64,000 nucleotides of DNA. It comes from Hemileia vastatrix (taxonomy: Eukaryota > Basidiomycota > Pucciniomycetes > Pucciniales > Zaghouaniaceae). The translations under genes and the position numbers were made by a program. Position 1 is the first letter of the stretch. Every line of letters starts with the position of its first letter. Positions 1 to 64,000 of this stretch are shown piece by piece. A model generated the notes under the pieces. That model saw only the letters and a list, made by a program, of their open reading frames with translations, was not told the DNA's origin and did not search any database. The stretch lies in assembly GCA_030280995.1 (NCBI GenBank), contig JASXTE010000002.1:2592001-2656000 (forward strand), given 5' to 3'.

Positions 1-189
1 TTATTAGGCCATGGATAAGCTATTTAAACCATTATAAATTATATAATAGAATAATAATTATATATATATATAATAAAATAATATATATTATTATTTTAAC
101 CTTATTTTTAAGATATAAGCTTAATCTACTTAAGGTTATCTTATTTTAAGCATAAGAAATACTCAGTCCTAAGGATATTTAGGCTAATA
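1..189 (-). repeat. Element 1 3' LTR, partial
   Basis: This is a gapless copy of 7675-7863. On the minus strand the LTR should begin TGTCAG as in the right copy; here the two mutated bases read TATTAG. The rest of the LTR lies to the left of the window. Confidence 0.9.
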
Positions 190-201
190 CTCCCTCACCC
201 C
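190..201 (-). other. Element 1 polypurine tract
   Basis: On the minus strand this reads GGGGTGAGGGAG after a run of T, directly against the LTR start. That is the position and composition of the plus-strand priming site of an LTR retrotransposon. Bases 202-306 are the AT-rich 3' untranslated stretch of the element, with nothing else visible. Confidence 0.75.
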
Positions 202-306
202 AAAAAAAACAATAAAAAAATGTTAAGACATTTTAATTAAAACTAAGGAGTGAAATAATAAAAAATAAAAAATAATTTTTATAATACATATACTGAATGA
301 ACAGTA

Positions 307-3300
307 TTATTTAGATTTAAATTTTTTCAAGAGATTTTTAAGATCAGAGATTTCATTTTCTGGAATCCACTGGTCATATTCACTTGATTTATTTTTAAAT
401 CTTAATAGATACTCAACTCCCTTTTCTTTAGTAAGGTGTCTCTTTTTAAGTATCTTTTCAATTTCTGCCTTTTCCACTATTTCTTCAGGTTGCTGTTTAT
501 GCCTTCCTGATCTTCTTGGAAATAGAGCAGTATCATTAGAATGGTATGGTTTAATAAGAGAAATAGGAAATACTGGATGTTTTCTATCATAAAGTGCATA
601 TAGAATAACCTCAACAGCATTATTACCAACCATCTTTTTAACTACAAATGGTCCAATGAATGGATCCTTCAATTTAACATTACCATTTAAATTGAAATGT
701 AGCGTTGAAATAAGGACTTCATCACCCTCATTGAACGTTTGTTCTTTATGGGCTTTATCCCATCTTTTCATTTCATACTCAAAAGCCTTATTTATACATT
801 CTTGAGCATGTTTTCTGCATAATTCCTGCATCTGAAGAAAAGATTTTGTACATGGATGAATATCCAATCTAGGTAACTTATTAAGAGTTTTAGCAGTGGT
901 ATTAGGTACATAACCCAACCATAACTCAAATGGCTTTTTGCCAGTGACAGAATGTACTGTACTATTATATGCAAATTCTAAACCTGGGATAAGGGTTACC
1001 CAATCATGTGTGAATTTGTCATTGTCCTTAAAATTAAGACCAAAATCACAGTATCTTCTTATCATATCTTCTAAGGTTTGTATCATTCTCTCTGCTAGCC
1101 CATCAGTTTGTGGATGGTGTGCTGTAGAAGGTTTTAATTGACACCCTGAAACATCCATAAGTGACGTCCAGAACTCAGAAGTAAATTTAGGATCTCTGTC
1201 AGAAACTATTGCTTTGGGGAAACCTGCTGTATTTAACATTTGTGTCCACCATAAAAAAGCTAGGTCATTTGCAGGAACCTCTTTGTGGGTAGGAATAAAT
1301 TTACACATCTTTGTAAATCTATCTACAATTACCCAGCAGGAGTTATAACTCTTATGCCCTTCTATTGGCAAACCTGTTACAAAGTCCATGTTAATGATTT
1401 CCCATGGAGCTTTTGGTTGCTCAATTTGTTGTAATAAACCAGCTCTTTTTCCTGTTAATCTTTTAGATTTTTGACAAGAATCACATGTTTCAACATATTT
1501 CTGAACATCCTCAGACATGTTAATCCACCAAGCTGTGTTTTTTACCCTGGTTAATGTTTTATGGTAGTCATAATGACCTGCTAATATATCATCATGACAT
1601 ATACTTAACATTAACTCCTTCATTGAAGGGGGAATTACAATTACATTACTTAATTTTTTCCTGTAATATATAAAACCATCCTCAATGGAAAATTTTCCTT
1701 TTTCTAATGCCTCTTTATACTTAATTGGTAATGTTTTTATTAAACCATTCATTGAAGCATTAGATGGATCATTTAATATTGTAGTTAATTTACTTAAGTC
1801 AGGATCTGAATAATAATTATCAAGAATTGATTGCATAAATTCATCCTCAAGATCTACAATATAAATGCCATAAATGTTAATAATCTCTGACTCAGGAACA
1901 TAAGCAGGATTATCATCATTATTAGGCAGAGGTACTCTAGATAACAGATCTACATTAGAGTGCAAGGTTCCTGCTCTATGTGTAATAGTCATCCGTCCTC
2001 TGTATTCTTGTACAGCTAATTGCCATCTAAACATGTGTCTATTAGGAGTTTTCATGTTTAAGAGTGACTTAACTGCACTACAGTCAGTTATTAACTCAAA
2101 TTTTTGGTCTTCAAGGTAATAATGTAGCTTTTCAAGAGCCCATACTACTTCCAAACATTCAAGTTGAGTAGCACCATATTTCAATTCACCACTTCTCAGA
2201 GTACGTGAAATATAGCAGATTACTACTTCTGACATTTTACCTTCAATAAGTTGTTTTTGATGCAAAGCAGCACCCAGTCCAATAAAACTTGCATCTGTAT
2301 ATAATACAAAAGGTAATTGGAAATCTGGTAATCCCAAGATAGGAGCTGTCATTAAACATTCTTTCAACTTATTAAAAGCTTGTTGTCTTTCATTATTCCA
2401 AATGAAAGCTTTTGATTTCTTTATCGGTGTGGTCAGTGGTGCAGCAATTGATTGGTAGTTTTTTATATATTGTCTATAATAACCACACATTCCAAGAAAA
2501 GATTTTACATCCTTCACATTTTGAGGAATGCCAATATTCTTTATTGCAGCCACTTTATTTTGGTCCACACATATTTGTAAGCCAGATACAATATGACCAA
2601 GCACTTTTAAAGATTCAAACCCAAATTTACATTTTTTCAATGCAGGGGTCATTTTTATTTCATCCATTTTCTGAAATACTTTCCTTAAATGGATTAAGTG
2701 TTCATCAAATGTTTTAGAGAACACTATGATGTCATCAATGTATACCATTAACCATCCCTCAATCATTTCATTATGGAATGTTATATCCATTAACTTCTGA
2801 AATACTGATGGAGCATTTTTTGGTCCAAATGGCATTCTGACATACTTATAAATTCCCATGTGTGTTGTTATCAACAAAAAGTTCTGTGAATTCTTTTCAA
2901 CAGGAATTTGATGGTACCCTTTATTTCCATCTAGGCAACTTATATATTTAGCACCTTTAAGGGTAGCATGTATAGAGGCAATCCTTGGCAAGGGATAAAT
3001 ATCATCTACTGTAAATGTATTTAATGCTCTATAATCACCGCACAGTCTTGCTTTATCTTGTTCATAAGAAATTAGCACTGGTGATATTACACAATATTTT
3101 GGTGTAGTTTCAACCTTCTCAAGAATGTTCATTTTTAATAACATCTTAATATTATCCTCTATGTCTTTCCTCATCATTGGTGAAGCAGGGTATGGTTTCT
3201 TTTTAAGACTAGCAGGAATATTATCCATATCACAGGTTAAACTAATTTTCATTTCATGATCTTTTACAAGGCCAAGTTCATTTGTACCATGTGCAAAAGC

Positions 3301-5766
3301 CATTGGAAAAGCTTTAATTAATTCCAAAATATTATCTTTCTCAGTTTCACTTATCTGAGTGCCAAATGATGCTTTTGAAATTTCTGTTTCCAGAAGTTCC
3401 ATCTCATTGGATTCTCTTCCTTTAGACGGGGAATTTGTTACTGACTCAATGTGTAAGACAGTGTTAAAAGAATTTATTTTAAATTTCCTTTTACCATTCA
3501 TGCCAATTGTAAAATTGTTATTAGCAGGGTCTAATTTTACACCAAATTTAGTCAGAATATCATTTCCAATGATAAAACAGTTACTAAAATTTGTATTATC
3601 CATTACTACAAAGTCACAAGTTACCCTTACATAACCATGTTGGTGTTTAAAGAAAACAGCAGCTTTGTATTTACCAATGGGGTGTAGTACTGATCCAAAA
3701 CCTCTCCAATTTTTATTCTGAAGTGGTTCAAGCTTAAACTTATATTCACTATCAATTTTCTGTAATGTATTAGTGGAAACAACTGAACCAGCAGCTCCTG
3801 TGTCCAATACTATATTAACATTTTCACCAGAAATGATAGCTGGAACCGTGATAGGTGTCATTCTAAAGTTATCAGCTTGTATATCCTTAATGATTTCAGC
3901 ATCCTCAAAATTCATTAAAGATTCATTTGAGTCCATATTTAATATTGGATTTTCAAAGATGGACAAATCATCTTCCAACATACAGACTTCATTTTCATCA
4001 CTATATGAGATATTGCTGTCATAATCACTTGATTCTTTACTTTTTTCAGTTTCAGTTTCAGATTCACGTTGATTTTCAACAATATTTATGTTTTTCTCAC
4101 ATTTGTGACCTTTGACCCAAGGTCTGTTACACTTATAACAAGTATTTGTTTCATACTTTTTTGGTACTACAGGTGCAGTAGGTTTTTTCTGCTTCTCCTG
4201 AAGTGTTTTTGAATTCTGAGTTTTTACAGGTTCAACATTTTGCTTATAAGTGGAATACCTTGATTCATACTTATGGTTTAATAATATTTCATTGCAAATA
4301 TTAATAAAGTCAGAATATTCAGTAACATTTAATGTTCTAGCTACAACAATGTCTCTGACAGATATAGGTAATTTGTATATTATCTTATCTTTCCATAAGT
4401 TAAAATCCATATGAGGCTCAATGGCTTTTAATATTTTGTTTAAATTCATTAAAAATACCATAGGTTTGTCACCATTCAACGGATTATACCTAGTCTTCTC
4501 ATACAGTCTCTGCTGAGTAAGCCTGAATTTAGAACCTCCAAATTGTTTTTCAATAAGTTGTTTCCATTCAGCCCAAGAGTAGTCTCTACCCTCACTTAAG
4601 ACAGCTTCAAACCATAATAAAGCAACATCCTTAAATAAAGAAATTAATTTTGATGTTATCTCTTCATCTGGTAACTTATATGAGAATTTCAAGTTGTCAA
4701 TTCTTTGAATAAAATGTTGCCAATCAGAGCTGGCTTCCCCATCATAAGTTGTGTACTGATCTATCTTAGGCCAGTTCTTCTGATTGGATTTTATCTCACA
4801 AATCTTAGGTAAATTCAACAACTCATTCACTTTTGATAAATGGTCTTGTATTTCTTCCTGCACGGATTTGTGACTTACATTTTCAGATTTGACACTACAA
4901 CCAGATGGTTTTAATTGTGGTGGTACAGGGAAGGAATGAGATTCACTTTTGCCAATGAAAGGATTATTATTATATTGATTATACTTATGATTATCCTGGT
5001 TCATCAGTAGATTGGCTGTTTCAATCTCAACTTTAGTTAATCTTTGTAGCAACTCAGAGACACTTTGATTTGTCTGGGCAAAAGATAACTTTGTTCTTGA
5101 TTCAGTTTTTAATAAATGTGTTTCATATAATTTTTCTAACTCACAAAATTTGTTTGAAAGGTCATTATATTTATTACTCAATGAATCATATTTAAGAGTT
5201 AGAGACAAATGTTCTTTCTCTAATTCTTTATTACGTTTTGCTAATTGAGAAATGTTCAATGTCAAGGATGAAATTGTATCACTAGTGAGCTTAACTGTCT
5301 GTTCCTCACAATCAGTCATTCTATTCCACAATGCTGAAACAATTCTATGGACAGTTGGATTATTGTTAAAATATTCCATGTCCTCCTTTTCAATTCTCTC
5401 ACTCTCCTGTGAACTTCTCATCTCACTAGTAGGTGGTTGCAACTGAGGATTAACTGTATTATCATTGTATATAGTACTGTTATTATGGAAAAATGACAAG
5501 TCAGGTGTATCCACTCTAAAACCTAAATTTCTTAAATCCTCCTCTATTTTTTGTACAGATTTAACATCAATAGAATTACCTATATTGTAATTATCAGTAT
5601 TATGTCTAATCTGAGAGGGTAATTTACTTACCAAGGGATGGTTGCCAGTCCTGATTTTTGGCGCTTTTTTCCCTTGTAAGGGTGAGCTGAGGAAGTCAGA
5701 TGAGGGGGTGGATCCCTGTTGCAACTGTGGCTTGTCCACTGTTGGTGAAACCAGTCCCATTTCCAT
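307..5766 (-). CDS. Gag-Pol polyprotein of element 1, with chromodomain
   Basis: This is one open frame of 1819 codons. Visible domains in order are: a coiled coil near residues 145-220; a retrotransposon gag domain about 330-500; a zinc knuckle at 543-556 (Cys-X2-Cys-X7-His-X-Cys); an aspartic protease DTGA around 655; a reverse transcriptase with YIDD at 1009-1012; an RNase H with its first Asp (YTDAS) near 1158; and an HHCC-type integrase with catalytic D1461, D1523 and E1559, the last pair spaced D-35-E. A chromodomain fills about 1764-1819, with the conserved YLLRF and W-I-P positions. Such chromodomains steer integration to marked chromatin. All catalytic residues are present, so the enzymes look functional. 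The Met at 5766 is probably not the true start, because gag continues upstream in other frames (next entry). Whether this copy can still make a complete Gag is doubtful. Confidence 0.93.
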   Translation of the reverse strand: MEMGLVSPTVDKPQLQQGSTPSSDFLSSPLQGKKAPKIRTGNHPLVSKLPSQIRHNTDNYNIGNSIDVKSVQKIEEDLRNLGFRVDTPDLSFFHNNSTIYNDNTVNPQLQPPTSEMRSSQESERIEKEDMEYFNNNPTVHRIVSALWNRMTDCEEQTVKLTSDTISSLTLNISQLAKRNKELEKEHLSLTLKYDSLSNKYNDLSNKFCELEKLYETHLLKTESRTKLSFAQTNQSVSELLQRLTKVEIETANLLMNQDNHKYNQYNNNPFIGKSESHSFPVPPQLKPSGCSVKSENVSHKSVQEEIQDHLSKVNELLNLPKICEIKSNQKNWPKIDQYTTYDGEASSDWQHFIQRIDNLKFSYKLPDEEITSKLISLFKDVALLWFEAVLSEGRDYSWAEWKQLIEKQFGGSKFRLTQQRLYEKTRYNPLNGDKPMVFLMNLNKILKAIEPHMDFNLWKDKIIYKLPISVRDIVVARTLNVTEYSDFINICNEILLNHKYESRYSTYKQNVEPVKTQNSKTLQEKQKKPTAPVVPKKYETNTCYKCNRPWVKGHKCEKNINIVENQRESETETEKSKESSDYDSNISYSDENEVCMLEDDLSIFENPILNMDSNESLMNFEDAEIIKDIQADNFRMTPITVPAIISGENVNIVLDTGAAGSVVSTNTLQKIDSEYKFKLEPLQNKNWRGFGSVLHPIGKYKAAVFFKHQHGYVRVTCDFVVMDNTNFSNCFIIGNDILTKFGVKLDPANNNFTIGMNGKRKFKINSFNTVLHIESVTNSPSKGRESNEMELLETEISKASFGTQISETEKDNILELIKAFPMAFAHGTNELGLVKDHEMKISLTCDMDNIPASLKKKPYPASPMMRKDIEDNIKMLLKMNILEKVETTPKYCVISPVLISYEQDKARLCGDYRALNTFTVDDIYPLPRIASIHATLKGAKYISCLDGNKGYHQIPVEKNSQNFLLITTHMGIYKYVRMPFGPKNAPSVFQKLMDITFHNEMIEGWLMVYIDDIIVFSKTFDEHLIHLRKVFQKMDEIKMTPALKKCKFGFESLKVLGHIVSGLQICVDQNKVAAIKNIGIPQNVKDVKSFLGMCGYYRQYIKNYQSIAAPLTTPIKKSKAFIWNNERQQAFNKLKECLMTAPILGLPDFQLPFVLYTDASFIGLGAALHQKQLIEGKMSEVVICYISRTLRSGELKYGATQLECLEVVWALEKLHYYLEDQKFELITDCSAVKSLLNMKTPNRHMFRWQLAVQEYRGRMTITHRAGTLHSNVDLLSRVPLPNNDDNPAYVPESEIINIYGIYIVDLEDEFMQSILDNYYSDPDLSKLTTILNDPSNASMNGLIKTLPIKYKEALEKGKFSIEDGFIYYRKKLSNVIVIPPSMKELMLSICHDDILAGHYDYHKTLTRVKNTAWWINMSEDVQKYVETCDSCQKSKRLTGKRAGLLQQIEQPKAPWEIINMDFVTGLPIEGHKSYNSCWVIVDRFTKMCKFIPTHKEVPANDLAFLWWTQMLNTAGFPKAIVSDRDPKFTSEFWTSLMDVSGCQLKPSTAHHPQTDGLAERMIQTLEDMIRRYCDFGLNFKDNDKFTHDWVTLIPGLEFAYNSTVHSVTGKKPFELWLGYVPNTTAKTLNKLPRLDIHPCTKSFLQMQELCRKHAQECINKAFEYEMKRWDKAHKEQTFNEGDEVLISTLHFNLNGNVKLKDPFIGPFVVKKMVGNNAVEVILYALYDRKHPVFPISLIKPYHSNDTALFPRRSGRHKQQPEEIVEKAEIEKILKKRHLTKEKGVEYLLRFKNKSSEYDQWIPENEISDLKNLLKKFKSK

Positions 5767-6174
5767 TTGTCTACCAGGATTTTCTTCTGGGAGTGAGTGG
5801 ACCCTCCTTGGGTAGGGGGTTGCTTATTTGATTGACTGGGCTGGCCTCCCTTTAATTCTGCCATTTCCTGATTCATCTGCTGAAAACCTACCTTGCAATT
5901 GTTTTGCAACTGCTCTACTTCCTTGAACATGAGAGATTTTGATTCCTCCAACTTCAGAACCTGTTTGGCCAGGTGGGACAGTTGATCCTGAAGACGAGGA
6001 GATGTCTTTTTTATAGTTATCTTTTTTAAGAGGGCCTCCTTTTCCTCTATACTCATGCTTTCTGGCTGGGGGTACTGTTGTCCCTCGATGGTGATGTCCT
6101 GGAAAGTTTTTGTTAGCTTTAGACCTGGTATTATAAGCAGGCTGTTCACTTACACTGTCCTGGGGAGCACTCAT
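5767..6174 (-). pseudogene. N-terminal gag of element 1, two compensating frameshifts
   Basis: The likely original start is the ATG at 6174, opening a typical Gag N-terminus with YNTRSK. That frame is the same as the main ORF but meets a stop at about 5824. The sensible protein (an acidic, coiled-coil-like stretch rich in E, K, Q and L) is in another frame from about 6110 to 5770. The reading therefore moves +1 near 6110 and back by -1 near 5770, as expected from one inserted and one lost base. The alternate frame stays open to 5628. Programmed shifting at both points seems less likely than mutation. Confidence 0.65.
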
Positions 6175-6457
6175 ATTGTTCAGAATAACAATATTTTACG
6201 TCTACAAAAGGAAAAAACTCTATTTAATTAGTAGACAAAAGATATTAGCAATTATATTACTAATAAAAAAGCAATGGAGCTTACCCTGAATTTATATCTT
6301 TATTTATTTAAATAAAATGTAAGAAAAATTCGAAAAAATCTGTTAAAAATATAATAATAAGTTTTAACTAGACCTCTATAAGGTTGAATAATTAGATTAC
6401 CAAGCTTTAGCCAAATACCAATTTAACTGGGTGTTATATTGGTGTCCAAATACCAAG
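6175..6457 (-). other. Element 1 leader with candidate primer binding site
   Basis: This is an AT-rich untranslated leader between the LTR and gag. Read on the minus strand, 6456-6441 gives TTGGTATTTGGACACC, starting with the TGG expected to pair with a tRNA CCA end, one base after a possible LTR end in CA. The tRNA was not identified, and self-priming cannot be excluded. Confidence 0.35.
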
Positions 6458-7863
6458 TGAAATTGGGTTTATATTGGGTACAGTTACTACTGTAAATATC
6501 TAATTTTTATGATAAAAAATTAGTACAATTATTATAAGGGTTCTTTTCCGCAATCAATGAGTTATGATGACCCATTAATATGCAGCAGACCCAAATATTT
6601 GGTTAATTTTGAGTTGTACTAAGGTAAAAATCACGTCCCAAGGCTTATACTAAATAATAAGTAAAATATAAGGAAAGACACCCAATTGTCAGTATAGTCT
6701 AGTATATAAGTATGATATAATAGTGTTATTTTATGGTCCTACTACTTATTGATAAATGATTTAGTGATTAAACCTCAGGGAAAGACTAATAGAATAGTTA
6801 TACTCAAATAAAACTCACAATACTTGGATTTAAATGCGTGCTAGTGGTGGAAAATAGAAGAATAAAATATAGTTATAGCTTTTATAAAGATAATATCAAT
6901 TTATAAGGGCTTTATAATATATTTCTGAATACTAATAATTGTATTGTAGTGTTTGTTTGAAGTGTAGTAATTGAATGATGATAATAAACCGTCAAAATCC
7001 CCTCTTACTTATACCCAAATCCACTGGAGTGCACAGACCTTCAATCCAGATGATGTCACTGCTATCCCCGGCAATTACAGCACTGTGAGGTCCCATCACC
7101 TCCCCATGGCGTCCACTTCAAGCAGTTTCAACACCCAGACCTCCAGTAAGGACACTCCATCACTATTAATAATAACACAGAGTCATACCATAAATAGAAA
7201 ACCCAGATAAAAGCAGATACCATAAAGAAACAGGTAAAATAAATAATCAAAAAGAGATTTAATGAAACTAAAAGCATATAAAGGAAACAGATAAAATGTC
7301 CAAGCCCCCAATAACATCCCCAAGCATCCACATTAACCCAGAAACATCCTTCCAACCCATAAATCCGTGAATAACCATCCAAGGAAGTAATTTTAGTTGT
7401 CCAAACTGGGTGTATGCGCCTGATATAGGTGTCTATGCTTCTGTAGGTGTTGTGAGTCCACTGATTTCGTCCATATGACCTAAAATGAGCAGAAAAACAA
7501 AGGTTATAGGCTATTAAGGGGCTAAAACCCACTTATATACCTAAATATACATAATATACTGCATATTTCACTGAATATGAGATTTATGTATGCATATAAG
7601 CTTATGTATGTCAATAATTACTTCATATCACTTAAGATAAGTATATTATGACTCTATTAACACCTTAATAAGTATTATTAGGCCATGGATAAGCTATTTA
7701 AACTATTATAAATTATATAATAGAATAATAATTATATATATATATAATAAAATAATATATATTATTATTTTAACCTTATTTTTAAGATATAAGCTTAATC
7801 TACCTAAGGTTATCTTATTTTAAGCATAAGAAATACTCAGTCCTAAGTATATTTAGGCTGACA
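6458..7863 (-). repeat. Element 1 5' LTR
   Basis: The outer end at 7863 is firm: it starts TGTCAG on the minus strand and the last 189 bp match the left LTR. The inner edge at 6458 is inferred from a TG next to a primer-binding-like sequence, giving about 1.4 kb. Short ORFs inside are not convincing genes. Confidence 0.6.
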
Positions 7864-7913
7864 ATCTGGGTTCCTCTCATCCTGGGAGATAGTAACACAA
7901 AAAATGCCAGTCC

Positions 7914-8594
7914 CTAATGAAAATGTTGGCACCTTTCTGGCGGTCGCCCTATCTTGTCATCTGAGACTTCATCATAAAATTCCCTTTCTTTCTCTAACTG
8001 CGCAGCTCCAGAGTACTTAGTCTCCCAGCCACTATCCTTGCGCCCTACTAAGACTCCTGTTACTGGAACACCATCATCACCCATAATCCTTTTTGCAATA
8101 GTCTTATTCAAACAATAATCTATAGTTGCATAATAATCCATTAAAAATGGCATGTCTAAAACTGGTTTAACTACACCCATTGGAACATGAAAGTGTATAT
8201 CCCTCGTTGCTCCCACAACTTTAGTGCGTACATACTCTGCTACACCTATAACAGGTAACCTACCTCCACCAATTCCTGCAACAGTGCCTTCACTGTCTTT
8301 AACAGGAAGACCTAACTCCACTGCATCATCCACTGACACCACGTTAATTAGTGAACCTGTATCCACTAACGCTTTAATTTGCTTACCATTTACAGTAATT
8401 GTTAAATACCCTAAGGGTCCTGCATAATGTGGTGCCCTAAGTATTCTAATGACCGGCTGAAATGACTTCTGTTCAACATCAAACTCAGCGCAATTAGCAA
8501 TACTATGCTTCCTACACTTATCCACAATTCCATTTGCTACATGCTGCACTACTTCTGTCAGCATCCCCAATGGAACAGAAACTGTAGTTTTCAA
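7914..8594 (-). pseudogene. Retroelement aspartic protease region of element 2
   Basis: This is an open stretch of 226 codons. It contains the retropepsin-like active-site triplet in DTGS (about residue 77), the following hydrophobic segment, and the second loop near GIGGG. It aligns by eye with the protease regions of elements 4 and 5, including the downstream KPVLDMPFLMD-like block. No independent start is expected, since this is part of a Gag-protease reading frame that is broken upstream. Beyond it, 7898-7904 carries the same T6G run (minus strand) that marks the frameshift site in elements 4 and 5, but the frames no longer match. Confidence 0.75.
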
Positions 8595-10213
8595 TTATTG
8601 CGCAACTAAATCCTCAGCCCCTTTAGGAAAATCAGAGTGAGCCGGGCGCTGCATTCTCCATTTAGGTTGCGTTGCCTTCGCACCAGCTTTTGCTCTTCCA
8701 GGTAGGTTCTTTGGAATATTGTGCCTTGCTCCTGGCATTCCTTCAGCAGGTACCACTCTTTGCTGTACTACCTCTGACTCCTCCAACATTGCGGTTTGAT
8801 CTTCTACCTAGGGATCCACACTATAACCTCCTGGTTCCATACCATCCATTTCAACATCCTTGATAGGTGCAAGTGTATTTTCTCTAGTAGTATACCCTAC
8901 TTCCTCCATATCCTCTAGATTTTCATACCTAGTGCCAGTCCTTCTTGGCCTAGTAACTGTAGGTGGGGCCATTTTCTTGTGCTTTGCTGCGAACATCTCC
9001 AAACGCGCTGCAACTGCTCCCTCTTTTACTTTAAAATCCAGCACTTTGCAATTAACTCCAAAATTTAATGACTTCGCATCCTTGCCTCTCTCTTTAATTT
9101 CAGCCTCTTTACCTTGTTTGACCTGCCTTCCATAGACTTTCTATTAATATGATCAATGACCATGGCTCGCATCCCTTGATCCTTGTCTTTAACAAGCTTA
9201 GTACTGTCTTCCAACATAAGTGTAGTCCTGTCCTCGTAAACTACCTTTTCCTCTTTATCCCCTTTGAAGCGCATTACACCTCATCCTTGTATGCCCCTCT
9301 TTATTACAATAATAGCACACCATAGCAGAAAAACGTGAAGGTTGAGGAGAACTCTTCGGCCTAAACGACTCTTTTACCTTTGCCGCTTCAATTATCTTTT
9401 TCTCCAGCTCATCAATCCTTACCATAACTGAATCTGGCTCCTTAGTAAAAACTTTAACTTTAGGTGACGACATCTGAGGAGACGATCATACGCCAGACGC
9501 ATCTTCATTAATATCCTCATTATCCAAAGCAACCCTAGCTGCGCAACGCTCAACTCTATGGAACTTCATTTCAGCTTCCACTGCCGTTTCAACTTCTTCT
9601 AATCCAGGGTACTTATAATTTCCGTCCCTTTTTTAACCAGCTTTCCTTTGTTATCCAAGCGCCTTTTTGTCCAGTCTTCAACTTCTGGTGCTAACGCTTC
9701 ACAAAACCAAGGTAAAGATGCATTAGCATCACTAAAATCTTCATCACTAACTAAATATTCCACTTTTTGGTCAAAGTCTTCCCTAAAACTTTTAAATTCC
9801 TTAGGGTCTCGAACATCCCCTTTAGCTTTGACCTTTTTTACCAAGATATCCAGGTCCTTCATGGTATACCTAGTTTCCTCGGTAACCTTTGGTCATCTCT
9901 AGAGCATCTGTTCTTTTAGCACTGGCCAATCTCGCTCTTCATGCCCTTTTAGATCCTCTAAATTGTCTTTGCACTCTTTAGTTACAAAGAATAGTACTTT
10001 ACGCACCATATCATATTCAGTCGCTCCATGAACTTCAGCTGCCTGTTCAAACCTGCGTAAAAACTTCTTGGTATTAATGCCTGCAAAACGCAAGCTTTCA
10101 TCTTTACACTTAATGATCGTAGTTACCGTCTTTGGCAACAATGCCAAAGAATTGGACAATTTAACCCTCTCCTGACATCCCCTAGATGTAGTTGCAGTAG
10201 GATCCATTCCCAA
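8595..10213 (-). pseudogene. Gag of element 2, multiply broken
   Basis: The frame begins near 10213, with the probable Met at 10207 matching the element 3 start. The segments read in order are an N-terminal gag piece (10213-9899), a second gag piece (9862-9599), a zinc-knuckle piece (9473-9255) and a basic or proline-rich tail (9274-8595). The knuckle has C-X2-C-X4-H-X4-C spacing. Stops and shifts separate the pieces, so the gene is dead. Each piece has a counterpart in the plus-strand gag at 37371-38834. Confidence 0.8.
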
Positions 10214-10447
10214 AATATAAAATCAAAACAGAGATCATGAAAAAACACACTTGGTAATTAAGCCTGACTATATTCACGATACAGCCCTACACTACCTTCT
10301 GATATTTGCTATTAATCCACTTGTTGTAGACCCTACGACTCTTCCACTGAAGCACCGGCTTAGTTACGTCATCTTGAAAAAACCCTAAAAACCAAACAAT
10401 CTAATCAAAAACACTAGTTACAATTATGCTACTGTTGGGATACCAAT
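10214..10447 (-). other. Element 2 leader and primer binding site
   Basis: Directly inside the LTR, the minus strand reads TTGGTATCCCAACAGTAG (10446 downward). This is a good tRNA-primer site starting with TGG, and its counterpart in element 3 differs by only a few bases. The remaining leader shows nothing else. Confidence 0.65.
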
Positions 10448-11655
10448 TGTAGACTGTTCTAAAGTACTAAGCAGTAGACACAATGCGAGATGGGTTGGTT
10501 CTCCTCTTCAATTTCTAAAAAGAAGCGCCTTCCACTCTTATTTTTAAAGACAGCGCAATAATGTGTAACACTAATATTTGATTAGAAAGTATATAAGATG
10601 AGAGATGAGTTTTAGAGATCAGGAAAAACAAGTATTACTATCTGGATATTTCTATTCTTACTAAGCGCTAATATCCATAGCTACTCCCTCTTGAAGCTCT
10701 CTCTTTGAATATGCCTTATTATAGCAATAAAATAACTCTAATAATAGTCAATCCTACTAAATCTATATATTCCCTCTATTTTACACTCTTTCACTTATGC
10801 TATATGAAATACACACACAGATGCACAAATGATAAAAGACTCAAAAATATCTCTAATATAATATTCTATATATTCTACTTACTACTACAAGATTCCCTAT
10901 CTTTATCAAATATTACTCCTTTTTTATATTTTTCCAGTACTCAAGACACATTTCCGTAGTGGATCTCCAGAGCTGGCTTTAGAGCCACATTAGTAAAAAA
11001 ATAACTAATCTATTAGTAAACTACGTACACTGCTTGTAACAACTACGGCACCTAAAACATACCTTATGATTACTAACGCTAGTATTAACTTGTTTCACTC
11101 ATACTCCACATATCCATTTTGACTATACCTTCCTTTTTGTTTCAGCTCTATTTTCAGGTTTGACCCATTCTAACGCTGATCCTAGTTGCCTTGACTCTTG
11201 GGTAGCTTTGAGATTGAGTCCCCACTCTCCTTTCTTTAATACTAAATTCATAGTTCTGACGATTCACTTAACTAGCTTGCTTCCCTTATTACCTGTTTCA
11301 GTAAGTTACCCAAATAGCCGTGGTACATTATACTATGCACTTGAGTTGTCCTTAAGCTAAAAATCTTTTCTTAATGCGTAACACATCATTATTGGAAAGT
11401 CCAAATCCATATTGTTTAGCGCTTTACAGTCCCAAATGAATAACACACAATTCCCCATTGTGCGGCACATCTTGCTGCAAAATCTGAGCGCACAGACCCT
11501 CAATCCTTTTCGGCGCTTCCATTTCCTTTTCTCTTTGAAACACACAAATACATATTATATTTTAGCACTACCTACTGCACTAACTTCCTTTGTTCTTCCT
11601 GGACTACGCGCCCTGATTGGTCTAAAATTATGCTACCTGTGAGGCGCATACCACA
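10448..11655 (-). repeat. Element 2 5' LTR
   Basis: The LTR is 1208 bp, beginning TGTAGACTG and ending ACCACA on the plus strand (TG...CA). It is homologous over its length to the LTR at 35932-37129 in opposite orientation, which fixes both edges. It carries locally GC-richer blocks around GCGC motifs. Bases 11656-11726 separate it from the helicase remnant. Confidence 0.88.
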
Positions 11656-11726
11656 CCGTTTTCTTCAATATTCCTCATTCTTGTATTAACACAACTTCTG
11701 AAATTTCCTTTACAAGGGATAATAAA

Positions 11727-13780
11727 ATGGCAAAAATATCAATATGTGATATCAAAACAACTCTGAAAACACATCAGATTCAAGCTATCAATTTTATGAT
11801 AGACTATTAAAATAACTTATCATAAAAGTTAGAAAACCTGTGGAGGCATTTAGAAAACAGCTTGCTGAGAGTAGGTTCTAATAATTATTATGAAAAATTT
11901 CCTGAAGAAGAGTCATCCTCTTCAAGAATTTGTTCAATTCTAGCTGATGATATGGGCTTGGGAAAGACCCTCTCAACTCTTGGCTTAATTACTGTACCTC
12001 AAAGTGAAGCCAGACAACTCCAACTCTTGGGTGGTGGAGAAGAGAAATTTAGGATATCAGAAACTCTCATCATTTTCCCACTTGAAACACTATCAAACTA
12101 GGTCAATGAAATAAGAAATCACTTTGAAGATAATGCACTACCTTTCAAGGCTCCTTATGGGAAGGATTCAAAGAAAATTGATTTTGAGGAGCTTCATAAC
12201 CAACTAGTTGTTTTGACTATCTATGAAACAGTAAGTCCATCTTCTTCAAAGAAAACGCCTCAACCTATTCTGCCAGTAACTCATAGACTCATTTGGTACA
12301 GAATAGTTTTAGATGAGGATCAGTAAGCATTCATTTGAATTACTAAAGTTTTTGAACATAATTTTATAAAAGATGATGAAATGTTTAATATCATTTAAAA
12401 GTATAATCAAGAATCCCCAGTTGTAGAAGAGTCTGAATATAACAGACCTGGAGGCTGAGTATCTACTATGTTTGACAGAAACACCACTTCAGAACCGGAC
12501 AACTAATCTTCAAAGCCTTATATCATTCCTCAGAATTGAAAGATGGCAAGAAAACTGGTTGTATATTAATTTTTGTATGAATCACTACGCAATATAGGGG
12601 GTGGACTTGCTAGCAAGTCCTCAACCTGAACTCAGATGGAACTCAGATGGAACTCAGACTGAACTCAGACTGAACCCATACTGAACTCTACTTGAACACC
12701 CACCTAAAACTGTTCTGCTGAGTGGTGTTCATCCCTGATTGTATGGTTCCTTTATCAATAGCTCAATGTGTGTTCAATCTATGGTGAGTTTGGGTCCAAG
12801 GTTGCGGACTTGCTAGCAAGTCCGCCCCCCATATTGTGTGGTGAATGGGTTAAGCAGAGGAAGCTCTAGCACAATAAGATCAATATATACTCTCATGAAT
12901 GTCATATGTTAGTGGAGGACTAAAGAAGCCATCTTATCACTTCCTCAAAAAATTGAGGAAGGAATATCTGTAGAATTATCAGATCCTTGGCACTCAAAAA
13001 TTACCAATCCTCAAGAACATTTTTCTGAGTATTATGGGACTTCTCCAAACACCAACCTCCCTTGGGACTCAGCTTATTTTTCCAAGAACTGTCAATTTTA
13101 CAGAAATTTTGTAACCACCATGTCTACAAAAATCCAGATCAACCTCCAGCATTTCCTTTCACGTGGAAACATTCAGAAAAGATTATACATCTAATCAGTC
13201 ATTTAGAAAATTTTTTAAAGGTGGAAAGGGGGATAATTTATCCCAAGGCTGTTATATTTTCAGAATATCCAGACTTTTTGGAAATGTAAGTAATTCTAAT
13301 AATTATCAAAATAAGTATTTTTTAGCTTAATAAACATTTCAATATGCTATACATTGAAACAGTATCAAAAAGACTTTAGGTGACCATGGAATCAGCTACA
13401 CAGAGCCTGTAGGAAAGTTGAGCATGAAAAAAAAAGATGAAAATCTGGACAAATTCAAAAACAATGAAAGATGACAAGTTTTTATTGGTACAATCAAGGC
13501 TGCAAGAGTTGAAATAGACTTGAGATGTGTGTAAAATGAATATATAATGGTAAGTAAAAGAGTCTTATATTGAAATAAAAAAGGTTGAAAAAAGAATTTA
13601 TCTTAATATATTGAAACAGGAGCCTAATTGGAATCCAGCAGTTGAACAGCAAGCTGTTGATTGTCTGTATAGAATAGGCCAACAAAATGAGGTTCATTTA
13701 CCCAAGTATTTTGTAAGCAGAAGTATTGAGTTCAGAATTTATAAGATAAAAAGAAAAAATATTGAGCTAACAATGTAGGT
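11727..13780 (+). pseudogene. SNF2-family helicase remnant (Rad5/HLTF-like)
   Basis: Translation in pieces gives the motifs of a SNF2 ATPase in order. These are a Q-type block (LKTHQIQAINFM) near 11760, Walker A in DDMGLGKT near 11945, a motif Ia-like LIIFPL, a DEDQ box near 12315 in place of DEAH/DEGQ, the ILSLPQK segment near 12930, and a C-terminal lobe with FIGTIKA and the WNPAVEQQAVDCLYRIGQ block at 13630-13685. In-frame stops (for example after 12101), shifts and a MITE at 12583-12843 show that it is dead. The ATG at 11727 is the first that fits. Such helicases are often carried in expanded fungal repeat families. Confidence 0.85.
12583..12843. mobile_element. MITE with CACTA-type termini (copy 1)
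   Basis: The copy is 261 bp and starts CACTACGCAATATAGGGGG. The reverse of its other end starts CACCACACAATATGGGGGG. Both ends run into the perfect 18-bp palindrome GGACTTGCTAGCAAGTCC. It is flanked by AAT at 12580-12582 and 12844-12846, the 3-bp duplication expected of CACTA elements. The interior has five or six subterminal GAACTCAGAYK-type 11-mers and no coding capacity. It sits inside the SNF2 remnant. Confidence 0.88.
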
Positions 13781-16305
13781 GAAACTTTCTATAAATAAAG
13801 TTGCATAATAGCTTAAAATTTTTTTTCCGTTCTAATTTTTTATGGCTAAGTGTCCCAAAAATTGGTAATAAGGAATATAAGCCTGCTAGATTATTGATTA
13901 GGGAATTTTTCAATAACTCATATTAGAATTTGAAATTTGTTTAAGTATGTAGGAAATTTTTATTGGGTCTTGACAATTAAGATGTCTTAATTGTTGAGGA
14001 TTAAGAGAAGCGAGATATAATGAAGAATAGCAGTCACTTGGCAAGCCCCTTGGGACTGGAAAAGAATTAAAGAGAGTATTGATTGTGGATACCAAATTAA
14101 ATCTATTATATAACTCCAACTTCTGAAGTATTTCTCCTGAATAAGGGGAATTTTCTCATATTTGAATGTGTTTATGGTCAAGATTTTGTGCAAGTCTTAA
14201 GAATTCTTCAGATCTCTGTGGCAATAAAGTCCACTTAAAAGAACCTTCATCTTCAATTCAGAGTCTGAGCATCACTTGGTGTTTTTGAAAAGATTCTCAT
14301 AGGTTTCACCACTTGGAAGTTGTTTAAGAAGGTGAGTTCGGTTAAAAGAATTCTGAAGAAGATTGTAAAATTTATATAAGCTTAAGTAAAAAAAAAAGAT
14401 AAAAATATTAGTTCTTACTTTCTTTTTTATTTTTTATTTATACTTTCTTATTTTAACTTTTTTATGGAAACTATCAGAATATTTTCCAAGCTGTAATTTA
14501 TCAGCATAACCTATAAACCAGTGGTGAAGAGCACCCATTTGATTTAAGTAGGAAATATGATTAGAGGCCATTGAATAAGAAACCAAATAATTAGTTTCCA
14601 AAGCTTCATCCCGGTGCTTAATAATAATTTTTTCCAAAACTTGATTCCACTAATGAAACCAATCAAGATTCCAAGCAAACATTTTTCAAGGAAATTCGCA
14701 TTGATGAAGCAAGTGGATAAAAGCATTGTTGAATATAGTAGCAATTTGTTCAGAAAAACTGTGATTTCTTTTAGGATATGGCAAATTAATATTAATTTTA
14801 AGAGAGATTATATTGAACAATGAAAACCTGTGTAGATTTTCTTTGGTGGGATTCAGCTTCTATTCATTCAACTGAGGTGAAATATTCAAATGAACACAAC
14901 AGATATTTTACATAGACCTGAAAAAATGAGAAGTATATTGAGGGATTATCTCAATGAATCTTTTATTAGGGGGTATCAAAGTAAGAAACTTGTAATTCTT
15001 TAAAAGGAGTTTCACAACAAAAAAAGAAAGCCACAAACTCAACATTAATTCTCAGTAAAAAGGTATTTTGTTGGAACAATATGGCATATTTTAAAAAATT
15101 ATCATGGTTGATTTGGTGGAGAAAAGAGGTATTTTGAAATGAAAGATTTCCAACTTTGATATCCCCTATTAAGTACACAGGTATTAGTAGGTATTTTTCC
15201 CTAAGGAAAATAAGAACAATTAGAGCTCCTCATGTACTTTATGAAAAGCAAAATTAAGGAAAATATAAAATTTTGAAAGGATATGGCAACAAAAACACTA
15301 CTATATTAAATTTTTATTTGAAAAGAATTTATAATGAAGAGTTGAGTGGACAGACAGATGAGCTTTCTCATGAGTATCTTTTTCTATAAAATATTGATAT
15401 CTATGTATCTCCATAATTAATTAAAAAGGAAATAACCTGGCTGTAATAGAAAATTATTGCAAGATAAAGGGGTAAAAATATAATGCAGAATCATTTTGAT
15501 TTTACAAGTTATTTTGATAATATTTTAATTCAAATAATGACCTTATTTGAGCTTGTGGATTTTATTGACAAACTTATTTTAAAAATTTATATTAACACAT
15601 TATTAGTAGGTGTATAGTTTATTGACCAAGATTACTCAGAAACCATACCAATTTTTTCAGAGTTTGGAATAAGAAGATTAATGTAAAAATTCTCTTTTTT
15701 AGATTCTGGAAGCTTTACTTTGATGACCTCTTAGATTTAAAAATTTTAAAATAATATGTTTTGTTGGGAAGATATTTATTTTTCAGACTGTAAATCTATA
15801 TTTTAAAAAATAAATATTATAAATTTTTTTATATCTTATAGTGATTATTAGTGAAAACCTTTTTGTTACTTGGCAGAATTTTATTAATTCAGGTGATTGT
15901 AGAAAAAAAATTGCAACACTTAAATAACATTATTACTATAAATTAAATGGTATTATTTTGATTCAAGTTATATCATAGTTTCTCCTATATTTAAAAATGC
16001 AATCAATTTTTATTCTCTTATAGTATTATGCTTTGTACAAAATAAGCTGTTTGATAAGCATGTATGCAACATTGTAAAATTTAGCAATTCCAAAACATTT
16101 TGCTGATTAAGAGTATGGTTAGCTACTTAATGCATGGTTTCTATGCATGGAACAAACATTCAAAGAAATGCATGGTAAACAACTTGTTGATAAACTTCTT
16201 GAGAGGTAAAAATTAGCCTATTTTAGTAAGGGCTTCACAATAAATAAATATTTTTTTCAATCACTACCTTCCAGTAACATATTTCTTATATCCAGAAGTC
16301 ATAAA
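13781..16305. other. Decayed region with unrecognised minus-strand coding remnants
   Basis: On the minus strand, 15178-14966, 14823-14434 and 14193-13910 translate into protein-like text with mixed composition and some shared frames (for example RINVEFVAFFFCC near 15040 and LHHWFIGYADKL near 14510). Stops break them up, and I do not recognise a family. They may be exons of one dead gene transcribed leftward. Bases 15200-16305 are AT-rich with no visible feature. Confidence 0.35.
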
Positions 16306-19300
16306 TTGCCACCATTTTTTTGTGTTTGTAAATGTGAAGATCATGGATGTTCATCAAGAAAGCATCAGAAATCATTGGGAAGCGGTAAAGTTGGTTTAGA
16401 TTTTCAAACATATCAGTCATACTCCAAACATGAAGAGGAAAGAAATTGCAAAGCAAAGATGGTTGGTACATTGAGCACTTCACCTAAATAAGGATCCAAC
16501 ATCAAAGATCTTGTAAGACATAAATAGTTGGTAAATAAAGAGAAATTATGTTTCAATTAATCTTTATTTTTTTCTTTGATTAGGGTAAGCCTGTTTTGGA
16601 TACAATTGGATCTCTACCGCAGTCAAATGATTTGAATTTTGAAGAGCTTTATAGCCAAAAGATAATGTGGCAAGCAGCAAAACTTTCTCTAATCCATCAT
16701 ATAAGCAAAGAAGGTTGTGCTCAATTTTTTGTGTGACTAAATAAACAAACTCAAACTTCTTAGTGACGTAGGTAAACTAGATACTAGTAGAATTATCAGC
16801 CTGATTCTCCTTTCTATAGAGACAATTTTTAATTGATTGCAACTCAATCCATTATTTGTTACCAAGAAATGCTGTGCTAAGTGCTCTACTCTTTATGAGA
16901 ATTATCCAAAACACCAACCATCAATCTTCTGATGTACTCAACCTTTTTTTTTATCCTCAAAGTGCTATTTGAAAGATTTAGAACAGAGAGAAGAAACTGT
17001 AAATTGTGATGAAAGTTTGTATTTGGCTACGTACAAACAAGAAGAAGCAATATACCATCCATGTAAAATATTTCATCACAACAGCTTGGTTGACTGGCTT
17101 TCAGGAAAGCTTCTACTAATTAAATTCAAGATGCTTACCAAGAAAAAAAATGACTTTCTAGAAAACATGGAAAGAAATGTGATAAAAGATGTATATGATG
17201 GTTTTTTTGTGGAAAAATATTCTAGATATTTCTATGACTCAAAATAGAAGTGATGATGGATATAAAAAAACACAAGGTAATTTAATTTTTAGTTTATATG
17301 TTGACTGGTTTAGGCAAGGTTGCAAATGTATTTGAGGTAATTGTAAATATGTGGGTAATATCTTGTTGGTGTGTATTAACTTGCCTCCAGAAGATCAATA
17401 CAAAACAAAAAATCTATTATTGTAAGCTATTAGTCCTGGTCCAGCTGAGCCAGCAAGAGAAAAAATAAATCATCTTCTGAAGCCTCTTGTTGATGAACTA
17501 AAGACTCTATGGGATGGCATATTTATTGAAAAAACACCTCACTATCCATGAGGCCAAAAAATAAGGGCTGCATTATTCTCTTTAATAGGAGACATTCCTG
17601 CAATACAAAAGATTTCCGTTTTTACAAGTCACTCACTCACTAAGTTCTGCTCTGTGTGTAATATTTCAAAAGATAAAATTGGTGAGCATCAAGTTGAAAA
17701 AATTTCTTTACATACTCATGAGGATCATATGCTCTGGGCAGAGAAGTGTAAAAAGTGTCATTCACATTGGGAGCAGGTATCTATTGCTAGGACTCATGGG
17801 GTTTGATGGAGAAAGCTTAATAATCTTGTATAATGGCATCCTATGGAATATTTATCAATTGAATTGATGTATTCACACATGCTTGCAAATCTTAAAGATC
17901 ACAGTCTAAATTTTTATCTAATAAAAATGCCACAATTGACCTAGAAAAAAATCTGAAAAAGGAAAAAATTGGCATGTAAGAAGAGACAATGATGATGCAC
18001 GCACTGATATATTTCTAAACAATCAATATAAAAAACATATAAGCAGCTTAATCAGCAGAGATACTGATAATATTGAACCAGTGGGATGGCACAAAAGACT
18101 ACAATATACAAGTAAAACAATACTGTCACTAACATATCTTAGAATGGATAATGGAGGAGCTGAATCAGAAGTATCAAACAGCAGGACAAAGTCATCAAGT
18201 TCTGAACATCACTTTTGAACCTTAGAGTTTGGCACACATCATGCTTCTGGAAGTGAAAATGGAAATTCAACTTATAACTTAAGGCAAACAAGTATTAGCA
18301 TGTCTGAATGTGAAAGATCTAATTTATCCCTTGATACTATTATAAGTGATGAAGATAAAAAGAAAGGCAAAGAGAAAGAAAGCAAAAGAACTATAAATCC
18401 ACAATTTTCAGCCACTGAGCGAGAGGCAGTGAGGAAGGTGATTGATCAAATAAAAAAACCCTCCTTGATTTCATAAGTGCCAAAACAAGTAGGATATAAA
18501 AAGTCAGGTTCCCTCAAAGCTGTGGAGTGGCTTGTAATTTATACTGTTTACTTTCCTTTGTCACTTATCTCCCTTTGGGTAGAAGAATTAAATCAAGCCT
18601 AGACATCAGTGACTTCAGAACACAAACCTAGAGAATATTATCTTCTCAAATCACTTACCACTTTAAATTCAAATACCAACTTTTTGACTTTAAAAAATGT
18701 ATCAACCAATGAAGTTGATGATTTGAAACAACTGATATTGGACTATAATAAATGCTTGGAAGAAGGTTGGGAAAAATCATCTTTAAGCCAAATCTGCGTT
18801 TCACTAATCATTTTCCAGAAATGATTAAACATTTTGGTCCACCTGTAGGTATGGCTACTTGGGCTGCTGAAAGATTTAATGCTATATTATTGGAAATTCC
18901 ACACAATAATCATCCAGGTATTTAGTTTGGAAATTGGGTGCTTAAAAATGAAAATGAGCTAATTTATTTTTATTGAACATAGAAGAAATACCACAGAACA
19001 TGCTTAAGCACTGGCATTGGAAGTCTAGGGTATTGGAACTAGGTGAAGCTGAAGATGATGCTCAGTATGTTTCTAAAATAATAAAAGTTGAACACGATAC
19101 AAAAAAAAGACATATACATTTAACTGAGGCATTATTTACAAAATGAGTAAGGGCATGCTTGAGAAAAAGACATCAAAACAGGCTTTGTTACCATCAGAGA
19201 AGGTAGGAGACCAGGTAGATGAAAATGTAACAAGAATATTGGTCCATGGAGAGGGGTATAAGACTCATGACCAGAATGCTGGTAATTCTACCATTGAATT

Positions 19301-19620
19301 CTACTATGGAAAAGATAGTAAGTTTGAGAATATTGATCATCTTTTTAGTTCAAAGTATGATAATGAAAAAGTCTATCTAATTGTAAGTCCATTTAAGGAG
19401 CTTATTCCAGAAGATACAAAAAAGGATCCCTTTAAGGGGTTTCCACAAGTGCATTTCCATTTAATAAGAGTATAAAAAGCAACACAAATTTTTATAAATC
19501 AAGATTCAATTATTAGACATTCAGCCACTCTACAGCACCAAAGGGGAATGTTTGGAATAAAGTACAATGTTATCACTGGTGTTGGACTTCAGAAATAGTA
19601 AGTAAAAAAATTAAACAACA
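16306..19620 (+). pseudogene. Plavaka/Tnp2-type transposase (CACTA superfamily), degenerate
   Basis: Several blocks characteristic of the basidiomycete Plavaka/Tnp2 family appear in order. First is a Cys/His-rich start (CVCKCEDHGC, near 16320). Next come a Cys-X2-Cys segment near 16875, SLYVDWFRQG near 17295, INLPPEDQYKTKN near 17375, and GPAEPAREKINHLLKPLVDE near 17440. RAALFSLIGDIPA with a Cys-X2-Cys follow near 17570-17650. The WHPMEY...MYSHMLANLKDH block is near 17840-17890, and FGPPVGMATWAAERFNAIL near 18835-18890. The C-terminal IIRHSATLQHQRGMFGI block is near 19515. Stops, shifts and possible introns separate the blocks, so it is not functional as read. No matching terminal repeats were found around it. 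Confidence 0.8.
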
Positions 19621-20061
19621 TGGAGATTTTATTTTTGTTAATATATTCAAAATTATTTAGGGTTGGTAAGAATTTGGAGGATTTGAAATTTTTGTAATAG
19701 ATTTTTGGAACAGCTATATTCAAGATAAATAAATAAAACTATTTGACATTTTGCCTAAATTTTTAACCAAACAATAACAAGGTCATTAATTATGGTTTAG
19801 AACCCCTGCTATTAATGAGTGACATTTTATTGTAAATTTAATTTCAACTAAAAGAAATTCAATTTACTATACAAAGTCTACCTATACTTGAAAGATATTA
19901 TAAATAATTCAGAACAAGGGTTGAAAAATCTAAGAACCATATTTTAAAAGCCAATAAATCCAAGTTTTCCACTATTTTTTTGCTTGAATATTTTATTCAT
20001 TAAACTCACAATTAAAATGTATAGCTAATTTCTCTTTAATATTATCTTGTCTATATTCTGA

Positions 20062-21792
20062 ATGTTAATAATTTTTGTTTTATTTTTTATAAAGCACAGA
20101 ATTTCTAATACTGGTGATGCCATGCAGGTTTATACTCCATTAGCAAGTAACTTGAGAGGGAAAAATAATCCTCACCTCAAAATTCTAGAACAGGTGATTT
20201 GGGTCCAGTTCTCACTGAAAATCCTAGAGAAAATCCAGGTAAACCCTAACCTCCTCCTCAGTCTTCATCAGATCTTCAAATTTTATCAACTGATTGCTCT
20301 TCTAATATCTTAAATACAGATGGTTAATATGCACCTTGTAATTCTCAGCAGCAAGCAGAAAAGTGTAGGGAATGATTAGACTAGTATGTTTTTGAATCAG
20401 TTTCTTGGAAAAGGTGGGGAAGCCACTTCTGCTAACCCTGCAGCCAGTACCAGTGAACATGGTGAGTAAACTTTTCCAACATTCTTTTATTTTTAAAAAA
20501 AGGCTTACCAATTTTATTTTTCAAAAATTTGCAGTTAATACCTCTCTTATAATTCAAGCTACTGATCAGCGCAGAATACTTGATGCTGAGTCACTTCAAA
20601 ATGACCAAAAATTGTCAATGGTTAGAAGCATAGTTACAAAGTGTGATGTACCAAGGAGCTCAGATTCTATTAACCAAAATATATATCACTTTTTGAAGTT
20701 CTTTCTTGGTGGAACCATTAATGTATCTAAGTTTCCTATTGGCCCAACAATCAAAGAGGTTACAGACTGGAAGAGTTGGCATGATTACAAGAAATTGATA
20801 ATTGAAACATCATTAAAACAGATTCAAAAATAACTGCAGGTAACTTCAGCTGCTGATTGTCAATTTATTTTTACAAATACTTCCATGATCTTAAGTTCTG
20901 AAATTCATCTACCAACTTTTATTTCAACACCTGAGCCCCAAAGACTAAAGGAAGGAGCTTCTGTACCAATCTCTTTAAAACAAAATTTGGAATGAGAGCT
21001 TTAAGAGAAAGGATTTTTTCAACTTGCTTTTGATAGGAACTGTCAAAATTTCTCCGAGTCACAATGGAATCAAGTAATATGGAGTGTATTATCAGACCAT
21101 TGTATTAAGTGGCTCTCAAAATTGAAAAATATTGATTCAGAAAAACTCAGTCTTACACCAATCATTGTCAAGAAATGGCTGGTCAACAAGGGAAAGGAGA
21201 TTTGAAAGGTGGCTGGTCAAAAAAGTGAGGTGATTGAGGCAAGTAGAAAGGAAAAGAATCAAGAGCATAGATAAAGAATTATCAAACAAAGTTGTTTATT
21301 CAAAGCATAATAACTAAAGAAAGTCTTTTACTAATTTGATTTTATTTTAAATTTCAAAAAACTGCTATGACATGGCAAGATAAAAGTGCATTGATCAGCC
21401 AGGCTTTGTAGCACTTTTTCATGATACAAGTCTCATACCTTATTTAGAAGAAAAAAAAACCCCATCTGGAAGAGAAATGTCCTATACAAGTAGTTCCTGG
21501 ATGGAGAAATCCAGAACTCAATGAAATTTTAGATAAAATGGACAACTTGACTAAAAGGATGGCCAATTCAAATGTTGAAAAGGTTTCGATGAAGAAACTT
21601 TATGATTGTTCAACTAAAAAGACAGCTTCAACAGATGGTATCTTGAATGTGCCCAAATTCCTGCTGAAAAACTGCTATTCACCTGGATATTTAGAAAATT
21701 TATTGCTTAATGAGATGAAATTACTTGAGGTTAAACAAGATATAGATTTTGATAAAAATAATAAAGCACTAGATAAAGAAGCAGAACCTTAA
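20062..21792 (+). pseudogene. Unrecognised companion gene of the transposase, degenerate
   Basis: Coding-like segments lie at 20080-20300 (Ser/Pro/Asn-rich), 20405-20833, 20840-21290 and 21538-21792. A likely GT-AG intron at about 20461-20534 joins the second segment to a Gly-Gly-Glu tail. The last segment ends in a compact domain with NVPKFLLKNCYSPGYLENLL. I do not recognise the protein. Its position just downstream of the transposase on the same strand suggests an accessory ORF of the same DNA element, with stops throughout. Confidence 0.4.
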
Positions 21793-22440
21793 ATATTTTA
21801 CCCCACTTGTAACCATATATATAAAGTGATAATAATCTTTTTAATCAAATAACATTATTATTCTTTTTTAAAATATATTGCTAATTGATGTATAAGATAA
21901 CAGATAGAAAAAGAATTTACAATTATAAAAATATTAAGAATAGAAAAATAGATATATATATTTGTAAAACCTTAAGACATGAAAAACATTTTGATATAAT
22001 AAATGTGAATTTTTTTTATGCACTTTATATGAACTTTAAATAAATTAAATTGAATCTATTCTCAGATACTTACAACCAGATTAAATTAAAAACCTAAAAC
22101 AAGAATAGAATTAGACTCTGATTTTCAATTTAACATACCTATTTTTCAATAATTATGATGGCTTTTTTATTGGCTAAACATCAGGAATGATTAGTATAAA
22201 AATGCACATGAGAAAATATTTATGAAAGTGAACACCATCCCTGACAAAAAAAAATCATTAAAGGAACTCAATAATCCATCACCATAGTTAATAAACAAAA
22301 TATGTACAAAAAATTAAAGCATCCAACCCATTGAAATTCAAGTTCACAAGGATCTTAAAAAATAATTTTCAAAATTTCCCTTATCACAACAATAATTGAA
22401 AATTATTAATCATTAGAAACAAAAAAATCCTCAGTTTATA
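21793..22440. other. AT-rich gap, nothing recognised
   Basis: No ORF with protein-like composition, repeat or RNA gene was visible between the transposon remnant and the left arm of palindrome 1. Confidence 0.5.
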
Positions 22441-22529
22441 TTTGTTTTTCATGCCTTAATAAAATAAAAGAGGCTTTAAAAACATGTAATTGATAAAAAT
22501 ACTTCAGTAGATTTTAAGTATTGTGCTAT

Positions 22530-22792
22530 CACTATGCAATATAGGGGGTGGACTTGCTTTAAGGTCCTCAACCTGAACTCAGATGGAACTCAGATAGAAC
22601 TCATACTGAACTAGTACTGAACCCATACTGAACTCTACTTGAAAACACACCTAAAACTTTTCTGCTGAGTGGTTTTCATCCCTGATTTTATGGTTCCTTT
22701 ATCAATAGCTCAATGTGTGTTCAATCTGTGCTGAGTTTGGGTCCAAGTTTGTGGACTCGCTGGCAAGTGCGCCCCCCCCATATTTTGTGGTG
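22530..22792. mobile_element. MITE with CACTA-type termini (copy 2)
   Basis: The copy is 263 bp, starts CACTATGCAATATAGGGGG and ends in TTTTGTGGTG. It is flanked by TAT at 22527-22529 and 22793-22795. It is the same family as 12583-12843, though the inner palindromes are partly eroded. Confidence 0.85.
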
Positions 22793-24133
22793 TATGTGTC
22801 CAGGACAAGTTGGTCCAAACTAATTCTGGATACTCTTGCCATAGAAAGTCTCTTATTACTTCAAGGAAAGCTAAAAAAAATCCCACATACCAAAGATAAA
22901 TGATGCTATCTAAATTTTAGTTTGGCCGTACTTGTGCTGGACACTTTTCCAATATGAAGTTGATAAAGTGCATGTTTATTTAAGAGAAGTGAGGCGTTCC
23001 TCATAAAAGTGTCCAGCACAATCTATCTGAGCTTGTGCAGGACAATTTTACCCAAAAACCATTTTCATGGCACCAAATATCTACATTTTATGAGAATTTT
23101 TTTTTGGATTTCCTTGCAATTTTTAGTCACTGGTCTTGGTCAAAGTGCCCAACACAAGTTTGGCTGAGCGTGTTCTGGACACATTTTTAATATGAAGTTG
23201 GTAAGGTGCATGTTTATTTAAGAGTAGTAAGGTGTTCTTCATAAAAGTGTCCAGCACAAGTATGGCTGAACTTGTGATGGACACTTTTACCTAAAAACAA
23301 TATGATGCCATCAATTATCTTTATTGTGTGGGTTTTTTTTTAATATTCCATGAAAGTTTAAGTCACTGGTCTGGGTCAAAGTCTCCAGCACAAGTTTTCC
23401 CAATCTTGTGCTGGACACTTTTATGAGGAACACCGCACTTCTCTTAAATAAAAATGCACCTTACCAACTTCATATTAGAAATGTGCCCAGCTTAAGTTTG
23501 ACTGAACTTGTGCTGGACACCTTTACCAAGTCCAGTGACTAAAAATTGCAAGAAAAACTATAAAAATAGCCTATATAATGAATATAATTGAAGGTATCAA
23601 ATTGTTTTTAACTAAAAATTTCCAGCACCAGTTCAGCCATGCTTGTGCTGGACACTTTTATGAAGAACACCTCAATTCTCTTAAATAAACATGCACCTTA
23701 CCAACTTCATATTGAAAATGTGTCAAGAAAATGCTCAGCCAAACTTGTGTTTGGCACTTTGACTGAGACCAGTGACTAAAAATTGTAAGGAAAACCAAAA
23801 AAAAATTGCCCATATAATGAAGATAATTGATGCCATGAAAATGTTTTTTTGGTAAACTTTTCCTGCACAAGCTCAGACAGATTGTTCTGGACACTTTTAT
23901 GAGGAACACCTCACTTCTCTTAAATAAAAATGCACTTTATCAACTTCATATTGGAAAAGTGTCAAGCACAAGTACGGCCTAGCTTGTGCTGGACACTTTT
24001 ACCAAAAAATTTAGATAGCATCAATTATCTTTGGTATGTGGGATTTTTTTTTTAGCTTTCCTTGAAGTAATAAAAGACTGTCCATGGCAAGAGTATCCAG
24101 CATAAGTTTGGACCAACTTGTCCTGGACACATA

Positions 24134-24394
24134 CACCACAAAATACGGGGGGCAGACTTGCTAGCAAGTCCACAAACTTGGACCCAAGCTCACCACGGAT
24201 TGAACACACATTGAGCTATTGATAAAGGAACCATAAAATCAGGGATGAACACCACTCAGAAGAAAAGTTTCAGGTGAGTTTTCAAGTAGAGTTCAGTATG
24301 GGTTCAGTACAAGTTCAGTCTGAGTTCCATCTGAGTTCCATCTGAGTTCAGGTTGAGGATTTTCTAGCAAGTCCACTCCCTATATTGCTTAGTG
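24134..24394. mobile_element. MITE with CACTA-type termini (copy 3, mirror of copy 2)
   Basis: It runs from CACCACAAAATACGGGG to TTGCTTAGTG, flanked by ATA at 24131-24133 and 24395-24397. It lies in inverse orientation to copy 2 and forms the opposite arm of palindrome 1. Confidence 0.85.
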
Positions 24395-24484
24395 ATAGCA
24401 CAATCCTTAAAATATACTGAACTTTTTTTATCAATTACATGTTATTAAAGGGAAAAAACCTAGCTCATGAAAAAATTCAATTAT

Positions 24485-24523
24485 CACCATGGGAAATCTG
24501 GGGGTGAACTGCTAGCAGTTCCC
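24485..24523 (+). repeat. Left terminal inverted repeat of the 9.84-kb element
   Basis: CACCA start, then a G5 run, then the perfect 16-bp palindrome GAACTGCTAGCAGTTC. Confidence 0.8.
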
Positions 24524-24885
24524 TCTTTTTGAAACTATTAGGAATTTGTCAGGAAACTGTTTGGAAACCATCCTGAAACTTTCAGAAAGATGTTTTTAAA
24601 TCTGATGAAAAAACATTGAAAAAATAAACTGTCACAGATTGAATCCAGAACAATCCCTCCTTGAGCAGAGCTTAAGAACCACATTGAACATCAGTTAATC
24701 TCAGGTTTGGCAAAAGGTTGAACAACATCACTTAGCATACCTTAATATTCAAATATTAAACTTGAATATATGTTGCGTGTTTGATATAGATGCATATGCA
24801 TTTGAATTTGCATGGTGGATACTTATTGCATGCTAAAAATTGATGTGAATTGCCTATCCAAAGTGTATGCATAATGACTATGAAG

Positions 24886-25216
24886 AATAAATATGCATAA
24901 AAAATATGCATAAAAATATGCATAAAAAATATGCATAAAAATATGCATAAAAAATATGCATAAAAATATGCATAAAAAATATGCATATTAAATATGCATA
25001 AAAATATGCATAAAAATATTCATATTGAATATGCATTAAAAATATGCATATTGAATATGCAAAAAAAAGGTGCATATACGTATATGAATAAAATATATTA
25101 ATATGCATATAAATCTTTATAATGAATATGCATATGAATATGCGTAAATATGCATAATGATTGAAAAATGCAAAAAAAATGATGCTTAACGAGTATATTT
25201 TATGCATAAATAGAAA
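24886..25216. repeat. ATGCATAAAAAT-type tandem repeat
   Basis: About 330 bp of imperfect 11-12-mers, each containing the self-complementary ATGCAT. They give a repeated YAYFLCIF-like translation on the minus strand that is not a gene. Copies degrade towards both sides. Confidence 0.85.
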
Positions 25217-25829
25217 TATGCAATATGAATTCATATTGCATACAGAGAACACTGGCAAACCATTTTGACCAAAACTCATACTAAATTTTCATTCTGGACT
25301 AAAGGTGTGAGGGAAGGAAGAAAAACAGTCTGACGTTAGAAAAATGCTACATGCACTCATTTTGTAGCAGAGCAAATGAGAAGTGCTGAATTATGGTTGG
25401 TGCCCATAATTTATTATGATATCATAATTTTATTTAATTGTTTTCAATATTGAAAAGACTTTAGGTCGGTTGGTATGGATCTAGCTGTGCCAGGGTCTAA
25501 TCTAATTATTTTAACAATTTCTTAATAATTAACGGGCTTTAATACAAAAACAGGTTGTATTTTTTGTGGGATATTGGATATGATAAGGTCTTTTTTAAAA
25601 AAAACTTATATTGTTTAAAAATATTCCTGAATCAGATGTAGGATAATCACTACAAAAAATTGTAGTACTGTGGGCAATAAAATATATGCACATGAAGTAA
25701 AGAAAGGACCAAGTGAACCCTTTTTGTGCAGTGGGAATCATTAGAGTGGAATTGTGGATGAAAAATATAATTCATTATTACCATTTTATTTAATCAAAAA
25801 ATTTATAATATTAATAAGAACTGTTGATT

Positions 25830-28800
25830 AATTGGTATTTGACCTTTGTGCCTCACTCATATTTATCATTTGATTGATTTTTGTCACCATTATGTTATTA
25901 ATATTATAAGTATAGCAAAAACTCGTGTGCCAAATGCATACCGGGTGATGTTACACCTTTTATAATATTATTAAATAAAGGTAAAAAAATATGAAAATGA
26001 TTTGTTTTACAAAAAATAAATTGATATCCAAAAGCAATATGAGGGATAAAAAGGTAAAATTAAAGGGATCAAATATGAAATAAAAAATTAAAGTGAAATT
26101 CCTCCCATCAAGAGCAAGTAGACATGATGGGGTGAACGCCCACCAGTGGCACTAAACTTGGACTATAATTTCTTTTTTGTAAAAATAAAAAAAAATCCAC
26201 TGGAGCTTTACCAAAACTTCAGGATGAAAATTTTGCCATATCGAACAACTTCTAGTGCAATTATTGAAGAAAAATTCATCTTCATTTCAATAGAGAGAAT
26301 TGATCACATCAGACTGCATGTGACCAAAAGTGTCCAGCACAAGTTCGGCTGAACTTGTGCTGGACACTTTTATGATGGAGGTTAGCTAGGGTGGAATTTT
26401 TCTTCAGTTCATCTGGTATTTCTTACAAACATGTCCACTGGTATTTTATCTTTGTGCCTCACTCATATTTATCATTTGATTGATTTTTTGTCACCATTAT
26501 GTTTTAATATTATAAGTATAGCAAAAACTCGTGTGCCAAATGCATACCGTGTGATGTTACACCTTTTATAATATTATTAAATAAAGGTAAAAAAATATGA
26601 AAATGATTTGTTTTAAAAAAAATAAATTGATATACAAAAGCAATATGAGGGATAAAAAGGTAAAATTAAAGGAAACAAGTATGAAATAAAAAATTAAAAT
26701 AAATATACTGCCATCAAGAGCAAGTAGACATGTTGGGGCAAATGTCCACCAGTGAGGCTAAACTTGGACTATAATTGCTTTTTTGAAAAACAAAAAAGTG
26801 CCAATCTGAGGTTTAAAAAAACTTCAGCATAACCATTTAGCCATATCAAACAACTTCTAGTTCAATGATTGAGAGAGAATTGATCACACCAGACTGCATG
26901 TGACAAAAAGTGTCCAGCACAAGTTCGGCCGAACTTGTGCTGGACACATTTATGACGGAGAGTAGCTAGGGTAGAATTTTTCTTCAGTTAATCTGGTATT
27001 TCTTATAAACACGTCCATTGGTACTTGATCTTTGTGCCTCACTCATATATATCATTTGATTAATTTATTGTCACCATTATATTATTAATATTATAAGTAT
27101 AGCAAAAACTCGTGTGCCAAATGCATACCAGGTGATGTTACACCTTTTATAATATTATTAAATAAAGGTAAAAAAATATGAAAATGATTTGTTTTACAAA
27201 AAATAAATTGATATACAAAAGCAATATGAGGGATAAAAAGGTAAAATTAATCTCAAAGAGATCAATTATGAAAAACAAAATACTAGTAAAATTCTTGCTC
27301 TCAAGAGCCAGTAGAAGTGTTGAAAAAAATGGGAGCCATCAGGGCTAAATTGTAATAAGTGACCTTTTTTTAAAGAAAAAAAATTATACAACTGAGTTTG
27401 GGAAGAACAACAGGTGGATGATTCAGCTAAACAAAACTGCTTGTAGTGAAGTTTAATAAAAAAATGTTTTTTTGTTGCCATATAGAGGATTGATCCCATC
27501 TGACTGCACGTGACTAAAAGTGTCCAGCACAAGTTCGGCCAAACTTGTGCTGGACACTTTTATGATGGAGAGTAGCTTGGGTGGAAATTTTCTTCAGTTC
27601 CTTCATCTTGTATTTCTCATAAACATGTCTACTGGTATTTGATCAGTCTGTATCTTTCATATTTACCATCCGATTAATATTTTATCACCATTATATTATT
27701 AATGTTATTAGTATAGCAAAAACTTGTGTGCCAAATGCATACCATGTAAAGTTATACCTTCAATAATTTTTTAAAATAGATGTAAATAAATATGGAAAGG
27801 AATAGTTTTACAAAAATTAAATTGAAATTTAAAATTAAAAAGAGGAATAAAAGAGTAAAATAAAAGTCAAAGAGTTACAATATGAAAAAAATACTGGTAA
27901 AATTCCTGCTATCAAGAGCCAGTAGAGGTGTTAAAGCAAATGGGAGCCATCAGGGCTTAATTGTAATAAGTGAACTTTTCTTTAAATATAAAAAATTATA
28001 CACCTGATATTGGGCAGAACAGCAGGTGGATGATTCAGCTAAACCAAACTACTTCTAGTGAAATTTGATAAAAAAATTTTTTTGTTGCCATACAGAGAAT
28101 TGATCCCATCTGACTGTACATGACCAAAAGTGTCCAGCACAAGTTTGGCCGAACTTGTGTTGGGCACTTCTATGATGGAGAGCGGCTGGGGTAGAATTTT
28201 TCTTCAGTTCATCTGGTATTTCTTACAAACATGTCTACTGGTATTTTATCTTTGTGCCTCACTCATACATATTGTTTGATTAATTTTTTGTCTTAATTAT
28301 ATTAATAATTATATAAGTATAGCAAAAAATCATGTGCCAAATGCATACTGAGTGATGTTACACATTTTATAATATTATTAAAAAAATGTATAAAAATATT
28401 AAAATAATTTATTTTAAAATTTATTAATTGATATCCAAGAGCAATATGAAGAATAAAAAATTAATTTAAAGCGATCAAATATGAAAAAAGAAATCCAAGT
28501 ATTATTGCTAATATCAAAGGCCAGTAGAGATGTTGAAGCAAATGAGAGCCGTCAGGGATAAATTGTACTTAATTGATTGTTTTTTAAAGATAAAAAATTG
28601 TGTAACTGTGGTTTGGATGAACTCTAGGTGGATAATTCAGCTATATCAAACTACATCTAGTGAAGTTTCTTATCAAATAATTGTTTTCATTTCCATAGAG
28701 AGAATTGATCCCATCTGACTGCACCTGACCAAAAGTGTCCAGCACAAGTTCGACCAAACTTGTGCTGGACACTTTTATGATGGAGAGTAGCTAGGGTGCA

Positions 28801-31800
28801 GGTCTTCTTCAGTGCAACTGTTATTTTTTTAAAACATGTCAAACGGTATTTGATCTTTCTGTGTTATTCATATTTTATTATCTGATTAATTTTTTGTCAT
28901 TAGAATTTTATTAATTTTATTAGTACAGAAAAAACTTGTGCGCCAAATGCATGCCATGTTATATTACACCTTTTATAATATTATTAAAAAATGTTAAAAA
29001 AATATGAAAATGATTTCTTTTCCAAAATTATAAATTAATATCCAAATGTAACATGAGTGATAAAAAAGTAAAGTAAAAGAGATCAAATATGAAAAAGAAA
29101 AATTCAAGAAAAATTCCTGCCTTCAAGAGCCAGTAGAGGTGTTGAAACAAATTGGTGCCACCAGGGCTAAATTTGATAAAATTTAATTTTTTTTAAAGAT
29201 AAAAAATTTTTCACCTGAGGTTTGGAAAAACTCAAGGTGGATAATTCAGCCATACCAAACTACTTCTAATGTAATTATTTAGAATTTTTTTTAATTTAAT
29301 TTCCACAGAGAGAATTGATCCCATCTGACTGCACCTGAACAAAAGTGTCCAGCACAAGTTCGGCCGAACTTGTGCTGGACACTTTTATGATGGAGAGTAG
29401 CTAGGGTGGAAGTGTTTCTCAGTAGATCAGTTTTTTGTTTTTCACATTTCTATTGGGTTTTTAACTTTTTTTTATCATTCATATTTATCTTATAATTAAT
29501 TTTTTGTCACCATATATATTATTAATGTTTCTAGTATAGCAAAAACCTGCATGCCAAATTCAAAATTGGTGATGTTCCAACTTTAATAATATTATTATAT
29601 AAAGTTAAAAAAATATGAATATGTTTAGTTTTTAAAAAAATAAATTGATATTTAAAATTAAAAAGAGTAATAGAAAAGTAAAATGAAAATAAATGGGATC
29701 AAATACAAAATAAAAAATACAAGTAAAATTTTTACTATCAAGAGCCAGAAGTGGTGTTGGGACAGTTGGGGACCCCTAGGTCAAGAATTGGTCTAAACTT
29801 ACTTTTATGTATAGCTAACAAATTTTGAGCTGAGGTTTGGACAGACATCCAGGGGACAATTTTACAATATTAAACATTCTCTACTTCAATAATTGAGTGA
29901 AATATCATTTTTTATTGCCATAGAGAGAATTTATCTCATATGACTTCATGCAACCAAAAGTGTCCAGCACAAGTTCGGCTGAACTTTTGCTGGACACTTT
30001 TATAATTGAGAGTAGGCATACAGAAAATCTTCTTAAACTCAAAAGGGATTTCTTATAAACATTTCCACTGGAATTTGATCTTTCTGTGTCATTTAAATTT
30101 ACCATTTGATTAATTTATTGTCATCATTAAATTGTTAACGTTATTACTATAGTAATAACTTGTGTGAAAAATGCATACCAGGTGGTGTTCCACCTTTAAT
30201 CATATATTATTAAATAAAGGTATTAGAGTATGAAAATTATTTATTTTAAAAATTAAAAATTGATATCCAAAGCAATATGAGCAATAAAAAGTAAAATAAA
30301 AGGGATAAAATAAGAAAAAAAAATCTAAGGAAAATTCCCACTATCAATAACAAGTAGAGGTGTTAGATCAAATGTGCACGACCAGGGCTAAACTTGCACT
30401 ATATTTTCTTTTTTGTTAAACCAAAGAAAGTGTCCTGATGAGTTTTGAAAATTCATCAGGAGGACATTTTGGAAATATCAAACTACTTATTGTGCAATGA
30501 TTGAGCAAAATGTCATTTTCATTTCCATAGAGTAATTTATCCCATCTGACTGCATGCAACCAAAAGTGTCCAGCACAAGTTTGGCCGAACTTATGCTGGA
30601 CACTTTTATGATGGTGAGTATCTAGGGTGCAGGTCTTCTTCAGTTCATCAGGTATTCCTTATAAACAAATCCACTTGTATATGATCTTTCTGTGTCATTC
30701 ATATTTATCATTTGATTCACTGTTTTTCACCATTATAATATTAATGTTATTAGTATTGAAAAAATTTGTAAGCCAAATGCATACTGGGAGATGCTACATC
30801 TTTCATAATCTTATTAAATAAAAGTAAAAAAAATATGAAAATTATTAGTTTTACAATAAATAAATTGATATTTGAAAGCAAAAACAGGAATAAAAAAGTA
30901 AAATAAAAGTGATTAAATATGAAATTAAACATTCAAATAAAATTTCTGCCATCAAAGATAATTTGAGTTTTCAGACCAAATTTGCACCACCAGTTCTAGA
31001 TTTGGAATATTTTTTCTTTTTTTTAAAATTAATAAAAGTGTCCACTTGATGTTTTCCAAAAAATCAGGAGGATAGTATAGCAGTATAAAGCTACTTCTTG
31101 TGCAATTATTGAGCAAAAATTCATTTTAACTTCCATTGAGTGAATTTATCTCATCTGACTGCATGCAACCAAAAGTGTCCAGCAAAAGCTCAGATGAAAT
31201 TGTGCTGGACACTTTTATGATGGAGAGTAGCTAGGGTGAAAGTCTTCTTCAGTTAATCTTATATTCATTTTAAAAATGTCTATGGGTATTTGATCTTTCT
31301 GTGTCATCCATATTTATTATTGGATTATTTTTTAGTCACCATTATATTATTAATGTTTTTAGTATAGCAAAAAAATGTGTAATGAATGTATACTGGATGA
31401 TTTTACAACTTTAATAATATAATATAATAAACATAAAAAAATGAGAAAGTTATCAGTTTTACCAAAATAAAATTGATATTTAAAAGCTAAAGGATAAATA
31501 AAAGGGTAAGATTAAAATTAAAGAGATCAAACATGAAATAAAGATATTAAGTATAATTTCTGCTATCATGAGCCAGTAGAGGCTTCAGAAAAAATGGGCA
31601 CCATCATAGATTAACATGGATCAAATTTACTTTATACCAAAGGAAAAAATTGTCTACCTTAGGTTTGGAAAAACATCCAGGGGACAATTTGTCTATGTAA
31701 AACTACTTTCAGTGCAATGATGGAGTGATAATTCAGTCTCATTTCCATAAGAAGAATTGATTGCGTCTGACGGCATGCAACCAAAAGTGTCCATCACAAG

Positions 31801-33600
31801 TTTGGCAAAACTTGTGCTGGACACTTTTATCATGAAGAGTATCCAGGGTGCAAGTCATTTTTAATCATCTGAAATTTCTTATAAACATTTCCACTGTTAT
31901 TAAATCTTTGTGCCTCACTCATTTTATCAATTGATTAATTTTTTGTCACCATTATATTATTAATATTATCAGTATAGCAAAAAATTGTGTGCCAAATGAA
32001 TACTGGGTGATGTTACACCTTTTATAATATTATTAAATAAAGATAAAAAAATATGAAAATGATTTATTTTACAAAAAAAAAACTTCTATCCAAAAGCAAT
32101 ATGAGAGGAATAAAGTAAAATAAAATAAATCAAAGATAACAATTAAAATCCAAGTTAAATTCCTGCCATAAACAGAAAAAAGAGATGTTGAATTAAATTA
32201 GAACAATCAGGGCTAAACTTGCACTAAATTTTCTTTTTTGTAAAAATAAAAAAAAAATCCACTTGAGCTTTACCAAAACTTCAGCATGAAAATTTTGCCA
32301 TATCAAACTACTTCTAGTGTAGTTTTTTATCAAAAATTTATCTTCATTTCCATAGAGAGAATTGCTCCCATCTGAATGCACCTGACCATAAGTGTCCAGC
32401 ACAAGTTTGGCCGAACTTGTTCTGGACACTTTTTTAATGTAGAGTAGCTAGGGTAGAATTTTTCTTCAGTTCACCTAGTATTTCTTACAAACATGTCTAC
32501 TGGTATTTTATATTTTTTCCTCACTCTTTAATATCATTTGATTAATTTTTGGTCGCCATTATATTATTAAGTTTATAAGTATAGAAAAAACTTGATATCT
32601 AAAAGAAAAAAAGGGATAAAAAGAAATAGGTTGAATAATAGGGATTTTATATGAAATTCAAAATTCAAGCTAAATGCCTACTTTCAAGTCTCAGAAGAGG
32701 TGTTGGATAAAATGGGCATCATCAAGAATAAAATTTTACTTAATTTGATTTTTTGAAAAACTAAATGAAGTTTTCAACTGATTTTTTTCCAATATTTAGT
32801 TGGACACTTTATCTATATCAAATTACTTCTAGTACCATGATTGACCAAATTAAATCCTCATTTCCATATGCAGAATTGATCCCATATGGCTGGACCAGGC
32901 CAAAGGTGTCAACCACAAGTTTGAGAACTCTTCTGGTGGACACTTTTATGATGGACAGTAGTAGGGTGCAAGTCTTCTTTAGTTAATCTAGTATTCCTCA
33001 TAAACATTTCCAACTTATTTTTGGCCAAAAATTAGGTGGAAAGTTTTTCCATATAAAATTACTTCTAATGCCATGATTGACTAAAAATTGATTCTCATTG
33101 CCATATAGAGAGTTGATCCCATATGACTGGATCTGGAAAAAGTGTCACCACAATTTTCGATAAACTTAAGTTTGAAAATTTTATGATGGAAAGTAATTGC
33201 AAGTCTTCTTCATTTCATCAAGTAATCCTCATAAAAATTTCCAGCTGTATTTTGGCCAAACTTCAGGTGGACACTTTGGCCATATTAAATTAATTCTAGC
33301 TCCATGTTGATAAAAAACTGATACTTATTGCCAAATATAGATATTAAACCCATCAGACTGTGCCTTTCCAAAAGTGTCTACCTGAATTATGGCTAAACCT
33401 CAGTTGGACGCTTTTATGATGCAGAGTAGCTAGGGCCAAAGTATTCTTCAGTTAATTTGGTATTCATAATAAATTTATCCTCCTGAAGTTTATCCTAACT
33501 TGAGGTGGACAATTTCGGAAAGCACCAGTTAGTCACTATCCATCAAAAAAGTGTTCACCAAAATTTTGGCTAAACTTGTGGTTGACCCTTTTGATCAGCC
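25830..33600. repeat. ~608-bp tandem satellite, each unit with a 46-bp palindrome
   Basis: Twelve palindromes start at 26326, 26906, 27516, 28126, 28731, 29341, 29956, 30562, 31171, 31783, 32388 and 32902; all but the last are spaced 580-615 bp. Degenerate, shortened units follow near 33137, 33369 and 33545. The arm is AAAGTGTCCAGCACAAGTT plus one base at each end, around a GGCC-like centre; copy 29341-29386 is a perfect palindrome. Other shared blocks are a run near CTTTGTGCCTCACTCAT, a GTGCCAAATGCATACC segment, and a TGATCCCATCTGACTGCA block just before each hairpin. There are no sustained ORFs. Unit spacers have drifted more than the hairpins. Confidence 0.9.
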
Positions 33601-34284
33601 ACAGTCAGATGAGATCAACTCTTTAGATGGGAATGAGGATGATGTTTTGGTCAATCATGGAAATAGAAGTAGTGTGATGTGGCCAAATTACCCCCCTGAA
33701 GGTCAGACAAACCACAGAAGGACACTTTTTAGCAGGTAGTAACTGAGAAAAATCCATTTATCAGAAGGAAAATCTTTTATTGGATAGATGCCAAGGTTTC
33801 ATACTTGTGTATTATGGTCGGTATTAATTTTGAAAGAGTCTTTCCAAGCAATTTCATTGCCCATTATGACTCATTTTGTTTTAAATTTTTCAAACTGCGT
33901 GATACAGTATTAAGGTGTCACATAGTATAATTAAGTTCTATTACGTGCCCTCCTATGATGCCTAAATTTATAATTTAATATCTTACATAATAATTTTTTT
34001 TATATAAATTCATCAATATTTTTTTTATTATCAAATTTAATAGAGCAAGTATACTGAATTATTATATATGCATAAGCTTAGGTTAGATCAATTTGTGCTC
34101 AATTTGTTCTCATCAGAGGACCAAAATCAAGTTCTGGAGGATCAACTTGTGAATAATTTGGAATCAGTTGATATTCTGTCTATAATCAATCTGAGAATAA
34201 ATGTAAATCTAACTGTAATTTACTTATGTTTATAAAGTATTCATAAACCTGGCATAATTAAGGGACACTCTAAATTTCAAGAGA
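33601..34284. other. Right subterminal region of the 9.84-kb element
   Basis: AT-rich, no ORF of note. Between 34081 and 34210 there are several short AATCA/TCAACTTG-like direct and inverted words that could be subterminal repeats, but the pattern is weak. Confidence 0.35.
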
Positions 34285-34323
34285 GGGGATTGCTAGAAAT
34301 TCACCCCTAGATTTCCCGTGGTG
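34285..34323 (-). repeat. Right terminal inverted repeat of the 9.84-kb element
   Basis: Read in reverse it starts CACCACGGGAAATCTAGGGG and pairs with 24485-24523 with a handful of mismatches. It is followed by TAT. Confidence 0.8.
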
Positions 34324-34361
34324 TATTTTGATAATGTTTCTTAATGAGTTATAAATTAGAT

Positions 34362-34552
34362 CTCAGACTGAACTAGTACTGAACCCATACTGAACTCTAC
34401 TTGAAAACTCACCTAAAACTTTTCTGCTGAGTGGTGTTCATCCCTGATTTTATGGTTCCTTTATCAATAGCTCAAGGTGTGTTAAATCTTTGGTGAGTTT
34501 GGGTCCAAGTTTGTGGACTTGCTAGCAAGTCTGCCCCCTGTATTTTGTGGTG
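34362..34552. mobile_element. MITE copy 4, 5'-truncated
   Basis: It matches MITE copy 2 from its internal GAACTAGTACTGAACCC block to the TTTTGTGGTG end, followed by TAT. The first ~70 bp are missing. Confidence 0.75.
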
Positions 34553-35908
34553 TATGTGTCCAGGACAAGTTGGTCCAAACTTATGCTGGATACTCTTGCC
34601 ATGGACATTCTGTTATTACTTCAAGGAAAGCTAAAAAAAAGCCCACATACCAAAGATAATTGATGCTATCTAAATTTTTTGGTAAAAGTGTCCAGCACAA
34701 GTTCAGCCGTACTTGTGCTGGACACTTTTCCAATATGAAGTTGATAAAGTGCATGTTTATTTAAGAGAAGTGATGTGTTCCTCATAAAAGTGTCCAGCAC
34801 AATCTGTCTGAGCTTGTGCAGGACAATTTTACCCAAAAAACATTCTCATGGCATCAAATATCTTTATTTTATGGGAATTTTTTTTTGGTTTTCCTTGCAA
34901 TTTTTAGTCACTGGTCTTGGTCAAAGTGCCCAACACAAGTTTGGCTGAGCGTGTTCTGGACACATTTTCAATATGAAGTTGGTAAGGTGCATGTTTATTT
35001 AAGAGTAGTGAGGTGTTCTTCATAAAAGTGTTCAGCACAAGGATGGTTGAACTTGTGATGGAAACTTTTACCTAAAAACAATATGATGCCATCAATTATC
35101 TTTATTATGTGGGTTTTTTTTAATTTTCCATGAAAGTTTTAGTCACTGGTCTTGGTAAAGGTGTCCAGCATAAGTTCAGCCAAACTTGTGCTGGGCACAT
35201 TTCTAATAAGAAGTTGGTAAGGTGCATGTTTATTTAAGAGAAGTGAGGTGTTCATCATAAAGGTGTCCAGCACAAGATTGGCAAAAATTGTGTTGGAGAG
35301 TTTGACCCAGACCAGTGACTAAAACTTTAATGGAAAATTAAAAAAAACCCACATAATAAAGATAATTGATGGCATCACATTGTTTTTAGGTAAAAGTTTC
35401 CATCACAAGTTCAACCATACTTGTGCTGAACACTTTTATGAAGAACACCTCACTACTCTTAAATAAACATGCACCTTACCAACTTCATATTGAAAATGTG
35501 TCCAGAACACGCTCAGCCAAACTTGTGTTGGGCACTTTGACCAAGACCAGTGACTAAAAATTGCAAGGAAAACCAAAAAAAATTTCCCATAAAATAAAGA
35601 TATTTGATGCCATGAGAATGTTTTTTGGGTAAAATTGTCCTGCAAAAGCTCAGACAGATTGTGCTGGACACTTTTATGAGGAACACATCACTTCTCTTAA
35701 ATAAACATGCACTTTATCAACTTCATATTGGAAAAGTGTCCAGCACAAGTACGGCTGAACTTGTGCTGGACACTTTTACCAAAAAATTTAGATAGCATCA
35801 ATTATCTTTGGTATGTGGGCTTTTTTTTAGCTTTCCTTGAAGTAATAACAGAATGTCCATGGCAAGAGTATCCAGCATAAGTTTGGACCAACTTGTCCTG
35901 GACACATA

Positions 35909-35931
35909 CACCACAAAATATGGGGGGGCGC
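35909..35931. mobile_element. MITE copy 5, only its terminus left
   Basis: It starts CACCACAAAATATGGGGGG in mirror orientation to copy 4 with ATA before it, then stops at the LTR edge of element 3, which inserted here. Confidence 0.7.
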
Positions 35932-37129
35932 TGTGGTACGCGCCTCGCAGGTAGTATAATTTTAGACCAAACAGCGCGCGTATTCCAGGAAGAAAAAAGG
36001 AAGTTAGCGCAGTAGGAAGTGCTAAAATATAATATGTATATGCGTTTTTTAAAGAACGAAGGAAATTGAAGTGCAGAAAAGGATTAAGGGTCTGTGCGCT
36101 TGGATTTTGTAGCGAGATGTGCTGCACAATGGGGAATTGTGTGTTACTGATTTAGGGCTGTAAAGTGCTAAAAAATATGGATTTGGACTTTCAAATAATT
36201 ATGTGTTACACATTAAGGAAAGGGTTATGGCTTAAGGACGATTCAAGTGCATAGTATACTGTACTGCGGCTAGTTGGGTAACTTACTGAAACAGGTAATA
36301 AGGTAGGCTAACTAGTTAAGTGAAATGTAAGGACTATGAACTTAGTATTAAAGAAAGGATAGTGGGGAATCAATCACAAAACTACCCAAGAGTCAAGGCA
36401 ACTAGGATCAGCATTAGAATGGGTCAAACCTGGAAATAGAGCTGATACAAAAACGAAGGTATAGTCAAAAGCGGATTTGTGGAGTGTGAGTGAAACAAAT
36501 TAATACTAGCATTAGTAATCATAGGATATGTTTTAGGCGCCGTAGTTGTTACAAGCAGTGTACATAGTTTACTAATAGATTAGTTATTGTTTTACTAATA
36601 TGGCGCTAGAGCCAGCGCTGAAGATCCACTAGAGAACTGTGTCTTGAGTACTGGAAAAATATATATAGATAGAGGGAAGAGAAATATATATATATAAGAA
36701 AATTAGAATAGCGAATAAAAAAAGGATATTATTTTTGAGTCTTTTACCATTCTTGCATCTGTGTGTGTATTTCATATAGTATAGTGAAAGAGCGCAACAT
36801 AGAGAGAATATATAGGTTTAGTAGGAGTAGCTATTATTAGAGTTTTTTTATTGCTATAATAAGGCATATTCAAAGAGAGCGCTTCAAGAGGGAGAGGCTG
36901 TGGATATTAGCGCTTATTAAGAATAGAAATATCCAGATAGTCATACTTTTTTTCCTGATCTCTAAGACTCATCTCTCATCTTTTAAACTTTCTAATCAAA
37001 TATTAGTGTTACAAATTATTGTGCTGTCTTGAAAAATAAGAGTGTCAGGCTCTTCTTTTTAGAAATTGAAAAGGAGAACCAAACCATCTCACATTATGTC
37101 TACTGCTTAGTACTTTAGAACAGTCTACA
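35932..37129 (+). repeat. Element 3 5' LTR
   Basis: The LTR is 1198 bp, TGTGGT...TCTACA. It is the inverted counterpart of 10448-11655, which confirms both edges. Confidence 0.88.
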
Positions 37130-37130
37130 A

Positions 37131-37149
37131 TTGGTGTCCCAACAGTGAC
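37131..37149 (+). other. Element 3 primer binding site
   Basis: TTGGTGTCCCAACAGTGAC, one base after the LTR end. It matches the element 2 site with minor changes and carries the TGG that pairs with a tRNA CCA end. Confidence 0.7.
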
Positions 37150-37370
37150 ATAAATGTAACTAGTATTTTTGATTAGATTGTTTGGTTTTTAGATTTTCAT
37201 CAAGAGGACGTAATCAAGCTGGCACTTCAGTGGAAAAGTCGTAGGGTCTACAACGAGTGGATCAATAAGCCGTTATCAGAAGATAGCGTAGGGCTGTATC
37301 GTGAATATAGTCAGGTTTAATTACCAAGTGTGTGCTTTTGTGATCTCTGTTTCAATTATATATTTTGGGA

Positions 37371-38834
37371 ATGGATCCTACTGCGACTACATCTAGGGGA
37401 TGTCAGGAGAGGGTTAAATCGCCCAATTCTTCTACATCATTTCCAAAGACGGTAACTACAATCATTAAGTGTATAGATGAAAGCTTGCGTTTTGCGGGCA
37501 TTAATACCAAGAAGTTTTTACGCAGGTTTTAACAGGCAGCTGAAGTTCATGGAGCGACTGAATACAATATGGTATGTCAAGTACTATTTTTTGTAACTAA
37601 TGAGTGCAAAGACCATTTAGAGGATCTAAAAGGGCATGAAGAGAAAGATTGTCCAGCGCTAAAATAACAGATTCACAAGAGATGGCCAAAGGTTACTGAG
37701 GAACCTAGGTACACAATGATGGACCTGGATATCTTGGTAAAAAGAGTTAAAGCTAAAGGGGGTGTTTGAGAACCTAAGGAATTTAAAATTTTTATGGAAG
37801 ACTTCGACCAAATAGTGGAATATTTAGTTAGTAATGAAGACTTTAGTGATGCTAATGCATCTTTACCTTGGTTTTGTGAAGTGTTAGTGCCAGAAGTTGA
37901 ACACTGGGAAAAAAGGCGCTTGGATAACGAAGGAAAACTGGTTAAAAGAAGGGGTGGAAATTATAAGTACCATGGATTAGAAGAAGTAGAAATGGCAGTG
38001 GAAGCTGAAATGAAGTTGTGTCGAGTTGAGCCTTGCGCAGATAGGGTTGCTTTGGATAATGAGGAGATGAATGAAGATGCGTCTGGTGCACGATCACCTC
38101 CTCAGATGTTGTCACCTAAAGATAAAGTTTTCACTAAGGAGCCAGATTCAGTTATGGCAAGGATTGATGAGTTGGAGAAAAAGATAATTGAAGCAGCAAA
38201 GGGGAAAGAATTTTTTAGGCCCAAGACTTCTCCTCAACCTTTGCGTTTTTCTGCTATGGTGTGCTATTATTGTAATAAAGAGGGGCATACTAGGATGAGG
38301 TGTAATGCACTTCAAAGGGATAAAGAGGAAATGGTAGTTTATGAGGATGGTACTACACTTATGTTGGAAGATGGCACTAAGCTTGTTAAAGACAAGGATT
38401 GAGGGATGCGAGCCATGGTTATTGATCATATTAATAAGAAGTCTATGGAAGGCAGGTCGAACAAGGGTAAAGAGCCCAAAATTAAAGAAAAAGGCAAGGA
38501 TACAAAGTCAGTCAATTTTGCAGTAACTTGCAAAGTGCTGGATTTTAAAGTAAAAGAGGGAACAGTTGCAGCGCCACTCACCGCAGCGCGTTTGGAGATG
38601 TTCACAGCAAATCATAAGAAAATGGCCCCACCTACAGTTGCTAGGCCAAGAAGGGCTGGCGCTAGGTATGCGAATCCAGAGGATATGGAGGAAGTAGGGT
38701 ATACTACTAGAGAGAATACACCTGCACCTATGGAGGTTGTTGAAATGGAGGGCATAGAACCAGGTGGTTATTACGTGGATCACTAGGTAGAAGATCAAAT
38801 GGCAAGGTTGGAGGAATCAGAGGTAGTACAGCAA
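37371..38834 (+). pseudogene. Gag of element 3, broken
   Basis: It starts at the ATG at 37371 (MDPTATTSRG). A gag core follows, but in-frame stops occur near 37530, 37665 and 37768. The longest open piece is 37794-38402 (202 codons). It includes the zinc knuckle CYYCNKEGHTRMRC (C-X2-C-X4-H-X4-C). A stop near 38401 is followed by another open piece to 38786 (proline-rich tail). All pieces correspond to the element 2 gag. Confidence 0.85.
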
Positions 38835-41731
38835 GGAAAAAACAGATTTAGAAGGGTTGTGATTAGAGCAAAAGGTGTAAAATGGGCTGAAAAGGTAAAG
38901 GGAAGAGAATGAAATGCAAGCAAAAAAGGTGAGCAAGTGTGAGTGAAGTAAAATTTAAGTTTTGAAGGCATGGAAAGTAAAAAAAAGTAAAAAGATGATT
39001 AGAAAAAGGAAAGCAGTGGTAATAGAAATGAAACAGGTGATGAGTCTGAAAAGTATTTTTAAAGGGGTGGAAGGAGCATAAAAAAGGTGGTGAAAATCAG
39101 ATGTTGAACTCTATTTTTCAGCTGAAGGATAAAGTCCACCCTCTCACAATATGATACTTTGATTTCATTAAGAAAACCAATAGTTAAACCTTCTGTATGG
39201 CTATTTTAAATCCTTAATAGATTCAAAATACATATATCTTGGCTGTTAGTAATAAATACTTATATTTGAAGTAAAAGAATTATAAAAATATAAAAACTAT
39301 CCACAAAGACCTAGTAAATTTAAAAAAAATTGTTTTATGGAATAAATGTGATAGCTATACATAAGTAAAAAAATAAGTTTTACAGTTAAAATTTAGAAAA
39401 AAACATTAAAAATAGAATATAGAATTTTAGATATTAAAAAAAAGTCTCTTCTCTATATTATGAGTTGAATTTACTTATTCTTTAATTTAATATTAAATAC
39501 TGTAGGTTAGATGAAAAATAGCTATGGCTTTACTCATATGTTGCAAATGAGACTTGAACAAAAAATTGATTGCCTTATTTTACCTTTTAGATCAATTTTT
39601 TTGGTTTTATGATTACTATATATATCTGAATAATAATGTTTAATAAATAAAAATTTATGACAACTAAATGATAAATCTGTTCCAATATATTAAATAAAAT
39701 TTATTCAGTAAAATAATAAGCCCCTTGAGAACTTTCATTGTTAAGTTTTTTCACACAAATAATTATATATAATTTTATAAACATATACATCTTAGTTGCA
39801 ATGGAACTTGGATTGAACTGCAAATGCAATTCTGTTTCTGACCACTGTTCAAGATAATTTAATATTCAATATTTTTTTTTCTAAATTTGATTGCAAACTC
39901 CTTAATGTGTGCCCAGGTTTATCTTTTTATTGAAAAGATTTATACCAAATACTATGAAATGCTGAACATATATAAAGATTTAGAATTTCCCTATTTTTTT
40001 TATAATAAAATCTTTAAATTTCTTTTTAATAAATATAATATTTGTTTTTTCATATGATAGATTAAAAAAACTTTTAAATTTCATTTTTTGTATCTCCAAT
40101 ATACATGAAAAGACTCAAATTTTTCTTATTATGTTTAAAATAAACTGGAGGAATATGATTTTCGTACTTAGAAAAAATTATGTAGCTCCTTCTGATTCTT
40201 AAAATCTTTTTGCTTAGCTTTTTAGTTCAAATTTTATTAAAAACTTCAAGTTATGAATCCAGATAGTTTAAAAATTTGAAAAAAAGTATTTTTCATCAAT
40301 TTGAACTTGAAAATAGTTTCAACTTACAGCCTAAACTTTTTCTTTTAATACTAAATGAAAATTTAACCTTTTTTAAAAAATTGAGTCTTTATAAAAATTA
40401 ATTAATTAAAGTTTTTATTCTTAATAAAGAAAATAGCTAAGAAGATGCATGAATTTCTACTGTTCAATAAAATCTAAATTATTTTTTTAATATTTGCTAA
40501 TAAAGAACATAATTTTTTAAAATATTGGTGTTAAAAAAATATAATTAACATAGCATTAATAAATTATTAATCTGTATTTTTTCACTTGATTAAAATTTTT
40601 GCATTTTGTTTTGTAAATTTGCATGGTCAATATTCTTGTTCTGGAAAAAAAGAAGGTACTTCTGAACTGCTATACTCAATTAAAAGCTCAAAAAGAAACA
40701 ATTTAAACATTTAATCACACTATTTAAAATATTTACTTAAATTTATATTAAAGAAAATTCAATTATTCTAATATTAGCCTGTTCTATCACTATCACTGAG
40801 ATATTGTTTTCTCTCATTTCAAATTCTACTCTCATATATTTATTTTTCTATAAATAAAATTTTGCATTATTAAATTTTAATTCACTTTAATACATAATAT
40901 AGAGTCTGTTAAAATAGTAGAACTTGAAACTTAAATTCAAAAACTGTCAGCCAGGCTACTAGACTTACCCAGTAAAATAATTAATTATTTACTGGGATGA
41001 GGACACACCTTTTTAATTCTTATTTTATTATTAGTTATATTATATTTACTTTTTTCTTACTTTTAATAAGTTAACTAGTTAGAATAAGTAAATTTAGTAA
41101 ATATTTAAAATTAATAATCATGTCCATCATATTTTTATTCCCTAACACCGTGCTCAATAATAGGTTGGAAGAGAAAAAAATATATATTAATACTAAATTT
41201 TAAGAATTCAAATTTCTTTTTTATTTAAAAAGTTAAACTTCTATTAAATAAATTAATTTGATTCAAATTATTTTATACTTAGTGCCACATTTGAAAGTAA
41301 ACTTTAAAATATATCAAATAATTTGATAAATAGTAAAATTTATCTTATTGACACATCTTTATAGAACACTTTTGTTATTTTCCATTTCTTATTTTTGCAA
41401 AAGACTTTACTCTCACACTCCTTTATATAGGCTTTTTAAATCCGTGTTCTCTCTCTCCTTTTTGCTAAAAAAAGGCCTACCATTTTGTGCTGTTTTCTGA
41501 ATTCTTTACTACTAACAATTTTATTATTAAACAAATCAAATATCAATTTTATTATTACCTCTGTTATCTAGTATTTACAATAGTTTAATTCTGAGATTAA
41601 AAATTAATGATAACAAAAACCTTCATACCTTTAATTTGAGTAATAAATCATGTAAGATAAAAATCTAAGTACCTTGATTGAAATACTTAATTTATCCACC
41701 TTCACCACCGTTTAAACGGCTAAATAACCGT
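38835..41731. other. AT-rich region, nothing recognised
   Basis: Long A/T tracts with no coding-like frame on either strand. Just before element 4, 41706-41722 has a short palindrome around GTTTAAAC. The 5 bp before element 4 are ACCGT (41727-41731), a candidate target duplication whose partner is not visible. Confidence 0.5.
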
Positions 41732-42804
41732 TGTGGTCTTCCAACATTGGCAGGGGCCTTTGTTGTGTTGTTTGGCGCTGTTTGTGCATGTCTTAATTGA
41801 CATCTGTTGAGGAACTGGGTGTTTTTCTGGATTTATTCCATAAATATTGGGACTGCCAGTATGTGGGTACTATCATTGGATAGCCCCAGGATTTCTATAA
41901 ACTTCATGTCTTGTGAAATATTTTTCATATTCTAAGTTTAAAGGGGCCATTTCATCATTTTTCAGTTACAAAAGATAGCTGTTTAATTTTGTTTTTTGAT
42001 TTTTATGGCTTAACCTTAAGTCTTAGGGTTAAGTGCTTAGTACCATTAGATAGGGCTGACTTAGCTCTATACTTCATGTATAATTTTGTTATAGCGTAAT
42101 TTTGTGTTTAAGGGTTTTAGTAGTTGTAGTGAATTTTTCTAAATAGGTTAGATGTTTTTATTGGTTATCTGGCTTCAGGAGGCACCTCTGACGTCAGGCG
42201 GCCCGCCCGCCTCTGTTTTAGAAGGTTGGGGAGCGCTCCTGGAGGGTTTATATTCAATTTGGCTGGTACAGGTGCCAAATTTGTTGCTGTGCATGTATCT
42301 TAGATGGGTGGTCTGTGTGTACATACTGAATAAGACAGTTTGGGGCAACTTTAATTAACATAAAACATTCCAGAGGTGATATACTTGTTCCTCACTCAGT
42401 TTTCACTGTTTTTTGGCCACAATTGGCTGTGTTGGTTGCAAGTTTAGTTCTTCATTTAACTCAACTTTAGCAACAGGTTCTCTGCTATAGTCTTGCAAGC
42501 TATATAAAGTATTATTGCTGTCTCTGGTCTGGATTTACAGCCTACATCAAGTATCTTTGCTTTCTCTGGTGTGGACATTGGTCTACATTTCAGTTCTTTG
42601 GTCTGGTAGACTGTCTGGGGACTACTTTCTTGGCTCCTCAAGAAGTCAAGTGTGTTGAAAAAGGGGCTTTAGAAAAACAGGAACCAACTTACTTTAGCAA
42701 GTATATCTCACTCTATTTTTCTAAAGGGACAGGGGATTTTCTCTCTGTTTTTTCTCCAACTCCCTTGGTCAAGGCCTATAGCTAGTGCTATAGGATTGTC
42801 TACA
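41732..42804 (+). repeat. Element 4 5' LTR
   Basis: TGTGGTCTTCC...TCTACA, 1073 bp. The first 160 bp match 53616-53775. It contains a GC-rich island at about 42189-42212 with a CRE-like TGACGTCA and CGG/CCG triplets, also found inverted at about 51869-51890. Confidence 0.85.
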
Positions 42805-42808
42805 TTTC

Positions 42809-42826
42809 TGGCACCCAATGTGGGGG
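42809..42826 (+). other. Element 4 primer binding site
   Basis: TGGCACCCAATGTGGGGG, four bases after the LTR end. It is a standard tRNA-primed site by position and TGG start. Confidence 0.75.
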
Positions 42827-42896
42827 TAGAACTTGCTAGTTCTTTGGAATCTCTGTTTTCTTTGGCTGGCTCTTTTTGGTGTTTTGGTCTGGAGGA

Positions 42897-45278
42897 ATGG
42901 CTTCTGGTTCCTCTATTCCTGTGGTGACTGTGAGTGGGGGAGATGGTCCTCCTGCTGTGATGGTCAGGGAGTGTGTTAGGATTAAAAATTGGGATGGTAC
43001 CAAGTTTAATGGGGAGGATGTCAAGTGGTTTCTGGAGAAGTATGAAACTGCTGCTGAAGTGGATGGTGCTTCTTACCTGGACATGGTGAAGCAGATTATC
43101 TTCTTCATTGGTGATAAGGCAGTGGAGAAGGAGGTTGTGGCCATGCCTGGCTACAAGAAGAGGGATTGGAAGTTATTGTGTAGGGAGATGGTAGATAGAT
43201 GGGGTGTCAGGTTCACTATGGTGGACCTGATCAAGGTTGTCAGTGAATGGCAATCTTATGGTGGTGTTGGTAACTTGCATAGTTACAGAAAGTTTGTGCT
43301 ACAGTTTGATCCTGTGGTGGAATACTTGGTGGAAGTGGAGGAGCTGGCACATGAAAATTCTGCCAAGGATGTTTTTGGGTCTGCCCTGGCTAGAGATGTC
43401 ATGATGGATGTTTTGAAGGAGCTGTCAAGGAAGGACTTGATTAAGACTCTTTCTAATGGGGACCAGAAGTTGCCTGCCTTGGATAAGGTGAAGGAGGCTG
43501 TTGAGGCCCATTTGAAGTTATTGGCTGTGGACACCTATCAGGAAGGGTATGCCAAATATGTCAGAAAATTCAGTGAGGCTTAGGATGAAGAGGAATTTAG
43601 GGTGAAGAAGAAGGAGAACAATATGGTGCAGGTTCTCAAACAGGAGATGGACCCAGTGGTGGAGCCTTTGGCTGATCCCACAAAGCAGCTGAATATTTTT
43701 GTTTGGGAGGCTAAGAAGGTCAATAAGGCACCTTCTCAGACTAGAGATTTTGATAGGAGGGCTGGTAGGAGTGTTCCTTGGGTCTGCTCTTATTGCAGCA
43801 GGAGGGGGCACAGGTCCAATAATTGTTGGGAATTGAACAGGGATGTGTCTGAAGGAAAGGTGGAATTTGATGGTAGGGTTTTCAAGTTCCCTGATGGTTC
43901 ATTTGTGAATCCCAGTGAGGGGAAGGCTCCTGTTGATTTGGTCATGAGAAGGGGTGGTCTCAATCAAAGGAGGCTAAGGTTTGAGGAGATTCCTGATCAG
44001 GGGAAGTCTTCTGGTAAGGAAGATGATGAAGTCAAGGGAAAGGGGAAGGAGGTCAATAAGGTCTCTTTTTCTACTTTCTTTTGTGGTTTGGATTTGTATT
44101 CCTGTGGTGGACAGTCGAGTGGAAAATGCCTGGCTGGTGTTTATGATGTGGAAGCAGGGAAGGTGGGAAGGCCTAAGAGCAGTTCTCAGGCCCACACAAA
44201 GCCAAAGGCTTCAAAGGTGGATCCTAAGCTGAGTACAGCTAGGAAGAGGTACAGAAAAGAGGAGCTGTACAAGATGCAGAAGGGTATGGCTGACATGGGC
44301 CCCCCTAGTTTTGGTGCATTGGACATGAATGGTGAGCCAATGCCTATGGAGATTAATTTTGACTCTGAGGAGGATGTCCCTTTGGCTTCATTGCCAAATC
44401 CTGCTGGAGTTAAAGGTTCTGGTGAGGGATCTGGTTTTGTTCCTGTTGATGGTAAATCTGTTGGTGGTGCTGGTCCTCAAGAAGCTTCTAGGACCAAGGT
44501 AGTGAAGCAACAGGCTCACTTTGAGAGGCCAGTGGTTTCTGGTCAATCTAATGTTATGGACTCTGTTCTTTAAAGGATGAATCAGGGTCAAGTTTCCCTT
44601 TCTTATGGGGAATTGTATGTTATCAGTCCAGGGTTGGCTGATAGACAGAAAAACTTGTTTACCAGGAGAAGAGTTTCTTCTGGACAGGTGGAATACATTT
44701 GTGATTCTGCTGAAAAGTTTGGTGAGGAGTTGGAAACTCATTTTTCTGCTCCTCTAGGTTATGTCAATGTCACTCTGAATGTCAGGGAGGCAAGGGAATT
44801 GGTAGATTCAGGTTCTCAGATAAACCTGATTTCTTTTTTTGAGGCTACTCATTTGGGCCTCCCCATCAAAACTGGTATTGGTGGGAATTTGAGAGGGATC
44901 GGTGGCCATGTCACTGAATTGGTTGGAACTTCTTAGTTTGTGAAGTTATATGTTGGCAAAGCCTCAGGGAAGGTTCATTTTTATATTGCTAAGGGAACAG
45001 TTAAAGCTGTCTTGGGTGGGCCATTCTTGATGGATTTTCAGGAAAGAATTGGTTATCAATTTGATTTGGGAATCAGCTTGGAGTTGACTGGTGAAGATGA
45101 AAAGAGAAATCACATGAGGTTATCATCCCCTGGAAAGGATAATTGGGAGACCAGGCCTGGTTTATCTTCCATGTGCCAAAGCATGGATTGTTGCAGGAGA
45201 AAGAAAGAAGTGGGTGCCACCTCTGATTTTTTGGAGTGTGGCTCAGTCTCTATTGAGAGTCTGTCTTTTTTGGAGTAA
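42897..45278 (+). pseudogene. Gag-protease of element 4, three in-frame stops
   Basis: A single frame runs from the ATG at 42897 to the stop at 45276-45278, broken by stops at 43581-43583, 44571-44573 and 44934-44936. The gag core (residues about 1-225) resembles that of element 2. A zinc knuckle CSYCSRRGHRSNNC (C-X2-C-X4-H-X4-C) lies near 43785. The retropepsin-like site is DSGS near 44805 followed by the GIGG loop near 44890. Comparison with element 5 suggests that at least some stops arose by single-base changes. The frame ends just after the slippery site at 45266. Confidence 0.85.
45266..45272 (+). promoter_or_regulatory. -1 ribosomal frameshift heptamer T-TTT-TTG
   Basis: It is phased in the gag-pro frame as TC[T] TTT TTG, i.e. 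X-XXY-YYZ, with the gag-pro stop four bases beyond it. Shifting -1 enters the pol frame. The same heptamer in the same phase occurs in element 5. A short AGGG/CCCT hairpin is possible about 10 nt downstream. That this shift happens is inferred. Confidence 0.75.
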
Positions 45279-48200
45279 TGAGGGCTGATCACCCTAGTGC
45301 TACAACCTCTCCCCAAGATGAGGAAATCCCAGGTTGTAGTAGGTCAGCTCCCTTGGAGATATACCAAGTGGATTTTCAACTTTCTCTTTTTAATGTTTCT
45401 CTTCTCTGCAAGTATTCATCAAGTTTTTTATCAAGTCTCTCTTCTCTCTCAAGATTCTCAATTATTTTTAATTCAAGCTCAAGAAAGAAGATTGGTTATA
45501 TATCTTTATTGAAAGATATGCGGAAAAGTTTTGGGGTGGTAAGATTGGGGTCTAAATGTAAGTCCTCCCAATTTTGCACAGCTAGGGTTTCTTCTACACC
45601 TTTCAAAAAACTTACCTGGGCCACACCTGTAAGCATTGGGGAAACCCCTGGTTATTTCTGTAGGTCAGAAGAAAACTCAAAAAAAGAAGATAATAATTTC
45701 AAGATAATTCAAGAAAATCAAAAAAAAAATCTGAAGATAATGAAGAATGAAGATCATCAAGATCAATTTTTGGGCCTCCAGCATGAGGTTAAACTGCAGA
45801 AAACTATGAAGAAAGAATATCATCAAGATCAATTTTTGGGCCTCCAGCATGAGGTTAAACTGCAGAAAATTATGAATAAAGAAGATCATCAAGATCAATT
45901 TTTGGGCCTCCAGCCTGAGGATAAACTGAAAAATTCTAAAAGAGTTGATTCTGAAGATAAATAAAGATTTGAAGATTTGAAAGACTGAAGTAAAGATGAA
46001 GATTTGGAATTGCGGAAAAGATTTGGAGTGGTGAGATTGGGGTCTAAAAGTAAGTCCTCCCAATTGTGCACCGCTAGGGTTTCTTCTACACCTTTCAAAA
46101 ACATTACCTTGTCCACACATGTGAGCAATCGGGAAACGCTTGGTTTTTGTTTCACGTCTGGTGGTGAAGATGTCCTGAAGATCCCTCAAGTTGAAGGTGG
46201 AGCGGCAAAGTATAAGAAGGTAGGGAAGAAGATTAGGCCTGTCAATGAGTCTATGCCTGTGGGTTTGATTCCGCCCTTGAAGAGACCTCCTTTGCAAAGA
46301 GATCTGTACTTTACTCCTTTGGTGAAGAATCCTCCAGAATTTGTAGAGATGGCTAGGGTGACTGTGGAAAGGTTGAAAGTTGTTAATTTTGGTCCTGATG
46401 TATTCTTTTCTGAAGAAGAAAAGAAGTTGTTGTTGCATGATATTGTGCTAAGGGAAAAAGCTGTGGCTTTTGTTGAGGAGGAAAGGGGTGTGTTGAAGCA
46501 CTCTTATGGGGAAACTTACTTGATTCCTGAGGTTTGTCATGAACCTTGGCAAATCAAACCTATTCTGATTCCAGCTGCTATCAGAGAGGATTTTGTGGAG
46601 ATTGTTAGAAAAAGAGTCAGGACTGGGTTATACAAACAATCAACATCCAGTTACTCAAGTCTGGCAGTCTGTGTAAAGAAGAAGAAAGGAAAATTGAGGG
46701 TGGTTCATGATCTTAGATCCTTGAATAGAGTCACTATCAAGGACGCAGGTATGCCACCAAGTGCAGAGGATTTTATTGAAGCTTTTGCTATAAGGTTGAG
46801 TTATATTTTGGGTGATATTATGGGTGGTTATAATGAAAGGGAACTTCATACAAATTCAAGGCCTCTTACAACTTTTGAGACTCCTTTGGGAAGATTTCAG
46901 CTCAACAGGCTGCCTCAAGGAGCAACTAATTCAATGGCAGTATATCAAGCACAGATGGCTTGGATTTTTTAGGATAAGGTTCCTACTCATGCTGGTATTT
47001 TTGTTGATGATGGTGTAATAAAAGGACCATCCACTGATTATGGTAATGAGGTTTTAATAAAAAACCCTGGCATAAGGAGGTTTGTTTGGGAATATGCACC
47101 AACTCTAGAGAGTGTGTTGTTTAGGATTGAAGAGGCTGGTTTGACCATTTAAGGGTCAAAATTCTGTTGTTGTGTTCCTGCCTTGGAAATTCTGGGTCAG
47201 GTGGTATTTAAAGAGGGAAGTATTATTGCAAAGAAAAATATTAATAAAATTCAGTAATGGCCAAGGCCTAAAAATAATACTGAAGTCAGGGGATTTTTGT
47301 GTGTGTGTGTATATGTCAGGATTTTTATTAAGGATTTTTCTTTGTTGGCTTCACCTTTAAGGAGGTTGAGCAGGAGAGATGCAGATTGGGAATGTACTGA
47401 AGAGTGTGAAGAGGCTTTTCAGAAGTTGAAAAAGGTTGTTGGGTAAGATATTGTTCTTCACAAGTTGGATTATGGTGTTGGTGCTTGAAAAATTTTCTGG
47501 CAGTGGACTCAAGCTTTATTGCTGCTCGTGATGTTTTGTCTCAGGAAGATAAAACTGGGAGGGTCAGGCCAGTGGTGTTTAATGAGGTGGAATCTAGGTA
47601 TTCTCAACCTAAGTTAGAATTGTGTGGTGTAGCAAAATTTTTAAAGAAGCTACAGACTGATTTGTGGGGGCAGAATTTTGAGCTTCAGGTGGATGCAAAA
47701 TCTTTGCTTCAGATGATCAATACACCTAGTCTTCCAAATGCTGCAATGACTAGTTGGGTGGCATTTACTCAACATTTTTCTTTTGAACTGGTACACAAAC
47801 CAGGCAAAACTTTTACAATGCCTGATGGATTATCAAGGAGGCCACCTACAGATGAAGATTCAGAGGCTTAAGAGTTTAATGAAGATGTTCCAGTGGTTAT
47901 GGCCAGCACAAAGGGTTCTGAAGATTTTTCTGACCTCCCCCAAGAGGCTAAACTGGCTGGATCTGATCTTGATTCTGGTGATCAGGATGTTTTTGTTGAT
48001 GAAGATACAGTTGTTCTTTGAGACAGCTCAAATTTGGAAAATGTTGTTTTTGTTAGTGAACAGGATTCTAACAAGATTCAGTGGAAAGAGAAGGATGTGT
48101 TAAAATTTAAGGATTGTTATCCTGGTTGGGCTGGTTAATTGGCTCATGTTAACACTGGTGATTTTTATGACAGAGTTGTACCCTTGGATGTGGTTTTGTT

Positions 48201-49525
48201 GGATTTTGAAGATGAGACCTGGGGTCAGTCTAGGTTTTATTTTATTATGGTGGAATATCTGTTGACCTTGGAGAGGCCAGATAGTTGTGATGATGATACC
48301 TGGGTGGCAATCAAGAAGAAGAGTCCTGGATTTTATTTTTCAGGAAGATAGTTGATGAGGAGGAGACATCCTAATCCTCAAGTTGTGGTGACTCAGAAAA
48401 AGGGTCAAGAAGTTGTGTTGAAGTCTTTGCATGAAGACCTTGGTCATAGAGGCTTTGCGAAGACTTATAGAAGAGTAGCTGAAAGATTTTGGTGGCCAGG
48501 TTTGAAGTTGGCTGTGCAGGGTTGGGTTCAATCTTGTGAAGAATGTCAAAGAAGAAGTCACTTGAAACCTAAAGAGGTTAGCCATGCTACTGGTGAATCA
48601 ACTGTTTTTGGAAGAGTCAGTCTGGATGCTGTCCATATTAAAGAGGGAAGATATAAATACTTAATTTTTTCCAGGGAAGATTTTCCTGGTTGTGTTGAGG
48701 CAGTGCCTCTGGTTAATTTGACTACCAAGAATGTGGCTGAGGTTTTGAAGAAGGAGTGGATTTATAGGTATGGGTGATGAAGTTGATGACTTTTGATGGC
48801 AGGCCAAAGTTTGGTGCCGAATTTAAAGAAGCTGTGGCTAGTGTTGGTTCTAAAGTTAGAGTGGCTAAACCTTATTATCCTGAAGCTAAAGGCATGGTTG
48901 AAAGAGGCCATAAAGTTATCAAGAATGCTTTGGTAAAGATGTGTGGGGATAGTGCTGAAAAGTGGAGGCATTATTTACCCTTAGTGTTATTTGCTGATAG
49001 GGTCACTGTGAAGAGGACAACTGGATATTCTCCTTATGAGTTAATTTTTGGTCAGAAAGCTGTTCTACCAGTGTATTTGGAAGCTGTCTTTTATCTTGGA
49101 ATTGATTGGGATGATGTGCCCTCAACAGAAGAATTGCTCTGTGCCAGGATGCAACAGTTGGAATGTAGAGAGGAATGTCAAGAGAAGGCATACTCTAGAA
49201 TGATGAATATTAGGAATCAATCAGTCAGATATTGGGAAAAGAAGTAGACTCATAGACTCAGGAATCCCTTGAAACCTAGTTTTTGGTTTTGGTTTATAAT
49301 AGAAGTTTGGAGAGTCAATGGGGAAGAATTTTTGCTGACAGATAGAATGGACCTTACAGAGTTAGATCTCAGGTGTCTGGAGGTTCTTATGTTTTGGAAG
49401 AGTTGGATGGTGCAGTCTTAAAGAAGAGAGTGGCTGCAGATCAGGTGAAGAGGTTTTATCCCAGAGGCACTAAACATGAAGAAAATTGACTCTGCAATGA
49501 GGATAAACTATGGAACATTCTTTAA
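45273..49525 (+). pseudogene. Pol of element 4 (RT, RNase H, integrase), broken
   Basis: Segments align in order with the intact pol of element 5. There is an N-terminal variable part with LQHEVKL repeats (45770-45930). The reverse transcriptase follows, with RPLTTFETPLGR and F-V-D-D near 47000. RNase H lies near 47500-47850. The integrase zinc-binding part has CEEC near 48540, and the catalytic blocks are near 48620, 48795 and 48895. The second catalytic block reads FDGRPKFG, matching VDGGPEFG of element 5. At least eight stops or shifts interrupt it. It ends in NEDKL plus a few residues at 49525. Confidence 0.85.
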
Positions 49526-51150
49526 ATTTTGGAATTTTTGGTGTTGCAGAGCAACTTTTGTGTTGGAAACCTTTTGTTAGAAGGTACCCATGGGTGAGAT
49601 TCTAGATTTGATCTTGGAAAGTGTAGGGGTAACTGAGGCGCTGGCTGCTCTGTAGAACAGTTACCCCAGATTGTCTGTTTCCAACCCTTTCTCTTAATTT
49701 GGTTGAACCCTAGTATTGGTTTATATTCACAGGTTATAGTCCTCTATGACTTTAAACTGGAATTTCTTTTGTTTTTCAAGTGCTGGACTCTTCACTCTTA
49801 TTGGTTTTGGTTTATTGTGTTGGATGCTGTGTTTTTGTTAGAAGGTACCCGGGGGGGACTTCTGATTTTATTTTGGCAAGTGTGGGGGTAACTGATGAGC
49901 TGGCTGCTCTGGAGAACAGTTACCCCAGAATGTCTGTCTCAAGTCTTTTGTTTTTTCCTAGTTTAATTCTAGTTCTGTTGTTAATTATTCAGGTTTTAAG
50001 TCCACTATTACTTGAAACTGGTTTGGGACTGTCTTCTTTATCTTTGGTTTTTTTTGTTTGGTGGTGGATCACTTGTGGTCTCCCATCATTTTTACTTATT
50101 GGAGGGAGCCCACCGAGTGATAATTTCTATGCACTGGAATTTCTCTTACTGAACCTTCTCTTAATCTAGACCATCCATGGAGCTCGAATTTCTTTAATTT
50201 TTTAGTTATGATTTTGCTAGATAGTAGTTTCAGATTATTTTCTTTTTTCTCTTTCTTTCTTTTAATTTTTTATGGGGGTTGTTAAAATTATAAAATCAAA
50301 AATATAGGGTGTTACCACATCAGGGTCACCTGAATGTGGGCAAGCATTGGTGGGGAAAGGCTTATCAATTTGCCGGGAAATGCTATTTTATCATTTATTT
50401 TATTTTATTTTTACTTTCATTAATGTCATTTTTTATTTTTTATTTTCATTATTACCCTTATCTTATGATTCTTATTTAAAATCATTTGAATTTTTTAAGG
50501 TGTATCCACATCAAGGTGCACTTGGATGTGGGCAAGGTATAAGGGGATCAGCTCATCAATTGGCTGGGGGATACCATTTGTATTATTTTTTATCTTATAT
50601 TTTGATTCATTTATTTTTATTTTATTTATCAATTTTTAATTTTAGTATGTTAGTAGAATGTAAAAAATAAAAATTAAAAAAATAAAAAAATAAAAAATAA
50701 TTTTTTCTTTAGAATTTATAGTTATTAATTTTATTTTATTTTATTTATTATTATCTTTTTAATCTTTTTGCAGGAGCTCATTGTCTGGATGATGAAGTTT
50801 CTGGAGGCTGGTCTGGATTATGATGTCATTTTTGTTTTAGTTGGGATTGTGGGAAGCACTGTTTTCTTTGAAGTGCATCCTTCTGGAGAGATGATATTGA
50901 TTATAATGGGCAGGAATGGGTTTGGATGGAAGTTCAGAAGAGGAAGAATAAGAGGCAGGAATGGATTGTTGGAAGGTGTGCTTAATGATCCTAGAAATCT
51001 TCCAGTGGTCATCCAATAGTTGTTTCCTCAAGGTTTCTCAAAGTCATTTAAAGGTCCATGGAGGGCAAAGGCTTTCAGAATGTTTGAACACAGGGCGCTG
51101 AGGTGTTGTTTCATGTCTCCATAATACAGGGTCAAAGAAGTTTATAGAGG
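49526..51150 (+). other. Element 4 3' noncoding region with repeated hairpin modules
   Basis: Two copies of a GGGGTAACTG...CAGTTACCCC hairpin module (49626-49667 and 49885-49926) are followed by two copies of a CCACATC...GATGTGG module (50314-50377 and 50506-50570). AT-only tracts separate them (50380-50500, 50575-50765). Plus-strand ORFs here are not convincing. 50837-51031 may hold decayed C-terminal exon remains of the antisense gene. Confidence 0.6.
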
Positions 51151-52334
51151 TTAGTTATCTTCAATAGTAGATTCAGGAGGAGGGGAGCCAACTAGACAAG
51201 AAGAATTGGATCAGTAATTATTTTTTTTGAGGAAATTGAATGAATTATTGTGTTACTTACAGATTGGAAGCTCATCAAATTGGTAAGTGGCTGGAATTTG
51301 GACTTCTGAAGATTTTGGAATGTTGATAGTAGGTGGATCAATCAGGGAAAGATATGGATTCTCTTGGTCTTCCCCTAAAAAGTTTTTGAGAATGTGAACT
51401 AGGAGGCTGATGTTTCTGGGGCCTAGTTCGAGCAGCAGGTCTGTTGTTGCTGTTGTTAATTTTTCTGCTTGATTCAGTTGGATGAGGTGCTGGTTGTGGA
51501 GTACCAGGGTTTTTATAAGATAGGGCAGGAGAGGGTGATCTCGGAGCAAATTGATCTCTTCTGGATGGAGCTCTTGAAGGAAGGGAACTGTCAGAAGAAT
51601 AGTTGGCTGGAAGAGGAGAGGTGTAGTTTTGTTTCCTTAAATGGAGGCAAAGTTGTTGTTTTGGTGCAGTGTTGGGTGCACTGGTGTCTTCCTGGGGTCC
51701 TCTGGAAGGTCTCCTAAAGGTTTGGGAAAATTTGGAGTCTTTGGACCTTAGAAAGGGTGGTTGCATTGCTTTGGGAGCAGTGGGAGGTGGCTGCATGGAG
51801 TTGTTTTTGTTGATTGGAGGAATTCTGTTATTTTTGGAAGTTTTGAGCCTGATTTTCACTGTCTAGTGAGGCAGGCGGGCCGCCTGACGTTGGCCTGGTG
51901 GCCTAGATGCAATATAGCAGTCTAGAAGCTGATTTTGAAGCTTTTGGAGCTAAATTAGAAGAGATAAAAGCTGTTTCTTGGAGAGTTAAAGTAGGCCTTT
52001 TAGGGAGAGTTCTGGAAACTGAGTTTCAGGATCTTCTGGATAATGCTGAGGATAAGGATGAAGAGGCTGGACCAAGCTCTGGGAATCTGGTAGGGGATCT
52101 AGAGAGGTATTTATGAGAAGGTGAAGGAGGAGGAATAGGGTAGTTGGCATCTGTGTCACATTTCTTGTTTTTGGAGTAGCAAGAATCACAGGCTCTGTTG
52201 TAGAATTCAGCTTCAGGAGTTGGAAGAGTGAATGTGCAAGGTCTGCACATGTGGATGCACTGTTTGCAGGCATAGTCCTTGGGAGCAGTGAAGCAAGGAA
52301 TATTGGAGGGGTCAAAATCAGGGGATCCAGCCAT
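51151..52334 (-). pseudogene. Antisense gene B of element 4: Zn2Cys6 protein, broken
   Basis: The start is the ATG at 52334. Residues 23-58 give C-X2-C-X6-C-X15-C-X2-C-X6-C, a Gal4-type binuclear zinc cluster with a long linker and a basic second half (YSKNKK). The frame then stops at 52026; after shifts, a long Ser/Pro/basic linker runs at 51859-51338 and 51549-51261. A GT-AG intron (51260-51192, GTAAGT...TAG) leads to an exon starting with GSP, as in the intact relative at 56912, but a stop follows at 51151. It is opposite in direction to gag-pol. A GC-rich block at 51869-51890 shared with the LTR lies inside it. Confidence 0.6.
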
Positions 52335-52479
52335 GATCTGTGGTGAGAAAAGATGATGGAAAGAGATAAGAAGGAGATTTTTATCAGTGATGGGTAGATG
52401 ATGAAGTGAAGGTGGAAGCTCAGCAGGTTGGCGTAGGTTTATTCTGTATGAAATTGGCTGGGTCTAGTTTATGCAAAAC

Positions 52480-52870
52480 TCTGGTAGTCCATCAAGACTT
52501 TAAATTCAACCCTTTGTTAGTCCCCCAAGACTTTAAACTGAGGATTGTTTGATGGTGTAGTCCCCCAGGACTATAAACTGACAAATGGGTTTTTGTTGTT
52601 GGAATGGGTTAGAAAGATTGGCAGAGGGTATCCACAGGGGGAGACTCTGAATTTAGCAAAGGCAAGTTTGGGGGTAATTGATGGGCTGGAAGCTCTATTC
52701 ACAATTACCCCAGAATTTTAGTTTTTTCTCTGTGTCTTAATGTGGTTGATCTCTGGTTCTGAGTTTATGATTTAGGTTTTTGAGTCCCCCAAGACTTTAA
52801 ACTGAGGGTTTTTGAGTCCCCCAAGACTATAAAATGAGGATGGTCCCCCAAGACTTAAAACTGAAGGTTT
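52480..52870 (+). repeat. Minisatellite of CCAAGACTTTAAACTG-type motifs, element 4
   Basis: Six or more copies of a ~22-bp motif (for example CCCAAGACTTTAAACTGA) at irregular spacing, with a GGGGTAATTG...CAATTACCCC hairpin at 52671-52711 among them. It lies between antisense genes A and B, upstream of B. The same arrangement is found in element 5. Confidence 0.7.
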
Positions 52871-52925
52871 TTTTGTGGTTACATCCTATAGAGGGTGTGG
52901 GCAATTTTTCTTTTCTGAATCAAAC

Positions 52926-53597
52926 TCATGTACTAGTGGAATTACAGAGGGAATCAAGAGATGAAATGAAGTGTTCAGAATTAGCCTTGAACTGTTGAAT
53001 GAGGTTTCTTCTGTTCTCAATGTCCTGTGGATCTCTAGCAGGAGTGAATTGGAAGTAGTTTAGCAGAAGGTGTTTCTGTTGAGATGTGTGTTGTTGGAAC
53101 TTGGCCTTAATTGTGGACAAGTGGTTTGTTGTTGGTGGTTCAATGGATCCTACATTGTTATCATCACTTTCAGAAGATGAAGGAACTGAGAAGTCATCAG
53201 TTTTATAAAGTGGAAAGAATAAATGGAAGTTTTTACCATCAGATGGACCAGGGATGGTGGAACTTGTTGTTTTAGTTGTTTTGGCACTCTTCAGGGAAGG
53301 GTGTAGCTTTTTGATTAATCTGGGAATTAAGATGGATGGCCCAGATCTTTTGGTGCTGGTAGAAGATGGACCAGGTTGAGGTGGAGGTGAAGCTGTTGCA
53401 GAAGATAATGGAACAGGTCTGTAGCAGGACTTCGTTCTAGATTGGCAGACATCACAGGAATTTCTGTATAGATGGACAGGAGGTGTGATGGTGCAGATTA
53501 GATCATTGCCAATGCAGTATTGGCAAGGACCCATTTCAGAGGCAGATTTGGGAAGAAGGTTGAAGATGGTGGTTTGATGAAGAAAAAATGTGGACAT
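52926..53597 (-). CDS. Antisense gene A of element 4: small Zn2Cys6 protein
   Basis: Open from the ATG at 53597 (19 bp inside the LTR edge) to 52926, 223 codons. The frame also extends upstream into the LTR to 53687. The cluster is C-X2-C-X6-C-X12-C-X2-C-X6-C (CQYC...CDVC), exactly Gal4-type spacing. A Ser/Pro/Thr-rich linker and a C-terminal helical domain with YFQFTP follow. A possible 51-bp intron (53236-53186, GT...CAG) contains no stop; removing it gives about 206 residues, close to gene A of element 5, and puts the junction at the same place. Zn2Cys6 proteins bind DNA and usually regulate transcription. A function here is inferred. Confidence 0.6.
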   Translation of the reverse strand: MSTFFLHQTTIFNLLPKSASEMGPCQYCIGNDLICTITPPVHLYRNSCDVCQSRTKSCYRPVPLSSATASPPPQPGPSSTSTKRSGPSILIPRLIKKLHPSLKSAKTTKTTSSTIPGPSDGKNFHLFFPLYKTDDFSVPSSSESDDNNVGSIEPPTTNHLSTIKAKFQQHTSQQKHLLLNYFQFTPARDPQDIENRRNLIQQFKANSEHFISSLDSLCNSTST

Positions 53598-53601
53598 TCT
53601 T

Positions 53602-53615
53602 AATTGGAGGGAGGA
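53602..53615 (+). other. Element 4 polypurine tract
   Basis: AATTGGAGGGAGGA immediately before the LTR start at 53616. It is identical to the tract of element 5 (54944-54957). Confidence 0.85.
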
Positions 53616-53775
53616 TGTGGTCTTCCAACATTGGCAGGGGCCTTTGTTGTGTGTTTTGGCGCTGTTTGTGCATGTCTTAATTGACATCTGTTGAAGAATT
53701 GGGTATTTTTCTGGTTTTATTCTGTGGATATTGGGTCTGTAGGTATGTGGGTACTATCATTGGATAGCCCCGGTA
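53616..53775 (+). repeat. Element 4 3' LTR, first 160 bp
   Basis: It matches 41732-41890 with scattered differences, then ends where element 5 begins. The exact junction (53773-53776) is uncertain by a few bases. Confidence 0.8.
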
Positions 53776-54943
53776 TGGTAAGGTAAACTCTTACAGTCGC
53801 CTTTCTGTAAGCAGAATCCGGAGGAGATATGTGGATTTAGCTGAAAACCCCGTCCTTCCAATAAAAATAACAAAATGGGAATTCTAAATCACTAAGCTAA
53901 CCAATCTACTTGGATCTGATTGATAAAAATAATGAAACTCTAAAATATTTAACGCTTATTGAGATTTAAAGAAAGTGGCTGTTGATAAAAGAAATACTGA
54001 TGACAACAATTAAGGTGTACCAGTGAAAGATCTGTAAAGATTGACTTTTATGTTTTTATAATAATTTGAATTTTTATGAGACAGCAATAATCAAGTCCCA
54101 GCGATGAAGACCTTTCTAAAGATACCCTGTATGAAGTGTGATTTAAATTGTTGAGTAGTATTTCTAAAAATGTTATATATAAAATATAAAGTTATAAGGG
54201 TATTACAAATTTATTTAATTTGTTGAGTAATAAAAAATGAGACCGTGGTAGTTAATGATTAAGCTGTATGACGTGTTCCCCCCTCTCAATTTCGAGTTTG
54301 AGAAGCGCTTAAGTATTCCTAGTCACGTGCCTAAGTTTTCCCCTCCAGAGCTCTTCCAGAGTCAATCCGGAGCCCGTACGGAGTCCGTACGGAGCCGGAA
54401 CGGAGTCCGTACGGAGTCAAAGCAGAGTCCGTACGGAGTCGAAACGGAGTCCGTACGGAGTCCGTCCGGACTTCCGGACTCAATTTAGAACCTTAAAACC
54501 ATAATAAAAAATCTAGAAAAATTACACATAATAGAGCTTCTTCCCCTTTACATACCAAACTAATTTTCGTAGTCTGCGCAGCTCTAATTACCCCGTGAAA
54601 ATTCATCAAAGTTAAGTAATTTTTGAAAACGTAAATATTTCTATAAAACTTTAAAATTCATTTAAAAATATAAAAAAAATAGTAAAAATTCTGGGAAAAT
54701 TTTCCAAGGTTCTTGAGTGACTTGACTTGATACTTATAAATTTTTCAGACCATAAAAATAAATTTTCTCCGTAAAATAAATTGTATTTGTGTAGGCATTC
54801 GCTCGTGACCAATTTCTTCATATTTTAAACTCCAAAATAAATTAAATAAAACCCTTTTTTAAAAAAATAATAACGCCAATCTTGCACTCCGTAATAACTC
54901 CATTTACATATTTAGGTGCCGTACTAAACTTTAGGCTACCACA
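53776..54943 (-). repeat. Element 5 3' LTR
   Basis: On the minus strand it begins TGTGGTAGCC at 54943, right after the polypurine tract. The other end at 53776 is inferred from TG...CA symmetry and the break in element 4's LTR, giving 1168 bp. A short ORF at 54255-54488 is only a reading of the GC-rich array. Confidence 0.75.
54358..54480. promoter_or_regulatory. CGG/CCG triplet array in the LTR
   Basis: About 120 bp of repeated GGAGTCCGTAC-type 11-mers with roughly ten CGG and ten CCG triplets and five copies of the palindrome CCGTACGG, in an otherwise AT-rich LTR. CGG half-sites with 2- or 3-bp spacers are typical Zn2Cys6 targets. Binding is inferred. Confidence 0.6.
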
Positions 54944-54957
54944 TCCTCCCTCCAATT
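54944..54957 (-). other. Element 5 polypurine tract
   Basis: The minus strand reads AATTGGAGGGAGGA, next to the LTR start, identical to that of element 4. Confidence 0.85.
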
Positions 54958-55066
54958 GAGAATGTCCCCATTCTTAAAACTTTGCATAAGTGGTTGAACA
55001 CAATATTCATCTTTAACCTTCAACCACCATCTTCTTTAATCAACTATAAAATTCATCTTCATCAAT

Positions 55067-55760
55067 ATGTCTTCCAAAGAACTTGTCGCTCCATGTGAAC
55101 TCTGCGCTTGATACCAGGTACCTTGTTTAATGTCCAACCCTAATCTTCCTGGCAGAACAGCTTGCGACTTATGCCGTGTGAAAAAAGTCAAATGCAACCG
55201 GCCAATAGTTCCTTCTAAAACAAACGTATATTTAGGACCAGCAGCTCTCCCTGATCCCTCAACTTCTAAAAAGCGATCCAAAATTCCTGTCTTCTTAAAA
55301 CGAATAAGATCAAAAACAGCTTCAAAAAATCAATCTTCATCAACGGATCCTGGCCTAATTTTGCCTTCACAAGATCCTAATCCTATAACGCCAGTACCCC
55401 CAACTAACTTTGCTGAGACTATGTTTCCTGGCTCTAAATGTAAGACCCTATTTATCTTACTAAAAAAAAACTTTTAATCAAAATTGACTAAACCTATGAC
55501 TTAATAACATATTTGAACTTCTAGCTGTCGAAATAACCAACACTGATGATGTTGGTAGAGTGAAGACGGACTATATCAATCATTACCCAAATTTTCATCG
55601 CTATCTTTTTCTTGACTTTACTAATGAGTTGAAACAAAAAATGCTGGCCTATTTTCAAGAAACTCCAGCTAATAACCATGAAGACCTCATGAAAAGAAGG
55701 ATTTTAATGCAAAGCTTTGATAATGATGTTGAACAATTTCAAAGAAATTATCTTTTCTAA
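55067..55760 (+). CDS. Antisense gene A of element 5: small Zn2Cys6 protein, one intron
   Basis: Exon 1 is 55067-55439 and exon 2 is 55525-55760, with an 85-bp GT-AG intron (GTAAGA...CTAG) that keeps the frame; 202 codons. The cluster reads C-X2-C-X6-C-X12-C-X2-C-X6-C, with a second half CDLCRVKKVKC that looks like a classical fungal Zn-cluster. A Ser/Pro-rich linker and a C-terminal helical domain with YFQETP and MKRR follow, matching gene A of element 4. Codon 15 (55109-55111) is TGA, inside the first half of the cluster. Either this copy is mutated or translation starts at the in-frame ATG at 55130, which would lose three cysteines. It starts 124 bp from the LTR, reading away from it, so the LTR may supply the promoter. 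Confidence 0.65.
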
Positions 55761-56911
55761 CAGTATAACTTGATAAAATTTTGTTTTTGCTTGGTCTTCT
55801 TAAACTTTATAATAAAAATGTTGTTTCTTCTTCTCTGGCTTGATATAACATAAATTAAAATAATATAAATCTTGTGATGATTCCACTACTGAGAGCAAGG
55901 TTTGAATCCCTTCAGACTCCCATATACCAGTCTTCCTTCTTGTCACAGCATTGAGAGAGTGGATCTTCCTATGAGCCGAATACTCCTGATTCCAACCTCA
56001 TAGGGCCCCCCACTGAGCCGAATTCTATGATTCCAATCTCTATATAAGGTCCTCCAAGCTTCACACCAAAAAAAAAATGGCCTAACTATGAGGCACTAAA
56101 AAAAATCATTCCCTAAAATCCAACTACCATCCTAACTTCTGATTCCTTCATCACAATTTTCAAACTTTGCTATACAGCAAACCCATAAAATACTTTTTCC
56201 AGGCTTCCAATAATAATTTAACTTTAGACCATGTTAAAGAGCCACAAATTTCACCTAATTAACCATTATGCTTTCTTTAGCATCATCACCACCTAAAGTT
56301 TTAACCTCCTAAAGCTATCAGCACCCAATTCCAGAAATAATTGAATAACCAGTTTAGAGTCTTAGGGGACAGTGATAAATTAAAAGATTGAATTGAGTTA
56401 TCCAAAAAAGATTGATATTCCAATTTAAAGTCTTGGTAGACTAAACATATAATCGATTGCCAGTTTATGGTCTTGGTGGACCAAAGATCGTTTAAGTGCA
56501 TAAATATCTTGATATATTCCTAAGTAAGGCCTAGGCTTGACCAAAGATTGAATAAATTTGATAATCCAGTTTAATGTCATAGTGGACCAAACATTTGATT
56601 GACAAGTAATCCAGTATAAGGCCATAGTGGTCCAATGAATGTTGAATTATCCTGCAGATATTAATTTTCCAGTTTAAAGTCATAGTGGACTAAACAATGA
56701 ATGAACTACCAGTTTAAAGTCATGGTGGACCAAACATTTAATTGATAAGAAATCCAGTTTAAGGTCATGGTGGACCCAACAGCTTGATAACAATCCAGTT
56801 TAAGGTCTTGGTGGACCTAACAACTTCTCTATCCTTGAACCCAGATTCTGCCACCAGCTTTCTTCATCCTAGTTTCAAGTTTTCTTCTTCAAAAAAATAT
56901 CTCCTAACAAG
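55761..56911. other. Spacer between antisense genes A and B of element 5
   Basis: 55860-56090 is unique sequence with several CCGAAT/ATTCC words. 56349-56830 is the minisatellite listed separately. No ORF. Confidence 0.5.
56349..56830 (-). repeat. Minisatellite of CAGTTTAAGGTCTTGGTGGACC-type motifs, element 5
   Basis: About ten copies of a ~22-bp motif spaced 40-50 bp (for example near 56349, 56420, 56460, 56565, 56610, 56668, 56707, 56753 and 56796), just upstream of gene B. Read on the minus strand it is the same motif as at 52480-52870 and as the LQQEGKL-coding repeats in pol. Confidence 0.8.
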
Positions 56912-57903
56912 ATGAAACCTTCTGACTTCATTGCTTCAGCTGATCAATCTTGCAAATACTGTGCCTTCACCCATAGGGAATGTATCTTCTCTTTTAACTG
57001 GCAAAAGCACACTTATAACAGGGCCTGTTTATCCTGCTATGAGAAGAAAAGAAAATGTTCTGGCTTGAACTGTGGTTCTTTCCCCATCACTGCTACTAGC
57101 TTCGCCGCCTTCTGCAAACCTCTTCCTTCTTCTTCACCTTCTACTCCACCCCCTATTCCATCAACCTCTAAAGATCCCATCCCTTTTTCTCCATCAGCCT
57201 ATTTAAACCTTTCTCCATCACCTAATCCTCTGTGTCCTTCTCTCCAATCTAGACTTGCTGCTAGTCCCCCAAGAACTCTTGCTGCTCCCAGGGCCATGCT
57301 TCAGCCTTCTAACAATTCTTCTCCTTCTTCCAACATCTTGAAGCACAAAAGGTCCTATAATAGCCAGCAGTCTTCATCTTCTCTTGTTTCATCCAAAAGG
57401 CCCAGAACATCTACTTCAAACACCAAATCCAACACCAGTCCTCCTCATCTATCAAAAATAAAAAATCCCACTCCATTACCAAGTAAGCCATTTATCTATG
57501 ATCTTGATAGTGTTGACACAGGTTAGTTGTCTCTTTTATTTTCTTAATCTTCATGTTTTAATTTGCTGATATTTTAATTTGATAAGCGTCCACCGGTTCT
57601 CCAATTTCATATTCTGCTTATGAACTACCAGAACCTAATCCAAGCTTCCCTAGAGTTCCAATTCACCTAGTGTCTGAAAAGCTTTTTGCTAATTTTAATA
57701 ACCTTATCGCTTATTTCCAACGATACCCGCCCTCTGATAGATCAGAATCTTGGATGAGAGAGCAACTGTTAAGAGACCTTTTCAAAATAGCCAACTGGCT
57801 TCAACACTATCGTGACCGTGAAATAAGATTCAAATCCCAGGAAATCGATCAAGGTCCTTCTAAATTTTCTAATTTCGATTCTTCAAAAGATAACAACCCT
57901 TGA
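56912..57903 (+). CDS. Antisense gene B of element 5: Zn2Cys6 protein, one intron, intact
   Basis: Exon 1 is 56912-57521 and exon 2 is 57587-57903, with a 65-bp GT-AG intron in frame; 308 residues. Residues 14-49 form C-X2-C-X6-C-X14-C-X2-C-X6-C (CKYC...CLSC), with a basic second half (YEKKRK). A long Ser/Pro/Lys-rich linker has a basic patch near KHKRSYN and SSKRPRT that could be a nuclear signal. The C-terminal exon has a helical domain with YFQRYPPS, like gene A. No stop or shift is seen. It runs opposite to gag-pol. Likely a DNA-binding protein; its target is unknown. Confidence 0.7.
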
Positions 57904-58260
57904 TGGTGTTCTTCCTGGTATGTAGCTTTCTTGAATAATGTTTTAAAAATAAAATATAAACATCTAAACTACCTAAAACTAAAATACCTTTTATTATTAT
58001 TATTATTATTTTATTTTATTTTTTTTTTTTATTTTTATTTTTATTTTTATTTTTTAGTTATTTTATTATTATTATTATTATTATTTTTTTTTACCATTTA
58101 AAATAAAAGATTTTTTTTTTATTTTTATTTATTTATTTTTTTTTTATTTAATTTAATTTTTTTTTTTTTAAAAAAAAGATAGTTTTGAAATAAAGTTAAA
58201 ATTTAATTTTTAAAGAAAGATAAACGAATGTGAAAAGAAAAATGAAAAATGTAAAAAAAA

Positions 58261-58322
<62 letters not shown>

Positions 58323-59097
58323 AAATTTTAAAAGATGCCCCCCCGCCATTTGATGAGCCGTACCCTTGACATCATACCCACATCCAAGTGCAACTTGATG
58401 TGGTTACACAATTTTGAGAAATTGAAAAGAAAAGAAAATAAATGAAAGTTTTTAGAAGATATTTTTTATAATGATGATCACTGGGTGGGCTCCCTCCAAT
58501 TTATAAAAATGATTAGAGACCACCAGTGAGCATCACCTTTACATTAATTCATAATATATATTAAAGAAAAGAAATCACAATCTAACATAAAAAATCAAAA
58601 ACAAAATAAAATATAAAAAAATCTTGAATCCGGCGTTGAGAGCGGTGTCTCTTGATTCGTTCCAGTTTATAGTCTTAGTGGACTTCCTAAAATTAAAAGA
58701 CAAAGCCAGGATTCAACTAGAAACAGGGAAAATTTTGGAAACGAACATTATGGGGTAATTGTGTATAGAGCAGCCAGCCCATCAATTACCCCCACACTTG
58801 CCAATATTAAATTAAGAAGGTTCCCCTGTGAACACTTCTTCCAATAAATTTTAAAATTTTTCCAACACTATCTTCACCCATATTTTAAGAATTTTTAATT
58901 TTGAAAATTTTCAATGAAGGTTTTCTTGCATTTTGTTATGTTTCATCACAGTTTCGTCGCCCATATGCAGTGTAATGATAGTAAAGTATTTTTGATAAAA
59001 ATAAGAAGATAGTTTATACTCGTTGCGGAGGAATCCATAAAATTTCGTAGATATCATAGTTTATCCTCATTTCGGAGTTGATAAAATTTAAGAAATT
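57904..59097 (-). other. Element 5 3' noncoding region after pol
   Basis: In minus-strand order this holds three near-copies of the last pol codons (59125-59011), a GGGGTAATTG...CAATTACCCC hairpin (58792-58752), the CCACATC...GATGTGG module (58404-58338), and an A/T-only tract (58320-57980) with a run of about 50 T at 58265-58316. The same module order occurs in element 4. Confidence 0.65.
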
Positions 59098-62000
59098 TCA
59101 TAGTTTATCCTCATTGCGGAGGAATCCTTCGGCACTCCTGGTGCCTCTAGGATAGAACCATTTCACTTGATCGGCCGCTACCCTCTTCTTTAATACTACT
59201 CCATCCAACTCTTCTAGCACATATGAACCGCCGGAAACTTGCTCCTTGATTTTATACGGTCCATTCCACCTATCTGAAAACATCTTTCCCCACTGACTTT
59301 CCAAACTCCTATTATACACCAGGACCATATCTCCTGGGTTCAAAGGTTTCCTTAATCGATGTGCCAACCGCTCATCCCAATATCTAACTGATTGATTTCG
59401 GATCTTCATCATCCGTAAATATGCCTTTTCTAAATATTCTTCTTTCTTTTCTAGCTGCATCATTCTTGCACACAATAATTCTTCAGTAGTTTTGACCATG
59501 TCCCAGTCAACTCCAAGATATGATTCAGCTTCTAAATAAACCGGTAAAACTGCTTTCTGTCCAAAAACATGTTCATAAGGTGAAAATCCGGTCGTCCTTT
59601 TGGCAGTGATTCGATCAGCAAATAAAACTAAAGGTAAATAGTGCCTCCACTTTTCGGCACTTGTCCCACACATTTTAACTAAAGCATCCTTAATAACTTG
59701 ATGCCCTCTTTCAACCATGCCTTCAGCTTCAGGATAATATGGGGTTGCTACCCTAACCTTTGATCCAACTTTCAATACGGCCTCTTTAAACTCTGTCCCA
59801 AATTCAGGACCTCCATCTACCGTCACCAACTTCATCACCCCATACCTATATACCCAATTATTCAAAAAAAATTCTGCCACATTTTTGGCGGTTAAATTAA
59901 TAAGAGGCGCTGCCTCTACCCAACCAGATAAATCATCTCTGGCCACAATTAAATATTTATACCGTCCCTCTTTTATATGAACGGCATCTAAACTAACTCT
60001 TCCAAAGAGAGTATATTCACCGGTCGCGCGTCCAGGTTCGTTTGGCCTTAAATAACTTTGTCTTTGACATTCTTCGCATGACTGAACCCACTGTTTAACA
60101 GCCATCTTCATGCAAGGCCACCAAAATCGATCAGAAATTCTTCTAAACGTTTCTCCCACGCCTCTATGCCCAAGATCTTCATGCAGTGATTTCAAAACTA
60201 ATTCTTGCCCCTTCTGTTGAGTTATAACTACTTGAGGATTTGGATACCTCCTCCTCATTAAACGTCGACCAGATAGGTAAAACGTAGATGACTTCCTCTT
60301 GATAGCCACCCATTCATCGTCTTCACAATCTTCTGGCCTCTCTAAAGTCAACAAATATTTGACTAACAAAAAATAAAAACCAGTCTGACCCCAGACTTCA
60401 TCTTGAAAATCGATTAATATAACATCAATAGGGACTTCTCTATCACCAATATCACCTGCACATGAATGAGCCAATAATCGTTGACCCCTAAATAAATTTT
60501 TAATCGAGCTATGACAACGTTTTTCTTCTGAACCTTTGGATCCTTCGAAAACTTTATTCAAAAATACCTCTTTCTCTTTATCCACCTTTTTATTTAAATT
60601 CTCTAATTCTCCAACATATACACCATTCCTTAATTTACTACTATCCCACACTACCAATCCATCTTCCTCTACATACACCACATCTTCTTCTACCTCCTCT
60701 CTGCCGAATTTATCTACACCTTTTTCAACACCTTTTTTAACATAAAAACTATTTTCCAGTTTATCCTCTTGGTGGAGGTCATCATCATCATAATCTAAAC
60801 ACAATAGTCCTGCCAGTTTAACCTCATGGGGGAGGTATGGAAAGTCTTCAGCTCCTTTAGTGCTGGCTTTGATAATAGGTATATCTTCATCGAACTCTTC
60901 TGAGTCTGAATCTTCTTCAGTGGGTGGTCTCCTTGACAAACCATCTGGCATAGTAAAAGTTTTGCCAGGCTTATGAACTAAATCAAACAAAAAATGTTGA
61001 ATAAAAGCTACCCATCTCGTCATGGGTGCGTTCGGTAAACTTGGTGAATTAATCATCTGGATTAACGATTTCGCATCCACTTGCAACTCAAAATGTTGCC
61101 CCCACAAAATATGCTGAAGTTTCTTCAGTATTTTCGCCACACCACATAATTCCAATTTTGGTTGAGAATATCTTGATTCGACCTCAGTAAATACTACAAA
61201 TTCATACCTAACTGGCCTGATGTAACCAGCTTTATCCATCTGAGACAGAACCGCCCCAGCTGCAACCTGACTTGAATCAACTGCTAAATAAATTCTACCA
61301 GCATCTTTTCCATAATCTAACTTTTGCAGGACTAAATCCTTCCCTACAACCTCCTTCAACTTCACAAACGCCTTCTCACACTCTTCATCCCACTCCCAGT
61401 CTGCATCCTTTCTCGTTAACCGTCTCAATGGAGCTGCCAATGAAGAAAAGTCCTTGATAAACATTCTAACATATACGCAAACGCCTAAAAACCCTCTAAC
61501 TTCGGTCGTATTCTTGGGTCTTGGCCAGGACTTAATTTTGTTAACTTTCTTCTTGGACATAATCCTACCCTCTCTACATACCACATGGCCTAATATTTCT
61601 AAGGCTGGCACACAACATGAAAATTTTGAACCTGAAATAGTTAAACCAGCCTCTTCAATTCGAAACAAGATTCTTTCTAAAGTAATTGCAAACTCCCAAA
61701 TGAATTTGCGTATCCCGGGATTCTCTTCCAACACCTGGTTATCATAGTCGGTTGTTGGTCCCTTAATTCCTCCATCATCTATAAAGATTCCAGCATATTG
61801 TGGAATTTCATCTTGAAGGATCCAAGCCATCTGAGCTTGATAAACTGCAACCGAATTAGTTGCTCCTTGAGGTAATCTTGTTAACTGTAAACGTCCAAGT
61901 GGCATATCGAATGTAGTGAGAGGCCTTGAGTCCGGATGTAACTCTCTCTCATCATATCCACCCATAATATCTCCCAAACCATAGCACACTCTCCCTGAAA

Positions 62001-63450
62001 ACGCTTCAACAAACTCCTCAGCACTAGGTGGTATCCCAGCATCCTTTATTGTAACCCTATTTAATTCCCTAAGATCATGAACAACTCTAAGCTTGCCATT
62101 CGGTTTCTTGATACAAAATACAGGACTAGAATAACTTGACGTTGATTGCTCATACAGTCCAGTGCGTATCCGTTCTCTGACAACTTCAATATAGGCTTCT
62201 TTTAATGCAGCCGGAATAGGAATCGGTTTCTGCTGCCACGGTTCATGACATACCACAGGAATCTTGTAAGGCTCCCCATAGGAATGCTTCAACACACCCC
62301 TCTCCTCTTCTACAAAAGCAATGGCCTTCTCTCGCTTGACCATCACATCCAACAACAACTTCTTCTCTTCTCCAGACAACCAACCATCAGGTAAAAAATT
62401 AACAACACCCAGTCTCTCAAAAGTGATTCTTGACATCTCAGAAAATTCAGGCGGATTCTTTACCAAGGGACTTTCATAAGGATCTCTTGATAACCTTGGT
62501 CTTCTCAAAGGTGGATTTAATTCAGCAGGTAGCGGTTCATTAATAGGTCGAACTTTATTTGCTACTTTCTTATATTTGGCTGCGTCCACATCTAAATAAG
62601 CTTGAGGTAAATCATTTACTTTTGTATCGCCATTAAAACTTTCATCAAATGAATCTTCTTCATCGCCAGAATCAGAATAAGAAAAATTAGAAAAATATTT
62701 TATTTCATTTTTAAATTTTACCCTTTTCTCCTTTCCCTCGTCTAATTTATAAACAGATTTTCCAATACCTTTTCTTCCCTTATCCAACAGTAAATCACCC
62801 GTAAAGAAAGTTGGCAGTTTAACCTCTTGCTGGAGAACCAGAATTGAATTTTCACAAAAATTATTTTTTTGTGTTTTAATTATACCGAGATTTTTTATTT
62901 GATTTTGATGAGATAATTGCAGTTTACCCTCTTGCTGGAGGTCCGGAATAACATTTTCACATAAATTATTTTTTTGTGTTTTGATTATACCAAGATTTTT
63001 AATCGGATTTTGATGTGATATTTGCAGTTTACCCTCTTGCTGGAGGTCCGGAATAACATTTTCACATAAATTATTTTTTTGTGTTTTAATTATACCAAGA
63101 TTTTTAATCGGATTTTGATGTGATATTTGCAGTTTACCCTCTTGCTGGAGGTCCATAAACATACCCTTCCAATTTTTATCCAACCTAATTTGGCCCATTT
63201 TGCCTTTTTCACCGTTTTTAAATTTTATAGAAAAACAGGGTAAATCCAATAAACATATAGAAAAGTCCATAACGTATTTGCACTCCAAAGTAATATTAAC
63301 AGAAAATAATTGAGAATCCACTTGAATTATCTCCAAGTGAGCTGACCTATTGCAATCCGGGATCTCATCCTGAGGAGAGATTACAACATTAGAGTGATCA
63401 GCCCCTGCTACCCCAAAAAATGAGGGCAACCATCCCTTTCCAACAAACAT
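59098..63450 (-). CDS. Pol of element 5 (RT, RNase H, integrase), intact
   Basis: This is 1450 codons. After a variable N-terminal part with three ~38-residue repeats (LQQEGKLQ, 63160-62815), the reverse transcriptase has RPLTTFDMPLGR and F-I-D-D at 557-560. RNase H begins around AVDSSQVAAG. The integrase has the HHCC zinc-binding part (H-X3-H in LHEDLGHRG and CEEC) and catalytic D1155, D1212 and E1247. A GPY/F-type C-terminus (WNGPYKI) follows, with no chromodomain. It is in the -1 frame relative to gag-protease and overlaps its end, so it is probably made by frameshifting at 63420-63414; the Met at 63450 lies inside the overlap and need not be used. Confidence 0.92.
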   Translation of the reverse strand: MFVGKGWLPSFFGVAGADHSNVVISPQDEIPDCNRSAHLEIIQVDSQLFSVNITLECKYVMDFSICLLDLPCFSIKFKNGEKGKMGQIRLDKNWKGMFMDLQQEGKLQISHQNPIKNLGIIKTQKNNLCENVIPDLQQEGKLQISHQNPIKNLGIIKTQKNNLCENVIPDLQQEGKLQLSHQNQIKNLGIIKTQKNNFCENSILVLQQEVKLPTFFTGDLLLDKGRKGIGKSVYKLDEGKEKRVKFKNEIKYFSNFSYSDSGDEEDSFDESFNGDTKVNDLPQAYLDVDAAKYKKVANKVRPINEPLPAELNPPLRRPRLSRDPYESPLVKNPPEFSEMSRITFERLGVVNFLPDGWLSGEEKKLLLDVMVKREKAIAFVEEERGVLKHSYGEPYKIPVVCHEPWQQKPIPIPAALKEAYIEVVRERIRTGLYEQSTSSYSSPVFCIKKPNGKLRVVHDLRELNRVTIKDAGIPPSAEEFVEAFSGRVCYGLGDIMGGYDERELHPDSRPLTTFDMPLGRLQLTRLPQGATNSVAVYQAQMAWILQDEIPQYAGIFIDDGGIKGPTTDYDNQVLEENPGIRKFIWEFAITLERILFRIEEAGLTISGSKFSCCVPALEILGHVVCREGRIMSKKKVNKIKSWPRPKNTTEVRGFLGVCVYVRMFIKDFSSLAAPLRRLTRKDADWEWDEECEKAFVKLKEVVGKDLVLQKLDYGKDAGRIYLAVDSSQVAAGAVLSQMDKAGYIRPVRYEFVVFTEVESRYSQPKLELCGVAKILKKLQHILWGQHFELQVDAKSLIQMINSPSLPNAPMTRWVAFIQHFLFDLVHKPGKTFTMPDGLSRRPPTEEDSDSEEFDEDIPIIKASTKGAEDFPYLPHEVKLAGLLCLDYDDDDLHQEDKLENSFYVKKGVEKGVDKFGREEVEEDVVYVEEDGLVVWDSSKLRNGVYVGELENLNKKVDKEKEVFLNKVFEGSKGSEEKRCHSSIKNLFRGQRLLAHSCAGDIGDREVPIDVILIDFQDEVWGQTGFYFLLVKYLLTLERPEDCEDDEWVAIKRKSSTFYLSGRRLMRRRYPNPQVVITQQKGQELVLKSLHEDLGHRGVGETFRRISDRFWWPCMKMAVKQWVQSCEECQRQSYLRPNEPGRATGEYTLFGRVSLDAVHIKEGRYKYLIVARDDLSGWVEAAPLINLTAKNVAEFFLNNWVYRYGVMKLVTVDGGPEFGTEFKEAVLKVGSKVRVATPYYPEAEGMVERGHQVIKDALVKMCGTSAEKWRHYLPLVLFADRITAKRTTGFSPYEHVFGQKAVLPVYLEAESYLGVDWDMVKTTEELLCARMMQLEKKEEYLEKAYLRMMKIRNQSVRYWDERLAHRLRKPLNPGDMVLVYNRSLESQWGKMFSDRWNGPYKIKEQVSGGSYVLEELDGVVLKKRVAADQVKWFYPRGTRSAEGFLRNEDKL
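62815..63160 (-). repeat. In-frame repeats in the pol N-terminus
   Basis: Three ~114-bp units (about 38 residues each) begin with LQQEGKLQ, and a fourth related LQQEVKL follows. The unit's DNA core CAGCAAGAGGGTAAACTG is the same motif as in the noncoding minisatellites. Confidence 0.8.
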
Positions 63451-64000
63451 AATTCACCAGAAGCCGTCCGTTTTATATACCGCTTCTTGGTGCAAACACA
63501 ACACTGGCACAGAGTAGTAATCCCTGGCCGTGTTTCCCAACCTTCATCTCCAGGAGGCGCTAACCGCATATGTAACCTCCGCATATCTTCACCAGTGATC
63601 TCCAAACTAATCCCCATGCCAGCTTGATACCCTATCCTGGCCTCACAATCCATCAAAAAAGGACCACCAAGAACAGTTTTGACTGCTCCTCTGGCCACAT
63701 AAAAGTGAACCTTTCCAACAGATCCACCAATGCCTAACCTGACATGCTCAGCTGTACCCATCAGCTCTGTTGCATGCCCTCCAATACCTCTGAGGTTTCC
63801 CCCAGTTCCACTTTTAATTGGCAAGCCTATACTCGTCGCTTGCTCCAATGAAATTAAATTAATTTGAGACCCTGAATTGACCAAGGCCTTTACTTCTTTA
63901 CCATTAAGAGTTACCACCAGGTAACCCAGGGGAGCGGAAAAATGTGTATCTACATCTTCCCCAAACTTTTCAGCATTTTCACAAATATATTCCACCTCTC
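63408..64000 (-). CDS. Gag-protease of element 5, 3' part only
   Basis: The frame enters from the right edge and ends at 63408. It contains the retropepsin-like region, but the catalytic site reads NSGS instead of DSGS (Asn at 63878-63876), so the protease of this copy is probably inactive. The GIGG loop and a Cys-rich tail (CQCCVC) follow. Its end overlaps pol by 43 bp, with the slippery heptamer seven bases before the stop. Confidence 0.85.
   Translation of the reverse strand, partial: EVEYICENAEKFGEDVDTHFSAPLGYLVVTLNGKEVKALVNSGSQINLISLEQATSIGLPIKSGTGGNLRGIGGHATELMGTAEHVRLGIGGSVGKVHFYVARGAVKTVLGGPFLMDCEARIGYQAGMGISLEITGEDMRRLHMRLAPPGDEGWETRPGITTLCQCCVCTKKRYIKRTASGELCLLERDGCPHFLG
63414..63420 (-). 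promoter_or_regulatory. -1 ribosomal frameshift heptamer T-TTT-TTG
   Basis: The minus strand reads CA[T] TTT TTG GGG TAG in the gag-pro frame. A -1 slip gives GGG GTA GCA in the pol frame, matching the protein of element 4 after its own heptamer. Confidence 0.8.

What the first reader, a model, noticed from the sequence alone, without database searches (positions are those of the whole stretch)
51151..57903. Giant Gypsy family carries two antisense Zn2Cys6 genes per copy
Elements 4 and 5 both have a ~4-kb region between pol and the 3' LTR, and on the opposite strand both encode two proteins (A near the LTR, B further in). All four have C-X2-C-X6-C-X(12-15)-C-X2-C-X6-C, the Gal4-type spacing, then a Ser/Pro-rich linker. 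A4, A5 and B5 share a short C-terminal domain around YFQ..P. The order, orientation and spacer minisatellite are the same in two independent copies, so this is a conserved cargo module. I know of no described fungal Gypsy element with antisense Zn-cluster genes. Possible roles are self-regulation of the LTR, host gene control or targeting.
Basis: partly seen in the sequence, partly recalled or inferred. Interest (0 to 1): 0.92.

Follow-up and report, generated by a model that had tools for sequence, protein, structure and literature searches.

The report
Rust jumping gene with antisense regulators
A very abundant family of jumping genes in what is probably a rust fungus carries, on its opposite strand, two genes for zinc-cluster-like proteins together with arrays of short repeated sites, which suggests a mobile element that carries its own gene-control system.

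Summary
Elements 4 and 5 (E4, E5) are two diverged Gypsy families of a 748-Mb genome, by its pol relatives a rust fungus. E5 (13.6 kb, LTRs 98% alike) sits inside the 3' LTR of the older E4. Both carry antisense genes A and B between pol and 3' LTR. All four proteins have CX2CX6C-X12-15-CX2CX6C, in swapped order relative to Gal4: where Pfam Zn_clus matches (3 of 4, below cut-off), it is the second triplet. A5, B5 and B4 have a predicted phase-1 intron. In the window A4 and B5 are open, A5 has a stop, B4 is broken. Variants shared between copies are depleted in replacements for B4 and B5; A4 and A5 lean the same way, not significantly. Of 30 E5-type copies, 12 have both genes, 14 A only, 1 B only, 3 neither. 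New here: a 21-bp core repeats just upstream of B in both families (21,428 exact genomic copies), and the E5 LTR holds CCGTACGG arrays. Best reading: self-encoded trans-acting regulators; binding is untested. Antisense genes in Gypsy elements are known (Retand, Boty brtn); this content and wiring appear new.

The parts
41732..42505 (+). E4 5' LTR, at least to 42505 where the fetched partner ends; it probably runs to about 42800, where a PBS-like TGGCACCCAATGTGGGG follows at 42809
   Evidence: 41732-41887 matches 53616-53771 at 91%; 41889-42505 matches 67361-67998 beyond the window at 84%; sequence
53616..53771 (+). left piece of E4 3' LTR, cut by the insertion of E5
45266..49510 (+). E4 pol, frame interrupted
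   Evidence: tblastn with E5 pol, 53-78% identity in four pieces
52926..53597 (-). gene A4, single open exon, 223 codons; Zn-cluster-like module, Ser/Pro linker, C-terminal helical hairpin (predicted)
   Evidence: 149 other scored relatives at 85-91%
51261..52334 (-). gene B4 exon 1 (interrupted in this copy), ends at a GT donor
   Evidence: relatives with frames open for 311-403 codons
51192..51260 (-). B4 intron (predicted; phase 1 in the open relative L087)
50900..51191 (-). B4 exon 2 with the C-terminal part (interrupted in this copy)
   Evidence: resemblance to B5 and A5 tested
52486..52863 (-). E4 array of six 21-bp cores between A4 and B4, directly 5' of B4
   Evidence: 6-10 cores at the same place in 4 of 4 relatives read there
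49572..50021 (+). two post-pol blocks of about 190 bp, each with the hairpin and one core
53774..54943 (-). E5 3' LTR (pair at 66197-67358 outside the window)
   Evidence: 97.95% over 1173 columns
54374..54470 (.). array of CCGTACGG palindromes in the E5 LTR (five copies)
   Evidence: none in 50 shuffles; at least one CCGNNCGG in 30 of 30 copies read, the window's own included
55067..55439 (+). gene A5 exon 1, with in-frame TGA in the first Cys triplet
55440..55524 (+). A5 intron (predicted), phase 1
   Evidence: sequence
55525..55760 (+). A5 exon 2, C-terminal YFQ domain
   Evidence: 32% identity over 68 aa to the A4 C-terminus, E=2e-8
56350..56817 (+). E5 array of eight 21-bp cores, directly 5' of B5
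56912..57521 (+). gene B5 exon 1 (ATG; swapped Zn module and Ser/Pro linker)
57522..57586 (+). B5 intron (predicted), phase 1, GTTAGT...TAAG
   Evidence: same ends in 30 of 30 copies
57587..57903 (+). B5 exon 2, C-terminal YFQ domain
58662..58847 (-). E5 post-pol block with hairpin and one core
   Evidence: 73% to the E4 blocks
59098..63453 (-). E5 pol open frame, 1451 codons: RT, RNase H, H2C2, integrase
   Evidence: relatives in Puccinia

Best explanation
E4 and E5 belong to one lineage of rust Ty3/Gypsy elements whose ancestor already carried two related genes, A and B, on the strand opposite to gag-pol. Shown from sequence: both encode a zinc-cluster-like module with swapped halves, a Ser/Pro linker and a C-terminal part; in three of four a predicted intron precedes that part; B has evolved under purifying selection in the lineages that spread; the stretch just upstream of B carries an array of a 21-bp core in both families; the E5 LTR carries palindromic CGG sites. 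Inferred: A is transcribed antisense from or through the 3' LTR (its frame opens 19 nt (A4) or 124 nt (A5) from the LTR), B from its own array promoter; the proteins pair through the helical C-terminus, enter the nucleus and bind the element's own DNA (core array and/or LTR palindromes), regulating the element in trans. Copies that lost A and/or B but kept the arrays would be trans-mobilised derivatives.
For: Four motif hits and none in 60 shuffles. Predicted intron with the same ends in 30 of 30 B5 copies, and exon 2, which was not part of the search query, open in 29 of 30; introns of the same phase in A5 and in the B4-type copy L087: introns on the antisense strand are not removed when the sense RNA is copied, and are best explained by a real antisense mRNA. 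Shared versus private variants: B5 omega 0.21 vs 0.53 (p=0.001), B4 0.47 vs 0.72 (p=0.0008); for B4 the effect holds in the linker, mostly outside the 102 codons used to find the copies (p=0.003). Cys codons spared. A second-triplet match to Zn_clus in A5 (E=8e-4), with PPR1 and GAL4 as best solved relatives (E 0.0015 and 0.32). C-terminal helical hairpin of A4 at pLDDT about 90. Core: 17 sites at up to 3 mismatches vs 0.01 expected, 21,428 exact copies in the genome vs 0 for the reversed pattern, directly 5' of B in both families. CCGTACGG array in the E5 LTR. B-less copies have 11-16 cores, B-bearing copies 8-9.
Against: No transcript, protein or binding data. A4 and A5 show no significant private/shared difference; in the DNA-selected B5 sample the difference is not significant either (exon 1 18/11 vs 6/6, p=0.51; exon 2 7/3 vs 0/2, p=0.15); the B4 Zn part alone gives p=0.09. 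10 of 24 full-length A5 frames have a stop. One Cys codon of A4 (codon 51) is replaced in 4 of 34 copies. Copies without A or B are common, so the genes are not needed in cis. All cores point the same way relative to the element, which DNA sites need not do and an RNA signal would. The E4 LTR lacks the CCGTACGG array. Nothing links either site to either protein. No pol control for the selection test (searches not answered). The Zn module of A4 is unresolved in the model (pLDDT mostly below 50).
Confidence: 0.45

Rival explanations
1. The genes are real and selected, but the 21-bp core is an RNA-level signal of the genomic transcript (packaging, export or stability), unrelated to A and B, which act on host genes or chromatin.
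For: All core sites have the same orientation relative to the element, weaker versions (3-4 mismatches) lie inside pol coding sequence of E4 and E5, and a conserved hairpin with a compensatory pair accompanies the core.
Against: The densest arrays lie directly 5' of gene B in both families. Within one array a common orientation follows from tandem growth and needs no function.
Confidence: 0.25
2. A and B are captured host transcription-factor genes kept as cargo that benefits the host or alters host genes.
For: The second triplet resembles that of ordinary Zn2Cys6 factors, and the assembly has at least 13 canonical matches over the Pfam cut-off (150 of 3259 candidates scored).
Against: No homologue of A4 or of B5 exon 1 in the protein collection (A5 and B4 were not searched), although the pol of the same element finds rust relatives there; both families share the module, so any capture is old; swapped halves. 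Of the 8 canonical matches whose contig length is known, 7 lie on contigs of 22-59 kb, which may not belong to the host.
Confidence: 0.12
3. What matters is the antisense transcription itself (double-stranded RNA, silencing control); the coding potential is a fading passenger.
For: Genes are lost in many copies; A4/A5 selection is not significant; antisense transcription as a regulatory device is discussed for plant elements (PMC7264820, parts 1-2 of 3 read).
Against: Depletion of shared replacements in B4 and B5, spared cysteines, conserved intron ends.
Confidence: 0.13
4. Chance open frames in AT-rich repeats.
For: Pfam scores are below the curated cut-off.
Against: Zero of 60 shuffles show the motif, recurrence in two diverged families, selection on B.
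Confidence: 0.02

Closest known systems
Retand lineage of plant Ty3/Gypsy elements (PMC11963269; passages seen, those of the abstract included)
   Same: Long pol-3'LTR region (2.9-6.6 kb), antisense ORFs with a putative DNA-binding domain (TRP28), tandem-repeat arrays in the same region in about half of the elements.
   Different: Domain is TRP28, not a zinc cluster; flowering plants, not rust fungi.
Maize Grande gene23, rice RIRE2 and other antisense aORFs (PMC7264820; parts 1-2 of 3 read)
   Same: Antisense gene between pol and 3' LTR; present in most copies of the families described; the Grande protein is nuclear and its gene has its own promoter.
   Different: The review describes no clear similarity of these proteins to others apart from an SMC and a transposase-28 domain; no zinc cluster and no core array are mentioned in the parts read.
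brtn of Boty-like Gypsy elements of Botrytis cinerea (passages in PMC7264820, PMC8365987, PMC4227169; the original 2011 paper not seen)
   Same: An antisense extra gene in a fungal Gypsy element.
   Different: No zinc cluster in the passages seen; ascomycete; one antisense gene is named.
HTLV-1 HBZ (a passage in PMC11963269, and the start of the abstract of PMC10186651 in a search listing; the bZIP nature and splicing are recalled)
   Same: Layout: antisense regulator read from the 3' LTR, nuclear, spliced.
   Different: bZIP, not zinc cluster; a retrovirus of people; no relation by sequence is claimed.
Fungal Zn(II)2Cys6 factors (GAL4, PPR1)
   Same: Two CX2CX6C triplets; second triplet ACxxCxxxKxKC matches the start of PF00172; CGG-type palindromes in the E5 LTR.
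   Different: Order of halves swapped, inter-triplet loop of 12-15 (canonical 5-12 is recalled), no other Pfam domain over its cut-off in the antisense pieces scanned.

Membership tests
Ty3/Gypsy LTR retrotransposon | pol order RT-RNase H-integrase, paired LTRs, short target duplication, PPT | tested here: met
   RT 448-624, RNase H 688-821, H2C2 1081-1132, rve 1152-1241 of the E5 frame (rve 29.1 bits is below its cut-off of 32.6); LTR pair 97.95%, CCGG on both sides, TTGGAGGGAGGA before the LTR
Zn(II)2Cys6 (PF00172) | profile match over the curated cut-off across both Cys triplets in canonical order | tested here: not met
   best 19.9 bits (A5) vs cut-off 21, only profile positions 1-15 on the second triplet; B5 10.9, B4 8.4, A4 none; the A5 piece lacked the start of its first triplet
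Zn(II)2Cys6 (PF00172) | six cysteines in two CX2CX6C triplets | tested here: met
Zn(II)2Cys6 (PF00172) | zinc binding and binding of CGG triplets | not testable with these tools
   CCGTACGG arrays exist in the E5 LTR; binding itself untested
Elements with antisense aORF between pol and 3' LTR | antisense ORF in that region present across copies and conserved | tested here: met
   not universal (A in 26, B in 13 of 30 copies)
Elements with antisense aORF between pol and 3' LTR | antisense transcription | not testable with these tools
   no RNA data held
Retand | TRP28 (PF04195) antisense domain | tested here: not met
   no PF04195 match in the six antisense pieces scanned; exon 2 of A5, B5 and B4 were not scanned
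HBZ-like antisense regulator (as analogy only) | antisense promoter in the 3' LTR | not tested
   frame starts 19 (A4) or 124 (A5) nt from the LTR; promoter activity unknown

The most novel reading that the evidence does not exclude
A retrotransposon lineage of rust fungi carries a complete self-recognition circuit: a pair of antisense, intron-containing, swapped-half zinc-cluster proteins, an array of their 21-bp target upstream of gene B and CGG palindromes in its LTR. Copies that drop the genes keep or enlarge the target arrays and spread as parasites of the parasite, leaving more than 20,000 copies of the target site scattered through the host genome.
Probability: 0.3. Interest if true: 0.87.

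Novelty: new variant of a known kind. Interest (0 to 1): 0.7.

Why it matters
Antisense genes of LTR elements have an open function in plants and fungi. Here the proteins have a recognisable DNA-binding-type module, are shared by two diverged families, show selection on B, and come with two candidate target sites in the same element, so the question 'what do antisense genes of retrotransposons do' becomes testable by a simple binding experiment. It would also bear on how rust genomes became so large and on how thousands of ready-made regulatory sites are strewn over them.

Tried and rejected
Homologues of A4 and of B5 exon 1 in the large protein collection: none at E<=0.1 and E<=1 (144 and 1044 word-sharing candidates); A5 and B4 were not searched. 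The pol control gave 76 hits, several of them named Puccinia, so rust proteins are in the collection, though genes of repeats may not have been predicted there. A link between gene A and the CGG array in the LTR, suggested, was an artefact of fixed locus ends and disappeared when positions were taken from the PPT. The C-terminal hairpin was not searched against structure libraries, because a two-helix hairpin matches too much. A GC-rich stretch of about 24 bases shared by the E4 LTR (42190-42213) and the B4 linker (51867-51890) was left unexplained. The genome-wide count of the CCGTACGG array did not complete either. Literature searches that listed no antisense Zn-cluster gene in an LTR element: (0 papers); they are narrow word searches in an open-licence library, of which I saw listings and a few papers, so absence from print is not proved.

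Biases and dropped rows: copies found by protein similarity favour intact frames, and those lists are capped at 150 scored. B4 relatives were further chosen by me for long open frames. The first 16 fetched A4 copies were all stop-free by my choice; 20 more were then taken, 9 of them with stops. Of these 37 A4 rows (window included) three were dropped for unequal length. L037 was dropped from B5; with L037 kept the counts were 76/42 vs 21/30, p=0.0066. L092 was dropped from B4; the window's B4 and L069 fell out (short or empty rows) and were not among the B4 rows. Two A5 copies of unequal length were dropped. A first table of B4's Zn part came out empty through an empty row and was not used.

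Full report
Where it lies. The window is G000:C338:2592001-2656000 of a 747.6-Mb, 791-contig genome; the window has 34% GC. The E5 pol (residues 900-1400) finds 76 relatives; those of 50-60% identity that bear an organism name are Puccinia striiformis and P. coronata, besides two rows labelled as a bacterial MAG. The host is therefore most likely a rust fungus; the species was not determined.

The two elements. E5 runs from 53774 to 67358 (13.6 kb; the last 3.4 kb lie beyond the window in L097), on the minus strand, with LTRs of about 1.17 kb that are 97.95% identical and CCGG on both sides. It sits inside the 3' LTR of E4, an older plus-strand element: 41732-41887 pairs with 53616-53771 (91%) and 41889-42505 with 67361-67998 (84%). 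The pol regions are 66-74% identical as DNA in the aligned pieces and 53-78% as protein, so they are two related families, and the shared module is most simply inherited rather than captured twice.

The antisense genes. A six-frame scan for two CX2CX6C triplets finds exactly the four claimed places and nothing in 60 shuffles. The second triplet is the one that resembles the start of a canonical zinc cluster (ACDLCRVKKVKC in A5; Zn_clus E=8e-4 for A5, 0.5 for B5, 3.2 for B4, no match for A4, always profile positions 1-15 of 39); the best solved relatives of A5 are PPR1 and GAL4 (E 0.0015 and 0.32). So the module is a zinc-cluster look-alike with swapped halves and not a standard Gal4 domain. 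A4 and A5 match each other over the Zn part and over the C-terminal part; B4 and B5 over the Zn part.

Gene structure. B5: exon 1 56912-57521, 65-nt phase-1 intron, exon 2 57587-57903; the intron ends are the same in 30 of 30 copies and 29 of 30 have the whole spliced frame (L037 is truncated). A5: exon 1 55067-55439, intron 55440-55524, exon 2 55525-55760. B4: exon 1 52334-51261, intron 51260-51192, exon 2 from 51191. B4's exon 2, read in the relative L087, resembles exon 2 of B5 (1 of 1000 shuffles as good) and of A5 (5 of 1000), but not the end of A4 (771 of 1000); for comparison A4-A5 0, A5-B5 2, A4-B5 80 of 1000. So one C-terminal domain for all four is likely by chain of resemblance, not shown for each pair. 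A4 is a single exon. A model of A4 from four sequences has a confident two-helix hairpin at 157-184 and 190-220 (pLDDT about 90) and a largely unresolved rest, Zn part included; a model of the C-terminal part alone also gives two helices. All introns are predicted from sequence; no RNA was seen.

Copies. B5 exon 1: 150 of 150 scored copies without stop at 96-100% identity, out of 7170 first-look candidates. A4: 150 scored of 15,672 candidates, 85-91% identity apart from the window's own, by my hand count of the table 59 with at least one stop. B4 exon-1 start: 150 scored of 9249, 16 with stops by hand count. These lists are capped and favour intact frames. A fairer sample came from a DNA search with the noncoding stretch 55850-56390 (40 scored of 2182, 30 read): 12 with A and B, 14 A only, 1 B only, 3 neither; all 17 without B reach the block that follows B. 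Of the 26 with A, 24 have the full length and 10 of those 24 an internal stop; of the 13 with B, exon 1 is open in 12. In the protein-picked set L009-L038, 9 of 30 lack A. The genes are thus often lost, and copies without them have spread.

Selection. Variants seen in one copy (mostly decay after insertion) were compared with variants shared by two or more copies (mostly inherited from copies that moved), with expectations corrected for the mutation spectrum. B5 (28 copies): omega 0.53 private, 0.21 shared, Fisher p=0.001. B4 exon 1 (11 copies): 0.72 and 0.47, p=0.0008. A4 (34 copies): 0.87 and 0.59, p=0.32. A5 (24 copies): 0.83 and 0.50, p=0.57 (all). For B4 the effect is present in the linker, mostly outside the 102 codons used to find the copies (138/59 vs 78/66, p=0.003), less clear in the Zn part (15/6 vs 6/9, p=0.09). 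In 13 B5 copies chosen by noncoding DNA the direction is the same but not significant (exon 1 0.52 and 0.36, p=0.51; exon 2 p=0.15). In 17 stop-free A4 copies the pooled pN/pS is 0.60 overall, 0.44 in the Zn part, 0.71 in the linker, 0.47 in the C-terminal part, 0.92 before the Zn part. Cys codons carry a shared replacement in 1 of 29, other codons in 86 of 788. I conclude that B is a selected protein-coding gene, and A probably.

The 21-bp core. Flanks carry 0.4-0.7 bits per position and the core 1.6-1.7 in the E4, E5 and B4-upstream sets; in the extra array of B-less copies, which looks young, the flanks reach 1.2-1.3 (core values are raised by the way sites were picked). The array lies between A and B and directly 5' of B in both families; 4 of 4 further E4-type loci read there have 6-10 cores. 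The genome holds 10,860 + 10,568 exact copies and none of the reversed control. In the 30 E5-type loci, the 17 without B have 11-16 cores and the 13 with B have 8-9; the B-bearing loci end inside B exon 2 and so could miss cores beyond it, of which the window's E5 has one. In L040 the extra array lies where B would be. Weaker versions lie in pol coding sequence, partly in tandem repeats. The common orientation of all sites is a point for an RNA-level role.

LTR palindromes. The E5 LTR has CCGTACGG five times in the 3' copy and three times in the 5' copy, none elsewhere in the 68 kb read and none in 50 shuffles; 30 of 30 copies read, the window's included, have at least one CCGNNCGG in that LTR stretch, with or without A. 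Nine further A-less copies (of the L009-L038 set) could not be judged because their loci hold only about 220-370 bases of LTR. Everted or inverted CGG triplets are the recalled class of target of zinc-cluster dimers (GAL4 CGG-N11-CCG, LEU3). The E4 LTR does not have the array.

Mechanism. The best fit is a layout like that of HBZ of HTLV-1 (recalled, and passages in PMC11963269) combined with a self-encoded target array: A read from the 3' LTR, B from the array, both acting in trans on element DNA. Introns in the antisense genes are compatible with retrotransposition, since the sense genomic RNA does not splice them. None of the steps from transcription on has been shown.

Known kinds. [quoted passage not shown] PMC8365987 and PMC4227169, passages). 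Retand is the nearest in design, with antisense DNA-binding-type ORFs and tandem repeats in a 2.9-6.6 kb region (PMC11963269, passages). A survey of rust transposable elements (PMC12210899, passages) has no occurrence of 'zinc' or 'transcription factor' in its main text. I therefore rate this as a new variant of a known kind.

Noticed in passing
49626-49667, about 49885-49926 and 52671-52711 (+), about 58752-58792 (-): A hairpin GGGGTAAYTG...CARTTACCCC with conserved loop, about 100 bp before a core; the Y/R pair changes together between sites (35 TTG/CAA forms, 2 CTG/CAG forms, 4 others among all sequence held, in which some sites occur more than once).
   Followed up: partly
50099-50108 (+), 58490-58499 (-): An internal copy of the PPT-like TTGGAGGGAG in a block 86% alike between E4 and E5, outside the LTR junction.
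   Followed up: partly
45740-45928 and 62814-63154: Tandem repeats of 66 bp x 2.9 (E4) and 105 bp x 3.2 (E5, inside the pol frame), each holding a degenerate version of the 21-bp core.
   Followed up: partly
50500-50570 (+), 58339-58409 (-): A second conserved noncoding block, CCACATCAAG...CTTGGATGTGG, inverted repeat, 82% alike between the families.
   Followed up: no
25898-33440: About 12 copies of a 610-bp tandem repeat, with palindromes of 19-23 bp arms inside.
   Followed up: no
8757-11658 and 35929-38837: Long inverted-repeat arms, 86-91% alike in pieces, about 24 kb apart, enclosing the tandem array.
   Followed up: no
1-7866: A separate Gypsy element with 192-bp terminal repeats 97% alike (the first may be cut by the window edge) and an open 1838-codon frame ending in a chromodomain; it has no core.
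   Followed up: no
42190-42213 and 51867-51890: A GC-rich stretch of about 22-24 bp shared by the E4 LTR and the B4 linker.
   Followed up: partly
L001-L005, L007, L008: Seven of the eight canonical Zn2Cys6 matches with known contig length lie on contigs of 22-59 kb of a chromosome-scale assembly, so they may be foreign sequence.
   Followed up: no
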